Shown here: in pieces, positions 1 through 48,058 of the stretch
How the letters are laid out: the number at the start of each line of letters is the position of its first letter
Position numbering within the stretch: the stretch's first letter is position 1
Origin: Enterovibrio norvegicus DSM 15893
Lineage (GTDB): Bacteria > Pseudomonadota > Gammaproteobacteria > Enterobacterales > Vibrionaceae
Length of the DNA stretch: 48,058 bases
Direction: 5' to 3'
Assembly: GCF_900115495.1 (NCBI RefSeq)
Contig: NZ_FOWR01000040.1
Coordinates: 1 to 48,058 of the forward strand
Made by a program: the position numbers and the translations under genes
The notes under the pieces: model-generated
Seen by the model: only the letters and a program-made list of their open reading frames with translations
Told to the model about the DNA's origin: nothing
Databases searched by the model: none

Positions 1-2454
1 TACGGTGTCATTACGACGATAAGTGACAGAGCCTTCTGCTACGTCAATCGATAAGGTATCGCCAACCGCAATTGAGCCAAACGTACCTTTTGAACCACCA
101 CTTTCATAGATATATAGGGTGCTATTAATGAGATAGAACGCGTAATCAATGTCGGTATAACTTGCAGAGCTTTCAACATTGCCAAGCCCAATCATGTTGT
201 AGGTGCCGAGCGCATCAATCTTAAAGCTAAATCGGTAATTGTCGCTAAAACCATACGTGGAGATTCGGGCAGAGTTAGCTTGATAACCCCACGAACCGCC
301 ATTGGCAGAAAGCACATCGTCAGCAAATGTCGCGTTACCTGTTAACACAGGCCAATCCGTAATATCTGCTTGTGTACGAGATTCTAATTCATCGGCAAGG
401 CCATCGTTATCACGGTCGATATCTCCATTATCACCGACGCCATCGCCATCAGAATCGGTTGTTTCGTTTGGATCATTCGGGAAGGTGTCTGTGTTATCGC
501 CAACGCCATCGCCGTCAGAATCCGTGGTTTCTGTCGCGTCGAGTGGGAAGGCATCGTTAGCATCTTCAACGCCGTCATTATCGTCGTCGTTGTCAGTGTT
601 ATTACCTACGCCATCACCGTCGGTATCATACTGCTCTGATGGATCAAGTGGACGCCAGTCATCGCTATCCGAAACACCGTCGCCATCATCATCGGTATCT
701 GTGTTGTTGCCGATGCCATCGCCATCGGTGTCGACGGTTTCATTGGGATCTTTCGGGAAGGCATCGTCAACGTCGAGCACACCGTCATTGTCGTCATCGG
801 TATCAACATCATCGAGAATGCCATCGCCGTCGGTATCAAGAATCACAGACTCCACCAGGGTTTTCATGTCCACGATCGCGCCAGAACGCGTTAATCCCTG
901 CCAAGCGGCTACAGGGCGGGCGGTGTCCATGACGAGATTTTTGATTTCACGGAATGTCATAGTCGGGTCCATGGACCACGCAAGGGCGATGACGCCCGTC
1001 ATCACGGGTGTGGCTTGGGATGTCCCACTAAAGCCTGAATACCCACCGCTAGAGTTGACGGTGTTGAATTCTGTTGGAGCGGCGATATCCACACTTACCA
1101 CGCCGAAGTTTGAATAGCTGATTCGGCCTTCGCTGCGATTAGAGGCGGCGATACTCAGAATGTTGTCGTTGTCATACGACGCAGGATAAACAGGGCTGGA
1201 ATCAATATTGGAATTAAAGTTGTGAGAGGCAATCACCATCAAGTGGTCATCGTCTTGAATTTCAGTGATTAGATCTTTGAAAGCTTGGCTGTAATCCCCA
1301 CGAATTCCCCAACTGTGGTTCGAGATTTTCGAGCCTTTATCAGTGGCATAAGAGAGCGAAGCCATCGCATCAGACACGGCAGCAGCAAAACTGAGCGGTC
1401 CCCCCGTGTCCATTAGCTGACAGGTCCAGGCACTGCCGACGTAACCAATACTGTTATCACCGCGGCCACATATTGTACCTGCTACGGGTGTACCGTGACT
1501 GCCAAATACACGATTGGTTCGGCCATTAATGTCATCGACAATGCCATTGTTATCATCATCAACGCCGTTGCCTTCAATTTCGTCTGGATTCACCCAGAAG
1601 TTGCCTTGGAGATCGGGATGGCTACGTAAAATACCTTGGTCATAAACCGCGACAGGGCCAATGGCAGAGGCATCGGTAATGGTATCCCATGCTTCATAGG
1701 CGCGAATTTGGTTGAGCCACCAGGCGGTGCCGTTGCTTATGCCATCATTCGTTTCGTTGGGCGCGAGGGCCCATTCGATCAAATAATCAGGCTCTGCATA
1801 CGCAACAGCAGGGTGGGCATTCACCGTTTCGAGCGCTTCAAGAAACGACATGTCGTTGGGAATGGTGTACACGTGAACGCGACCTTGAGGGTCCGCCTCG
1901 TTAACGGGTCGATCGTGTATCAACCCGATATCTAATAAGGCTGTTTGGCTTACCGCGTTATCAAGAATTCGCACTGTCAACGCGTTGGGTACATGTTCCG
2001 ACGCTAGCATTCGCGCAAAGGTCGGTAAAAGGAGCGGATCGCGGTTTTTACTTAGGTGGTAATTTTCAAACTTTAGCCAACCCGGCGTGCGTGCCTGAGC
2101 CAAATGATCTTGCACTTGTTGGCGCCAGTAGGGGCTGTCAGGGTGACTCTTAATGGATTCAGACAACCAAAGACGTTCCGGATCTGTTGGAATTGGAACA
2201 CCGTTCCCCGCCAAGCTTTCCGAATAAGCCAGCACTGGAGGGGGAATGGGTTTCACGTTTTTGTGAGGCGCTAAATGGGGAGAAAATCGACCAGAAGACG
2301 AGGTGTCTTCGGCAGATGCTTGCTGGTTTTCTTGACCGCTGTTTGCGCTGAGATAAATCACGCTGCTTGTGAAGAGTGTACCGAGGATAAAAAGTGCGGC
2401 TTTTGTGTAAGGACCTTTTTTTTCACCATGATTTTTTTTATTTAATTCAGACAC
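1..2454 (-). CDS. Secreted S8 (subtilisin-like) serine protease with thrombospondin type-3 repeats, 3' end outside window
   Basis: The frame is open from a GTG at 2454 to base 1, so the C-terminus is missing. The GTG follows an in-frame TAG at 2458-2460 and has AAAGGG about 7 bases upstream. An N-terminal hydrophobic segment (about residues 18-36) is a signal or anchor. The S8 triad is visible: Asp272 (in VAVYDQGI), His320 (in GSHGTPVAG) and Ser479 (in GTSQATPVMTG), with the oxyanion Asn412 in ASHNFNSN. Residues of about 535-690 are Asp-rich DTDGDGVGDN-type repeats, known to bind calcium. The last visible stretch looks like a beta-sandwich, concanavalin-like domain. Family knowledge points to an extracellular protease stabilised by Ca2+. 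The first motif has DQG where DTG or DSG is usual. A Ser/Pro-rich frame on the other strand is an artefact of the repeats. Confidence 0.92.
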   Translation of the reverse strand, partial: MSELNKKNHGEKKGPYTKAALFILGTLFTSSVIYLSANSGQENQQASAEDTSSSGRFSPHLAPHKNVKPIPPPVLAYSESLAGNGVPIPTDPERLWLSESIKSHPDSPYWRQQVQDHLAQARTPGWLKFENYHLSKNRDPLLLPTFARMLASEHVPNALTVRILDNAVSQTALLDIGLIHDRPVNEADPQGRVHVYTIPNDMSFLEALETVNAHPAVAYAEPDYLIEWALAPNETNDGISNGTAWWLNQIRAYEAWDTITDASAIGPVAVYDQGILRSHPDLQGNFWVNPDEIEGNGVDDDNNGIVDDINGRTNRVFGSHGTPVAGTICGRGDNSIGYVGSAWTCQLMDTGGPLSFAAAVSDAMASLSYATDKGSKISNHSWGIRGDYSQAFKDLITEIQDDDHLMVIASHNFNSNIDSSPVYPASYDNDNILSIAASNRSEGRISYSNFGVVSVDIAAPTEFNTVNSSGGYSGFSGTSQATPVMTGVIALAWSMDPTMTFREIKNLVMDTARPVAAWQGLTRSGAIVDMKTLVESVILDTDGDGILDDVDTDDDNDGVLDVDDAFPKDPNETVDTDGDGIGNNTDTDDDGDGVSDSDDWRPLDPSEQYDTDGDGVGNNTDNDDDNDGVEDANDAFPLDATETTDSDGDGVGDNTDTFPNDPNETTDSDGDGVGDNGDIDRDNDGLADELESRTQADITDWPVLTGNATFADDVLSANGGSWGYQANSARISTYGFSDNYRFSFKIDALGTYNMIGLGNVESSASYTDIDYAFYLINSTLYIYESGGSKGTFGSIAVGDTLSIDVAEGSVTYRRNDTV

Positions 2455-2863
2455 AGGCTAACCCTTTTTATGATTGGTCACGTCCATCGCGAAACGTCTG
2501 GATGACGAGATTGGGGCACCGCGTGTTCGCTACCTTTGATACCTAATGTAAAGCTAATTGCAAAACAGATAACTGCAGATTCTTATATGTATATAAAAAG
2601 AGTAAGCGAAGGTTTGAAGGGAAATTTGTCACAGTTTTACGACGGTACTTATTCTTGCCATTGCTAATAAAGGGAAAATCAATTCACGTATAAAAGGCAT
2701 GATTTAATTGTGGTTTTTTTAGTGAGCTGACAAAAAGTACGATTTACAAGGCTCTCAGATAAAACAGAAGGTTTCTCTGAGTAATCCGCCTTTCTCCTCG
2801 AAGACAACAAAGGGGAGGTGTAAACTAACGCATTTCGTCAGCATTCCAGATAAGAGACGGCTA
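2455..2863. other. Divergent intergenic region between protease and helicase
   Basis: These 409 bases separate two genes read outward and must carry both promoters. The part near 2570-2640 is AT-rich. I found no ORF with a credible ribosome binding site, no RNA gene and no clear operator here. Confidence 0.5.
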
Positions 2864-4825
2864 ATGCACGCAAACGCTCAATATTTACAAACGCTCCAAC
2901 AGGTTTTTGGCTTCGACGGTTTACGCGGAGGTCAGCAGCAAGTTGTAGAGCAAGTGCTTGCAGGTCATTCTTCAGCCGCAATTTTCCCTACGGGTTCGGG
3001 CAAATCCCTGTGTTATCAGTTACCCGCACTGCATCTTCCTCACCTCACCTTGGTGATCTCGCCGTTGTTGGCGTTGATGAAAGACCAATTGGATTTTCTG
3101 AAAGGTAAAGGCATTGCAGCGGCATCTATTGATTCGTCCCTCACCTATGATGAATCGCGCGAGGTAATGCGCTCAGTAAAAGCGGGCGAAACGAAGATCC
3201 TGATGATTTCGGTGGAACGTCTGAAAAACGAGCGCTTTCGCCAGTTCATTTCATCAGTTCCCATTTCCCTGCTTGTTGTCGATGAAGCGCACTGTATCTC
3301 CGAGTGGGGACATAACTTCCGACCTGATTATTTAAAGCTTCCTGCGTATCGTACACAGCTCAATATTCCACAAGTTCTCTTGCTGACCGCGACTGCAACG
3401 CCGCAGGTCATTGACGATATGCGCACCAAGTTCTCTATTTCGCCTGAAGATGTCGTCGTCACGGGCTTTTATCGAAGTAACTTGGATTTGAATGTGTTGC
3501 CGTGTAAGGAAGAAGAAAAGCTTTCCGTACTGAGTCATGTTGTTCAGCAAGCGCCTAAAGACCAACCCACCATTGTGTATGTCACCCTCCAGCAAACCGC
3601 GGAACACGTGGCGGCAAACTTAAGTGCGCAAGGCATTCCTGCGAAGGCGTACCATGCCGGTATGGCGAGTGAAGATCGTCAACGAATCCAAAATGGGTTT
3701 ATGCGTGGAGACATCAACTGCATCGTTGCAACGATTGCATTTGGCATGGGGGTGGACAAAGCCGATATCCGCGCTGTCATCCACTACGACTTGCCAAAGT
3801 CGATTGAGAATTACAGCCAAGAAATCGGACGGGCTGGGCGCGATGGGCAAGCATCAGTGTGTTCAGTCCTCGCTAACCGAGAATCTGTCAGTGTGTTAGA
3901 GAACTTTGTGTATGGCGACACGCCAGATCTCAACGCCATTCGTGCCGTGATTGACGAGATTGGTGCGACGCCAAGCGGCAACGCATGGGAAGTGATGCTG
4001 AATAGGCTCTCGAGAGAATGTAACGTTCGTCAGCTGCCGCTTAAAACCCTTCTGGTTTACCTTGAGCTTGCGGGCATTATCGAACCTCAATTTAGTTATT
4101 TCGCCGATTATCGCTTCAAGATGTCTGTTTCCGTTGATCATGTTCTGAGCCAATTTGACGGCGAGAGAAGACAATTTGTGGATGCGGTTTTCCGTGCCTC
4201 ACCAAAATCACGCACCTGGCATACCGTTGACTTTGAGGCGCTGTGGCAGGGCTATCAAGCCGATAGACAGCGCACAGTGACAGCACTCGACTATTTTGCG
4301 GCCAAAGGCTGGATTGAACTTGAAAGCAAGCAAATGACGGATGTGTTCCGTGTGCTTGAACTCGGTGCTTGCCAAGGTGATAGCGCACATCTCCTTAGCC
4401 AAGAGATCCACCAACTGTTCTTGTCCAAGGAAGAAACAGAAATCAACCGTGTCCATGCGATGTTGTCTTTGTTTGAAACCAACACGTGTTTAAGTCATCG
4501 ATTGGCGAGTTACTTTGCGGATGAACATGCGCCAGCGCAATGCGGGCACTGTTCAGTGTGCCGTGGCAACGTAGCAGTGCTTCCGCATGCCAATGTTCAA
4601 GGTGAAATTGATTTAGCACTTTTACAGCGTGTGATCAAACCCCTGGTTGAAGCAGCAGCGAAAGAAGGCCTAGTGGTATCAGTAGAAGCAATGACGCGAT
4701 TCCTCTGCGGTATTGCTACACCGCTCACTGGGCGATTAAGAGCCGGCAAAATGGAAGGGTTTGGGAAGTTTGCGAAATACCCCTTTGATGAGGTGCAAAC
4801 GAAGGTTCGGTCTGTTGGTGAGTGA
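2864..4825 (+). CDS. RecQ-family ATP-dependent DNA helicase, variant domain order
   Basis: The product is a 653-residue superfamily 2 DNA helicase. It shows the Walker A FPTGSGKS (Lys47), the DEAH box (Asp140 in VVDEAHCISEWGHNFRPDY), motif III TATAT, and motif VI EIGRAGRDG, all typical of RecQ. The cysteines C542-x17-C560-x2-C563-x2-C566 fit the RecQ zinc-binding pattern. In E. coli RecQ this cluster directly follows the helicase core, near residues 380-403. Here it lies about 200 residues past the core, and no HRDC domain is recognisable in the remaining 85 residues. This suggests a RecQ paralogue rather than the housekeeping enzyme, which usually has about 610 residues. The ATG at 2864 follows AAGAGACGG, an acceptable ribosome binding site. 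The gene stands alone. Confidence 0.9.
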   Translation: MHANAQYLQTLQQVFGFDGLRGGQQQVVEQVLAGHSSAAIFPTGSGKSLCYQLPALHLPHLTLVISPLLALMKDQLDFLKGKGIAAASIDSSLTYDESREVMRSVKAGETKILMISVERLKNERFRQFISSVPISLLVVDEAHCISEWGHNFRPDYLKLPAYRTQLNIPQVLLLTATATPQVIDDMRTKFSISPEDVVVTGFYRSNLDLNVLPCKEEEKLSVLSHVVQQAPKDQPTIVYVTLQQTAEHVAANLSAQGIPAKAYHAGMASEDRQRIQNGFMRGDINCIVATIAFGMGVDKADIRAVIHYDLPKSIENYSQEIGRAGRDGQASVCSVLANRESVSVLENFVYGDTPDLNAIRAVIDEIGATPSGNAWEVMLNRLSRECNVRQLPLKTLLVYLELAGIIEPQFSYFADYRFKMSVSVDHVLSQFDGERRQFVDAVFRASPKSRTWHTVDFEALWQGYQADRQRTVTALDYFAAKGWIELESKQMTDVFRVLELGACQGDSAHLLSQEIHQLFLSKEETEINRVHAMLSLFETNTCLSHRLASYFADEHAPAQCGHCSVCRGNVAVLPHANVQGEIDLALLQRVIKPLVEAAAKEGLVVSVEAMTRFLCGIATPLTGRLRAGKMEGFGKFAKYPFDEVQTKVRSVGE

Positions 4826-4843
4826 CGACGTTTTTCTTCTTAT

Positions 4844-4870
4844 CCAAGTCGCAATCGTATTGCGACTTGG
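4844..4870 (+). terminator. Perfect 12-bp hairpin after the helicase gene
   Basis: CCAAGTCGCAAT at 4844-4855 pairs perfectly with ATTGCGACTTGG at 4859-4870 around a CGT loop, 19 bases past the helicase stop. There is no T-run after it on either strand, so it is not a classical intrinsic terminator. It may protect the 3' end or aid factor-dependent termination. Confidence 0.5.
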
Positions 4871-5458
4871 AGTCTGCTCAACGCACAATCTCATGGTTAT
4901 ATATGCCTAGCTAAAAATACAAATAGTTAGGGTGTGCTAATGTTTCAATTGACGAAATTACATTCAATTTAAGGCTAATTGTTAGCTGAGATTATTTTAT
5001 CTTAAAGTGATGTTGTCGTTGCATATCCAAGAATTCCCCTCACCAAACACCGCTTACGAATGTCGTAGAAAGTACCAAGTATTTTCTATATTTATTAGTG
5101 TCTAACGCACTATGTTTATTTAAAGTGTCATGAATCTCTTAATCAATTCAAAGAGGGTTAAAATCACACATTTATCTCATTTGAATAGAGTGCGTATTTG
5201 TATTGAATTTTATGTTTCATGAATGAGATGTGGCGATGATTTAATGGATGCTTTATTGAATAGGGTATAGCGGGAAATAGTATAGGAGTATGCTTGAAGG
5301 TAGATGGTCATGAATTGACTATTTTTAATTTAAACAATGGAATGAGTGAGTTTTTTTCGTTATTTCCCCTTTGTTGAATGTCAACCCCGCCAACAACATC
5401 AACGCACAATTAAGGCAGCAATGCGGCATCTGTTTCAATATAGACGTTTCTAAGCGGT

Positions 5459-5487
5459 TTGACGCTGATAAAACCCCTTGATAACCT
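5459..5487 (+). promoter_or_regulatory. Possible sigma-70 promoter of the ACP operon
   Basis: TTGACG at 5459-5464 is followed after 17 bases by TAACCT at 5482-5487. The -35 match is good and the -10 match is weak. An overlapping TTGATA at 5478 is an alternative -35. Confidence 0.3.
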
Positions 5488-5508
5488 TTTTACAAAGAAA
5501 AAATACAC

Positions 5509-5528
5509 ACAAGTACAACGATACTTGT
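5509..5528. promoter_or_regulatory. Dyad ACAAGTA-N6-TACTTGT, candidate operator
   Basis: A perfect inverted repeat with 7-base arms at 5509-5515 and 5522-5528 lies just downstream of the possible promoter and 31 bases before the ACP start. Its position suits a repressor or autoregulator site. No regulator gene lies in the cluster. Confidence 0.4.
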
Positions 5529-5559
5529 TCAATTAATTCATGAGCTTGGTGGTAATAAT

Positions 5560-5847
5560 ATGAGTAATTCTATAGGAAATTCAAAATATTTAACGGACTC
5601 GCTAATATCTGAGATCATGAGTCGCTTAGAGTCGGAGTCAGAAACTGCGATTGCAGCGAAGGATATTTTACCCACGATGTCATTGCGTGAGGATCTAGGA
5701 ATGGACTCTATGCAGGCTGTGTCGCTTACCCTAGACCTAGAAGACTCTTTGTCTATTTCTATAGATGATGAAGACTTAATTAAACTCGACACTGTCAGTG
5801 ACCTTTTGAACATTATTGAATCCAAGCTAAGTCAAAAAAATGGATAG
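5560..5847 (+). CDS. Acyl carrier protein
   Basis: The 95-residue acidic protein carries the phosphopantetheine attachment motif GMDSMQAV, with Ser50 as the modified residue. It is a dedicated carrier distinct from the housekeeping AcpP, which sits in the fab operon and is shorter. Family knowledge says it would hold growing acyl chains as thioesters in the cytoplasm. It is the first gene of a six- or seven-gene operon and overlaps the next start by 8 bases, so the two are probably translationally coupled. The ribosome binding site is weak (GGTGG about 8 bases before ATG). Confidence 0.9.
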   Translation: MSNSIGNSKYLTDSLISEIMSRLESESETAIAAKDILPTMSLREDLGMDSMQAVSLTLDLEDSLSISIDDEDLIKLDTVSDLLNIIESKLSQKNG

Positions 5848-7090
5848 TCGTAGACGTGTAGTGATCACCGGTGTGGGTGTCGTTTCTTCAATAGGCAATG
5901 ACTTTGACACGCTGACGGAATCTTTAAAGCTTGGTCGCAGTGGTATTCGTGCGGTCAAATCATGGTCTGAGTTTGGGTTAACGAGCCGTGTTGCGGGCTT
6001 GATTGATCTCGACGAGGCTAAAATACAGTCTGCGAACATCCCACTAAAACTCCGCAGAGCGATGCCGACCTCTACGCTTTATTGCAGTGTTGCTGCAAGT
6101 GATGCTATTTCGGCTTCTCGCTTAACCCCTGAAGAACTCGCTGACCCTCGAACTGCTTGCCTTGTTGGCAGCGGTGTGGCGGATGTTGGTGTGATACACA
6201 AAGAAGGGGCGAGGTATTACGCAGGGAATGTGCGAAGAACTGAACCCTATACTGTGCTCAAGTCCATGAGCAGCACGGCGAGTGCCATCCTCACTAAGCT
6301 CTTTGGCATCACAGGGCGCAGCTATTCGATCTCGTCTGCGTGTGCGACGGGTGCGCACAACATTGGGCACGCTTACGAACTGATCCGTGATGGGGTGATT
6401 GACCGCGCCGTAACGGGTGGCTGTGAGGAGGTGAATGAGTTGATCGTTGCGTCTTTTCAAGCATTGAGAATGGCCCTTTCTACAGGGTTTAACGACACAC
6501 CTGAAAGCGCATCGCGCCCCTATGATACTGATAGAGATGGGTTTGTGATTAGCGGTGGGGCGGGTGTACTTGTATTGGAATCCCTTGATTCAGCGTTAGC
6601 GCGTAACGCGCCCATTTATGCAGAAATTGTAGGTTATGCCGCCAATTCAGACCCTTATGACTTAGTTCTACCACAAGCCGATGGCGGTACATTTGTTGAT
6701 TGTATTGCCAGTTCATTAGACGACGCGGGTATTTCCCCTGTCGATATTGATGCCATTAACACGCATGGAACAGGGACTGTCGCGGGCGATGTGGCCGAAG
6801 TGAATGGTCTACGCAGGGCGTTTGGTAACAATGTTCCAAGGTTCTCGTCGACAAAATCAATGACAGGGCATGCGATCGGTGCAGTCGGGGCCATTGAGTT
6901 GATCGCTTGCATTGCGATGCTGAAAGAGGGCTTTATCGCCCCTTCTATCAATATCGATAATCTCGATCCTCTTTTTGCTGATGCCCCTATCGTTCGAGAA
7001 ACCACAGAGGCTGATTTGAAGACAATGCTGTCTTTGAACTTTGGTTTCGGTGGAACGAACGCAGCGACGATCCTGAGAAAAATGGACTGA
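5840..7090 (+). CDS. Beta-ketoacyl-ACP synthase (KAS II/FabF-like)
   Basis: This 416-residue thiolase-fold condensing enzyme extends acyl chains by decarboxylative condensation with malonyl-ACP. The Cys-His-His triad is intact: Cys168 in SSACATGAHN, His309 in NTHGTGT and His344 in STKSMTGHAIGA. The C-terminal GFGGTNA motif is also present, and length fits the family. Because it has the catalytic Cys, it is not a chain-length-factor-type inactive partner. Its start lies inside the end of the ACP gene, so the two proteins are probably made together. No ketoreductase or enoyl reductase accompanies it, so those steps would have to come from primary fatty acid synthesis. Confidence 0.93.
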   Translation: MDSRRRVVITGVGVVSSIGNDFDTLTESLKLGRSGIRAVKSWSEFGLTSRVAGLIDLDEAKIQSANIPLKLRRAMPTSTLYCSVAASDAISASRLTPEELADPRTACLVGSGVADVGVIHKEGARYYAGNVRRTEPYTVLKSMSSTASAILTKLFGITGRSYSISSACATGAHNIGHAYELIRDGVIDRAVTGGCEEVNELIVASFQALRMALSTGFNDTPESASRPYDTDRDGFVISGGAGVLVLESLDSALARNAPIYAEIVGYAANSDPYDLVLPQADGGTFVDCIASSLDDAGISPVDIDAINTHGTGTVAGDVAEVNGLRRAFGNNVPRFSSTKSMTGHAIGAVGAIELIACIAMLKEGFIAPSINIDNLDPLFADAPIVRETTEADLKTMLSLNFGFGGTNAATILRKMD

Positions 7091-7113
7091 CACTTTGGAA
7101 TCTGTGACTGGCG

Positions 7114-7626
7114 ATGATGAATAGACGTTTTATTGATGGGTTGAGGGGGCCGCAAGGCCACCTACAAAAAGAGGCTATTCGCGCGATCTTATCGTACGGC
7201 GATGCCTTTTTGTTTGTGGACTCCGTGAGCCATTTGACTGATTCGGATATCGTCGCGCAATACCACATCCCCGAATCGTCTGAACTGATTGATGCACACT
7301 TCAAACATGCCCGCATGATGCCGGGTGTTCTAATGGGCGAAGCATTAGCACAAGCCGGTATTGTGTTAGTGCATTACCGAAGTGAGTTTGAAGAAGAGAC
7401 AGATGTGATTGCGAGTACCGTCAACCAAATGCGGTTTAAGTCTCCCGCATTGCCCGGAGATACCTTAGAAGCACGCGTCAGCATAAAGGCGATCAATCGT
7501 CTTGGGGCGAGGCTCACTGGGCATTCCTACGTCAATGATCGCGAGGTATTGTCTGCCACGTTTGATCTCACGTTTATAAAGCGAAAGAACCTTATTGAAC
7601 ATATCTCTCAACACGTCACGCGTTGA
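7114..7626 (+). CDS. FabZ/FabA-like hot-dog 3-hydroxyacyl-ACP dehydratase
   Basis: The 170-residue protein aligns by motif with FabZ: YGDAFLFVDSV near residue 28 corresponds to the family's PFLLVDRV, and AHFKHARMMPGVLMGEALAQAG corresponds to GHFPGxPxxPGVLxxEAMAQ. The family's catalytic His and Glu are both kept (His62, Glu76). It would dehydrate 3-hydroxyacyl-ACP to the 2-enoyl form. It begins 24 bases after the synthase. An ATG at 7117 is an alternative start. A thioesterase or other hot-dog role is less likely given the catalytic pair. Confidence 0.85.
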   Translation: MMNRRFIDGLRGPQGHLQKEAIRAILSYGDAFLFVDSVSHLTDSDIVAQYHIPESSELIDAHFKHARMMPGVLMGEALAQAGIVLVHYRSEFEEETDVIASTVNQMRFKSPALPGDTLEARVSIKAINRLGARLTGHSYVNDREVLSATFDLTFIKRKNLIEHISQHVTR

Positions 7627-7670
7627 GAGCAGGCGTATCCTATTTATTCGCCCAATCATCAAATTGCTGC

Positions 7671-7790
7671 ATGCCTATACAAGGTGAATTCGAGTACATG
7701 GAAGTCGTTTGGGTAAACTTCAACTGTCGTGTGATAGACATTTTGGACGTTGTTTCATCATGCGTTAAACAATATGAGTGGGGATTTTAG
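7671..7790 (+). CDS. Small ORF, 39 residues, overlapping the first GNAT gene
   Basis: An ATG at 7671 opens a 39-codon frame ending in TAG at 7788-7790. The last base of the stop is the first base of the likely GTG start of the next gene (TAGTG), a classic coupling arrangement. The product starts MPIQGEFEYM and ends QYEWGF. It is acidic, has two Cys, and has an alternating hydrophobic centre (VIDILDVV). No strong ribosome binding site precedes 7671; an in-frame ATG at 7698 (30 residues) is possible, with AAGGTG 12 bases upstream. I do not recognise it. It could be a second peptide substrate, a small partner protein or only a coupling leader. Confidence 0.45.
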   Translation: MPIQGEFEYMEVVWVNFNCRVIDILDVVSSCVKQYEWGF

Positions 7791-8239
7791 TGTCCTTTAG
7801 ATTAGCAACGGTAAATGACTTTATTGATGTAACGCCATCTCGTTTTAGGTGCTCGAGTTATAAAAATTCAGCATATCCTCTTGGTTGTTCAATGTCAGAA
7901 CTTGATTCAGCGTTGGGAGAGGGGGACTTTGCTTTTTTTAATGAAACGATCAACGTGGGATTTATCAGAATAAAAGCCATGTTTCATGGCATCGCCTATC
8001 TTGATTTCCATTTGCTCAGTGGCATGGCCGACAAAGAAGTGCAGTCTGTGTTGAGCTGGCTATCTGAACACTACGATATCGGAAAATATTACCTGCAGTT
8101 ACTTCCCCATGAACAGCTGGAGCTAGATTGCTTAACGCGTTTAGGTTTCACCGAAGAAGCGCGTTTAAGAGATCAGTTGTTTGTTGAAGGGACATATTGC
8201 GACTTAATCATGATGGGAAGTGAGGATAAACGTGTTTGA
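7790..8239 (+). CDS. GNAT-family N-acyltransferase (first of two)
   Basis: The product of about 149 residues has the C-terminal GNAT signature, where LGFTEEARLRDQLFVEGTYCDLIMMG matches the common GF-x-x-E-x-x-R ... G-x-x-x-D-x-x-x-M pattern. GTG at 7790 is chosen because GGGGA lies 5 bases upstream and the protein then starts MSFRLATVNDF like many GNATs. A GTG at 7778 would add four residues. GNATs transfer acyl groups from acyl-CoA or acyl-ACP to amines. Next to a dedicated ACP and synthase, an acyl-ACP donor is likely by inference. A Lys side chain or N-terminus of the small peptide encoded at 14473-14574 is a plausible acceptor. Confidence 0.75.
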   Translation: MSFRLATVNDFIDVTPSRFRCSSYKNSAYPLGCSMSELDSALGEGDFAFFNETINVGFIRIKAMFHGIAYLDFHLLSGMADKEVQSVLSWLSEHYDIGKYYLQLLPHEQLELDCLTRLGFTEEARLRDQLFVEGTYCDLIMMGSEDKRV

Positions 8240-8834
8240 CAGTGTTCGTGGAATCTATTGCGCTATTCGTCGCCCCAATCTCGAAGATCTGGATACCATT
8301 AGTCGCTGGCTAGATGATCCTTACCTGAATTCGACCGTTTTTGACAGTTCAACCTTTGTTAACGGGGCTCAGGAACAAGCGATGACCTGGCTAGAACAGA
8401 ACGCGACTGTTTATGGTGCTGACAACCTCTTGGGGTTGGTCTGTTCTGTGAAAAGTGGCAAGCCAATCGGGATGGTCTGGTTCAATAACATTGACTGGAA
8501 AAGCCGCACTGCAGATCTTCGTTATTTGGTCGGGGAAGCCGAGTATCGTACCAGTGTGTTCGGGCCTGAAATCGCGCTGCTCAGCCTTCAAATGGCTTTT
8601 AATGTGATGAATTTACATAAGATTTTTGGTTACGTTTTGTCGGGGAATGAGGATTCAATGAGTCTGGTAGAATTTGGGGGCATTAAAGAAGGTGTGCTCA
8701 AAAACTACGTGCGAGTAGGCGATGGATGGAACGACTACCATCTTTATGCCATGTTCTCAGATGACTTCCGGGCATTTTTACAAAAACACAAAGATGGGGT
8801 GTTACGCCGCCACTTTAAGAAAGGCCTATTCTAA
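8232..8834 (+). CDS. GNAT-family N-acyltransferase (second, RimJ-like)
   Basis: The product of about 200 residues resembles the RimJ/RimL branch of GNATs: an early IRRPNLEDLDTISRWLDDPYL, then GMVWFNNIDWKSRTADLRYLVGEAEYR, then an NLHKIFGYVLSGNEDSMSLVE stretch typical of the acyl-CoA fold. GTG at 8232 is preferred since TGAGGA lies 5 bases before it; an in-frame GTG at 8220 would add four residues. It overlaps the first GNAT by 8 bases. RimJ-type enzymes often act on protein or peptide N-termini, so the two GNATs may modify different positions of one substrate, which is inference. Confidence 0.78.
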   Translation: MFDSVRGIYCAIRRPNLEDLDTISRWLDDPYLNSTVFDSSTFVNGAQEQAMTWLEQNATVYGADNLLGLVCSVKSGKPIGMVWFNNIDWKSRTADLRYLVGEAEYRTSVFGPEIALLSLQMAFNVMNLHKIFGYVLSGNEDSMSLVEFGGIKEGVLKNYVRVGDGWNDYHLYAMFSDDFRAFLQKHKDGVLRRHFKKGLF

Positions 8835-8836
8835 AC

Positions 8837-9442
8837 GTGGGCCTACTTGCTTTACTGCTTACGTTTGTTGTTTGCGTCTCTTTTTTATACCCGCGAGTCA
8901 TCGGTGATCGCCTTGGCTTCATGTTCATGCTCCCCGTGCTTGCCTATACCGTGATTTTCTATGTGGATTGGCAGTTTGCGTCTCTGACTCAACTTTTTAC
9001 GATGATTGTCGGTGGGGCATGTGTCGGTATCGGTTTGCTGTTCGCGGGGTTACCCTTGAGTTCACCTCAACCAAAAGCATTCATGGTAAACAGCCTGCGC
9101 GGGTTGACGAGCCTTAAAGAAAACAGGCCTTATCTCTTATTTCAAGTTGGGATAACGTGTTACGAAGAGTTGATTTGGCGAGTATTTCTGATCAGCACAT
9201 TGTTGTTGGTGCTGCCTGCTTGGGCAGCAATCTTCCTTTCTTCTGCACTTTTCTGGACCGTTCACGGGGAAAACAGACCGTTAGGGTGGCACTCATTAGA
9301 GTTTTTTATCTTCTCAATGGTGCTTGCTGTTGCTTACAACCTGTTTGAATCCGTGCTCTTTGTTTGGGTTATTCACCTCACCAGAAATGTCCTTATTCTT
9401 TCTGCCTCGGACTATGAGCAACGTCAGGCTAGCCGGAGCTAA
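8837..9442 (+). CDS. CPBP-family intramembrane metalloprotease
   Basis: The 201-residue protein has about six membrane segments and the three CPBP (CAAX protease and bacteriocin-processing) motifs: Glu110-Glu111-x3-Arg115 (CYEELIWR), Phe139-x3-His143 (FWTVH) and His180-x3-Asn184 (HLTRN). Family members cleave prenylated proteins, or are linked to bacteriocin maturation and immunity. It starts with GTG two bases after the previous stop. At the end of this operon, and with a peptide precursor nearby, leader removal or self-protection are the likely roles. The gene ends 11 bases from the convergent permease gene with no terminator between them. Confidence 0.85.
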   Translation: MGLLALLLTFVVCVSFLYPRVIGDRLGFMFMLPVLAYTVIFYVDWQFASLTQLFTMIVGGACVGIGLLFAGLPLSSPQPKAFMVNSLRGLTSLKENRPYLLFQVGITCYEELIWRVFLISTLLLVLPAWAAIFLSSALFWTVHGENRPLGWHSLEFFIFSMVLAVAYNLFESVLFVWVIHLTRNVLILSASDYEQRQASRS

Positions 9443-9453
9443 AAGGTGTATGT

Positions 9454-10698
9454 TCACGCATCCCTGAGCGCATCCACAGGCTTCATTTGTGCCGCTCTTC
9501 TCGCGGGGATATACCCCGCAACCAGTCCAACTAAAATTGACACAAAAAGGGCAATACTGATGCCTAACATTCCCGGAAATAATGGGAAGCCTGTAAAAAC
9601 GTCTAAAACCACCCCAATGAGCATCCCCACGGCCAATCCCGCAAGGCCACCAATCAAACATATCAGCACTGATTCGACAATAAATTGCACCATGATATGG
9701 CTGCGGTGCGCGCCAATGGCCGCACGAATACCGATTTCCCGTGTCCGTTCAGCAACCGCTGTACTCATGATGCCGGCAACACCTATTGCCCCTACGATCA
9801 ACGCGCTAGAGGCGGCAATAATGCCAATGATGGTGACACCGCCAAGAATGTTATCTGTGGTTTTGATGTATGACGCGAGGGTTTCACTTTGATATTCAAA
9901 CACGCCTTGATAGCGTCGCGAGAGCACCCCTTTTAGCTGATCGGCGGCGGCTTCAGCGGCTTCGACCGACGTGGCTTCAACTTGTAGGTAGTTAACGTCG
10001 CTATTTCCATTCAGTGTTTGAATAAGCGGGTAGCTCACTAAAATGCGATTATTCACATCTCCGCCTGCTGAACCGATGCTAGCGAGTAAATCTCGACTTT
10101 TAGATCGCAGAACACCAACAACCTGATATTCACGCCCTGAGATTCTGAGTGTGAGACCTAAGGGATTGGGCATGCCGGGAAACAGGTCAGAGGCCACGGT
10201 TTCGCCGATAACGGCGACAGGTCTACGATTTCTGATTTCTACTTCTCGAAGGCCTCTTCCAATGCGCAGCTGGTCATTGTTGATGGCGAGGTAATCGACA
10301 TTAACGCCGATGACTTGCGCGTTGTTGTAACGATTGCCCGCTTGAATGACAGGGGCGGGACCTCTCGGGTTTACAACAGGACTGATGAGACTGACTGAAG
10401 GACAACAATCACCTTGAAGGGCGATTAAATCGTTGTTGTTGATGCCTGTTCCTGTGCGTGTACGTCTATGCGGGTCTTTGCTGCCATGCGCCCGATATAC
10501 CCAAACAGATTTCAGGCCGAACGTTTCTAATTCCTGCATGACGAATGCTTTGCCACCGGTGCTGACGGTATCAACCGTCATCACGGCGGCGATACCGACC
10601 GCAATGCCAACCATACTCAGCATGGATCTGCCCCAATTAGCTAGCATGGCCAGTCGTGCTTCTTTAAACAAGTCGGGCAGGATGCGGAGTGTTTTCAT
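9454..10698 (-). CDS. MacB/FtsX-type ABC transporter permease
   Basis: The 414-residue protein has one N-terminal membrane helix (about residues 20-42), a large periplasmic domain, and three C-terminal helices ending in AGYIPARRAAQMKPVDALR, the classic FtsX/MacB domain ending. In MacB the ATPase is fused at the N-terminus; here it is encoded by the preceding gene, as in LolCDE-like and split systems. These mechanotransmission transporters drive substrates from the periplasm through an adaptor and TolC. ATGA overlap with the ATPase gene shows coupling. The substrate is presumably the peptide product of this cluster. Confidence 0.9.
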   Translation of the reverse strand: MKTLRILPDLFKEARLAMLANWGRSMLSMVGIAVGIAAVMTVDTVSTGGKAFVMQELETFGLKSVWVYRAHGSKDPHRRTRTGTGINNNDLIALQGDCCPSVSLISPVVNPRGPAPVIQAGNRYNNAQVIGVNVDYLAINNDQLRIGRGLREVEIRNRRPVAVIGETVASDLFPGMPNPLGLTLRISGREYQVVGVLRSKSRDLLASIGSAGGDVNNRILVSYPLIQTLNGNSDVNYLQVEATSVEAAEAAADQLKGVLSRRYQGVFEYQSETLASYIKTTDNILGGVTIIGIIAASSALIVGAIGVAGIMSTAVAERTREIGIRAAIGAHRSHIMVQFIVESVLICLIGGLAGLAVGMLIGVVLDVFTGFPLFPGMLGISIALFVSILVGLVAGYIPARRAAQMKPVDALRDA

Positions 10699-11357
10699 GT
10701 CACTATCCTGCCGTCTCGCATGTGTAGCACTCTGTCAGCCGCTTCGGCCAAATGTGCATCGTGAGTGACCATGACAATGGTATGCCCGTCAGCATGTAGC
10801 GCTTTGAACAAATCCATCACCTGCTGCCCAGTTTGGCTGTCTAATGCGCCAGTTGGCTCATCTGCGATCAGTAATTTTGGCTTGTTCACCAACGCTCGAG
10901 CAATTGCCACACGTTGTTGCTGTCCACCGGAGAGTTGATTCGGGAAATGCGTTGCGCGATCGGCGAGGCCCACGCGTTCGAGTGCAGATAACGCCATGGC
11001 TTTGCGCTGGGAAGACGGGGTGCCTTGGTAGACCAAAGGAAGCATGACGTTGGCTAAAGCATCACGGCGTGATAACAAATTAAACGATTGAAAGATGAAC
11101 CCAATTAACGATGAACGAAGCGTTGCGAGCCCATCATCCTCCGTTAAATGAACGGCGGTGCCATCCAAATGGTAGGTGCCTTTGTCGGCGTTGTCTAAGC
11201 AGCCAATAATGTTGAGAAGGGTGCTTTTTCCTGAACCAGAGGCACCCATTATGGTCACGAATTCTCCCTGCTTAATGCTCAGGTCAACGCCTTGTATGAT
11301 GGGCAAGGGCGTGTCTCCTCGGAAGTAGGATTTATGCAGGGATTCAATCTTGATCAT
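10695..11357 (-). CDS. MacB/LolD-type ABC transporter ATP-binding protein
   Basis: The 220-residue ATPase shows Walker A (GASGSGKS), signature [15 protein letters not shown], Walker [13 protein letters not shown] and the H-loop MVTHD, in the arrangement of the MacB/LolD branch. The ATG at 11357 ([11 protein letters not shown]) is chosen over a longer frame because the extra N-terminus is only readthrough of the adaptor gene. The true start overlaps the adaptor stop by 14 bases. It powers the adjacent FtsX-type permease. Confidence 0.92.
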
Positions 11358-12465
11358 GTTTCGCTGCAAACCTTGCTGTACGGCCATTTTCAAGATACCC
11401 GCTATCAAACAGGGCAACCTGTTGCCCTTCTTGAACGCCGCTGAGGATTTCAACATGTGTGTCCGTTTCTAACCCTGATTCGACAGGTTGCAAACGAATG
11501 ACGCCTTGTTCTACCAATGCAACTTCAAAGTGCCCAGGCTCGCGTTCACGCAGGGCGCTGTAGGGCAGTCTAAGCACATCGCCTCGTTCTTCTATCACGA
11601 TTTCAATGTCCAGTTGTTGCCCGAGCAGAAGTTTAGGGGCATCGGCACCTAACCCCATGCGTACTGGAAACGTATTTAAATGGCGTGCTGATGTACGCTC
11701 GATAGCGGGGCCAATCCAATGAATTTTCGTTTGCCAGCCTATGTCTGGGAAAGCATCAGACGTCACATTGACCAATTGGCCAACGTGAATTCTTCCGGTA
11801 TCAACGGCATCCAGGTTGGCTTCAATTTCCCATCCCTCAATTGCGACGAGTTGGAAAAGCTCCGTACCGGCTTCTACCCATTGCCCAGATTCGGTCCACT
11901 TATCCACGATAACGGCGTCGAAAGGGGCGTTAAGCTTTTGCCAATCTTGTTCAAGTACACGCATTTGGGCGTCAGCGTGGGCAATAGCAACCGCAGCTTG
12001 TGCGGTTTCCATTTCAAATTTAACTTGGTCTAGCGCTTCGACGGAGACGAGGTTTCTATTGGAAAGCTCCGATACTCGATTGTAGCGTTGCCTCTGTTCT
12101 TTTAAACGAACAGTTTCTTGCTGAACGACGGCTTTAGCGCGTTTGAGTCGGGTCATGGATGCGCGGTTATCCATGGCGGCCAAAGTGTCATCTTTGTTGA
12201 CCAGATCTCCGCGAGCAACATAGACCTGCTCGACGCGACCATTCACTAAGGCTGTCAAAGAAACGGTACGATCATTAATCACTTCACCCGTCACTCGAAT
12301 GATGTAGGCCATGTCATTGCGTTGTACTTGCACGCCTGACACTTCCAGAGGGGGCGTTTGGTAGAAAAAGTAGCCTGTGGCAGCAGCTGAAACCAGAATA
12401 AGGATAGCGAAGGTGCTCTTGAAGTAGCCTCTCACAGATTGCTTACTAGACTGCTTCAATTTCAT
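11344..12465 (-). CDS. Periplasmic adaptor (MacA/HlyD, RND-type membrane fusion protein)
   Basis: The product of about 373 residues has a short cytoplasmic tail, one membrane helix (about residues 18-36), a lipoyl-like half (VNGRVEQVYVARGDLVNKDD), a coiled coil (about 110-180), a second lipoyl half, then beta-barrel segments. This is the MacA-like architecture linking an inner-membrane transporter to TolC. The ATG at 12465 (MKLKQSSKQ) has GAGAG 8 bases upstream; a TTG at 12480 would add five residues. It lies between the ABC exporter and the ATPase/permease pair in one operon. Confidence 0.88.
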   Translation of the reverse strand: MKLKQSSKQSVRGYFKSTFAILILVSAAATGYFFYQTPPLEVSGVQVQRNDMAYIIRVTGEVINDRTVSLTALVNGRVEQVYVARGDLVNKDDTLAAMDNRASMTRLKRAKAVVQQETVRLKEQRQRYNRVSELSNRNLVSVEALDQVKFEMETAQAAVAIAHADAQMRVLEQDWQKLNAPFDAVIVDKWTESGQWVEAGTELFQLVAIEGWEIEANLDAVDTGRIHVGQLVNVTSDAFPDIGWQTKIHWIGPAIERTSARHLNTFPVRMGLGADAPKLLLGQQLDIEIVIEERGDVLRLPYSALREREPGHFEVALVEQGVIRLQPVESGLETDTHVEILSGVQEGQQVALFDSGYLENGRTARFAAKHDQD

Positions 12466-12663
12466 AAGAGGTGCTCTCAATTCTCTATCCCTACTGCTTC
12501 ATACATTACGAGGCCGTTAGCGCTTTCACTCTTATATATTTAAGAGGCTATGTGGGGAGTATATCCCTTCGCGTGTTGATCATAAGTCTCAGTTTTGCTT
12601 AAACATTCAGTCTCTATCAGCGAGTGAGAACGGACAAGGCTTCCTGTTTAAACAAACCCACGC

Positions 12664-14364
12664 TTAACTCACCTTTTTTGGCGCTGTTTCAGTCACGCGA
12701 GTGGCGTTACTTAAGCTGTCGTTCTCTAGATAAACGACACGTTCAACCGCATCAAATAGGCGGTCATCATGGCTGACAATCACCACAATTTTTGACTGTT
12801 TAAGAGAGCGTATAACATCAATCAGCAGGGTTACCGCTTCACTGTCCAAGTTATTCGTGGGCTCGTCCATTAGCAAAATCGGTGTATCGCGCAGTAATGC
12901 ACGCGCGAGGCCTAGTTTTTGGACTTGGCCACCTGATAGCTCTGAATGGGCATTTTTAATGACATGATCAATGCCTTGGTCGAGGCGCTCAACCCACTTA
13001 TCCAGCCCTACCAAAGAGAGCGCTGCTTGAATCTTTTCCTGCTCAACGTCCATGCCAAACGTCACGTTGTTACGAATGGAGTCTGAAATGATGTGGATCT
13101 TTTGCGGCACCATCGAAATCCACTGAGACCGGCTTGGTAAGGTATTTAGGCGTATAGTGTCGAGTGCAATGTGCCCTGATTGCGGTTTGAGCTCTCCGCT
13201 AAGAATGGTGAGTAGCGTTGATTTTCCAGCCCCGTTACCGCCGTTAATCAAGTGTGCTTGGCCTTTATTGAAAGCCAAGTCTAGCTCGGTGAATAAAGGG
13301 TAGTCGTGCTGGTAGGAAAAACTCATCCCCTCCAAACGCATCGACTCAATGGTGGTTGAGGGGGCGATGTCGGCACTAACGCGATCAACCGAATCTTGCT
13401 GAGATTGCGCTTGCGCTAAATCCCCCAGTTCTTTTACGCGCATTAACGCCGTCAATTCGTTAGGCATACTGGAAGCAAACTCAATGATCCTAATCAGTGA
13501 AGGCACCATCAAGTTGAGTGTCGCCATATAGGTGATGATTAAGCCCACGGTCAACTGTTCTTCTATGACCATCGCACCACCAAGATACCAAATGATAACC
13601 ACGGCTAGCATGGGGATCCCCATAATGATCATGCTCACTTTGGTATCATATAATTGACGGGTGAAGCGCTTCCGCTCCAAATCTTCAACGGCTTTTCGGC
13701 AATATTTCGAAAAGAAATTGCTAGCATCATATATTTTTATTTCTGCATCAGCTTCTATGGTTTCTTGTACGACAGTGAATTTTTTTGCGGAGGCATCCGT
13801 TTCATCTTTAGATGATAACCATAGAGCACTGTCAAATCGCATGTAAACAAGGATAGCTGCGGGTAGCAAGACAAGAAGAATGGCACTTAATTGCCAATTC
13901 ATGAAAAAAACGATCACTAATAAAACGAGCGATAAGACGAAATGATGGATAGCGCTTGATAGCCCATAAGGCATAATGACTTCAAACTGATCTATATCCC
14001 TTGTGACTCGCGAGAGTAGATCACCATTATTGATTTTTATTCGCTGATTAAAATTCAAACCCAGTATGCTTTTAATAACATCCTGATTAAAATCAATCAT
14101 AATATCTTCGCGTACTTTTAGACGAAATCGCGCGTTTACATAACTGGTCACCAAATAACCGCTATAAAGAATGGCGAGCAACGAAACAGTCTTCAGCAGT
14201 AAATCTGAATCTGCGCTAGGCAGCACTTGGTCAATGATATGGCCTGACAGGTAGGGCAGTGGCGCCTGAAATGCTGTTAGTAATAAAGCTAATAGCAGAA
14301 AAGATAAAGAATGATATTTTCTTCTTTTATAGATGAGCTTGTATAAGTAAGAAATTCGGGTCAC
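12664..14364 (-). CDS. ABC exporter with fused membrane and ATPase domains
   Basis: The 566-residue half-transporter has six membrane helices (about residues 15-300) followed by a nucleotide-binding domain with Walker A GGNGAGKST, signature LSGGQVQKLGLARAL, Walker B PILLMDEPTNNLD and H-loop VSHDD. Type I exporters of this size move peptides and lipids. It lacks the N-terminal C39 peptidase of double-glycine bacteriocin exporters, so leader removal would need another protease such as the CPBP protein. The start is GTG at 14364 with AGGA 7 bases upstream. It lies 108 bases downstream of the small peptide gene, with a hairpin between, and is its closest partner. Confidence 0.92.
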   Translation of the reverse strand: MTRISYLYKLIYKRRKYHSLSFLLLALLLTAFQAPLPYLSGHIIDQVLPSADSDLLLKTVSLLAILYSGYLVTSYVNARFRLKVREDIMIDFNQDVIKSILGLNFNQRIKINNGDLLSRVTRDIDQFEVIMPYGLSSAIHHFVLSLVLLVIVFFMNWQLSAILLVLLPAAILVYMRFDSALWLSSKDETDASAKKFTVVQETIEADAEIKIYDASNFFSKYCRKAVEDLERKRFTRQLYDTKVSMIIMGIPMLAVVIIWYLGGAMVIEEQLTVGLIITYMATLNLMVPSLIRIIEFASSMPNELTALMRVKELGDLAQAQSQQDSVDRVSADIAPSTTIESMRLEGMSFSYQHDYPLFTELDLAFNKGQAHLINGGNGAGKSTLLTILSGELKPQSGHIALDTIRLNTLPSRSQWISMVPQKIHIISDSIRNNVTFGMDVEQEKIQAALSLVGLDKWVERLDQGIDHVIKNAHSELSGGQVQKLGLARALLRDTPILLMDEPTNNLDSEAVTLLIDVIRSLKQSKIVVIVSHDDRLFDAVERVVYLENDSLSNATRVTETAPKKVS

Positions 14365-14413
14365 AGTCCGATCCTGGTTTAGAGGAAAACTATTTCCCTA
14401 AAAATGTGTAAAG

Positions 14414-14435
14414 TGGGGATAAAACATCATCCCCA
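14414..14435 (-). terminator. Hairpin between peptide gene and exporter gene, possible attenuator
   Basis: TGGGGAT at 14414-14420 pairs with ATCCCCA at 14429-14435 around an 8-base loop. On the minus strand five Ts follow only 9 bases later, so termination would be partial. Such leaky hairpins commonly give more precursor peptide than transporter; here that is inference. Confidence 0.4.
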
Positions 14436-14472
14436 TTTTATTATAAAATTCCTAATATATTTTTAACGTATA

Positions 14473-14574
14473 TTAAGGTGTTCCACAACAAGGACCTGGA
14501 TTAGGATGAGTAGGCTTTTTATGTTTCGTAGCCAGTACAGGTCCTTTTTTCGCAGCAAAGTTTATTTTTTTCAT
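14473..14574 (-). CDS. Small Lys-rich peptide, 33 residues, candidate modified-peptide precursor
   Basis: The ATG at 14572-14574 has AAGGAAAG just upstream, a strong ribosome binding site, and the frame stops with TAA at 14473-14475. The peptide begins MKKINFAAKK and ends HPNPGPCCGTP. It has seven Lys (2, 3, 9, 10, 17, 19, 20), two His, a proline-rich tail and a vicinal Cys29-Cys30 pair. It has no signal peptide and no double-Gly leader end. Position at the head of an exporter operon, beside acyl-ACP enzymes and GNATs, makes it the likely substrate. Lys or N-terminal acylation is the first hypothesis; a disulfide or metal site at the Cys pair is also possible. I know of no named family with this sequence. 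Confidence 0.75.
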   Translation of the reverse strand: MKKINFAAKKGPVLATKHKKPTHPNPGPCCGTP

Positions 14575-14655
14575 AATCTTTCCTTTTTTAATGAAGCCAA
14601 TGATTGACGTAATTACTGTGTGTATTTTATTTGTCGACTAAATAAATACCATGGC

Positions 14656-14684
14656 ATTGTTGTGGTGATTCTTTTGGAAGTCAA
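14656..14684 (-). promoter_or_regulatory. Probable sigma-70 promoter of the peptide/exporter operon
   Basis: On the minus strand TTGACT (14679-14684) is separated by exactly 17 bases from AACAAT (14656-14661), giving a 5' leader of about 75 bases before the peptide ATG. Confidence 0.5.
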
Positions 14685-14777
14685 CTTTTAAGAAGTGATG
14701 AACTGGGCCTATATTTATTGAATCGTTAAAGTGATGAGAGTGTCGTTTATTTGAGAATGAAAGAGGCTATGCTTTAC

Positions 14778-14854
14778 CATTAATTTCTCATTAATTATTT
14801 ATCCGTTACTCATTAATTTTTCATCATCACCCCATCCATTTCCCATTTATTTTT
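14778..14854. repeat. Seven-unit tandem repeat with 11-bp period
   Basis: Units begin at 14778, 14789, 14800, 14811, 14822, 14833 and 14844. Three start with CATTAATT and the others with CATCATCA, CATCCATT, CATTTATT and a diverged TATCCGTT; most units end in a short pyrimidine run. The 11-bp spacing is about one helical turn, so all units face the same side. The array lies about 94-170 bases upstream of the -35 box of the peptide promoter. It may bind a regulator cooperatively or bend DNA. Confidence 0.7.
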
Positions 14855-15085
14855 ATGGTGTTTCACTTATGGTTAAAATTTGAACGCGATTGGTCTGGAG
14901 GATAGGACGAAATTGTTGGGTATCTATGAAGCAAGATCACTGCGACATCAAAAACGATTTTTCTCTGTTTCGATGTCACAGTGAACGGAAATACCTCTCA
15001 TCTCTTCCATTGCCATGGTGTTTTACGCATCGCTGACGTGTCAGTCCTGCCGGCGGCACCTTCTCATTTAACGCTATCACTTGGC
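14855..15085. other. Intergenic region between peptide operon and TRAP operon
   Basis: With the promoter and repeat above, this completes a gap of about 510 bases without recognised genes. It holds an imperfect inverted repeat (14937-14984). A 36-codon plus-strand frame from ATG 14926 lacks a well-placed ribosome binding site and is not called. No clear terminator for the TRAP operon was found. Confidence 0.5.
14937..14984. repeat. Imperfect inverted repeat, 17-base arms
   Basis: TCACTGCGACATCAAAA at 14937-14953 is complementary to 14968-14984 with two mismatches, around a 14-base loop. It lies downstream of the TRAP genes and upstream of the peptide operon. It could be a transcript end or a dyad for a regulator. 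Confidence 0.5.
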
Positions 15086-16384
15086 CTATTTATACCCAAG
15101 GAAGTACTCCGGCAAAAATAGAGATATTTGCGGAATAAAAGTGATAAGCAGAAGCGCTCCAATCAAGGTAATAACCCAGGGTAGTATCCGCTTGGCTATT
15201 TTCTCGAAGGGTATCTCTCCCACTTGGGCCGCCATAAAGAGGTTTGCGCCAAGCGGAGGTGTCACGAAACCGATGGCAAGCGCCACGATCATCACAATGC
15301 CAAAATGCACTAAATCCACGCCAAGTTTGGTGAGCACGGGCAGTAACACTGGCGTCAGGATGACAATCGAGGCCAGCGTTTCCAAGAAGGTGCCGATGAT
15401 AAGGAGCAATACGAGTATCGCGAGGAGGACGAAATATTTGTTTTCCGTACTCGATAAAACGAACTGCGCCAGTTCGGTGGGGATCTTCTCTAGTGCGATA
15501 ATGCGACCAAAGGCCACGGATGCGCCGATAATCACGAGCACTGCGGAGACCAGCATGGCCGACTCCAGCATGATCTTGGGTAATTGCTTCATCGGAAGTT
15601 CGCGATACACCAAACAAGACACGATCAAGGCGTATACCACGGCTACGGCAGAAGACTCCGTTGGCGTGACAATGCCGCCGTAGATGCCACCGAGAATAAC
15701 AATGGGCATGATGAGTGCGAGCTTTGCTTCATTGAGTACATGGAAGATTTCTTTGTATGTCGCGGGTGCTCGAGTATCTACCATGTGAGCATGGCGGTTT
15801 TGTCTGCGGTGAAAGTAGTTGTAAGTGATCAAAGTAATGGCGATCACGATACCGGGCAGAATCCCTGCCATAAACAGCGCCGTCACTGATACGCCCGCCG
15901 CAACGGCGTACACAATCATGACCACGGAAGGGGGAATCATCACGCCTAATCCGCCAGCACTCGCTACCATAGCGCCAGCATAGGCACGGTCATACCCTCG
16001 CTGAACAAGGGCGGGGATCATCGCTAAACCGACCGCTGCGACTGTGGCAGAGCCTGTACCTGATATGGCTGCGAAGAATAGGCAAGCCATGATCGTGACG
16101 GTACCTAAATCCCCGGGTGCGCGACCAAACAAGGTATCGGCAACGGCAATCAAACGTTTGGAAATTCCCCCTTTGCTCATGATGTTGCCTGCAAGGGTGA
16201 ACAACACAACAGCAATCAAGGTGAAGCTGTTGATGCCACTGACGAGCCCAAGCGCATATAAATCGGGCTTGAGAAAAGGGATGTACATAATGGCGAGAAG
16301 CGATGCTGAACCAAGGGCGATACCAATCGGTACGCCAATGAGTAACATGCTAAAGAAACCTGCGAAGAGAATCAGTGATGTCAT
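15086..16384 (-). CDS. TRAP transporter large permease (DctM family)
   Basis: The 432-residue protein with about 12 hydrophobic helices fits the DctM subunit in length and opens MTSLILFAGFFSMLLIGVPIGIALG, the family's usual start. Conserved GVITPTESSAVAVVYAL and TPPLGANLFMAA stretches are present. It carries organic acids inward using a sodium gradient together with the small and binding subunits. It overlaps the small subunit by 4 bases (ATGA). It is the last gene of the long minus-strand catabolic arm. Confidence 0.95.
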   Translation of the reverse strand: MTSLILFAGFFSMLLIGVPIGIALGSASLLAIMYIPFLKPDLYALGLVSGINSFTLIAVVLFTLAGNIMSKGGISKRLIAVADTLFGRAPGDLGTVTIMACLFFAAISGTGSATVAAVGLAMIPALVQRGYDRAYAGAMVASAGGLGVMIPPSVVMIVYAVAAGVSVTALFMAGILPGIVIAITLITYNYFHRRQNRHAHMVDTRAPATYKEIFHVLNEAKLALIMPIVILGGIYGGIVTPTESSAVAVVYALIVSCLVYRELPMKQLPKIMLESAMLVSAVLVIIGASVAFGRIIALEKIPTELAQFVLSSTENKYFVLLAILVLLLIIGTFLETLASIVILTPVLLPVLTKLGVDLVHFGIVMIVALAIGFVTPPLGANLFMAAQVGEIPFEKIAKRILPWVITLIGALLLITFIPQISLFLPEYFLGYK

Positions 16385-16881
16385 GATGGTTTCTCCTCGC
16401 TGTTATACAGACTCAGATCACTACGTACACCAATTTGGTACAACGAATAGAGAAGTCGCAAGCTACACAGCAACCCCGAAAAGATGATGGCGGCGTAAAG
16501 CACAGACGTTGACCATTGTGTGGCTGATAAGGTTTTACCGCGCTCGATGGCTTGTTGCGTAATTTGTACGCCAAGGTAGCACACCGTGACGGAGTAGATG
16601 AGGAAGATGGATTCGCTGATAAACATCACAATCCGTTTCTTCTTTTGCGAGAACTTGTCGACAAAGTAAGTGACTCGCATGTGCCGATGTTCGCGGATGG
16701 CGTAACTGATCCCAAAGTAAATGAGGTAGACGAAGCACAGCCTTGCGATTTCATTGGCGATAACGATAGAGGTTGAGAAGGCAAAGCGCGCGATCACATC
16801 AGCAAACACCAACACAATGATCGCGAAGAGGCTGGTGACGATGATGGTAGGTTCGAAATACTTTTCGATGATCCGAAACAT
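16381..16881 (-). CDS. TRAP transporter small permease (DctQ family)
   Basis: The product of about 166 residues has four membrane helices, as expected for DctQ, including the IANEIARLCFVYLIYFGISYAIREHRHMRVTYF segment typical of the family. The ATG at 16881 (MFRIIEKYFEP) is chosen. The frame extends 23 codons upstream to an ATG at 16950, but that part is not family-like. It sits between the binding protein and large permease genes. Confidence 0.9.
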   Translation of the reverse strand: MFRIIEKYFEPTIIVTSLFAIIVLVFADVIARFAFSTSIVIANEIARLCFVYLIYFGISYAIREHRHMRVTYFVDKFSQKKKRIVMFISESIFLIYSVTVCYLGVQITQQAIERGKTLSATQWSTSVLYAAIIFSGLLCSLRLLYSLYQIGVRSDLSLYNSEEKPS

Positions 16882-17045
16882 GGTGGATGACTCTCCCTGA
16901 CAGCCCATTTGAGAACGGCCTAGACACAAGCTAAACACAGGGCGTCTCAATCTTTGAGAAGCCCTATGCGCGATGCTCTAAGTGTTAAGTACAGTGCTAA
17001 GTGAGCAAATTATCTTTCTTTACGAGTGATAGTGCTGTGTCACCA

Positions 17046-18029
17046 CTAAGGTTGAAGGTTCGACATAAACTGGTCGTAGAAATCACTGCCCACTTTTTTA
17101 CGTATGTCGGCTTCAATCGCGGTGTTCATGGTTTTACCCAAACGTTCGCGGTCTTCTAACGGTAGGCTGTTAACCTTGAGCCCTTTTTCTTTGAGTGCTG
17201 CTAACGTTTCGTTATTTGTCTTCAAGGTTAAGTCGCGTTGAAGTAGCACGGTTTCTCTTGCAACTTCATCAATCAATTGACGGTCTTTGTCATCAAGATC
17301 GTTGTACCACTCGAGGTTGGCCATCCAAAGTTCAGGCCAGTAAATGTGATTGGTGAGCGATACGTATTTCTGCACTTCAAAAAAGCGCTCAACAAGCATG
17401 GAAGACAAGGCACTTTCTTGTCCGAAAATCAGGTTTTGCTGGAGCGATGAATAGATCTCTCCCCATGTCAGCGGGATGGGCACGGCATCAACAGAACGCC
17501 ATGCACTGATGGCGATAGGGTTATCCGCCGATCGCATACGCAGCCCCGCAAATGCGTCATAACTATCAAGCGGTGCGCGGTTGTTGGTGAAGCTTCTAAA
17601 ACCTAATTCCATAAAGCCCATTGACTTCAAGCCGCGTTTTTCCATGGCGGTGCCCAATGATTTGCCTGCTTCGCCATCAAGCACATTTCGTGCAGTGTCT
17701 TCATCGGCAAACAGCAAGAATTGGTCAAGTACAGCCAACTCATTCACTGTAGAAGACAGGTGAACGGACGCGCCCGTTGCCATGGTAATGTTGCCAGACT
17801 GAACAAGTTCGGTCATTTCTCTCACGCTACCGAGTTGGCCGCCAGGGTAGATTTCAACATCGATGTCCCCGTTGGATCGTTTCTCCAATTCTTTCTCAAA
17901 ATAAAGCAACGATTGATGAATGGGGGAAACTTCTGGTGTGGCGTGGCCAATCCGAATGGTTGTGTCAGCATAAGATGCGCTGGTGGAAAGTAATCCGGCT
18001 ATGACGGTCATCATCAATGAAAATTTCAT
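17046..18029 (-). CDS. TRAP transporter substrate-binding protein (DctP family)
   Basis: The product of about 327 residues starts at ATG 18029, 8 bases after AAGGAG, and has a signal peptide (MKFSLMMTVIAGLLSTSASYA). The mature start TTIRIGHATPEVSPIHQ and the central MRSADNPIAISAWRSVDAVPIPLTWGEIYSSLQ, with an Arg that normally grips a carboxylate, are typical DctP features. It is a periplasmic receptor, so the ligand is probably a carboxylate. It lies 131 bases after the aldolase gene, so it may also have its own promoter. Confidence 0.93.
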   Translation of the reverse strand: MKFSLMMTVIAGLLSTSASYADTTIRIGHATPEVSPIHQSLLYFEKELEKRSNGDIDVEIYPGGQLGSVREMTELVQSGNITMATGASVHLSSTVNELAVLDQFLLFADEDTARNVLDGEAGKSLGTAMEKRGLKSMGFMELGFRSFTNNRAPLDSYDAFAGLRMRSADNPIAISAWRSVDAVPIPLTWGEIYSSLQQNLIFGQESALSSMLVERFFEVQKYVSLTNHIYWPELWMANLEWYNDLDDKDRQLIDEVARETVLLQRDLTLKTNNETLAALKEKGLKVNSLPLEDRERLGKTMNTAIEADIRKKVGSDFYDQFMSNLQP

Positions 18030-18160
18030 GGTGTACTCCTTTTTTGAGCCGTAAATGCCTGCACCGCTCATTATGAGCAGCGTGGTGGTGTTTCTGTGTT
18101 CATGGGTATTGCGTTGGTGTTGTCTCAGCGCATCGAAATCACGCGAGACGATGAAAAACG

Positions 18161-18856
18161 CTAAGTTCGCACACGCTCGAATTCAGCCCATGCTTTTTCG
18201 AATCGGTCAAAGTTGAAGCCTTCTTCTCTTGCCGCTTTCAAAATGATTTGTTCATTCCTGAGCAAGGTTTCAATGGCGTCAGCGAGCAACGGAATGATGT
18301 CCGTCGGGATCACCACTGCGCCATGTCGGTCAGCATGGATGAGATCGCCGTGGGACACGTTTAAACCGAATACGTTAACGGGTTCTCCAATACTCTCGAT
18401 ATGAACAAACCCATGACTTGGGCCCACTGACCCTGCGAGAACGAGAAATTCATCGGGTAAATCGCCGAGATCGCGCATCACGCCATTGGTTAATACACCA
18501 CTCAATCCGAACCCCTTGTGGACATTGGTATTGATTTCCCCCCAAAACGCGCCGATGGCGTCCGGGAAATCCAAATCTTCAATCACTGCGAGGGAAGGGA
18601 AGGGGGCTTCCGACATGTATCGGTAGTAGTCCATGCGCAGTTTTTTTACATCATCAGCGGGCAACCTAGAAGGTTCAAGTGCCGCAATCATTGCCGTTTT
18701 TGCATACCCCACGATGGCGGGATTTTCGGGGGCTGATGTTTGCAATGTTCCCCGCGTGAAATCGTTGAATCCGCGTTTACCTTGAGCGACTTCTATCGCG
18801 TTGCACACCGTTGGGGTGTCCACACTGATCAGTAATTCATAGAGCGTTTTATCCAT
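18161..18856 (-). CDS. RraA-like aldolase/decarboxylase (HMG aldolase family)
   Basis: The 231-residue protein carries the RraA-fold signature around SGVLTNGVMRDLGDLP and DLIHADRHGAVVIP. Metal-dependent members of this family cleave 4-hydroxy-4-methyl-2-oxoglutarate or decarboxylate oxaloacetate; others with the fold are RNase E regulators. In a catabolic operon with transporter genes, a retro-aldol or decarboxylase step is more likely. Its ATG overlaps the stop of the hydrolase gene by one base (TAATG). Confidence 0.82.
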   Translation of the reverse strand: MDKTLYELLISVDTPTVCNAIEVAQGKRGFNDFTRGTLQTSAPENPAIVGYAKTAMIAALEPSRLPADDVKKLRMDYYRYMSEAPFPSLAVIEDLDFPDAIGAFWGEINTNVHKGFGLSGVLTNGVMRDLGDLPDEFLVLAGSVGPSHGFVHIESIGEPVNVFGLNVSHGDLIHADRHGAVVIPTDIIPLLADAIETLLRNEQIILKAAREEGFNFDRFEKAWAEFERVRT

Positions 18857-19563
18857 TAACTATTCAACCATGCAGCGAGTGCGCGCGTGGTTGCCTCCGG
18901 TTGTTCGAGAGTGGGAAGATGGCCAGCGTGTTTAATGACCACATAATCTGCATGAGGGATGAGGGTTTTGATCGCATCATGTCTGTCTTTTGGGCATAGC
19001 TGATCGTCTTCACCCATTAAAATCAAAGTGGGAATATCAACATGCTTGAGCGTTTCTTGTTGATCGGGTCGATCTCGCAGCGCCAGAGATTGATTGACGA
19101 ATGCTGCGTCGCCGAGGCTTTTCGCCATGTGAAGACAAATTGCTTCGATATAGTGATTGGGGTGGTCTCGGTGAAGATACTTAGGGATCATGACCTCTTG
19201 CATGACACTCAGAAGCTCCCTGTTGGCGACACGATCAAGATGGATCTGTCGTCCTGCTTTTACCTCGTCGATTTCTGCGCGCGGGTTAGTATCCATGAGC
19301 GCTAATCTGCTGATGCGATGCGGCGCTTGCCGATAGACTTCCATCGCCAATATGCCGCCCATAGACAGGCCCGCGAGTGCGAAACGTTCAGGCGAATTTT
19401 TGAGCACTTTTCTGGCGAGTGATGCCATCGATTGTTCAGAAGCAATATCCATCACTATGACGTTTCGATCTGTTTGGAATGCTGCTATTTGTGGCGCAAA
19501 CAATCGCTCATCACACATCATGCCGGGCAGAAATACCAAAGGCTCAAGAGAGACGTTGTTCAT
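18856..19563 (-). CDS. Alpha/beta hydrolase
   Basis: The 235-residue alpha/beta-fold protein has a nucleophile elbow GLSMGG (Ser67), an Asp in GEDDQLCP and a His in KHAGHLPTLEQPE, a complete triad. The opening LVFLPGMMCDERLFAPQ gives the oxyanion-hole region. Relatives include BioH/MenH-like esterases and C-C or lactone hydrolases. Coupled to the RraA-like aldolase, it may open a lactone or cleave an ester of the catabolic intermediate. The substrate cannot be read from sequence. Confidence 0.85.
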   Translation of the reverse strand: MNNVSLEPLVFLPGMMCDERLFAPQIAAFQTDRNVIVMDIASEQSMASLARKVLKNSPERFALAGLSMGGILAMEVYRQAPHRISRLALMDTNPRAEIDEVKAGRQIHLDRVANRELLSVMQEVMIPKYLHRDHPNHYIEAICLHMAKSLGDAAFVNQSLALRDRPDQQETLKHVDIPTLILMGEDDQLCPKDRHDAIKTLIPHADYVVIKHAGHLPTLEQPEATTRALAAWLNS

Positions 19564-20522
19564 TACGCATCACCTGTCCAGGTTAACCCTGCTGCATCTT
19601 CTGTTCGCGTGACGCGGAAAAGGCTCGATTCACCAGATACATTGACGTCGAGGTGATAATCCGTGCCCTCTGGTAGCCAAACCGTATCGCCGGGGTTGAG
19701 GGTCAGTGACTCGTCTTCCCAAGCAAGCGTCCAATGCCCGCGCATCACCATTAACACCACATCTTTTTCCGCCGTTTGTGCTTGCTGATTGAGAGAAGTG
19801 CGTGTGAGAAAATCCACGGTGAATCCTGGTTTGTCTTTGAGTAACCCATTTTCACCAATAACTAGCACCGGTTGTTTTGCCGAGATGGCGACCATATCCC
19901 AGTAGCGGGCAACGTAGTGCTTCACCACGGTTGCTGCATCTGGACGAAGCAGGGCGTTGAGCCACTGTGCTTCTGGCAGTGGCATTTCACTTTCGCCGGT
20001 TGGCAAGGTTTCGTTTTTCTCTGTGTCGTACAAACGGCCACTTTCACCGAGTACCAAGCCATGCGCATCGGCTGCTGCTCGAACGTGAGGGGCCCAAATG
20101 ACCCCACCACCCGCATCATCGCCACCAAGGATGGACATGATCATGCCGTAATCGCTGCCAATGTTTTCGAAGCCGCGGAACATGCGGGTGGGAATGTTGA
20201 AAATGTCGCCTTCTTCGAGCACAACCTCTCCGTCTTCGCCGGTTTCTCCCCAAAAGAAGCGCCAACGACCTTTGAGCACAAAAAAAACTTCTGCTGTATT
20301 GTGAGAGTGAAGAGAATTGAAACAGCGTGGTGGTTGGCCAGCCGCGCCAATATTAAAACCCGGTGTGGCTTGAATATGAATGTGCTGGTCGGGGCTTTCG
20401 GACACACCACCACCAATGATGGTAAAGTTTTCTTTCTGATCAGAGCCCGGCGTATGCGCGTCGATAAAGGCGGAACGACACGGTATCAGGTCTCCAAACC
20501 TTACCCATTGCGGTTGTTTCAT
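19563..20522 (-). CDS. Bicupin-domain protein
   Basis: The 319-residue protein has two cupin barrels. The first keeps metal-ligand-like residues (HSHNTAEVFFVLKGRW, about residues 72-88, and GDIFNIPTRMFRG); the second has GHWTLAWEDESLTLNPGDTVWLPEGTDYHL near 260-300 and lacks the usual HxH. Such proteins are dioxygenases, isomerases or sensors. An AAGGAGTG ribosome binding site precedes the ATG. It lies between a SnoaL-like gene and a hydrolase in the catabolic operon, so an enzymatic role on the same substrate is likely. Confidence 0.8.
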   Translation of the reverse strand: MKQPQWVRFGDLIPCRSAFIDAHTPGSDQKENFTIIGGGVSESPDQHIHIQATPGFNIGAAGQPPRCFNSLHSHNTAEVFFVLKGRWRFFWGETGEDGEVVLEEGDIFNIPTRMFRGFENIGSDYGMIMSILGGDDAGGGVIWAPHVRAAADAHGLVLGESGRLYDTEKNETLPTGESEMPLPEAQWLNALLRPDAATVVKHYVARYWDMVAISAKQPVLVIGENGLLKDKPGFTVDFLTRTSLNQQAQTAEKDVVLMVMRGHWTLAWEDESLTLNPGDTVWLPEGTDYHLDVNVSGESSLFRVTRTEDAAGLTWTGDA

Positions 20523-20533
20523 TTCACACTCCT

Positions 20534-20647
20534 TGTTGTGGCGGCTATCTCGTATTGCGGCAGCTCTCTTGTCTTGTGATAGCTCCCTTGAATCGTAATA
20601 GTTCTCTTGAATTGCAATAGTTCTCTAGAATCGCAATAGCTAACCCG
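20534..20647. repeat. Degenerate 19-bp tandem repeat, about six copies, between SnoaL-like and bicupin genes
   Basis: Units begin at 20534, 20553, 20572, 20591, 20610 and 20629. The clearest are AATCGTAATAGTTCTCTTG and AATTGCAATAGTTCTCTAG. The array fills almost the whole gap between two co-oriented genes and runs into the bicupin gene's ribosome binding region and the SnoaL-like gene's stop. Copies drift towards the bicupin side. Confidence 0.75.
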
Positions 20648-21608
20648 TATGCAGGGCGATTTGCTTCCAAATGGCCGTTTCGTCAAAGACGACAAATTCT
20701 CGTCGGATACCACGTGGTCCAAACTCCACGTGTGCAGCGCCCATGACGTAAACATTCGCGCCCGTCGGTTGCCCGAAGCGACCCCAACCGGCATGTTTTC
20801 CATAGAGAGAAAATCGAATGGCGGCACGGGGTGGCATTAACGGGTCTTCTCGGCCAATTTGGTGCTCAATGGTGAACGTTGCGCCGGGAAAGCTTGCGCG
20901 TAATCCGAGCCAGAAGGCTTCAACGGCAGACCATGAATAACCAGACTCACCGCTTGGGTGCGAGACCTGACATGCGCGATCGTAATCTTCTGGAATGCAC
21001 GAATATTCCGCGCTCATCAAACGTTTCAAGGTTTCGACGTAAGCGTCGCCCCAGACGTTGTCATTCCCTTTGCCAAGGTAGGGGCCTAAGGTGTCTTGTT
21101 CTGGCGTAAAAGGCTTGTTGCAGTTGTCTGCACCGCCTTCGGCGTGGATTTGGTCAATCGCGAATTGTTTGGGGTCATGACCGAGCTGTCGAACGATCGA
21201 TCCTTGGTCTCGAATCAACCATTCATCATTGATTTGGTTGTTGATGGCATGGCAATCGGCGATCACTTGGTAACAAAGTTTCTTGCCTGTGGCTTTCCCA
21301 AACTGGCCATCACGGGTATGGGTAGCTTGAGATAAAATACGATGGGAAGACAACATGCCTTCTTCCGGTGAACCCGACCAAATCACGTCCTCACCCAGTA
21401 ATACCCGATCGGGCAATTCGTTGAGCACTGAGCTGGTTTGCGCGATAACGTCTTTGTTGCCAATCGAAATGCCAGCAGGGGTTCTTACGACAATGTCTGA
21501 CGAATAGTAGTCATGCAGTGAGTGGATATTTCTCCCTTCCCAAATCTCTTCCGTGATGGACAAGATATAGTCGGGAAAGTCTGTGAACTTACTATCAAAG
21601 CCTTTCAT
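20640..21608 (-). CDS. SnoaL-like (NTF2-fold) protein, two-domain
   Basis: The product of about 322 residues from ATG 21608, which overlaps the LacI stop as ATGA, has an N-terminal SnoaL-like domain (SLHDYYSSDIVVRTPAGISIGNKDVIAQ) and a C-terminal one (WSAVEAFWLGLRASFPGATFTIEHQIGREDP ... AIRFSLYGKHAGWG). SnoaL-type proteins are small cone-shaped barrels that act as cyclases, isomerases, hydrolases or binding proteins. It is one of four such proteins in this island and the most diverged. Function is unknown. Confidence 0.75.
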   Translation of the reverse strand: MKGFDSKFTDFPDYILSITEEIWEGRNIHSLHDYYSSDIVVRTPAGISIGNKDVIAQTSSVLNELPDRVLLGEDVIWSGSPEEGMLSSHRILSQATHTRDGQFGKATGKKLCYQVIADCHAINNQINDEWLIRDQGSIVRQLGHDPKQFAIDQIHAEGGADNCNKPFTPEQDTLGPYLGKGNDNVWGDAYVETLKRLMSAEYSCIPEDYDRACQVSHPSGESGYSWSAVEAFWLGLRASFPGATFTIEHQIGREDPLMPPRAAIRFSLYGKHAGWGRFGQPTGANVYVMGAAHVEFGPRGIRREFVVFDETAIWKQIALHTG

Positions 21609-22624
21609 GATTTCCAACCTTCGGGGATTTTTGCGGATGTGCGAACCAAGAGCGGCGAACCGATAGCCACCTTCTGTGGGGTATCGTTCTCATGGCTGAT
21701 TTGTTGTAACAGAATACGTACTGTTTCATTGACCATGATGTCTGCATGCTGGGCGAGGGTGGTGAGGCCATAACTCGGCCAACTTGCCGCTGGCACATCG
21801 TCATACCCCACGACGGAAACATCGTCAGGAATACGTAACCCTAGTTCGAAACGCAGCGTGTCCATCACGGCGAGTGCCATGTGGTCATTGGCGACGAAAA
21901 CAGCGTCAGGCGGATCGTCCTGAAACATGGCTTTGGTTGCCGCACTGGCTTTTGCCATATCGAACATGCCTTCGCCGCGCGAATGCAATGCCATGCCGGC
22001 TTGTTGTAAGCCGGCGCGAAATCCAATTTCTCGGTCGCGCTGTGTTGATGTGCATTCCAGACCAGCGATGTAGCTGATTTTTTTATGTCCACCTGCCACC
22101 AGAAACTCTGCAGCAGCCATGCCGCCACTAAAGTTGTCAGAGGTCACAGAAGAGAATTCACCGCCTTGTTGGGCGCGGTTGAACAGTACGATCGGAACGC
22201 CTACCGAACGGCATCTCACGGCCAATTCAGATGACAACTCGACGGAAGCGGCGATGATGCCGTCGACTTGGTAATCCAGAATTTCTTCAATGACTTCATC
22301 AACCACGCTGTCGACATTGTTCGCCATGAAAATCAGGACGTGATAGCCCTGTTCTTGCAATAAATTTGACAGCTTTTCCAATGCTTCGGGGTAAAATTGA
22401 TTGTTGAGGTAGGCCACCACAAGTCCAATCACGCGGCTTTTACCTGAGACCATGGCGCGTGCAAGCACGTTTGGGCGATAACCCAACTCTTCGGCGGCCT
22501 TTTTGACTTTATCGATGGTTTTCTTGGATGCGGATCCGCCGGGCGTAAAGACACGACTGACGGCAGACTGACTGACGCCGGCATGTTTTGCTACATCGGT
22601 TGAGGTGATCTTATCGTTTGCCAT
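21605..22624 (-). CDS. LacI-family transcriptional regulator
   Basis: The 339-residue protein has an N-terminal helix-turn-helix (ITSTDVAKHAGVSQSAVSRVF, about residues 6-26), the hinge region RPNVLARAMVSGKSRVIGLV, and a periplasmic-binding-protein-like sensor domain (DAVFVANDHMALAVMDTL; DVSVVGYDD). It is coupled to genes on both sides (TAATG and ATGA overlaps), so it is made with the pathway it presumably controls. Its operators probably lie in the divergent promoter region at 27447-27886. Confidence 0.93.
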   Translation of the reverse strand: MANDKITSTDVAKHAGVSQSAVSRVFTPGGSASKKTIDKVKKAAEELGYRPNVLARAMVSGKSRVIGLVVAYLNNQFYPEALEKLSNLLQEQGYHVLIFMANNVDSVVDEVIEEILDYQVDGIIAASVELSSELAVRCRSVGVPIVLFNRAQQGGEFSSVTSDNFSGGMAAAEFLVAGGHKKISYIAGLECTSTQRDREIGFRAGLQQAGMALHSRGEGMFDMAKASAATKAMFQDDPPDAVFVANDHMALAVMDTLRFELGLRIPDDVSVVGYDDVPAASWPSYGLTTLAQHADIMVNETVRILLQQISHENDTPQKVAIGSPLLVRTSAKIPEGWKS

Positions 22625-23394
22625 TACTCTGCTGTCCAGCCTCCGTCAACTTTGAGCGAGGTTCCCGTGACCATGCCTGAAGCGCTAGAGGCGAGGTAAA
22701 GCACTGCGCCCATTAAATCTTCCACTTCACCGACACGATCTAACTTAATGTTGCTTTGCAGCCATGCTAGCTTCTCTGGATCTGCGAAGGTGCTTGCGGT
22801 GAGTTCGGTTTTGATGAATGTGGGGCAAATTGTATTTACACGAATGTTCTGTTTGCCCCATTCAATCGCCATGGCTTTGGTAAAACCTTCAACGGCGTGT
22901 TTGCTGGCGCAATACACGGCACGGTCGATGCCGCCAACGTGCGCCATTTGGCTGGAAATGCTAATAAAACTGCCGGGCTTCTGCGCTTCCATTAGGCGAC
23001 GAGCGGCAAATTGGAATAAGAAATACGCGGCTTTCACATTCAGATCGAAGACCGTGTCGAAATCAGCTTGCTGTGTATCGAGCGCGGGTGAATGAATCGC
23101 GAGCCCAGCAGAATTTAAAACAATGTCGTAAGGTTCTCGCGCATTTAGAGCCTGCTCAAGTGCATCAAGTTGGGTGACATCCAACACCAAAATATCAGAT
23201 TGGTAACCTTCTTGGTTGAGGGCTTCTTTTAGTTCTAATAGCTTTTCTTCGCGGCGAGCGATTAAGGTGACGTGGGCACCCGCACTAGCGAGTGTCGTCG
23301 CACAAGCTAGGCCAATACCCGAGGAGGCACCGGAGACAAGTGCTCGTTTTTTAAAGAGATCAAAAGAGGGTGTGATGGGTAGCGATATGGTCAT
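22624..23394 (-). CDS. Short-chain dehydrogenase/reductase
   Basis: The 256-residue Rossmann protein has the NAD(P) motif SGASSGIG (about residues 21-28), the NSAG motif, the catalytic Ser and Tyr-x3-Lys (AVYCASKHAVEG), and the C-terminal SGMVTGTSLKVDGGW typical of the classical family. It oxidises an alcohol or reduces a ketone. AAAGGAAAGG precedes the ATG. It may work with the HisD-like dehydrogenase on a polyol or hydroxy acid. Confidence 0.93.
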   Translation of the reverse strand: MTISLPITPSFDLFKKRALVSGASSGIGLACATTLASAGAHVTLIARREEKLLELKEALNQEGYQSDILVLDVTQLDALEQALNAREPYDIVLNSAGLAIHSPALDTQQADFDTVFDLNVKAAYFLFQFAARRLMEAQKPGSFISISSQMAHVGGIDRAVYCASKHAVEGFTKAMAIEWGKQNIRVNTICPTFIKTELTASTFADPEKLAWLQSNIKLDRVGEVEDLMGAVLYLASSASGMVTGTSLKVDGGWTAE

Positions 23395-24446
23395 AACCTT
23401 TCCTTTGGCAAAACGACGGATCCTGTCGGTCTTGATGTGTTGAATGCTTTTAGTCTCGCAAAAACATCGACCCCAAGTTGCGCATAAATGTCTAATAGAT
23501 CGATAAGCACCCAGTTTTCTTTGATTTTCTTATCTTCGATGCGCCAAAAGTCGAGACTGCGTAAGGTGATTTTCTGGTTTGTTGGTGCAATACCTAGCCA
23601 TCCGTCGCCGGACAAGGTTTGGCGCATGTTCGGCCACCCCGTTACCGCGACATAGTTATCTTGTGCAAAGAAATGCAGTGTGATGTTTTCATTATCTAAT
23701 CCACGATCGGGCATCGCGTTTAAAAATGGGATTTGGTGCCATTGACGAAACCCAGACAAACCGCGACACGTGCCTATGCCAGATGGGCCATACCAGGTTA
23801 AATCTTCATGCCAAGCCTCCGGCAACCTCATTACATCGGGGCCGCCTTGCGAGGGATGCTGCCCGAGGTTGTTGAGCATACGGATAACAATTTCAAGATT
23901 GTCATCACCGCTTTGCTCGCTATTCATGGGTTTGATGCCATCCAACGTGGCAGGGGCAGGCACTAAACCTTCCCGGCCAAGTGACGGCGCCATCGGCCAT
24001 GCATTGGCTTGTTTCATGACTTCCACGATATCCCAAATCACGTGTGCTTCTTCGATGCCATTTGGGGTAATGCGGTAAAATTCGTGGTACCGCATGTGCA
24101 CAAATTGCCCCGTTGGCGGTATGTCTAAAAATGGGGCGATGAAGGTGCCGCAGTAATATCCGCAACAACCCACCCAGCTATTTCCTTGTTGGTCTTGCCC
24201 GTTAATGACAATGGTGTCGCGCCTTTCCGCATCGGGAATTGCCGTGACAAGCGCGTGATAACTGCTGTTTATCCATGCGCTTGCCCCGTGTTGGTCGCCA
24301 AAGGGATAGCACATGTGAATGTTTGCATTCTCGCTAAACATGTCAGACGCAATATCATGAAGTGCCATGATATTGATGCGCCGCTGGCTTTCGCGCCAGC
24401 GGGTAAGCCCGTTCATCCATGATGCTATGTCAGCCGCGTTGGTCAT
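23391..24446 (-). CDS. SnoaL-like (NTF2-fold) protein, two-domain
   Basis: The 351-residue protein holds two SnoaL-like halves. The second contains EAWHEDLTWYGPSGIGTCRGLSGFRQWHQIPFL and ends with LDFWRIEDKKIKENWVLIDLLDIYAQLGVDVF, the characteristic SnoaL tail. These segments are closely echoed in the proteins encoded at 31106-32140 and 25831-26358, which marks a paralogous set. His and Asp residues in WHEDLTWYGP could be catalytic as in SnoaL. Its stop overlaps the SDR start by 4 bases. Confidence 0.8.
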   Translation of the reverse strand: MTNAADIASWMNGLTRWRESQRRINIMALHDIASDMFSENANIHMCYPFGDQHGASAWINSSYHALVTAIPDAERRDTIVINGQDQQGNSWVGCCGYYCGTFIAPFLDIPPTGQFVHMRYHEFYRITPNGIEEAHVIWDIVEVMKQANAWPMAPSLGREGLVPAPATLDGIKPMNSEQSGDDNLEIVIRMLNNLGQHPSQGGPDVMRLPEAWHEDLTWYGPSGIGTCRGLSGFRQWHQIPFLNAMPDRGLDNENITLHFFAQDNYVAVTGWPNMRQTLSGDGWLGIAPTNQKITLRSLDFWRIEDKKIKENWVLIDLLDIYAQLGVDVFARLKAFNTSRPTGSVVLPKERL

Positions 24447-24452
24447 TAAAAA

Positions 24453-25787
24453 TCAGCCTCGTGGTGCCGGTTGACCATAGGGAACGTCTTTCTTTCCATA
24501 GCGTCTGACGCGTACATTGCATTGTTCAGCGTGGCCTACGAAACCTTCTAACATGCACAGACGAGAGCCGTATTCGCCAACGAGCGTGGCGGCTTCATCG
24601 GTGGTGATCTTCTGGTAGCTGTGGGTTTTGAGGTATTTCCCTACCCAGAGTCCGCCCGTGTAGCGCCCCGCTTTTTGCGTGGGCAGGGTGTGGTTCGTGC
24701 CAATCACCTTGTCACCATTAGACACGTTTGTGCGTGGGCCAAGGAATAAGCCGCCATAACAGGTCATGTTTTCAAGGAACCAATCATCACGATCAGTCAT
24801 GACCTGGACATGCTCATAGGCTTTTTCTTCTGATACCTCCAGCATCTCCTCATAGGTGTCGCAGAGGATGATTTCTCCGTAATCTTCCCAGCTCACCTTG
24901 GCGGTATCTGCCGTGGGTAATATTTTCAGTAAGCGTTCAATTTCCACCAAGGTGTCTTTCGCGAGCTTTTCGCTATTGGTGACCAATGCGGCAGGGGAGT
25001 TATAGCCGTGTTCTGCTTGTCCGAGCAAATCTGTGGCACACATCTCTGCATCGACGGTGTCATCTGCGATCACCATGGTTTCCGTCGGGCCTGCAAACAA
25101 ATCAATGCCTACACGGCCAAATAGCTGACGTTTCGCTTCGGCAACAAAGGCATTTCCGGGCCCAACGAGCAAGTGCACAGGTGCAATGGTTTCTGTTCCT
25201 AGCGCCATGGCACCGACGGCCTGAATACCGCCCAGCACGTAGATTTCATCTGCGCCACCAAGATGCATGGCTGCCACAACCGCAGGGTTAGGTTCCCCTT
25301 TGAAAGGAGGAGTACACGCAATCACACGGGGTACTCCCGCCACTTTGGCTGTGGCGACGGACATGTGAGCAGAGGCAACCATGGGGAACTTGCCGCCTGG
25401 CACATAACAACCCACGCTTTGAACAGGGATGTTTTTATGACCCAAAATTACACCGGGTAGCGTTTCAACTTCGACGTCAGTCATCGAATCGCGTTGAATC
25501 TGGGCAAAGTTGGTGACTTGTTCATTGGCGAAGCGAATATCCGCCATGTCTTCTGGTGATACTTTCGCAATCAAGTCCGCAATATCTTGCTCTGAAAGAA
25601 GGAAGGATTCTGGTGCGTAATTGTCGAACTTAATTGCCAGTTCTCTGACCGCAGCGTCACCCTCGCTCTCAATTTTCTTTAACGTATCTGAAACGATCTG
25701 AACGACTTTCTCGTTATCGCTGACTTTGTCTGATTCAGATTTTCCCGTTTTAAGGTAAGTGATAGCCATCAATGTGTTCCTATTCAT
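24453..25787 (-). CDS. Histidinol-dehydrogenase-like NAD-dependent alcohol dehydrogenase (HpsN-like)
   Basis: The product of about 444 residues belongs to the HisD superfamily: [50 protein letters not shown] and [15 protein letters not shown] are conserved, as is LLGQAEHG, which holds HisD metal ligands. Outside histidine operons this branch includes HpsN, which oxidises 2,3-dihydroxypropane-1-sulfonate. ATG 25787 has GGAG 8 bases upstream; ATG 25769 (MAITYLKTG) is equally good and matches the usual family start. The longer frame to 25922 is not supported. A double oxidation of a terminal alcohol to a carboxylate is the expected reaction. Confidence 0.88.
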
Positions 25788-25830
25788 CGTGTTTCTCCAT
25801 TCACGGAGCAAACGGAGAGATTCAAAGTGA

Positions 25831-26358
25831 TTAAGTGGGTTTGGGGGGTGTTTTTTGATGAGTATCGAACGCCTCCCAGCCTTCGCCATCAAACACATCC
25901 ACGCCGAGCTGATGAAGAACATGGGGAAAATCCACCATCACCCAGTTATCTACGATCTTTCCGTTCTGAACTTTCCAGAAATCCATGTAGCGGATTTCTA
26001 CAGTTTGATGGGTGGGTTCTACCCCCATAAACGTACCAGTATGTTTGGCGGTCTGATGCCCAAAAGCCGCGGCCCATTCGCCCATGTAGAGTCGTGCTTC
26101 ATCGACACAAATTTTGTCTGAGAATGCGGCTTGGAAGGGCTTTTGCCAGTTGCGTTGAAATTCTTCCAACCCAATCTTGGTGCCACAGCCTTGGTTGCCA
26201 AACCAGCGAAAGGTCTCTGCGAAAAACTCACCAATATCGCCGATTCGATGATCATTAAGTCCATCAACCATGGATTCTATAACGCGGCGTGTTTCATCCG
26301 TTTGGCTCAAATCGGTGTCTTTGGTCAAACTCGCTTGTTCGGGTCTTGAGCCTCTCAT
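25831..26358 (-). CDS. SnoaL-like (NTF2-fold) protein, single domain
   Basis: The 175-residue protein is one SnoaL domain, with [31 protein letters not shown] at the start and [33 protein letters not shown] at the end. This tail is very close to those of the two-domain paralogues. It overlaps the ABC ATPase gene by 4 bases. It lies 43 bases ahead of the HisD-like gene. Confidence 0.85.
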
Positions 26359-27446
26359 TCTGATTGGCTCCCGTTATCGAGTCTTAGGCCTGTGCTTGCA
26401 TCAAAAAGATGGCAAATCGAGGCGGGGATGTTTGTCGAAAACACATGACCGATTTCAGTGGAATAGTCCTTACCCGCTTTCACTGCGACGAGTGCATCAC
26501 CTATTTTTACGGTGATCATCGTGGCTTCCCCGAGTAACTCGATAGAGAACACATTGGCCTTAATGCCACTGATTTCCGTCACATCAGGTGCACTACCCAC
26601 GGGGTTTACCTCGGCATCTTCTGCGCGAAATCCCAGCGTGATATCTCCTGATAAAGCGGTATCTAATCCTCGAATGGTCATGTTTTCTGCGGTGAAGACA
26701 CCATTACTGATCGTGCCTTTGACAAGGTTCATGGCAGGTGAGCCGATGAAGCTCGCCACAAACGTATTTGCCGGATAGTTGTAGATTTCTGTCGGCGTAC
26801 CGACTTGCTGTACATTCCCAGCACTCATCACGACAACACGATCAGCCAAGGTCATGGCTTCAATCTGGTCATGCGTGACATAAATGGTGGTGATTTGTAG
26901 TTCGTGTGACAGGTTCTTGATTTGAGCGCGTGTAGAGACCCTAAGTTTTGCATCAAGGTTTGATAACGGTTCGTCCATCAAAAACACATTGGGTTCGCGA
27001 ACAATGGCGCGGGCTAACGCGACACGCTGACGTTGCCCGCCAGAGAGATCAGCAGGGCGACGATGAAGAAAGTCAGTCAGTTCGACCATCTCTGCGGCTC
27101 GCATGACTTTCTCATCATGCGTTGCGGGGTCTATGTGCCTTACCTTTAGGGGAAAACGAATGTTTTCATACACGGTCATGTTGGGGTAGAGCGCGTAGCT
27201 TTGGAATACCATGGCGACATCGCGATCCTTTGGTTCCAAATCATTCACGACCTTGCCGCCAATCAGTATGTCGCCGCTGGTGGCATCTTCGAGGCCAGCA
27301 ATCATGCGCATCGTGGTGCTTTTTCCACATCCTGATGGGCCAAGCAATACAAGAAATTCCTTATCGGGAATGGTTAAGTCGAAATCTTTAACCCCGACAA
27401 AATCTCCCCATCGCTTGTCGATATGACGTAATTGCACTTCTGCCAT
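26355..27446 (-). CDS. Sugar-type ABC importer ATP-binding protein (UgpC/MalK-like)
   Basis: The product of about 363 residues has Walker A GPSGCGKST, Q-loop MVFQSYALYPNMTV, signature LSGGQRQRVALARAI, Walker B VFLMDEPLSNLD and a C-terminal TOBE region, the standard CUT1 pattern. ATG 27446 (MAEVQLRHIDKRW) has GGAG 8 bases upstream; the frame continues 69 codons further into the promoter region, which is not family-like. It is the first gene of the minus arm, while its partner binding protein and permeases are on the divergent plus arm. Confidence 0.93.
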   Translation of the reverse strand: MAEVQLRHIDKRWGDFVGVKDFDLTIPDKEFLVLLGPSGCGKSTTMRMIAGLEDATSGDILIGGKVVNDLEPKDRDVAMVFQSYALYPNMTVYENIRFPLKVRHIDPATHDEKVMRAAEMVELTDFLHRRPADLSGGQRQRVALARAIVREPNVFLMDEPLSNLDAKLRVSTRAQIKNLSHELQITTIYVTHDQIEAMTLADRVVVMSAGNVQQVGTPTEIYNYPANTFVASFIGSPAMNLVKGTISNGVFTAENMTIRGLDTALSGDITLGFRAEDAEVNPVGSAPDVTEISGIKANVFSIELLGEATMITVKIGDALVAVKAGKDYSTEIGHVFSTNIPASICHLFDASTGLRLDNGSQSE

Positions 27447-27886
27447 GACTGCTCTCCATGTTCCAACGCGGTCTGAATTTTGGTGACTGGGTACGTATTC
27501 AAAATAAACAGTAAAATGCGCGTCCGCAAACATGCTTATGCTGTATGTTTGCGTGTGATCACATAAATATATTTGTATGTGTTCGTTTCTCAAATGCAAG
27601 AAATTTATGTTAATCAGCAAGTTATAGAGAGGTGCTTTACGAAGGGTGATCAATTAACTTATTGATAATAAGCGATTAATGGTAAGGCGTAGGAATGTTA
27701 ACGTATGGTTAATTTCTTGAATTTTGTTACTTGCCAATATCTCTTTTAGGCATAATTATTTTTGCATACGTAATCAAAAATATTCTTGTTGTCGTGGTCT
27801 CAAGGAAGATCTGGCTTCAAGTGTGTCGTGCTTAGAGTGCTTGTTACTGTAAGACGAAAACCCTTCTTGAGAAGTTGGAGAGGAAA
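27447..27886. promoter_or_regulatory. Divergent promoter region of the catabolic island
   Basis: These 440 bases separate the two arms and must hold both promoters. Two dyads stand out: CGCAAACAT (27525-27533) with its exact complement ATGTTTGCG (27545-27553), and the perfect palindrome TGTGATCACA (27554-27563). They directly abut. They are the best candidates for LacI-type and possibly CRP-type control. The part from 27590 to 27780 is AT-rich and shows no gene. Confidence 0.55.
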
Positions 27887-29131
27887 ATGAAAGTCAAACT
27901 GATAAGTACATTTGCGGCGGGATTGGTCACCTTGTTCAGCCACACACTCAGTGCAGAACAAATTGACTGCGGTGTTGATGTTGGAAACGTGAGTATTCTG
28001 TCCAATGATTTCCCAGCATTGCATGCTGTTGCGGCGATGGCTGAGCGATGTGCGACGGACAGGGTTGTTGTGACCAAAAACCAATCGAAAGATCATCGCG
28101 ACATTCAATCCGCTGCCTTGAAAGCCAAGCCCTCGAAATATTCTACTGCGATTGTTTCTACCAGCTCGATTGTTCCGTTACTCAATGAAGGGCTGATTCA
28201 ACCCCTTGATGCGTTAGTGGCAAAACATGGTCAGAGCTTGCAGCCGACGCAGTTGATAAAAATTGATGGCAGCGTGATGGCTGTGGCTTTCATGGCTAAC
28301 TCTCAACACCTTTTTTACCGTAAAGACATGTTAGAAAAAGTCGGTGCGCAGCCGCCTAAAACCTATGACGAGTTGATCGCGACAGCGAAGAAAATACAAA
28401 AAGACGGTTTGATGAAATACCCCATCGCGTTGAACACCAAAACGGGCTGGAACCTAGGGGAAGAATTCATCAACGTATTTAGTGCAACAGGGGCAGGGTT
28501 CTTTAAACCAGGTAGTGCCATACCGAACCTAAACAATGCTGAGGGAATAAAGGCGCTGAACACTTTGAAAGCGCTGACCGAATTGTCCAACCCTGATTTT
28601 TTAACGTTTGATTCCAACAGCACTCAAGCCCTTTGGGAAGAAGGCAAAGTCGCTTTTGCGTTGATGTGGGGCTCTAGAGGAACTGCGATTTTAGACGATG
28701 AAGGGTCGACGCCGGAGATTGTTGGTTCAACGGTTTTAACCAATACGCCCGCGTTTACGGCAGATGGCACCCCAGGTGCCACGTTGTGGTGGGACGGTTG
28801 GACTATCGCCAGCAATCTTTCTGAGCAAGATGCCGAAGCGACCTTCAAAGTGATGGTGCAAGCCATCTCCCCTGACATGATGAAGGCAAATTCCCAAAAA
28901 GCCGTGTGGTTGATTGAAGGTTATGAACCCGATGCGTCTGCGATGGGCGTCATCAGCACGGTACAACAACAAGCCAATCCTTATCCGATGTTGCCGTACA
29001 TGGGTCTGTTGCATTCAGCGTTAGGTGCTGAACTTCCAGACTTTCTACTTGGAAATGAATCGGCAGCGCAAGCGCTTAAAGATGTCGAAGATGCTTACAT
29101 GACGTCTGCACGCGAGCAGGGCTTCCTTTAA
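27887..29131 (+). CDS. ABC importer substrate-binding protein (sugar-type)
   Basis: The product of about 414 residues starts at ATG 27887 after GGAGAGG and has a signal peptide ending near HTLSA. It has the layout of extracellular solute-binding family 1: MANSQHLFYRKDMLEKVGAQPPKTYDELIATAKKI, then GKVAFALMWGSRG, then WWDGWTIASNLSEQDAEATFKVM. It would bind a sugar or polyol-like ligand in the periplasm. A strong hairpin follows the gene. Confidence 0.92.
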   Translation: MKVKLISTFAAGLVTLFSHTLSAEQIDCGVDVGNVSILSNDFPALHAVAAMAERCATDRVVVTKNQSKDHRDIQSAALKAKPSKYSTAIVSTSSIVPLLNEGLIQPLDALVAKHGQSLQPTQLIKIDGSVMAVAFMANSQHLFYRKDMLEKVGAQPPKTYDELIATAKKIQKDGLMKYPIALNTKTGWNLGEEFINVFSATGAGFFKPGSAIPNLNNAEGIKALNTLKALTELSNPDFLTFDSNSTQALWEEGKVAFALMWGSRGTAILDDEGSTPEIVGSTVLTNTPAFTADGTPGATLWWDGWTIASNLSEQDAEATFKVMVQAISPDMMKANSQKAVWLIEGYEPDASAMGVISTVQQQANPYPMLPYMGLLHSALGAELPDFLLGNESAAQALKDVEDAYMTSAREQGFL

Positions 29132-29138
29132 TCTTGTT

Positions 29139-29158
29139 GCCCCGAGAGGAATCGGGGC
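29139..29158 (+). repeat. Hairpin between binding protein and permease genes
   Basis: GCCCCGA (29139-29145) and TCGGGGC (29152-29158) form a GC-rich stem with a 6-base loop and no T-run. Hairpins here commonly stabilise the abundant binding-protein mRNA; that role is inferred. Confidence 0.6.
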
Positions 29159-29182
29159 GTCTAACGGCAAAGGAGTGGGTCC

Positions 29183-30214
29183 ATGCCACATCGTACGTTT
29201 ATGAAGTTTATGTGGCCGTCTTTATTGGTCATGTTTCTGCTCATCGCATTACCTATTGTGTCGGTGTTCGTTCAGTCATTGCACGTAGAGCATGAACAGA
29301 TAGTGCTTGAGACGGAAAACTGCGGGCCATTTGGCTGTAAGAAAACGGTATCTGTTGATAGAGAAGCGACTGACCAACTGCGTGAAGAAGAGCCCCTTGG
29401 GCGTTTTAACGGGTTAGATACCTATACGAATCGCAGCCATTTGGCGTTTGAAAATGTATCCGAAGCGTGGCGTTCGACAGATTCGCTCGGCGGTTTCTTC
29501 AACGGCTTGATGAATTTACCTTTCTACAAGGCGCTGGTATTCACTTTGGCATACACCTTCATAGTTACACCCTGTGTGATCTTTTTTGGCATGGTGGTTG
29601 CTCTGTGCGTGAATGCGTTGCCGAAGCTAGTAAAAGGCCCCACGATTTTCTTATCGCTCCTGCCCATGATTGTGACGCCATTAATAGGGTCATTGATCTT
29701 ATTTTGGATGATTGATGCGGATGGCGTGATTGGTGCCACCATCCAAAATTGGTTCCAAGATGACAGCTTGTCCCTAAAAGCCTCACCCGCACTGACATGG
29801 ATAACGCTGTTTGTGTACGGCATTTGGTCATCTATTCCATTCTCTTTCATTGTCTTTTACGCCGGATTACAAACAGTGCCCACGGACACATTGGAAGCCT
29901 CAATGATAGATGGCGCATCTCGCTGGGAAACGATTCGCTATGTTGTCATGCCGCACATGGCACCACTGGTGACCTTTGTTGCCTTGATGCAGTTGATGGA
30001 CAACTTCCGTGTGTTCGAGCCCATTGTTGGTTTTGCGGCAGAGGCTCATGCGACCTCGTTAAGTTGGTTGATCTTCAACGATCTGCGCGGCACTGATTCG
30101 CAATTGTTTGGCTCCGCTGGAGCGACCTCCATGCTCACTATTCTTGGTGTGGCTATCTTGCTTATGCCTGTGTTCATCCGGACATGGCGCGATTTCAACC
30201 GTAAATCGGCGTAG
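29183..30214 (+). CDS. ABC importer permease (MalF/UgpA-like)
   Basis: The 343-residue protein has a first membrane helix, a periplasmic insertion of about 100 residues, then the binding-protein-dependent transport domain, with the EAA motif ASMIDGASRWETIRYVVMPHMAPL that docks the ATPase. Length and insertion fit the MalF/UgpA position. AAAGGAGTGG precedes its ATG. The partner permease starts 10 bases after its stop. Confidence 0.92.
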   Translation: MPHRTFMKFMWPSLLVMFLLIALPIVSVFVQSLHVEHEQIVLETENCGPFGCKKTVSVDREATDQLREEEPLGRFNGLDTYTNRSHLAFENVSEAWRSTDSLGGFFNGLMNLPFYKALVFTLAYTFIVTPCVIFFGMVVALCVNALPKLVKGPTIFLSLLPMIVTPLIGSLILFWMIDADGVIGATIQNWFQDDSLSLKASPALTWITLFVYGIWSSIPFSFIVFYAGLQTVPTDTLEASMIDGASRWETIRYVVMPHMAPLVTFVALMQLMDNFRVFEPIVGFAAEAHATSLSWLIFNDLRGTDSQLFGSAGATSMLTILGVAILLMPVFIRTWRDFNRKSA

Positions 30215-30223
30215 GAGTTCATC

Positions 30224-31102
30224 ATGGAAGAAGTACGTAGAAAGCCGATTTGGCTTAAAACATTGTCGATAGGGTTCGTGATTGTTTGGCTATTAATAGC
30301 AGCAGGCCCGTTCCTTTGGACCGCATGGGGCTCGTTCAAGGTTCAGGCGGATTTTTTCTCGAAATCTGATTGGATGAACGCGATTTACGGGGTGAAAACC
30401 TTGCTTGAAACAGGCGGTGAATTTACGGGGCAGGGATATTACGGCGCGTGGATTGAGCAGGATTTTTGGCTCGCTGGGATCAATACATTCGTTGTTGTTT
30501 TTTCTGTTGTCATTATTTCACTCACCATAGGCACTCTAGGTGGGTATGCGTTGGCCCGTTCTGGTTTTCGATACTCCCTGTGGATTTTGATGATTGCCTT
30601 GGTGCTGCGCGCGATGCCGCACATCACCTTGGTATCAGGCTATATGTTGCCCTTTTTCGAATGGAATTTATGGGGGCACCTAGGCACGACAATCATTGTG
30701 TTGGTCGCGATTAACCAACCCTTCACTCTCTGGATGCTGCACTCTTTCTTTTTGAATATTCCGAAAGACATGGATGAGAGCGCCATGGTCGATGGCTGCA
30801 CGCGATTCCAAGCATTCCGTCATGTCATTATTCCGGTCATGTGGCCGGGGGTAATCACCACAGGCCTGTTTAGTTTCTTGCTCGCTTACAACGATTTTGC
30901 TGTAACAGGCATGTTGCTGAGCCAAGATAACCAAACCATGGTGCCAAAAATTGCGAGCTTCTTGGGTACCACGCAGGTGGAAGGAAACGTGATGTTTGCC
31001 GTTGCTGCGGTGGTCTCTGCGATGATCCCGCTGTTCTTCCTTGTTCTGTTCTTCCAAAAACAAATCGTGTCGGGTTTAACCGCAGGCGCGGTGAAGGGGT
31101 AG
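30224..31102 (+). CDS. ABC importer permease (MalG/UgpE-like)
   Basis: The 292-residue protein has six membrane helices and the EAA motif DESAMVDGCTRFQAFRHVIIPVMWPG, and ends LFFQKQIVSGLTAGAVKG, the usual CUT1 second-permease ending. It pairs with the preceding permease and with the ATPase encoded on the other arm. Confidence 0.93.
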   Translation: MEEVRRKPIWLKTLSIGFVIVWLLIAAGPFLWTAWGSFKVQADFFSKSDWMNAIYGVKTLLETGGEFTGQGYYGAWIEQDFWLAGINTFVVVFSVVIISLTIGTLGGYALARSGFRYSLWILMIALVLRAMPHITLVSGYMLPFFEWNLWGHLGTTIIVLVAINQPFTLWMLHSFFLNIPKDMDESAMVDGCTRFQAFRHVIIPVMWPGVITTGLFSFLLAYNDFAVTGMLLSQDNQTMVPKIASFLGTTQVEGNVMFAVAAVVSAMIPLFFLVLFFQKQIVSGLTAGAVKG

Positions 31103-31105
31103 GTC

Positions 31106-32140
31106 ATGCCGCAAGCGTTACAAGATGCCAAGCAATGCGTATTTACGTTTTATCAAGCGCTTGATGGTGCAACTGTTCAAGATGTACCGAAGGTGTTGGA
31201 AACGTATTGCAGTGCTGACTATCAGTGGCGTGGTTGCCACCCCTTCAATGAGTTGGAGGGGCAAAACGCCGTCAGTGATCAATTCTGGCAACCGTTGAAA
31301 ACCAGTTTGAAAAAACTGCAACGCCGTCAGGATGTTTTCATGGCGGGCGAAAACAGCTTGGCGTCTGACGGCTCAGTGTGGGTGGTGTCCATGGGCCATC
31401 TTATGGGGCTGTTTGATAATGATTGGCTCGGCATTGCCAAAACCGGACGGATGGCATTTCTGCGCTATTGCGAGTTCACCCAAGTGGTGGAAGGCAAGAT
31501 CGCGCAGTCAGCCATGTTTATGGATATTCCAGGCTTGATGGTGCAAGCCGGTGTGAACCCCTTCATGCCGCAAACCGGCGCACAGCTTATTCAGCCAGGA
31601 CCAATGAACCATTCTGGTTTGATGTTGGATGAACAAAGCGCTGAGGCATCGGCAAAAACACTGTCGGTGATTAATCAAATGATCACCGACTTAGGCAACT
31701 GGGATCATGACTTGAGCCTTGAAGAAGAGCTAGCCTTGAGTTGGCATGATGACATGATCTGGTGGGGGCCAACCGGTATTGGTGCGAGCTACACCATTGA
31801 ACGTTATGCCAAGCAACATTCAGGGGTGTTCAGGTCAAGTTTCTCTGAGCGTGTTTTTAATGGCCATGTCTGTAAATTTGCCGAAGGCGAATTTGGTGGC
31901 TTTTTTGGTTGGCCAAATCTCTCGCTTAAACCTTCTGGTGGATTCATGGGGCTGCCGGCCAGTGACAAGTTCTTCGACATGCGTGTGATTGATATCTATC
32001 GACGTGACGGTGAAAAATTGGCTGAAAACTGGGTATTTATCGATTTGCTGCATTTTTTCCATCAGCAAGGGATAGATATCCTCGCAAGAAACACGTACCT
32101 CAGTGCAGACACTCAACGTGATCAAACAAAGAGGACCTAA
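31106..32140 (+). CDS. SnoaL-like (NTF2-fold) protein, two-domain
   Basis: The 344-residue protein starts 4 bases after the permease stop. Its second half contains LSWHDDMIWWGPTGIGASYTIERY and the tail VIDIYRRDGEKLAENWVFIDLLHFFHQQGIDILAR, parallel to the 351-residue paralogue on the minus arm. Its first half has YCSADYQWRGCHPFNELEGQNAVSDQFW and VVEGKIAQSAMFMDIPGLMVQAGVNPF, a second complete SnoaL unit. Placing it with the importer suggests it acts early on the imported compound. Function is unknown. Confidence 0.8.
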   Translation: MPQALQDAKQCVFTFYQALDGATVQDVPKVLETYCSADYQWRGCHPFNELEGQNAVSDQFWQPLKTSLKKLQRRQDVFMAGENSLASDGSVWVVSMGHLMGLFDNDWLGIAKTGRMAFLRYCEFTQVVEGKIAQSAMFMDIPGLMVQAGVNPFMPQTGAQLIQPGPMNHSGLMLDEQSAEASAKTLSVINQMITDLGNWDHDLSLEEELALSWHDDMIWWGPTGIGASYTIERYAKQHSGVFRSSFSERVFNGHVCKFAEGEFGGFFGWPNLSLKPSGGFMGLPASDKFFDMRVIDIYRRDGEKLAENWVFIDLLHFFHQQGIDILARNTYLSADTQRDQTKRT

Positions 32141-32292
32141 CTATTTAAAAGCACTACGTTGCGGATACATCACGGGTGGATGGAGACTTTTTTCCTTTGA
32201 CCTTGCGCGTATCACTTATTTTCCCATAAGTATCGGTGGTATTATCTAGGGATAGAATGAAACGGGGAAATGATGCCCGCGACGGAGTCAAA

Positions 32293-32814
32293 ATGGCAAA
32301 ACTATCGTTACAAGAACAAATGTTACAGGCTGGCCTGATCGACAAAAAGAAAATGAAAAAAGCCGGTAAGACATCGAAAAAATCACGCACTATGGCGAAA
32401 GAAGCGAAAGCAGCAGTTGAGGAAAAACGTATTGCTCAAGTTGCTCAAGATCAAGCGCTGAATCGTCAGAAGGAGTCAGACGCTCAGAAGAAAGCAGTCA
32501 TGGCTCAAGTGAAGCAACTTGTAGAAATGAACAAGATTGATCGTAGAGATGGCGACATCGGGTACAACTTTACCGATGGCACGCTTGTTAAGAAGCTTTA
32601 CGTGAACAAAGAAACGCAAGCACAACTTGTCAACGGTCGTTTGGCAATTGCACGTTACCTGGATGGGTATGCCATTGTTCCTGGTGTTGTGGCAGATAAA
32701 ATCAGTCAACGTGATGAAGACACCATCATTGTGAACAACACTGTTGATGAGCAAGCCATTGACGAAGATGACCCATATGCGGACTTCAAAATTCCCGATG
32801 ATTTGATGTGGTAA
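32293..32814 (+). CDS. DUF2058 (YaiL-like) protein
   Basis: The 173-residue protein starts at ATG 32293 with GGAG 6 bases upstream and opens MAKLSLQEQMLQAGLIDKKK, the usual DUF2058 start. A Lys/Ala-rich charged coil (about residues 20-75) is followed by a compact domain (GDIGYNFTDGTLVKKLYVNKETQAQLVNGRLAIARY). E. coli YaiL is described as a nucleoprotein of unclear role. The longer frame from 32236 lacks support. It has its own intrinsic terminator. Confidence 0.92.
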   Translation: MAKLSLQEQMLQAGLIDKKKMKKAGKTSKKSRTMAKEAKAAVEEKRIAQVAQDQALNRQKESDAQKKAVMAQVKQLVEMNKIDRRDGDIGYNFTDGTLVKKLYVNKETQAQLVNGRLAIARYLDGYAIVPGVVADKISQRDEDTIIVNNTVDEQAIDEDDPYADFKIPDDLMW

Positions 32815-32833
32815 CTCCCCCTCAATAGATCAA

Positions 32834-32866
32834 AAAAAGCCGACGTCGTGTCGGCTTTTTTATTTT
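32834..32866. terminator. Bidirectional intrinsic terminator
   Basis: GCCGAC (32839-32844) and GTCGGC (32850-32855) enclose a 5-base loop, with an A-run before and a T-run after. It can stop the DUF2058 gene on the plus strand and the convergent gene on the minus strand. Confidence 0.9.
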
Positions 32867-32884
32867 TAGACGAAGTACTTTCGT

Positions 32885-33451
32885 TTAGTCGATAGAGACA
32901 TCGCCTTCGAGATCTTTCAGGATCATTTTTTGAATGTCGATGCCCATCGTCATGACGATTAAGCTCCAGTTCAAAAATGGCAGAGACCCATTGGCAACAC
33001 CGTGTGCAAAGTTCGATGCGTTCCAGTGGAAAACTGTCGAAAGCTTCTCGGTCGTTAGCGAATCATAATTGTCATTGTCAATCAGATCGCTGAATTGCGC
33101 TTGAGTCGGGCAAAGAAACTTGTCGTTTGGTCTAAACGCCGTTGGCTTGAAGTAAGACAGCACCTTTCTCACATTCACTTCTATAACGTCACCGTTACTT
33201 TGAATGTTCGGCTTACCAACCAGAGCACATAGGAAACACCAGCATGGGTAAGGGATAGAGGAAAGGTTGTCTGGCTCGTTTTTGTAACGAGCAGTCCAAG
33301 CATTGACGTTCTTTGGTTGCAACCCCGTCACTTTCGCAAGTTGAACAGCGTCGTACCCATTGTCTTTCAATAGGTTAATAATCACCGCAACTTCTGAAAC
33401 AAAGGGTTTTGTCCATCGGCTGAAAGGCGCAAGTGTTGTATCTCTAATCAT
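32885..33451 (-). CDS. Hypothetical protein with a possible N-terminal helix-turn-helix
   Basis: I do not recognise the 188-residue product. Residues of about 22-55 (VAVIINLLKDNGYDAVQLAKVTGLQPKNVNAWTARY) read like a DNA-binding helix-turn-helix of the kind that skips along AVQLAKVTGLQPKNVNAW. The rest is globular, with several Trp and Cys (PYPCWCFLCALVG). There is no signal peptide or membrane helix. It converges on the DUF2058 gene and diverges from the phn operon. A phage or regulator origin is possible. Confidence 0.7.
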   Translation of the reverse strand: MIRDTTLAPFSRWTKPFVSEVAVIINLLKDNGYDAVQLAKVTGLQPKNVNAWTARYKNEPDNLSSIPYPCWCFLCALVGKPNIQSNGDVIEVNVRKVLSYFKPTAFRPNDKFLCPTQAQFSDLIDNDNYDSLTTEKLSTVFHWNASNFAHGVANGSLPFLNWSLIVMTMGIDIQKMILKDLEGDVSID

Positions 33452-33581
33452 GGCTGAGTTAAATCTTATCTTTAAACAAACAGGTGGTTTGCTTCATTGT
33501 AACCTTGACCGGAATCATACGTGCCTCGCTTTATAAGTCTAGTTTTATTGCGCTTGCGCTTACGCCTTAAGGAGTGAGGTG

Positions 33582-33653
33582 ATGAATCAACATAAGCGCT
33601 CTTTGCAATACATCTCACCCGCACCTAAAACACACAGCATGAAGTTTTGGTGA
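33582..33653 (+). CDS. Small ORF, 23 residues, upstream of phnC
   Basis: ATG 33582 is preceded by AAGGAG at a 7-base spacing, an unusually strong site. The peptide begins MNQHKRSLQY and ends HSMKFW, stopping at TGA 33651-33653. The stop is 4 bases before the GTCTAGAC dyad. It may be a leader peptide or a small protein; no family is recognised. Confidence 0.35.
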   Translation: MNQHKRSLQYISPAPKTHSMKFW

Positions 33654-33657
33654 ATAG

Positions 33658-33671
33658 CTCGTCTAGACAAG
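33658..33671. promoter_or_regulatory. Candidate PhnF operator upstream of phnC
   Basis: CTCGTCTAGACAAG is a near-perfect dyad centred on GTCTAGAC. The same core is found before phnF (36651-36664). GTCTAGAC-type cores are known for the HutC branch of GntR regulators, such as NagR/DasR, to which PhnF belongs. Confidence 0.55.
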
Positions 33672-33842
33672 TCACTGAGCTTAGCGAGATAAAATAATCA
33701 GACGACCGAAAACACTGGCCGAAGTGGTTATATACATCTCCCTAATTTAATGAAACATCAACCCACCTGAAACCATTCCGTTATAAAAACGACACAAACT
33801 GGCTACACGATAGGGGCACCACATAACGAGGTTCCCTGAAAC

Positions 33843-34676
33843 ATGGATAGCATTATCGAAGTGAATGGTCTGACAAAGACGTTTGGAAAGAACAAAGCGC
33901 TCGACCAGATCAACCTCAAAATCCAACACAAAGAAATGACAGCACTACTCGGTCCATCTGGTTCTGGTAAATCGACGTTGCTTCGCCACCTAAGTGGCCT
34001 GGTCTTCTCTGATAAAACTGAAGAGGGACAGATTCAGGTGCTGGGTAAAACCGTACAGAGTCAAGGCAGAGCTTCCGGTCAGGTTCGTCATTGTCGCGCT
34101 CAGGCGGGTTACATCTTTCAGCAGTTCAATCTGGTAAATCGATTGTCAGTGATGACCAATGTGTTGATTGGTGCACTCAACTACACACCATTTTGGCGCA
34201 CGCTTACTGGAAACTTCACCAATCAACAGAAAGAAGAAGCCATGGCGGCGCTTGAGCGTGTCGGCATGCAGGATTTCGCACACCAACGTGTTTCTACACT
34301 CTCTGGTGGTCAGCAACAACGGGTGGCCATTGCCCGTGCGTTAATGCAGAAAGCCCGCATCATTTTCGCCGATGAGCCTATTGCTTCTTTGGATCCTGAA
34401 TCTTCCCGCATCGTGATGGAGCTTCTCAGCGACATCAACCGACGTGAGGGTATTCCTGTGATTGTCACGCTTCATCAGGTCGACCATGCCCTCAAATATT
34501 GCCAACACGTTGTCGCACTGCGCGACGGCAAGATTTTCTATCAAGGCGAAAGCGCCGCAATTGATAAGCAGGCATTGGCTGACCTTTACGGCAGTAAATC
34601 TGAAATAACACTGGAAGTCGGTATGGATGAACAGCCAGCTTCTGTGAAAAAAGCACCACTTTCTCTCATCAGTTAA
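33843..34676 (+). CDS. phnC: Phosphonate ABC importer ATP-binding protein PhnC
   Basis: The 277-residue ATPase has Walker A GPSGSGKST, Q-loop IFQQFNLVNRLSVMTNVLIGAL (typical of PhnC), signature [15 protein letters not shown] and Walker B IIFADEPIASLDP. It energises uptake of phosphonates together with PhnD and PhnE. It is the first gene of a 14-gene C-P lyase operon. The ATG has GAGG about 10 bases upstream. Confidence 0.95.
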   Translation: MDSIIEVNGLTKTFGKNKALDQINLKIQHKEMTALLGPSGSGKSTLLRHLSGLVFSDKTEEGQIQVLGKTVQSQGRASGQVRHCRAQAGYIFQQFNLVNRLSVMTNVLIGALNYTPFWRTLTGNFTNQQKEEAMAALERVGMQDFAHQRVSTLSGGQQQRVAIARALMQKARIIFADEPIASLDPESSRIVMELLSDINRREGIPVIVTLHQVDHALKYCQHVVALRDGKIFYQGESAAIDKQALADLYGSKSEITLEVGMDEQPASVKKAPLSLIS

Positions 34677-34703
34677 ACCGTTAACGCATAAAGGACGATG
34701 ACG

Positions 34704-35699
34704 ATGTTACGAGCACTACGCAAAATCACCTGTGGACTTGGCATGCTGGCTGCGGCTGTTGCTGCCCCTGCGTCTGCTGAAGAAACAATGGACACACTGA
34801 ACTTCGGTATTATCTCTACTGAATCCCAGCAAAACCTCAAATCAGTATGGGACCCGTTCCTGGAAGATATGAGCGATAAGTTGGGCATGGAAGTGAAAGC
34901 CTATTTTGCCCCTGACTACGCGGGCATCATCCAGGGCATGCGTTTCGACAAAGTCGATGTTGCATGGTTTGGTAATAAATCTGCGATGGAAGCGGTTGAT
35001 CGAGCGGGTGGCGAAATATTTGCCCAAACAGTTGATGCAGCTGGAAACCCAGGTTATTGGAGCTTATTGGTTGTTCATAAAGACAGCCCAATCAACAGTG
35101 TTGAAGACATGATTGCAAACCGCGGCAAACTGGCTTTCGGTAATGGCGATCCAAACTCAACGTCTGGGTTCCTTGTCCCTTCTTATTATGTGTTCGCAAA
35201 GAACAACATCCAACCTTCTGACTTTAAACGTACGTTGAATTCAAGCCATGAAGTGAACTTGTTTGCGGTAGCCAATAAGCAAGTTGATGTGGCAACCAAC
35301 AATACAGAAAACATGCGTCGTTTCGAGCGCACTAATCCTGAAAAATTCAAAAATATCAAAGTGATTTGGCAATCGCCTCTAATCCCTTCTGACCCCATCG
35401 TATGGCGTAAGAATCTGCCAGAAAATGTGAAAGATGATGTTTACGACTTCTTTATGGATTACGGCACGACAGGTGATGCGAAGGAAGTTGCAATTCTTAA
35501 AGGCTTGGACTGGGCACCGTTCAAACCGTCAAGCGACTTGCAACTCTTACCGATCCGCCAACTGGCGATGTTCAAAGAGCTGAATGGCCTGAGAAATCAG
35601 GACAAACTTTCAGATAAGCAAGCGTCTGAACTGGCGAATATCAAAAGTTCTTTAGCTGCGCTTAACCGCCAAATGAGTGCGCTAGAAGCGATGGAATAA
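34704..35699 (+). CDS. phnD: Phosphonate-binding periplasmic protein PhnD
   Basis: The product of about 331 residues has a signal peptide ending near APASA and typical PhnD sequence (LNFGIISTESQQNLKSVWDPFLEDMSDKLGMEVKAYFAPDYAGIIQGMRF; NGDPNSTSGFLVP, the ligand-binding loop). ATG 34704 has AAGGA 8 bases upstream; an ATG at 34698 is too close to that site. It delivers phosphonates to the inner-membrane transporter. Confidence 0.95.
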   Translation: MLRALRKITCGLGMLAAAVAAPASAEETMDTLNFGIISTESQQNLKSVWDPFLEDMSDKLGMEVKAYFAPDYAGIIQGMRFDKVDVAWFGNKSAMEAVDRAGGEIFAQTVDAAGNPGYWSLLVVHKDSPINSVEDMIANRGKLAFGNGDPNSTSGFLVPSYYVFAKNNIQPSDFKRTLNSSHEVNLFAVANKQVDVATNNTENMRRFERTNPEKFKNIKVIWQSPLIPSDPIVWRKNLPENVKDDVYDFFMDYGTTGDAKEVAILKGLDWAPFKPSSDLQLLPIRQLAMFKELNGLRNQDKLSDKQASELANIKSSLAALNRQMSALEAME

Positions 35700-35730
35700 A
35701 GGTTACTCGAGCAACCAGAGGGAAAAAGGG

Positions 35731-35760
35731 GCATCAGAGACCACACAACGCCTCTGATGC
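35731..35760 (+). repeat. Hairpin between phnD and phnE
   Basis: GCATCAGAG (35731-35739) pairs perfectly with CTCTGATGC (35752-35760). It lies in the 137-base gap after phnD, without a T-run, and probably stabilises phnD mRNA or reduces phnE expression. Confidence 0.6.
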
Positions 35761-35836
35761 TCTCCCCAGGCTGCTCGGAAAGATAGAAGCATGGCTGGCC
35801 AATAGGCTGACGAATTAAGCTTGATGGAATTCAAAA

Positions 35837-36625
35837 ATGAGCAGTGATACCGCCGTTTTAATCGCGCCACAAACATCACAATGGAAACGCTTTGTCGGCA
35901 TGTTACTTGTCGCCATTGTACTTGCTTGGTCTTGGCAAGGTGCAGAAATGAATCCAGCACAACTGGTAAAAGACTCAGGAAATATGGCTGAGCTGGGCGC
36001 TGATTTCTTCCCCCCGGATTTTACTCACTGGACGCTTTATGTTGAAGAAACTTTGATCACAATTCAAATCGCGATTTGGGGCACAGTGCTCTCTGTCCTT
36101 CTTTCCATTCCTTTGGGTCTGCTTTGCGCAGAAAACATTGTGCCTTGGTGGGTTTACCAGCCGATGCGCCGTTTGATGGATGCAGCGCGTGCCATCAACG
36201 AAATGGTATTCGCCATGTTGTTTGTTGTCGCTGTGGGGTTGGGGCCGTTTGCTGGGGTATTGGCGCTATTTGTTCACACCACGGGTGTGTTGGCAAAGCT
36301 GTTCTCAGAAGCTGTCGAGGCCATTGATATTGGCCCTGTCGAAGGTGTAAGGGCAACGGGCGCCAACAAAATTGAAGAAGTGATGTACGGAGTATTGCCT
36401 CAGGTGCTGCCACTATGGATTTCTTTCACCTTGTACCGGTTTGAGTCGAATGTCCGCTCAGCCACCGTGGTTGGTATGGTTGGTGCGGGCGGTATTGGTG
36501 TGTTGCTCTGGGAAGCGATTCGAGGATTTCAGTTCCAGCAGACTGCGGCCATCATGCTCATCGTGATTGTGACCGTCAGTTTGATCGACTTTGCGTCTCA
36601 GTACATTCGCAAAATGTTTATCTAA
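35837..36625 (+). CDS. phnE: Phosphonate ABC importer permease PhnE
   Basis: The 262-residue membrane protein ends with the PhnE transport domain, including [40 protein letters not shown] (the ATPase-docking EAA loop) and [17 protein letters not shown]. There is a single complete phnE, unlike some species with two. It forms the channel for PhnC and PhnD. Confidence 0.95.
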
Positions 36626-36650
36626 CAGCTCAACCTTTTATTTGACTCAA

Positions 36651-36664
36651 CTTGTCTAGATAAC
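36651..36664. promoter_or_regulatory. Candidate PhnF operator upstream of phnF
   Basis: CTTGTCTAGATAAC shares the GTCTAGA core with the dyad before phnC, in the 72-base gap between phnE and phnF. Its position suggests autoregulation or an internal promoter. Confidence 0.5.
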
Positions 36665-36697
36665 CCAGAAGCGCAAAGGGATGCAGAGGGATTAATC

Positions 36698-37393
36698 ATG
36701 CGAGTTTATTTAGATATCGCCAGGCATCTCGAACAGGAAGTTCGAAAGCATTTTCAGGCGGGCGATTACCTGCCGTCTGAATCCAAACTGGCGAAGAAAT
36801 ATGACGTTAACCGCCACACAGTAAGACGCGCTATCGACGAGCTGGTTTTTACTGGACTCGTCGAGCGTCAACAGGGACGCGGCAATATGGTGGTCAGTCA
36901 ACCTTATGACTACCCCCTGCATTCTGGTGCGCATTTTACTGACAACTTGATAGAGCAAGGCAGTTTACCGACCAGCCAGGTGATCAGCAGGGGTTTGGTC
37001 GCTGCGAACGAGAAAATGGCAGGTATGTTTGGTGTTGAGCTGGAATCGCAAATCATCAAGCTTCGCACGCTTCGCAAGATCAACGGCATACCCGCTAGCG
37101 TCATCGATCACTATCTTGCCGATCTTGATTGGTGGCCAGTCGTAAAGCACTTCGAAGTGGGCTCTCTACACGTTTTTCTCAAAGAAAAGTTGGATATGAG
37201 CCTGACTCGTAAAAGCACTCGGCTTAGAGCCATGATGCCGAAAAAGACCGATTGTCGTTTGCTTCAACTGTCAGGCAAGACACCCATTATGGTGTTTAAA
37301 ACCACCAACGTAATCACAGGAACTGACCGGATCGTGGAGTTTTCATCATCCCATACACGTTCTGATCTGGTCGAGATTGTTTTGGAGCATTAA
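36698..37393 (+). CDS. phnF: GntR/HutC-family regulator PhnF
   Basis: The 231-residue protein has an N-terminal winged helix (FQAGDYLPSESKLAKKYDVNRHTVRRAIDELVFTGLVERQQGRGNMV, about residues 18-65) and a C-terminal chorismate-lyase-like UTRA sensor domain. PhnF represses phosphonate genes in species where it was studied. It sits inside the operon as in E. coli, with GAGG 8 bases before the ATG. phnG starts immediately after its stop. Confidence 0.94.
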   Translation: MRVYLDIARHLEQEVRKHFQAGDYLPSESKLAKKYDVNRHTVRRAIDELVFTGLVERQQGRGNMVVSQPYDYPLHSGAHFTDNLIEQGSLPTSQVISRGLVAANEKMAGMFGVELESQIIKLRTLRKINGIPASVIDHYLADLDWWPVVKHFEVGSLHVFLKEKLDMSLTRKSTRLRAMMPKKTDCRLLQLSGKTPIMVFKTTNVITGTDRIVEFSSSHTRSDLVEIVLEH

Positions 37394-37846
37394 ATGGAAC
37401 AGGAGCAACACACACCGCGTCAGCGCTGGATGTCAGTCCTCGCCAGAACGCAAGCCGATGCGCTGATAGCGCACTGGGAAAAGCTCTGCCTGACACCGCA
37501 ATATCAATTGGTTCGCGCGCCAGAGCTTGGATTGGCTCAGGTTCGTGCTCGAATGGGCGGAACAGGCAATGCCTTCAACATGGGCGATGTCACTATTACC
37601 CGCGCCGTGGTTCGATTGGAAAGCGGCGAGTTGGGTTACAGCTATGTCACTGGTAGAAGCAAACAACATGCAGAACTTGCTGCTGTGGTAGACGCAATGA
37701 TGCAAACCACAGCGCATGATGCGCTGCAGCAAGCGCTGATCTCACCGCTTGCTGCAGAGAAAGCAGAGCAAGAACAGTTACGTGCAAGGGAAGTGGCGAC
37801 CAGTAAAGTGGACTTTTTTACCATGGTGAGAGGAGAGGACGAATGA
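37394..37846 (+). CDS. phnG: C-P lyase core subunit PhnG
   Basis: The 150-residue product opens RQRWMSVLARTQADALIAHW and contains APELGLAQVRARMGGTGNAFNMGDVTITRAVVRL, the hallmark of PhnG. With PhnH, PhnI and PhnJ it forms the core complex that attaches phosphonate to ribose of a nucleotide. It abuts phnF and overlaps phnH by 4 bases. Confidence 0.94.
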   Translation: MEQEQHTPRQRWMSVLARTQADALIAHWEKLCLTPQYQLVRAPELGLAQVRARMGGTGNAFNMGDVTITRAVVRLESGELGYSYVTGRSKQHAELAAVVDAMMQTTAHDALQQALISPLAAEKAEQEQLRAREVATSKVDFFTMVRGEDE

Positions 37847-38451
37847 GCAAGATAACAGCGGGTTTTGACTCTCCCGTGCATGATGCGCAGCAGGTCTTCC
37901 GTGAGTTAATGGAAGCTATGTCCCGCCCTGGAAAGCGCGTTTCACTGGATTATTCTACTCAGTTTGGCTCTGCCAGCCTTGCTGCAACACAGGTATTGCT
38001 CACGTTAGCAGATAACGCGACCCGCTTATGGCTTTCACCTCACTTTGGCACAGATAAAGCCTTGATTGAAAATATCCGTTTTCATTGCTCCTCACCGTTG
38101 ACAGAGCTGAAGTCCGAATCCGTTTTTGCATTGGTAAGAGGCAGTGAACTCGAAGAGTTCGAAGGCTTCAATATTGGGGACGAACAGTACCCCGATAAAA
38201 GTACCACCTTGATTATTGAAGTCGATAGCCTGACAGAAGGCGATACGTTGAGCTTTGCGGGGCCAGGTATTCAGTCTACAACGGAAATGAAAGTGAAGGG
38301 TTTGAACCCATTGTTTCTTCTCGCTTTGGTAACAAAACGCAGCCACTTCCCCCATGGTGTGGACATTCTGTTTACCTCTGGCAGTGATGTTATCGCATTG
38401 CCTCGCTCGACAGCAGTGACATTGGAAACGGAGGAAGCCACATGTATGTAG
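37843..38451 (+). CDS. phnH: C-P lyase core subunit PhnH
   Basis: The 202-residue protein has the PhnH opening GFDSPVHDAQQVFRELMEAMSRPGK, NPLFLLALVTKRSHFPHGVDILF in the second half and the final LPRSTAVTLE. It is a structural member of the PhnGHIJ complex. It overlaps both phnG and phnI. Confidence 0.94.
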   Translation: MSKITAGFDSPVHDAQQVFRELMEAMSRPGKRVSLDYSTQFGSASLAATQVLLTLADNATRLWLSPHFGTDKALIENIRFHCSSPLTELKSESVFALVRGSELEEFEGFNIGDEQYPDKSTTLIIEVDSLTEGDTLSFAGPGIQSTTEMKVKGLNPLFLLALVTKRSHFPHGVDILFTSGSDVIALPRSTAVTLETEEATCM

Positions 38452-39542
38452 CCGTAAAAGGGGGCGAGAAAGCCATCGCTGCTGCCCATGAATTACAGGA
38501 TAAGAAACGCCGAGGTTCCCTTTCACAAGCTGCGCTGAATGTGGAGCAAATCGCCGAGCAACTGGCGGGGGCTACTGACCGTGTAATGACTGAAGGTGGC
38601 ATCTATGACAAAGAACTCGCAGCGCTGGCTATCAAGCAAGCGGGCGGTGATTTAGTAGAAGCTATCTTCCTGCTTCGCGCTTATCGCACCACCTTACCTC
38701 GGTTAGCGGTCACCGAACCTGCCAAGACCGAAACGATGAAAATCGAGCGCCGTATCTCTGCCACCTATAAAGATTTGCCGGGCGGACAGGTGCTTGGTCC
38801 GACTTATGACTACACCCATCGTTTGCTTGATTTTGCTTTGTTGGCAGACGGAGGAGAACTTAGCGAACCCGCCAAACTGACTGATATTGATGAGATGGCA
38901 CATTGCCCGAGAGTGATGAGCATTCTGGAAAACCTCGACCTGACGGTGACTGAGGAAGATAGCGGCAAAGTCCCAGATGATATCACCATGGAGCCTCAAA
39001 CATTCCCGGCAAACCGAAGTGCAAGGTTGCAGCAGCTCGCTCGCAGTGATGAGGGTTTCTTGCTGGCACTGGGCTATTCCACCCAACGTGGTTACGGGCG
39101 AAATCACCCATTTGCCAGTGAAATTCGTTCTGGAAAAGTCACGCTTGAAGTTGTTCCTGAAGAACTAGGCTTTGCCATTGAAATTGGTGACATCGAAATG
39201 ACCGAATGCCAGATGATCAATGGCTTCACTGGCAGCAAAAATCACAAAGCGAAATTTACCAGAGGTTACGGTGTCACTTTTGGTTTTTCTGAACGTAAGG
39301 CGATGTCGATGGCATTGGTAGACAGAGCGCTGCTGTGTGGGGAATACGATGAAGTGCCACAGGGGCCCGCGCAGGATGAAGAGTTTGTGCTTTCACATGG
39401 AGACAACGTGGAAGCAGCCGGCTTTGTCAGCCATCTGAAACTGCCGCATTACGTGGACTTCCAAGCTGAGCTCGAACTCATCCGCAAGCTTCAGAAAGAA
39501 TTTGATGCCCGTAAAGCACCGAGCGAAGGAGAAGCGAAATGA
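38442..39542 (+). CDS. phnI: C-P lyase core subunit PhnI
   Basis: The 366-residue protein opens MYVAVKGGEKAI, the typical PhnI start, and contains RISATYKDLPGGQVLGPTYDYTHRLLDFAL and FTRGYGVTFGFSERKAMSMALVDRAL. In E. coli PhnI, with the other subunits, displaces adenine from ATP by the phosphonate. GGAGG lies 6 bases before the ATG. Confidence 0.95.
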   Translation: MYVAVKGGEKAIAAAHELQDKKRRGSLSQAALNVEQIAEQLAGATDRVMTEGGIYDKELAALAIKQAGGDLVEAIFLLRAYRTTLPRLAVTEPAKTETMKIERRISATYKDLPGGQVLGPTYDYTHRLLDFALLADGGELSEPAKLTDIDEMAHCPRVMSILENLDLTVTEEDSGKVPDDITMEPQTFPANRSARLQQLARSDEGFLLALGYSTQRGYGRNHPFASEIRSGKVTLEVVPEELGFAIEIGDIEMTECQMINGFTGSKNHKAKFTRGYGVTFGFSERKAMSMALVDRALLCGEYDEVPQGPAQDEEFVLSHGDNVEAAGFVSHLKLPHYVDFQAELELIRKLQKEFDARKAPSEGEAK

Positions 39543-40426
39543 ATACGCAAGCCGTTCAAAGCGGTTATAACTTCGGCTATCTCGATGAACAAACCAAACG
39601 TATGATTCGACGCGCACTGCTGAAAGGCATTGCGATTCCTGGCTATCAGGTACCTTTTGGCGGCCGTGAAATGCCGATGCCTTATGGATGGGGCACGGGT
39701 GGTATTCAAATTACCGCAGCCATTATCGGTGAGCCTGACGTACTCAAAGTGATTGATCAGGGCGCAGACGATACCACCAATGCAGTTTCCATCCGTTACT
39801 TCTTTGAAAAGGTTGCTGGCGTTGACACTACAGAGCGTACTGAACAGGCCTCCTTGATTCAAACCCGCCACCGTATCCCAGAAAAACCGCTGGATGAAGG
39901 TCAGATACTGGTGTATCAGGTCCCGATCCCTGAGCCCTTACGCTTTATTGAGCCACGTGAAACAGAAACCCGCAAAATGCATGGTCTGGAAGAATATGGC
40001 GTGATGCACGTGAAGCTCTACGAGGATATCGCGCGCTATGGCCATATCTCGACCGCATACGCCTACCCAGTGCGGGTCAATGGTCGCTACATCATGGACC
40101 CTTCGCCCATTCCAAAATTCGATAATCCCAAGATGGACCAAATGCCCGCGCTTCAACTCTTTGGCGCTGGCCGTGAGAAGCGTATTTACGCCATTCCTCC
40201 TTACACCGATGTGAGGAGTTTAGATTTCGACGATCATCCCTTTGAAATCCAGAAATGGGATGAGCCTTGCTGTATCTGTGGCTCAACAAGCAGCTTTCTG
40301 GATGAGGTAGTGACGGATGATAAAGGTAACAGAATTTTCGTGTGTTCCGATACCGATTATTGCAATGACCAGCAGACACAAAATGCTCTGAAAAAGGAGC
40401 AAGAGGAGAAGCGCGCGTGTCAGTAA
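39539..40426 (+). CDS. phnJ: C-P lyase PhnJ (radical SAM)
   Basis: The 295-residue protein has all marks of PhnJ: GYNFGYLDEQTKRMIRRALLKGIAIPGYQVPFGGREMPMPYGWGTGG near the start and the C-terminal Cys cluster CCICG ... VCSDTDYC that binds its iron-sulfur centre. It cleaves the carbon-phosphorus bond of ribose-linked phosphonates through a radical mechanism. It overlaps phnI by 4 bases (ATGA) and phnK by 10. Confidence 0.96.
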   Translation: MNTQAVQSGYNFGYLDEQTKRMIRRALLKGIAIPGYQVPFGGREMPMPYGWGTGGIQITAAIIGEPDVLKVIDQGADDTTNAVSIRYFFEKVAGVDTTERTEQASLIQTRHRIPEKPLDEGQILVYQVPIPEPLRFIEPRETETRKMHGLEEYGVMHVKLYEDIARYGHISTAYAYPVRVNGRYIMDPSPIPKFDNPKMDQMPALQLFGAGREKRIYAIPPYTDVRSLDFDDHPFEIQKWDEPCCICGSTSSFLDEVVTDDKGNRIFVCSDTDYCNDQQTQNALKKEQEEKRACQ

Positions 40427-41238
40427 CAGAGTTAGGTCGCGAGCACGCGACGCTGCGAGCAACGAACTTGCAGCCACTATTAGAAGTACAAGGCCTTACC
40501 AAGCTCTATCAGCCAGGCAAAGGGTGTCAGGAGATCTCTTTTGATTTATGGCCGGGCGAAGTGCTGGGTATTGTGGGGGAGTCAGGCTCAGGAAAGAGTA
40601 CCTTGCTGCGTGTGCTTTCAGGCCGCGAAATACCGGATTCAGGCGCCGTGAATTATCAGTTCGAGAACGGGGCCCAGTCGAGCTTATATGCGCTCTCTGA
40701 AAGTGGACGCCGTCGATTAATGCGTACCGATTGGGGGGTTGTTCACCAGCATCCACTGGATGGATTACGCCCGAGGGTTTCCGCTGGCGGTAACATCGGT
40801 GAGCGACTCATGGCGGTGGGAAACAGACATTACGGTGATATTCGGGAGCAAGCGCTGGACTGGCTTTCTCAGGTGGAGATCCCTACAGACCGAATCGATG
40901 ATATGCCGATCACTTTCTCCGGTGGTATGCAGCAGAGGCTGCAAATTGCCCGCAACCTGGTGACGCATCCAAGACTCATCTTTATGGATGAACCGACAGG
41001 CGGGCTTGATGTGTCTGTGCAGGCAAGGTTGCTGGATTTGATACGAAATCTCGTTACGGACTTAGGACTGTCTGTAGTCATCGTGACCCATGATTTGGCT
41101 GTCGCGAGATTACTGGCTCACCGACTGGTGGTAATGAAAGAAAGCCGAATTGTTGAGGCTGGACTGACTGATCAGGTGCTCGATGACCCGCAACATCCTT
41201 ACACGCAGTTGCTCGTATCATCCGTCTTGCAGGGGTAG
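40417..41238 (+). CDS. phnK: C-P lyase ABC-type ATPase PhnK
   Basis: The 273-residue protein starts with GTG at 40417, with AGGAG 8 bases upstream. It has Walker [10 protein letters not shown], signature [15 protein letters not shown] and Walker [17 protein letters not shown]. PhnK binds the PhnGHIJ core and is not a transporter. It begins inside the end of phnJ. Confidence 0.93.
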
Positions 41239-41246
41239 TAAAGACC

Positions 41247-41969
41247 ATGACAAACACAACTATGTTGAGCGTATCGAACGTCAGTAAGACTTTCGTCCTT
41301 CACAATCAAGGCAGCGCAAAGCTCTCCGTACTCGCAGACTCCAGCTTCTCTGTCGACAAAGGAGAGTGCGTCGTGCTGCTGGGGCGTTCCGGTGCAGGCA
41401 AGAGTACCTTGCTCCGCGCGCTCTATGCGAACTACCTCGTCGATAAAGGCGAAATCAATGTACGGCACCAAAATACAAAGCAAGGCGAGCATTGGGTGGA
41501 TATTGCTAATGCGCTGCCTCGCGACATTCTGGATGTTCGCAAAAACACCTTGGGTTGGGTAAGCCAGTTTCTGCGCGTCATTCCGCGTATTAGTGCACTG
41601 GATGTCGTCGCGCAACCTTTGGTGGAGCAAGGGGAATGCAAAGACACTTCACGCCAAAAAGCGGGTGCTTTGTTGAAGCGACTCAACGTGCCGGAACACC
41701 TTTGGCATTTGGCACCCGCGACATTTTCTGGTGGTGAACAACAGCGTGTGAACATCGCTCGCGGATTTATTGTCGAATCACCGATTCTGTTGCTCGATGA
41801 ACCGACTGCATCACTGGATGAAAAAAATCGTGATGTAGTGATTGAACTCATTCTGGACGCTAAGCAACGGGGAGCCGCGATTGTTGGCATATTCCACGAC
41901 GAATATGTGCGTCAGCAGGTGGCAGATAAGTTCTACGACATTTCAACCGCAACACTGAAGCCAGCTTAA
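41247..41969 (+). CDS. phnL: C-P lyase ABC-type ATPase PhnL
   Basis: The 240-residue ATPase has Walker [10 protein letters not shown], signature [15 protein letters not shown] and Walker [12 protein letters not shown], and the PhnL-type stretch [30 protein letters not shown]. It works with PhnK and the core complex. It starts 8 bases after phnK. Confidence 0.94.
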
Positions 41970-41984
41970 GGGAAGGAAGCGACA

Positions 41985-43121
41985 ATGATCATTACTAATG
42001 TTCAACTGGTGTTGGAAGACGAAGTCGTCAATGGCTCGTTAGAAGTTGAGAACGGCATTATTCGCGCCATGTCTGATTCACCTAGTCAACAACCGGGAGC
42101 GGTTGATGGCAATCAGGGATGGTTGATGCCGGGGCTGATTGAGCTACATACCGACAATCTGGAAAAGTACTTCACACCCCGACCAAAGGTTAGCTGGCCT
42201 GCATTTTCGGCCATGGCAGCGCATGATGCGCAACTTATCGGAGCCGGTATCACAACGGTTTTGGATGCGATTGCAGTGGGTGATGTTCGTGATGGCGGTC
42301 ATCGTCAGGATAATCTCGACAAGATGATTCATACCATTGTCCAAAGCGGCGAAAGAGGCCTTAACCGGGCAGAGCACTTTGTTCATATCCGTTGTGAGTT
42401 ACCCCACGAGACGACGGTTGATTTGGCTAAGCTTTACCTCGACTTGGAGCAGACCCATATGGTGTCCCTAATGGACCACTCTCCGGGTCAGCGCCAGTTC
42501 GTTAATCTCACCAAGTATTACGAATACTACCAGGGAAAATACAACCTCAATGACGAGGAGATGGCCGCATTCGAACAGGATCAGCGTGAAAAGTCCGCGA
42601 TATGGTCAGACTTAAACCGACGAGCGATTACGAGCCTTTGCCATGAGAGAAATATCCCTCTTGCAAGCCATGACGATGCGACCCGAGCTCATGTGGAAGA
42701 GTCACGTGCACTGGGCCTAGTGTTGGCGGAATTTCCGACCACTGTTGAAGCTGCGCAGCGCTCCCATGAACTTGGATTAAAAGTAATGATGGGGGCACCC
42801 AATGTGGTTCGCGGCGGCTCGCACTCAGGCAATGTAGCAGCGCATGAGCTGGCGTCGTTGGGCGTGTTAGATGCATTGTCGTCTGATTATTTCCCCGGCA
42901 GTTTGCTGGATGCGGTTTTCCGTCTCGCAGATGATGAGCGCAACGCGCTGGATCTGGCGTCGGCGACTTGCCTAGCGACACGTAATCCAGCGTCTGCGCT
43001 TAGCCTTACTGACCGTGGCGTCATTAAAGAAGGCATGCGGGCAGATTTGTTGCTGGTTGAGCGCCATTACGACCAACCTTATGTGCAGCAAGTGTGGCGT
43101 CAGGGGCGCCGTGTGTTCTAG
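41985..43121 (+). CDS. phnM: Ribosyl-triphosphate phosphonate pyrophosphohydrolase PhnM
   Basis: The 378-residue amidohydrolase-fold enzyme shows PGLIELHTDNLEKYFTPRPKVSWP, the metal-binding start of PhnM, and SLMDHSPGQRQF and ASHDDATRAHVEES. It releases pyrophosphate from the alkylphosphonate ribose triphosphate intermediate. AAGGGAAGGAAG precedes its ATG. Confidence 0.95.
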   Translation: MIITNVQLVLEDEVVNGSLEVENGIIRAMSDSPSQQPGAVDGNQGWLMPGLIELHTDNLEKYFTPRPKVSWPAFSAMAAHDAQLIGAGITTVLDAIAVGDVRDGGHRQDNLDKMIHTIVQSGERGLNRAEHFVHIRCELPHETTVDLAKLYLDLEQTHMVSLMDHSPGQRQFVNLTKYYEYYQGKYNLNDEEMAAFEQDQREKSAIWSDLNRRAITSLCHERNIPLASHDDATRAHVEESRALGLVLAEFPTTVEAAQRSHELGLKVMMGAPNVVRGGSHSGNVAAHELASLGVLDALSSDYFPGSLLDAVFRLADDERNALDLASATCLATRNPASALSLTDRGVIKEGMRADLLLVERHYDQPYVQQVWRQGRRVF

Positions 43122-43166
43122 GGTCTGTTGACCTTGGGTGATCACACCCTAAGGCAGGATAAGAAA

Positions 43167-43742
43167 ATGGCAAAGCTGTTTTACGTACTCGGTGCTTCTG
43201 GGGCAGGAAAGGATTCGCTGATCAATGCAGCCAGAGAACGTTTCTGCGACAGGCTAATGGTGGCGCATCGTTATATTACACGCCCGGCCTCGGCTGGTAG
43301 CGAGAATCATGTGGCATTGAACGAGGCTGAATTTGACCTTCGGATCAAGCAAAAACTGTTTTCAATGCACTGGCGAGCGAATGGACTGCGCTATGGGGTA
43401 GGGCGTGAAGTGGAAACTTGGTTGGCGTCAGGCATGGATGTGATGGTGAATGGTTCTCGCGCGTATTTGCCATTTGCCAAGGGCGTATTTGGAGAACAGC
43501 TGGAAGTGGTGTGGATTTCGGTCAGTCCCGACGCTCTCAGAGAGCGCCTTGAGGCACGTGGGAGAGAAAGCATGGGTGAGATTACGCAACGCTTGGAACG
43601 CGCTATTCACTATGATGCGGTGCGTCCGGCCAATGCGATTCATCTGGACAACAGTGGGAAACTTGAAGACACCGTCGCTCAGTTTGCTTATCAATTAGAT
43701 ATCGTGCTGTGCAAGGAATACCGAGACAATCACGATGAATGA
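43167..43742 (+). CDS. phnN: Ribose 1,5-bisphosphate phosphokinase PhnN
   Basis: The 191-residue P-loop kinase has Walker A GASGAGKDS and the guanylate-kinase-like HRYITRPASAGSENHVALNEAEF. It makes PRPP from ribose 1,5-bisphosphate, the last step of the pathway. ATG 43167 has AGGA 7 bases upstream; a frame from 43128 adds 13 non-family residues. Confidence 0.93.
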   Translation: MAKLFYVLGASGAGKDSLINAARERFCDRLMVAHRYITRPASAGSENHVALNEAEFDLRIKQKLFSMHWRANGLRYGVGREVETWLASGMDVMVNGSRAYLPFAKGVFGEQLEVVWISVSPDALRERLEARGRESMGEITQRLERAIHYDAVRPANAIHLDNSGKLEDTVAQFAYQLDIVLCKEYRDNHDE

Positions 43743-44397
43743 GCATCACTTCGACACAAATTTTATTTTGCATGAAGAGGCAACAATTTGTCACGATGCT
43801 GTGGTCACTGATTCGGCACTTGGGCGCTGGACGGAAGTCGGCGAGCGCACGCTATTAGACCATGTTGCACTGCAAGACTTCAGCTATATTGGTCCCGACA
43901 GTGAAGTGGCGAATACTGAAATTGGTAAGTTCACCTCGATTGCGTCAAAGGTTCGTATTAATCCCGGCAACCACCCTTGGTGGCGTCCAACTTTGCATCA
44001 CTTTACCTATCGCCCTGGAAAATATGGAATGGAAGAACTCCAACAGGGCGGCTGGGACAAGGACGCAGAAATATTCAACTGGCGGGCGGAAAACCGGGTG
44101 ACCATTGGTCACGACGTCTGGATAGGGCATGGTGTGATCATTCTGCCGGGTGTGACCGTCGGCGATGGTGCGATCATTGGCGCAGGCAGTGTTGTCACCA
44201 AAGATGTGGAAAGCTATACCATCGCGGTTGGCAATCCAGCGAAGACGCTGCGGCCACGGTTTGAGAATATGGATACCGCGAGGAAGCTGGAGATCCTGTG
44301 CTGGTGGGATTGGCCGGAAGAGAAAATCAGGCAGTATTTTCCGTACTTTCAGCAAAGCGCCGAAGCCTTTATTGAAGCAGTAGAGAATCGCCACTGA
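43735..44397 (+). CDS. Hexapeptide-repeat transferase of phosphonate operons
   Basis: The 220-residue left-handed beta-helix protein has hexapeptide repeats (IGHDVWIGHGVIILPGVTVGDGAIIGAGSVVTKD) like xenobiotic acetyltransferases. A family of such proteins (TIGR03308 type) is found in phn operons and may replace PhnO, the GNAT that acetylates aminoalkylphosphonates; no phnO is present here. It overlaps phnN by 8 bases. Confidence 0.88.
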   Translation: MNEHHFDTNFILHEEATICHDAVVTDSALGRWTEVGERTLLDHVALQDFSYIGPDSEVANTEIGKFTSIASKVRINPGNHPWWRPTLHHFTYRPGKYGMEELQQGGWDKDAEIFNWRAENRVTIGHDVWIGHGVIILPGVTVGDGAIIGAGSVVTKDVESYTIAVGNPAKTLRPRFENMDTARKLEILCWWDWPEEKIRQYFPYFQQSAEAFIEAVENRH

Positions 44398-44468
44398 TTG
44401 TCAAAACTTAAAGGGTTTAAATTTCAAAGTTAGGCAGATACCCAACTTTTTTGTGTATGGAAGAACCA

Positions 44469-45227
44469 ATGTTAAGAGTGACCTTGCTAGGAACAGGGGC
44501 GGCAGGGGGCGTTCCCCTCTATGGATGTGCATGTGCCGCATGTCAAAGAGCCAGAGAACACACGACATTTGAACGAAAACCCTGTTCCGCTATGGTGGAG
44601 TGGGGAAAAGGAAGCGCACGAGAGAGGTTATTAATTGATGCGGGCTTGATGGATCTGCATGAGCGCTTTCCTGCGGGGAGCTACCATGGCTTTTTGCTGA
44701 CGCATTTCCATGTCGATCATGTGCAAGGGCTTTTTCATTTAAGGTGGGGCAACCCTTCACCCATTCCTGTTTGGTGTCCTGATGACGAACAAGGTTGCGC
44801 TGATCTTCTCAAGCATTCTGGTTGCTTGCGGTTTCTGCCAGAAATGAACCATGGCGATGCGGCCAATATTAATGGCCTCCGTGTCACCCCACTTCAACTC
44901 AAACACTCGCGGCCAACGGTTGGGTACTTATTCGAATATGGTTCAAAAAGTATCGCGTACCTTACCGATACAGACGGACTACCCGCTCAAACACTTGATT
45001 TCCTTGCCTCGCTAACCCAGTTGGATAGTTTAATACTTGATTGTTCTTTTCCGCCCGAGCACGGGGGCTCAAACCACGGAAACGTTGAATCTGCACGCCA
45101 GGTTTATGAAAAGCTGAGGCCAAAGCAGTTTATCGTTACTCATATTGGTCATGATCTGGATTGTTGGTTGATAGAGAATGACAATCCAGACTGGATGGAA
45201 ATTGGCCGAGAAGGGATGGTGGTATAG
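44469..45227 (+). CDS. phnP: Phosphoribosyl 1,2-cyclic phosphate phosphodiesterase PhnP
   Basis: The 252-residue metallo-beta-lactamase-fold enzyme has THFHVDH metal ligands, the zinc-binding Cys cluster near CACAAC, and LIDAGLMDLHERFP. It opens ribose cyclic phosphate from PhnJ to ribose 1,5-bisphosphate. ATG 44469 has GGAAG 5 bases upstream; ATG 44457 and TTG 44451 lack one. It closes the operon. Confidence 0.93.
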   Translation: MLRVTLLGTGAAGGVPLYGCACAACQRAREHTTFERKPCSAMVEWGKGSARERLLIDAGLMDLHERFPAGSYHGFLLTHFHVDHVQGLFHLRWGNPSPIPVWCPDDEQGCADLLKHSGCLRFLPEMNHGDAANINGLRVTPLQLKHSRPTVGYLFEYGSKSIAYLTDTDGLPAQTLDFLASLTQLDSLILDCSFPPEHGGSNHGNVESARQVYEKLRPKQFIVTHIGHDLDCWLIENDNPDWMEIGREGMVV

Positions 45228-45250
45228 CGAGGTTTTTCGTTGCACTAAAT

Positions 45251-45285
45251 CATCGCCCCCTCTCAAGCGTAAGAGGGGGGCGATG
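45251..45285 (+). terminator. Strong hairpin after phnP
   Basis: CATCGCCCCCTCT and AGAGGGGGGCGATG (45272-45285) pair almost perfectly with a one-base bulge, 23 bases past phnP. No T-run follows, so it may mark the transcript end by protection or Rho action. Confidence 0.55.
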
Positions 45286-45313
45286 ACCGTCAGTCATGAA
45301 GCTTCCTATGCTA

Positions 45314-45439
45314 TTGCTCTATCAGTGCCTGCAGTTCGTTGGCGGCCAGTTTAGAGACGTTTCTTACATTGGCGCCATTGCGTTCTGTATCTTCGATAAC
45401 GGATTTCAGGTTATCTTTCCTTCGGTATTTCTGGCGATC
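45314..45439 (-). pseudogene. Possible gene remnant, 42 open codons
   Basis: On the minus strand a frame reads KDNLKSVIEDTERNGANVRN and then a SKLAANELQALIEQ ending before TAG at 45311. Its composition is that of a charged helical protein tail. It is open from a TAA at 45440-45442, and the same frame continues upstream of that stop with a charged stretch (KKSISAENQK). There is no start codon with a ribosome binding site. I read it as a decayed gene end, family unknown. Confidence 0.3.
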
Positions 45440-45471
45440 TTACTTTTGATTTTCTGCACTGATGCTTTTCT

Positions 45472-46155
45472 TCAATTGTTGAGATAACGCGCAATAAGAT
45501 GTTGTTTGAAATATTCCGGATTGAGCGGTTCACCCGTGGCCTGAATCACTAATTCATCAGTGGATAGCGTTGAACCTTTCGACCACACATTTTCTTCCAA
45601 CCATGCACTGATTGGTGAGAAATCGAGGTTCCTTAAGCACGCATCCACGTCGACGGTTTTGCGCATCGCAGCCATGAATTGAGCGGCATACATAGCACCT
45701 AGCGTATAGCTTGGGAAGTATCCGAAACTTCCGTCGGTCCAGTGAATATGTTGCATACAACCCTTGGTGTAATTCCCTTCAGTATCAATACTCAAGTATT
45801 CCTGCATTTTTTTGTTCCAGAGGGCAGGGATATCATCGACTTCTATGGTCCCTTCAATCAGGCCTCGTTCGATTTCGTAGCGAAGAATGATGTGCGCAGG
45901 GTAGGTGACTTCGTCGGCGTCAACGCGAATAAAGCCAGGCTGAACGCGTTTGTAGAGTGTGTTCATGTTATCAAGCGAAAATGCGGGGTCGGCTTCTCGG
46001 CCAAATGTTTGGGCTGCCATTTTTGCGATGTGCGCGACAAATTCCGGTGGACGTGCGATCTGCATTTTGACGAACAGGCTTTGATTTTCGGAAATAACAC
46101 TAATAGCAGTCGAGGTGAAAACGTCATTGTTATAGTGGCTAGTAATGCTGAAATT
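45472..46155 (-). pseudogene. Truncated M32 metallocarboxypeptidase (carboxypeptidase Taq family)
   Basis: The 197-residue frame from ATG 46065 is the C-terminal part of a thermostable-carboxypeptidase-type enzyme: VQPGFIRVDADEVTYPAHIILRYEIERGLIEGTIEVDDIPALW and HWTDGSFGYFPSYTLGAMYAAQF are nearly identical to the family. Full proteins have about 490-500 residues. Upstream of the ATG the frame stays open to a TAA at 46156-46158, and it contains SENQSLFVKMQIAR, which corresponds to the family's HESQSLF metal-site segment with His lost. The HExxH motif and some 270 N-terminal residues are absent. It is almost surely an inactive remnant. Confidence 0.85.
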
Positions 46156-46374
46156 TTATTTTTGGGGAGTGTTTACTAGTTGGGTTTATATTGCCCTGAT
46201 GCGTTGGGGTTTTAATTTATAATCAAGTTTTATTTTTGTAAGTTTATTCCTACCAAAAAGATGGTTGAGTTTATATGAATGATCTTTAAGATTAAATGCT
46301 CTTTAAATAAATCCCTTTAGCTAAATTCAATTGTTGTTAGTTGTTAATTTTGTTATTGGTATAAAAGGTTAATT
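46156..46374. other. AT-rich intergenic region before the OmpA gene
   Basis: This carries the OmpA-family gene promoter. TATAAA-like sequence at about 46360 and AAGG before the ATG are visible. No other gene is seen, and no N-terminal remains of the carboxypeptidase were found. Confidence 0.45.
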
Positions 46375-47403
46375 ATGAAAATCACAAAAACAAAACTGGC
46401 TACGGTTATTTCATCCGCATTATTTTTGGCTTCGGTTTCAAATGTGGCAACTGCCGACGTGTATGTAGGTGCAAAGTATGGTTGGAATGACACAAACAAA
46501 GATTGTAAGTCTGACAGCCGTTGCGAGAGTGATGGACAAGTAGCTGGCATATTTACTGGATACGAGTTTAACGAGTACGTTGGACTAGAGCTGGATGCCG
46601 ACTACTTGGGGCAAATAGATAGCTACCAAAATGGCACACTGGCTGATGATCTGTATGCAATTTCGCTAACGCCTAAAATTAATCTCCCCGTTACTGAGAA
46701 TATTAATGTATTCACCAAACTAGGTGGGGCATACGTTAACTTTGATGGTAATCAAGAAGACTATGTTTTCACCGGTGCGGTTGGTGCTGAGTATGCCGTG
46801 AACTATAACTGGAAAATTCGCGGTGAGTACCAGCGCTTTGAAGATATAGAAACTCGCATGCTGTCTTCCGTGGATGCCAATGTTTTCACATTAGGCGTTC
46901 AGTACAAATTTGGTTCGCCTGCACCAGTATACGTCACCAAAACGATTCAAATGACCGATGTTGTTGAAAGTACAGAGCTTGTCACTTACACGCACCCAGT
47001 CGTGCTTAAGACGGTACAGTTTGGCTTCGACTCGGTGATGATGAATGATTCATCAAGCCTTCGCGAAGCGGTAAAAGTGCTAAAAGCGTACCCAGAAGCT
47101 AAGGCAAATGTGATTGGCTTTACTGACAATACAGGCCCGCAAACAGTTAACCGTCTACTGTCTGAAAAGCGTGCGAAAGCGGTAGCGGAATATTTGGAGC
47201 AAGACGGTGTTTCATCAAGTCGCCTGAAGGTTGAAGGGATAGGCGATGCTGACCCTGTAGCTGATAACGATACAGCAAAAGGCCGAGAAATGAATCGCCG
47301 TGCTGTGGTTGAAGTCCCTTCGTTTGATTATCAAGTTGAAGAAACGGTGATGAAAGAAGTGGTTCGTGATGTCACTGTGACTGAAGAAGTTATCGCGGAA
47401 TAA
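46375..47403 (+). CDS. OmpA-family outer membrane protein
   Basis: The 342-residue protein has a signal peptide ending near NVATA, an N-terminal eight-strand barrel with alternating beta residues (about 28-180, VYVGAKYGWND ... VFTLGVQYKFG), and a C-terminal OmpA domain that binds peptidoglycan (VIGFTDNTGPQTVNRLLSEKRAKAVAEYL; MNRRAVVEV). A Val/Glu-rich tail (EETVMKEVVRDVTVTEEVIAE) extends beyond the domain. It links the outer membrane to the wall and may act as a porin or phage receptor. Confidence 0.95.
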   Translation: MKITKTKLATVISSALFLASVSNVATADVYVGAKYGWNDTNKDCKSDSRCESDGQVAGIFTGYEFNEYVGLELDADYLGQIDSYQNGTLADDLYAISLTPKINLPVTENINVFTKLGGAYVNFDGNQEDYVFTGAVGAEYAVNYNWKIRGEYQRFEDIETRMLSSVDANVFTLGVQYKFGSPAPVYVTKTIQMTDVVESTELVTYTHPVVLKTVQFGFDSVMMNDSSSLREAVKVLKAYPEAKANVIGFTDNTGPQTVNRLLSEKRAKAVAEYLEQDGVSSSRLKVEGIGDADPVADNDTAKGREMNRRAVVEVPSFDYQVEETVMKEVVRDVTVTEEVIAE

Positions 47404-47762
47404 CTGACGAACCAATCTCAGACCATTTAATGGTTCTAAAATATTACAATTAGAGGAAACAGCGTGTTGGATGTTCAAATCGACAGGATGTCGAACCTCT
47501 ATGATCCTAAAATCTAGTTCCTGCGTTAAATTATCATCCTTTATCCTTTATCCTTTCTCTCCCTTGAATCGTCTACTTAGCCCGATTTCGTCACGTTCGG
47601 GCATTTAGATTCTCGCTCGTTGTTTAAACTCTTCAATGTAAACACAAACACAGACCAACGGTCACTAATGGCATGAGTGAATTGAAAATAGCCGTTATGA
47701 ACATTACTTTTTCCGTTTAATACAGTCGACAAGTTTCTCCATTAAATGAATAGCCACCGACT
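47404..47762. other. Intergenic region between OmpA gene and IS element
   Basis: No ORF with a credible start was seen. A short imperfect hairpin near 47407-47434 (GAACCA ... TGGTTC) may end the OmpA transcript. The rest is AT-rich and featureless to me. Confidence 0.4.
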
Positions 47763-48058
47763 TGATAGACACCCCTGAGTTAGACATTATGACTAACAGA
47801 GAGGTGTTTATGAGTGGTAAGAGATTTCCAGAAGAATTCAAAATTGAAGCGGTAAAGCAGGTCACCGAAAAAGGCCACCGTGTCGCGGATGTTGCCCATC
47901 GTTTAGGGACAACAACGCACAGCCTATATGCGTGGATAAAACGCTACGGCCCTGATGCTTCTCATCATCAAGCCAAGTCTGATGAAAGCGAAGAAATTCG
48001 TCGCCTCAAAAAGGAGCTGAAACGCGTCACAGAAGAGCGCGACATATTGAAAAAAGCC
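47763..48058 (+). mobile_element. IS3-family insertion sequence, left end only
   Basis: An OrfA-type transposase gene begins at 47810 and runs off the window. The left terminal repeat is probably near 47763 (TGATAGACACCCCTGAGTTA), since IS3-family ends often start with TGA or TGT followed by a run of C; without the right end this is a guess. Confidence 0.6.
47810..48058 (+). CDS. IS3-family transposase OrfA, 3' end outside window
   Basis: The 83 visible codons start MSGKRFPEEFKIEAVKQV and include a helix-turn-helix (VADVAHRLGTTTHSLYAWIKRY) followed by a leucine-zipper coil (IRRLKKELKRVTEERDILKKA), the standard layout of IS3/IS911-type OrfA. In such elements OrfB with the DDE catalytic domain is made by a -1 frameshift just downstream; it is not in view. 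GAGAGG precedes the ATG. Confidence 0.9.
   Translation, partial: MSGKRFPEEFKIEAVKQVTEKGHRVADVAHRLGTTTHSLYAWIKRYGPDASHHQAKSDESEEIRRLKKELKRVTEERDILKKA

Follow-up and report, generated by a model that had tools for sequence, protein, structure and literature searches.

We analysed a 48,058-nucleotide stretch of Enterovibrio norvegicus DSM 15893 DNA (contig NZ_FOWR01000040.1, positions 1 to 48,058; here called the window), in which positions 5560 to 14574 hold two convergent operons with eleven genes in total (Table 1). The plus-strand acyl operon encodes an acyl carrier protein (ACP), a FabB-type ketosynthase, a FabZ-type dehydratase, two GNAT proteins (the putative GNAT1, and GNAT2), and a CPBP protease. 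The minus-strand operon encodes a small peptide, an ABC exporter without a C39 domain, an adaptor, a MacB-type ATPase and a permease. This gene set and its coordinates, first given by an earlier sequence-only reading of the DNA, were borne out, and families were assigned with Pfam and NCBIfam in a scan that took in ten cluster proteins. For the ATPase, the internal Met at 11357 agrees better with the family start than the listed 11456; in the long open reading frame, the top NCBIfam matches set in only at residue 34. A GTG at 7778 is a possible alternative start of GNAT1.

Table 1. Features of the eleven-gene locus, in window coordinates
Feature	Position	Strand	Motif, family or match
Putative sigma-70-type promoter, acyl operon	5459..5487	+	TTGACG - 17 - TAACCT
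Acyl carrier protein, 95 aa	5560..5847	+	PF00550, E 5.4e-10
Ketosynthase, FabB-type paralogue, 416 aa	5840..7090	+	PF00109/PF02801
FabZ-type 3-hydroxyacyl-ACP dehydratase, 170 aa	7114..7626	+	PF07977 (FabA-like), E 5.2e-14
GNAT1, putative, divergent, without CoA-binding P-loop motif	7790..8239	+	Weak profile matches to solved GNATs
GNAT2, altered P-loop R-x-S-V-F-G	8220..8834	+	PF13302
CPBP/Rce1-like intramembrane protease, 201 aa	8837..9442	+	PF02517, E 4.6e-10, 40.1 bits (cut-off 22.4)
MacB-type permease (MacB_PCD+FtsX)	9454..10698	-	PF12704, PF02687
MacB-type ABC ATPase	10695..11357	-	PF00005
HlyD/MacA-type periplasmic adaptor	11344..12480	-	PF13437; TIGR01730, 160.3 bits (cut-off 94.9)
ABC exporter, 566 aa, membrane and ATPase domains	12664..14364	-	PF00664 (ABC_membrane), PF00005 (ABC_tran), no C39
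Hairpin GGGGAUGAUGUUUUAUCCCC and short U-rich tail, between peptide and exporter genes	14400..14440	-	
Peptide gene, 33 aa	14473..14574	-	Lys-rich conserved N half, Pro-rich middle, PGPCC(G)TP end
Putative promoter, peptide-export operon	14656..14684	-	TTGACT - 17 - AACAAT

Conservation of the gene set and of the peptide

The eleven genes occur in identical order at nine of nine loci, that is, in the window and in all eight relatives fetched (at one of these, L017, three of the genes are in pieces). The carriers are marine bacteria, and in Enterovibrio calviensis DSM 14347 every one of the eleven genes gave a single unbroken match. As the loci lie in seven different surroundings, the window's included, the eleven genes travel together. 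Searches with GNAT1 (E < 1e-60, 9 of 149 genomes), a peptide HMM (E < 1e-14, 9 of 329), the exporter (E<=1e-75, 9 of 179) and the ketosynthase (>500 bits, 9 of 179) all mark the same nine genomes. The recurrence of the eleven-gene set is far beyond chance. The sequence-only reading had supposed a single dedicated system, in which the small peptide should co-occur with the ketosynthase and the GNATs, and had named as evidence against itself related loci that keep the ACP-to-CPBP operon and lack any small Lys/Cys peptide gene. The peptide does co-occur with the ketosynthase and GNAT1 in the same nine genomes, and all eight relatives keep both operons. Since the acyl operon and the peptide are retained together and the peptide HMM and GNAT1 find the same genomes, the view that the eleven genes form one system is well supported. 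Flank homologies indicate that the neighbourhood of the cluster rearranges.

The 33-residue peptide, picked out by the sequence-only reading, is a real gene selected for coding. Its nine copies (29-40 aa) are conserved at both ends, and follow the pattern MKKxxFxAKKGPVLATK, a proline-rich stretch of variable length, and PGPCC(G)TP. Across the first 17 codons, variable sites number 3, 2 and 14 at codon positions 1, 2 and 3, respectively, and mean dN is 0.065 against a mean dS of 1.23 (23 of 36 pairs with usable dS). Five lysines (K2, K3, K9, K10 and K17) are invariant. The double-glycine (GG) site is absent from all nine peptides, and no leader family (NHLP, Nif11) was matched in Pfam or NCBIfam by the four peptides scanned. 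The CCGSCS motif protein family TIGR04101 was rejected as the peptide's family (E 0.19, 12.8 bits against a cut-off of 28). Searched across the class at E 0.01, the peptide matched 3 of 369 genomes, two of them through 14-15-residue matches in other frames; across the family at E 1 it matched 36 of 329, 27 of these at E 0.066 or worse.

The elements flanking the genes recur as well. In raw pattern counts, TTGAC-N18-TANNNT lies less than 200 nt from the ACP start at eight of the nine loci (L019 being the exception), and ATTGTT-N18-GTCAA (plus strand) occurs at all nine; the segments at 5459..5487 and 14656..14684 are probably the sigma-70-type promoter of the acyl operon and the promoter of the peptide-export operon, respectively. 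A GGGGAU..AUCCCC hairpin follows the peptide gene at nine of nine loci; for the window's segment, the one compared with shuffles, z is -2.74 against 200 shuffles. It is probably a leaky terminator or mRNA stabiliser, and its conservation fits a precursor made in excess of the exporter. A small ORF at 7623-7790, placed by the sequence-only reading in the acyl operon between the dehydratase and GNAT1, did not hold up as a cluster gene, as L013, the sister species, is the one relative that has it, and the space left between match ends is as small as 3 nt (L020) and 12 nt (L014). Among 38 gap ORFs of at least 15 aa compared at E 0.05, none matched all eight relatives as a second conserved small peptide gene would; the widest, at 14620-14691 (plus strand), was rejected, being found in four of eight relatives, overlying the peptide promoter and carrying a stop in L020.

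Our favoured reading, held with moderate confidence, is that the eleven genes form a self-contained system for the production and export of an acylated ribosomal peptide. In its favour, the two forms that the peptide takes at its C-terminal end go with groups of the ketosynthase tree. CCGTP ends are carried by the group of the window, L013, L015 and L016 (support 86/85, not starred); CCTP ends are carried by the group of L014, L018 and L020 (support 95/90), by L019, not placed by the tree, and by L017, left out of it. The convergence of the operons, which are not one transcript, counts against this reading. Together with the separate promoter-like sites, this arrangement would suit an acyl operon that makes a small acylated molecule, for example a GNAT-made N-acyl amine, with the peptide as its partner or as a separate secreted factor of the island. 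The ACP, ketosynthase and dehydratase cassette is also found in two distant genomes (G249 and G464), where it adjoins a HIT-domain gene, with no peptide, GNAT or exporter nearby, which again favours a small molecule, as do the nearest solved relatives of GNAT2, which are polyamine, aminoglycoside and ribosomal-protein acetyltransferases. However, the marking of the same nine genomes by peptide, GNAT1, exporter and ketosynthase in every search, and the cohesion of the eleven genes across seven surroundings, make this alternative rather unlikely. Across 398 phylum genomes, the sole match of a dehydratase profile at E 1e-28 was to the protein of the window itself; G249 and G464 are rows of the dehydratase alignment and are absent from these matches, probably because they lie outside that sample.

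Acyl cassette, GNATs, protease and export

We examined which residues of the cluster enzymes are kept. The Ser of the ACP DS motif and His62 and Glu76 of the dehydratase are invariant in 11 of 11 copies, and the ketosynthase motifs SSACAT, NTHGTGT and TGHAIGA are present in all eight full-length copies. The ketosynthase scores 421.4 bits against NF005935 (FabB), under the curated cut-off of 630, in contrast to 731 for the host's own FabB; the cluster ketosynthase is thus an extra copy, present beside a FabB and a FabF of the host. Its tree groups it with the G249 and G464 copies (support 98/98), and a search of plasmids gave 1291 records, all below 60% identity, with FabB/F-like names among the best. 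The cluster enzymes thus share families and catalytic residues with FabB and FabZ of fatty-acid synthesis, but differ as extra copies inside a peptide cluster. In an acylated-peptide pathway they would assemble a particular acyl chain, carried by the dedicated ACP. The eleven genes include no ketoreductase, thioesterase, acyl-AMP ligase or phosphopantetheinyl transferase, which counts against such a pathway; ketoreduction may be borrowed from housekeeping fatty-acid synthesis.

At E 0.001 GNAT1 matched nothing in Pfam or NCBIfam, and Pfam gave no match even at E 10; its assignment as a GNAT is weakly indicated by profile matches to solved GNATs (best E 1.1e-4). The GNAT2 reading frame overlaps that of GNAT1 at all nine loci, and GNAT2 is 88-98% identical to the window's in the eight relatives. 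AlphaFold models of the two proteins (mean pLDDT 44 and 51) were too poor for use. GNAT2 gave no pattern match in viral contigs and two weak records in plasmids (28% and 24% identity). Excerpts of PMC13060382 give the P-loop of CoA-dependent GNATs as Q/R-X-X-G-X-G/A, which neither protein has: in nine of nine GNAT2 copies it reads R-x-S-V-F-G, with Val in place of the middle glycine, and no P-loop was seen in an alignment of the nine GNAT1 copies. This departure counts against the acylated-peptide reading, as it could reflect not only use of acyl-ACP but also a scaffolding function or the lack of any transfer. Single GNATs are described as acylating Lys or Orn, or the N-terminus, of RiPPs (excerpts of PMC13060382 and PMC9505594). 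NpuN, a studied lipidating GNAT, took acyl-CoAs including acetyl-CoA (PMC13060382, same excerpts), and so offers no precedent for ACP donors. On the acylated-peptide reading, both GNATs would move the chain onto a peptide amine (the N-terminus or K2, K3, K9, K10 or K17), and might pair up, given their overlapping genes, like the halves of a tandem GNAT. The profile of GNAT2 matches ordinary acetyltransferases, as would be expected if the GNATs merely acetylate the peptide, with acetyl-CoA as donor, and the acyl cassette has some other function, but the altered or missing P-loops render this very improbable.

CPBP (Rce1-like) proteases have EExxxR, FxxxH and HxxxN/B motifs, and the EExxxR, FxxxH and HxxxN residues are invariant in all nine cluster copies; against solved structures the protein gave no match at E 1. 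In LnsB the catalytic motifs of the CPBP family have diverged (excerpts of PMC7387801), and as the cluster protein keeps them, an LnsB-like part in acylation is less likely for it. Instead, the protease may trim the lipidated peptide at the membrane, after which the ABC exporter would carry it to the periplasm, and the adaptor and MacB-type pump, with host TolC, would take it out of the cell. An acylated product, use of acyl-ACP by the GNATs and trimming by the CPBP protease would all be consistent with the residues kept.

When the sister species L013 is set aside, conservation is lowest in the CPBP protease and GNAT1, which share 67-73% identity with the window's proteins (GNAT2: 88-92%), as is often the case with immunity genes. 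This would accord with an unacylated, leaderless peptide bacteriocin, exported by the exporter and the MacB-type pump, with the CPBP protease and GNATs giving self-immunity and the fatty-acid genes adjusting the membrane. Pfam gave no C39 peptidase match in the exporter, which agrees with a leaderless peptide, as does the missing double-glycine site, and the CPBP family is named after CAAX proteases and bacteriocin-processing enzymes (PMC7387801, excerpted). We nevertheless regard such a bacteriocin as improbable, because the catalytic residues of the CPBP protease do not vary, GNAT2 ranks with the best-conserved proteins, and a dedicated ACP, ketosynthase and dehydratase set would be an unusual immunity device.

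Comparison with known lipidated peptides

Selidamides (kamptornamide, phaeornamide, nostolysamides), like the cluster, combine a ribosomal peptide, a GNAT and an ABC exporter, and are defined by GNAT-catalysed attachment of a fatty acyl group to the side chain of Lys or Orn (PMC13060382, PMC9505594). In the excerpted text of these sources, they have NHLP or Nif11 leaders, a C39 peptidase transporter, fatty acids from primary metabolism and, though not in every related cluster, a lanthionine synthetase. In contrast, our cluster has 29-40 aa peptides without a known leader family, its own ACP, ketosynthase and dehydratase set, no lanthionine enzyme and no C39. It does encode a GNAT together with a ribosomal peptide, and if a lysine is acylated the product would be a selidamide in the broad sense. 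In lipolanthines and goadvionins a GNAT links a chain to the peptide at its N-terminus (PMC13060382); both are described, in excerpts of PMC9505594 and PMC10435860, as class III lanthipeptides hybridised with polyketides; no class III lanthionine synthetase was found among the ten cluster proteins scanned. Neither the GG leader nor the C39 exporter of double-glycine microcins and bacteriocins was found in the nine peptides and the exporter. DarBCD, the darobactin pump, reportedly consists of a split MacB-type ATPase and permease with an HlyD adaptor beside a short peptide. The cluster is alike in these respects, but its ATPase scores 237.9 bits against DarD, under the cut-off of 375, it has an extra full ABC exporter, and no radical SAM enzyme was found among the ten proteins. 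The scan of these proteins, and of four of the nine peptides for an NHLP leader, agrees with the sequence-only reading, which had seen no radical SAM, lanthionine or NHLP-leader gene.

That reading had also called the locus a candidate new cluster, which is fair within the limits of open-licence titles and abstract openings, where we found no description of it; the titles and abstract openings covered include those of papers naming Enterovibrio with biosynthetic gene clusters or Grimontia with lipopeptide. If the acylated-peptide reading is correct, the cluster links fatty-acid synthesis to a ribosomal peptide within some 9 kb and has no known RiPP-class enzyme, so that tools which search for clusters by such enzymes would probably overlook it. 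It would be a compact gene set for lipopeptides with a defined chain, and would make GNAT use of dedicated-ACP chains and bacterial CPBP action on lipidated peptides testable questions. The product might act as a bacteriocin or signal, in which case the cluster points to a so far undescribed secreted factor of this kind in Vibrionaceae.

The precursor of yeast a-factor is short and Lys-rich, and on paper the cluster resembles its pathway in this, in the Cys at -4, in the Rce1-like protease and in an ABC exporter that is broadly of one type with that of a-factor (whose structure, 7qkr, figures among many matches). It differs in that a-factor is farnesylated by a prenyltransferase and carboxymethylated, and none of these genes is in the cluster. 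In a-factor the Cys four from the C-terminus (CVIA) is followed by three residues that Rce1 proteolysis removes, and non-aliphatic residues at a1 and a2 make a CaaX sequence resistant to proteolysis (PMC11152559, excerpted). A Cys stands four from the C-terminus in nine of nine cluster peptides, but none of the residues after it (C/G-T-P) is aliphatic, so that by the yeast rule cleavage would not be expected. It is a long shot that the cluster represents a new ribosomal lipopeptide class equipped with a type II fatty-acid cassette of its own, in which a split GNAT pair takes the chain directly from a dedicated ACP, an Rce1-type protease cuts at Cys -4 and an ABC exporter secretes the product, as an independent bacterial counterpart of the yeast lipidated pheromone pathway.

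A compact gene set of one genus

The window is the entire contig G000:C32, part of a 5.45 Mb genome. ORF calls and family assignments bore out the reading frames and protein families that a sequence-only reading had proposed for the cluster, with the exception of a 'small ORF' counted there as a cluster gene, which is not conserved in relatives. The remaining eleven genes form two convergent operons, whose stop codons are 11 nt apart.

Genes of the cluster in the window
Gene	Position	Strand	Operon
ACP	5560-5847	+	acyl
Ketosynthase (KS)	5840-7090	+	acyl
Dehydratase (DH)	7114-7626	+	acyl
GNAT1	7790-8239	+	acyl
GNAT2	8220-8834	+	acyl
CPBP protease	8837-9442	+	acyl
Peptide	14574-14473	-	facing
ABC exporter	14364-12664	-	facing
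HlyD adaptor	12480-11344	-	facing
MacB-type ATPase	ending 10695	-	facing
MacB-type permease	10698-9454	-	facing

We fetched 17-18 kb around GNAT1 from eight other genomes with a strong match (loci L013-L020). All eleven genes were present in unchanged order and orientation in all eight, and the co-occurrence of the small peptide with the acyl operon, which the sequence-only reading had suggested checking across species, was thus seen in each. The gene set is real, conserved and compact. In L017 (genome G001) the KS, MacB permease and exporter are each in two or three pieces, through decay or sequencing error, yet the eleven genes keep their order and the others match in one piece.

Searches with GNAT1 (E below 1e-60, 9 of 149 genomes), the peptide HMM (E below 1e-14, 9 of 329 Vibrionaceae genomes), the exporter (E 1e-75, 9 of 179) and the KS (above 500 bits) all picked the identical nine genomes. 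At E 0.001 GNAT1 matched 29 of 149, the remaining matches having E of 7.8e-5 or worse; 27 further peptide matches had E of 0.066 or worse; and at E 1e-108 the KS matched 10 of 179 genomes, the tenth being G130 (50% identity, 365 bits). Across the class, the peptide search matched 3 of 369 genomes, two of them chance-like. The carriers all belong to one GTDB genus, making up 9 of its 18 genomes searched; the nine non-carriers include its two smallest genomes, of 2.1 and 2.6 Mb. In the GTDB collection, 82 stretches fitted the GNAT2 search patterns, and nine encoded a relative (eight distinct loci), all from Enterovibrio or Grimontia and 88-98% identical (E. calviensis, E. coralii, E. norvegicus, E. 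baiacu, two further Enterovibrio, Grimontia indica and G. celer). E. baiacu (L013/L028) is the closest to the window, by GNAT2 (98%) and common flanks. As judged from these searches, co-inheritance shows that the genes of the cluster belong together.

The nine loci lie in seven surroundings: the window and L013 have recQ and a TRAP operon in common, L018 and L019 have a different site in common, and L014, L015, L016, L017 and L020 each have their own. Nucleotide homology between most pairs ends within a few hundred bases beyond the ACP and peptide genes. The surroundings partly reflect rearrangement in one neighbourhood, because pieces of window 27-46 kb adjoin the cluster in L014, L017 and L020, on differing sides, and because the block that adjoins the window's cluster is found in genome G011 within some 20 kb of G011's own cluster. 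L020 has a serine-recombinase fragment (Resolvase N-terminal, PF00239; 2601-2984, minus strand) near the peptide end.

DNA like a gene without a significant Pfam match (window 32885-33451) flanks the cluster in L014 and L017, on opposite sides, and DNA like a truncated M32 carboxypeptidase (45472-46065; profile positions 298-489 only) is next to the cluster in L017 and L020; by these matches, such DNA marks a rearrangement hot spot. The TRAP/metabolic block (15067-32140) is 93-98% identical in DNA to G011 (L072, L020), whereas the peptide clusters of the two genomes are mostly only about 76-79% identical, which makes different histories of block and cluster probable.

Acyl-chain enzymes and a separate cassette

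ACP, KS and DH genes, in the cluster's order and followed by a HIT-domain gene (PF01230), were also found in G464 (L063 7900-10416) and G249 (L064 8196-10722), two genomes of one genus in another family of the class. Identity to the cluster was 35-38% for ACP, 51% for KS and 30-39% for DH, and there was no GNAT, CPBP, peptide or exporter gene near them in the stretch read. Hence, to judge from two genomes seen in one draw of 369, the three-gene cassette exists apart from the peptide; by gene content, the peptide-bearing cluster adds GNATs, CPBP and export genes to it.

The Ser of the ACP DS motif and dehydratase His62 and Glu76, which we take to be the FabZ catalytic pair, are invariant in all eleven sequences compared. 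The Cys motif and two His motifs of ketosynthases are present in the eight full-length cluster KSs, as well as in L063; the L064 copy has AGHAIGA as its third motif, which our pattern overlooked. Since the host has its own FabB (731 bits, cut-off 630) and FabF (825 bits, cut-off 759), the cluster KS is an additional, FabB-related copy. In a tree of 23 rows, where three long-branched rows leave deep joins unsure, the full-length cluster copies formed one group (100/99), joined by the KSs of G464 and G249 at 98/98. FabN and FabO of enterococci, a FabZ-like and FabB-like pair, set a double bond; by analogy, the cluster's pair might also do so. Two more ketosynthase genes (PRK09185 and PRK09116 families) lie close together at G000:C11:25653-29222, possibly as part of an aryl polyene set.

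The peptide and its predicted acylation

The nine peptides have 29-40 residues (the L015 row of alignment A2 was entered one Met longer) and begin with MKK-x-x-F-x-AKKGPVLATK, followed by a proline-rich part whose length varies and by a PGPCC-(G)-TP end. Variable sites in the first 17 codons numbered 3, 2 and 14 at positions 1, 2 and 3, and no Pfam or NCBIfam family exceeded its cut-off in the four of nine copies scanned. By eye, a ribosome-binding-like sequence precedes the ATG. TTGAC-type and AACAAT boxes 17 nt apart lie upstream of the peptide in all nine loci, and a like pair upstream of ACP in eight (absent from L019), the patterns having been picked from the alignment and so forming no independent test. 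Between the peptide stop and the exporter start, all nine loci have a GGGGAU...AUCCCC hairpin followed by a short U-rich tail (counted without a shuffled control), which in L017 bears one paired change; for the window's segment z was -2.74, 1 of 200 shuffles folding equally well or better. We read the hairpin as a leaky terminator or stabiliser that makes precursor mRNA more abundant than exporter mRNA.

In all nine loci the reading frames of GNAT1 and GNAT2 overlap. GNAT2 reads R-x-S-V-F-G throughout at the CoA P-loop site, for which PMC13060382 gives Q/R-X-X-G-X-G/A; no P-loop was seen in GNAT1 in the alignment of nine, and the L020 copy has a 10-residue insert there. The same paper describes NpuN, which lipidates nostolysamide, as a tandem GNAT with one domain lacking a clear P-loop. 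NpuN is a tandem protein, whereas here there are two overlapping genes, a layout that could represent a split version of it. The CPBP motifs EExxxR, FxxxH and HxxxN are kept in all nine loci, which argues for a working protease. LnsB, a CPBP-like acylation protein, departs from these motifs; MroQ is suspected of being a CPBP protease for an auto-inducing peptide (both PMC7387801).

We infer that an acyl chain would be built on the dedicated ACP by the three intact enzymes, with a ketoreductase that the host must supply. The GNAT pair would transfer it to a peptide amine, CPBP would trim the peptide and, as the families suggest, export would proceed first through the ABC exporter and next through the MacB-type pump; the product may be a bacteriocin or a signal. 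We regard an acylated peptide as moderately probable. However, the solved structures closest to GNAT2 are of enzymes acting on small amines or ribosomal protein, a loss of transfer could account for the altered P-loops just as well, and co-inheritance, while tying the genes together, does not place the chain on the peptide.

Selidamides are defined by a GNAT acylating a side chain (PMC13060382, PMC9505594). Those described there have an NHLP or Nif11 leader and a C39 transporter, and most of them a lanthionine synthetase as well; we looked for these features in the cluster and did not find them. The cluster probably works like a selidamide and, were a lysine acylated, it would count as one in the broad sense; we do not file it as such now, because the defining acylation is a prediction from the genes and the common features were not found. 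Against an a-factor-like reading, the residues after the peptide Cys are not aliphatic, and CaaX sequences with non-aliphatic residues after Cys resist proteolysis in yeast (PMC11152559). Goadvionins and lipolanthines, for comparison, are hybrids with polyketides (PMC9505594, PMC10435860). In searches of open-licence PubMed Central text, no title or abstract opening listed described the eleven-gene set.

Other genes of the window

A subtilase-family protein (PF00082) followed by acidic DxDxDG-type repeats continues past the contig's left end (1-2430, minus strand). The genes at 33843-45227 resemble a phosphonate C-P lyase operon, in which PhnJ was confirmed at 39539-40426 (PF06007) and the remaining genes are probable C-P lyase genes.
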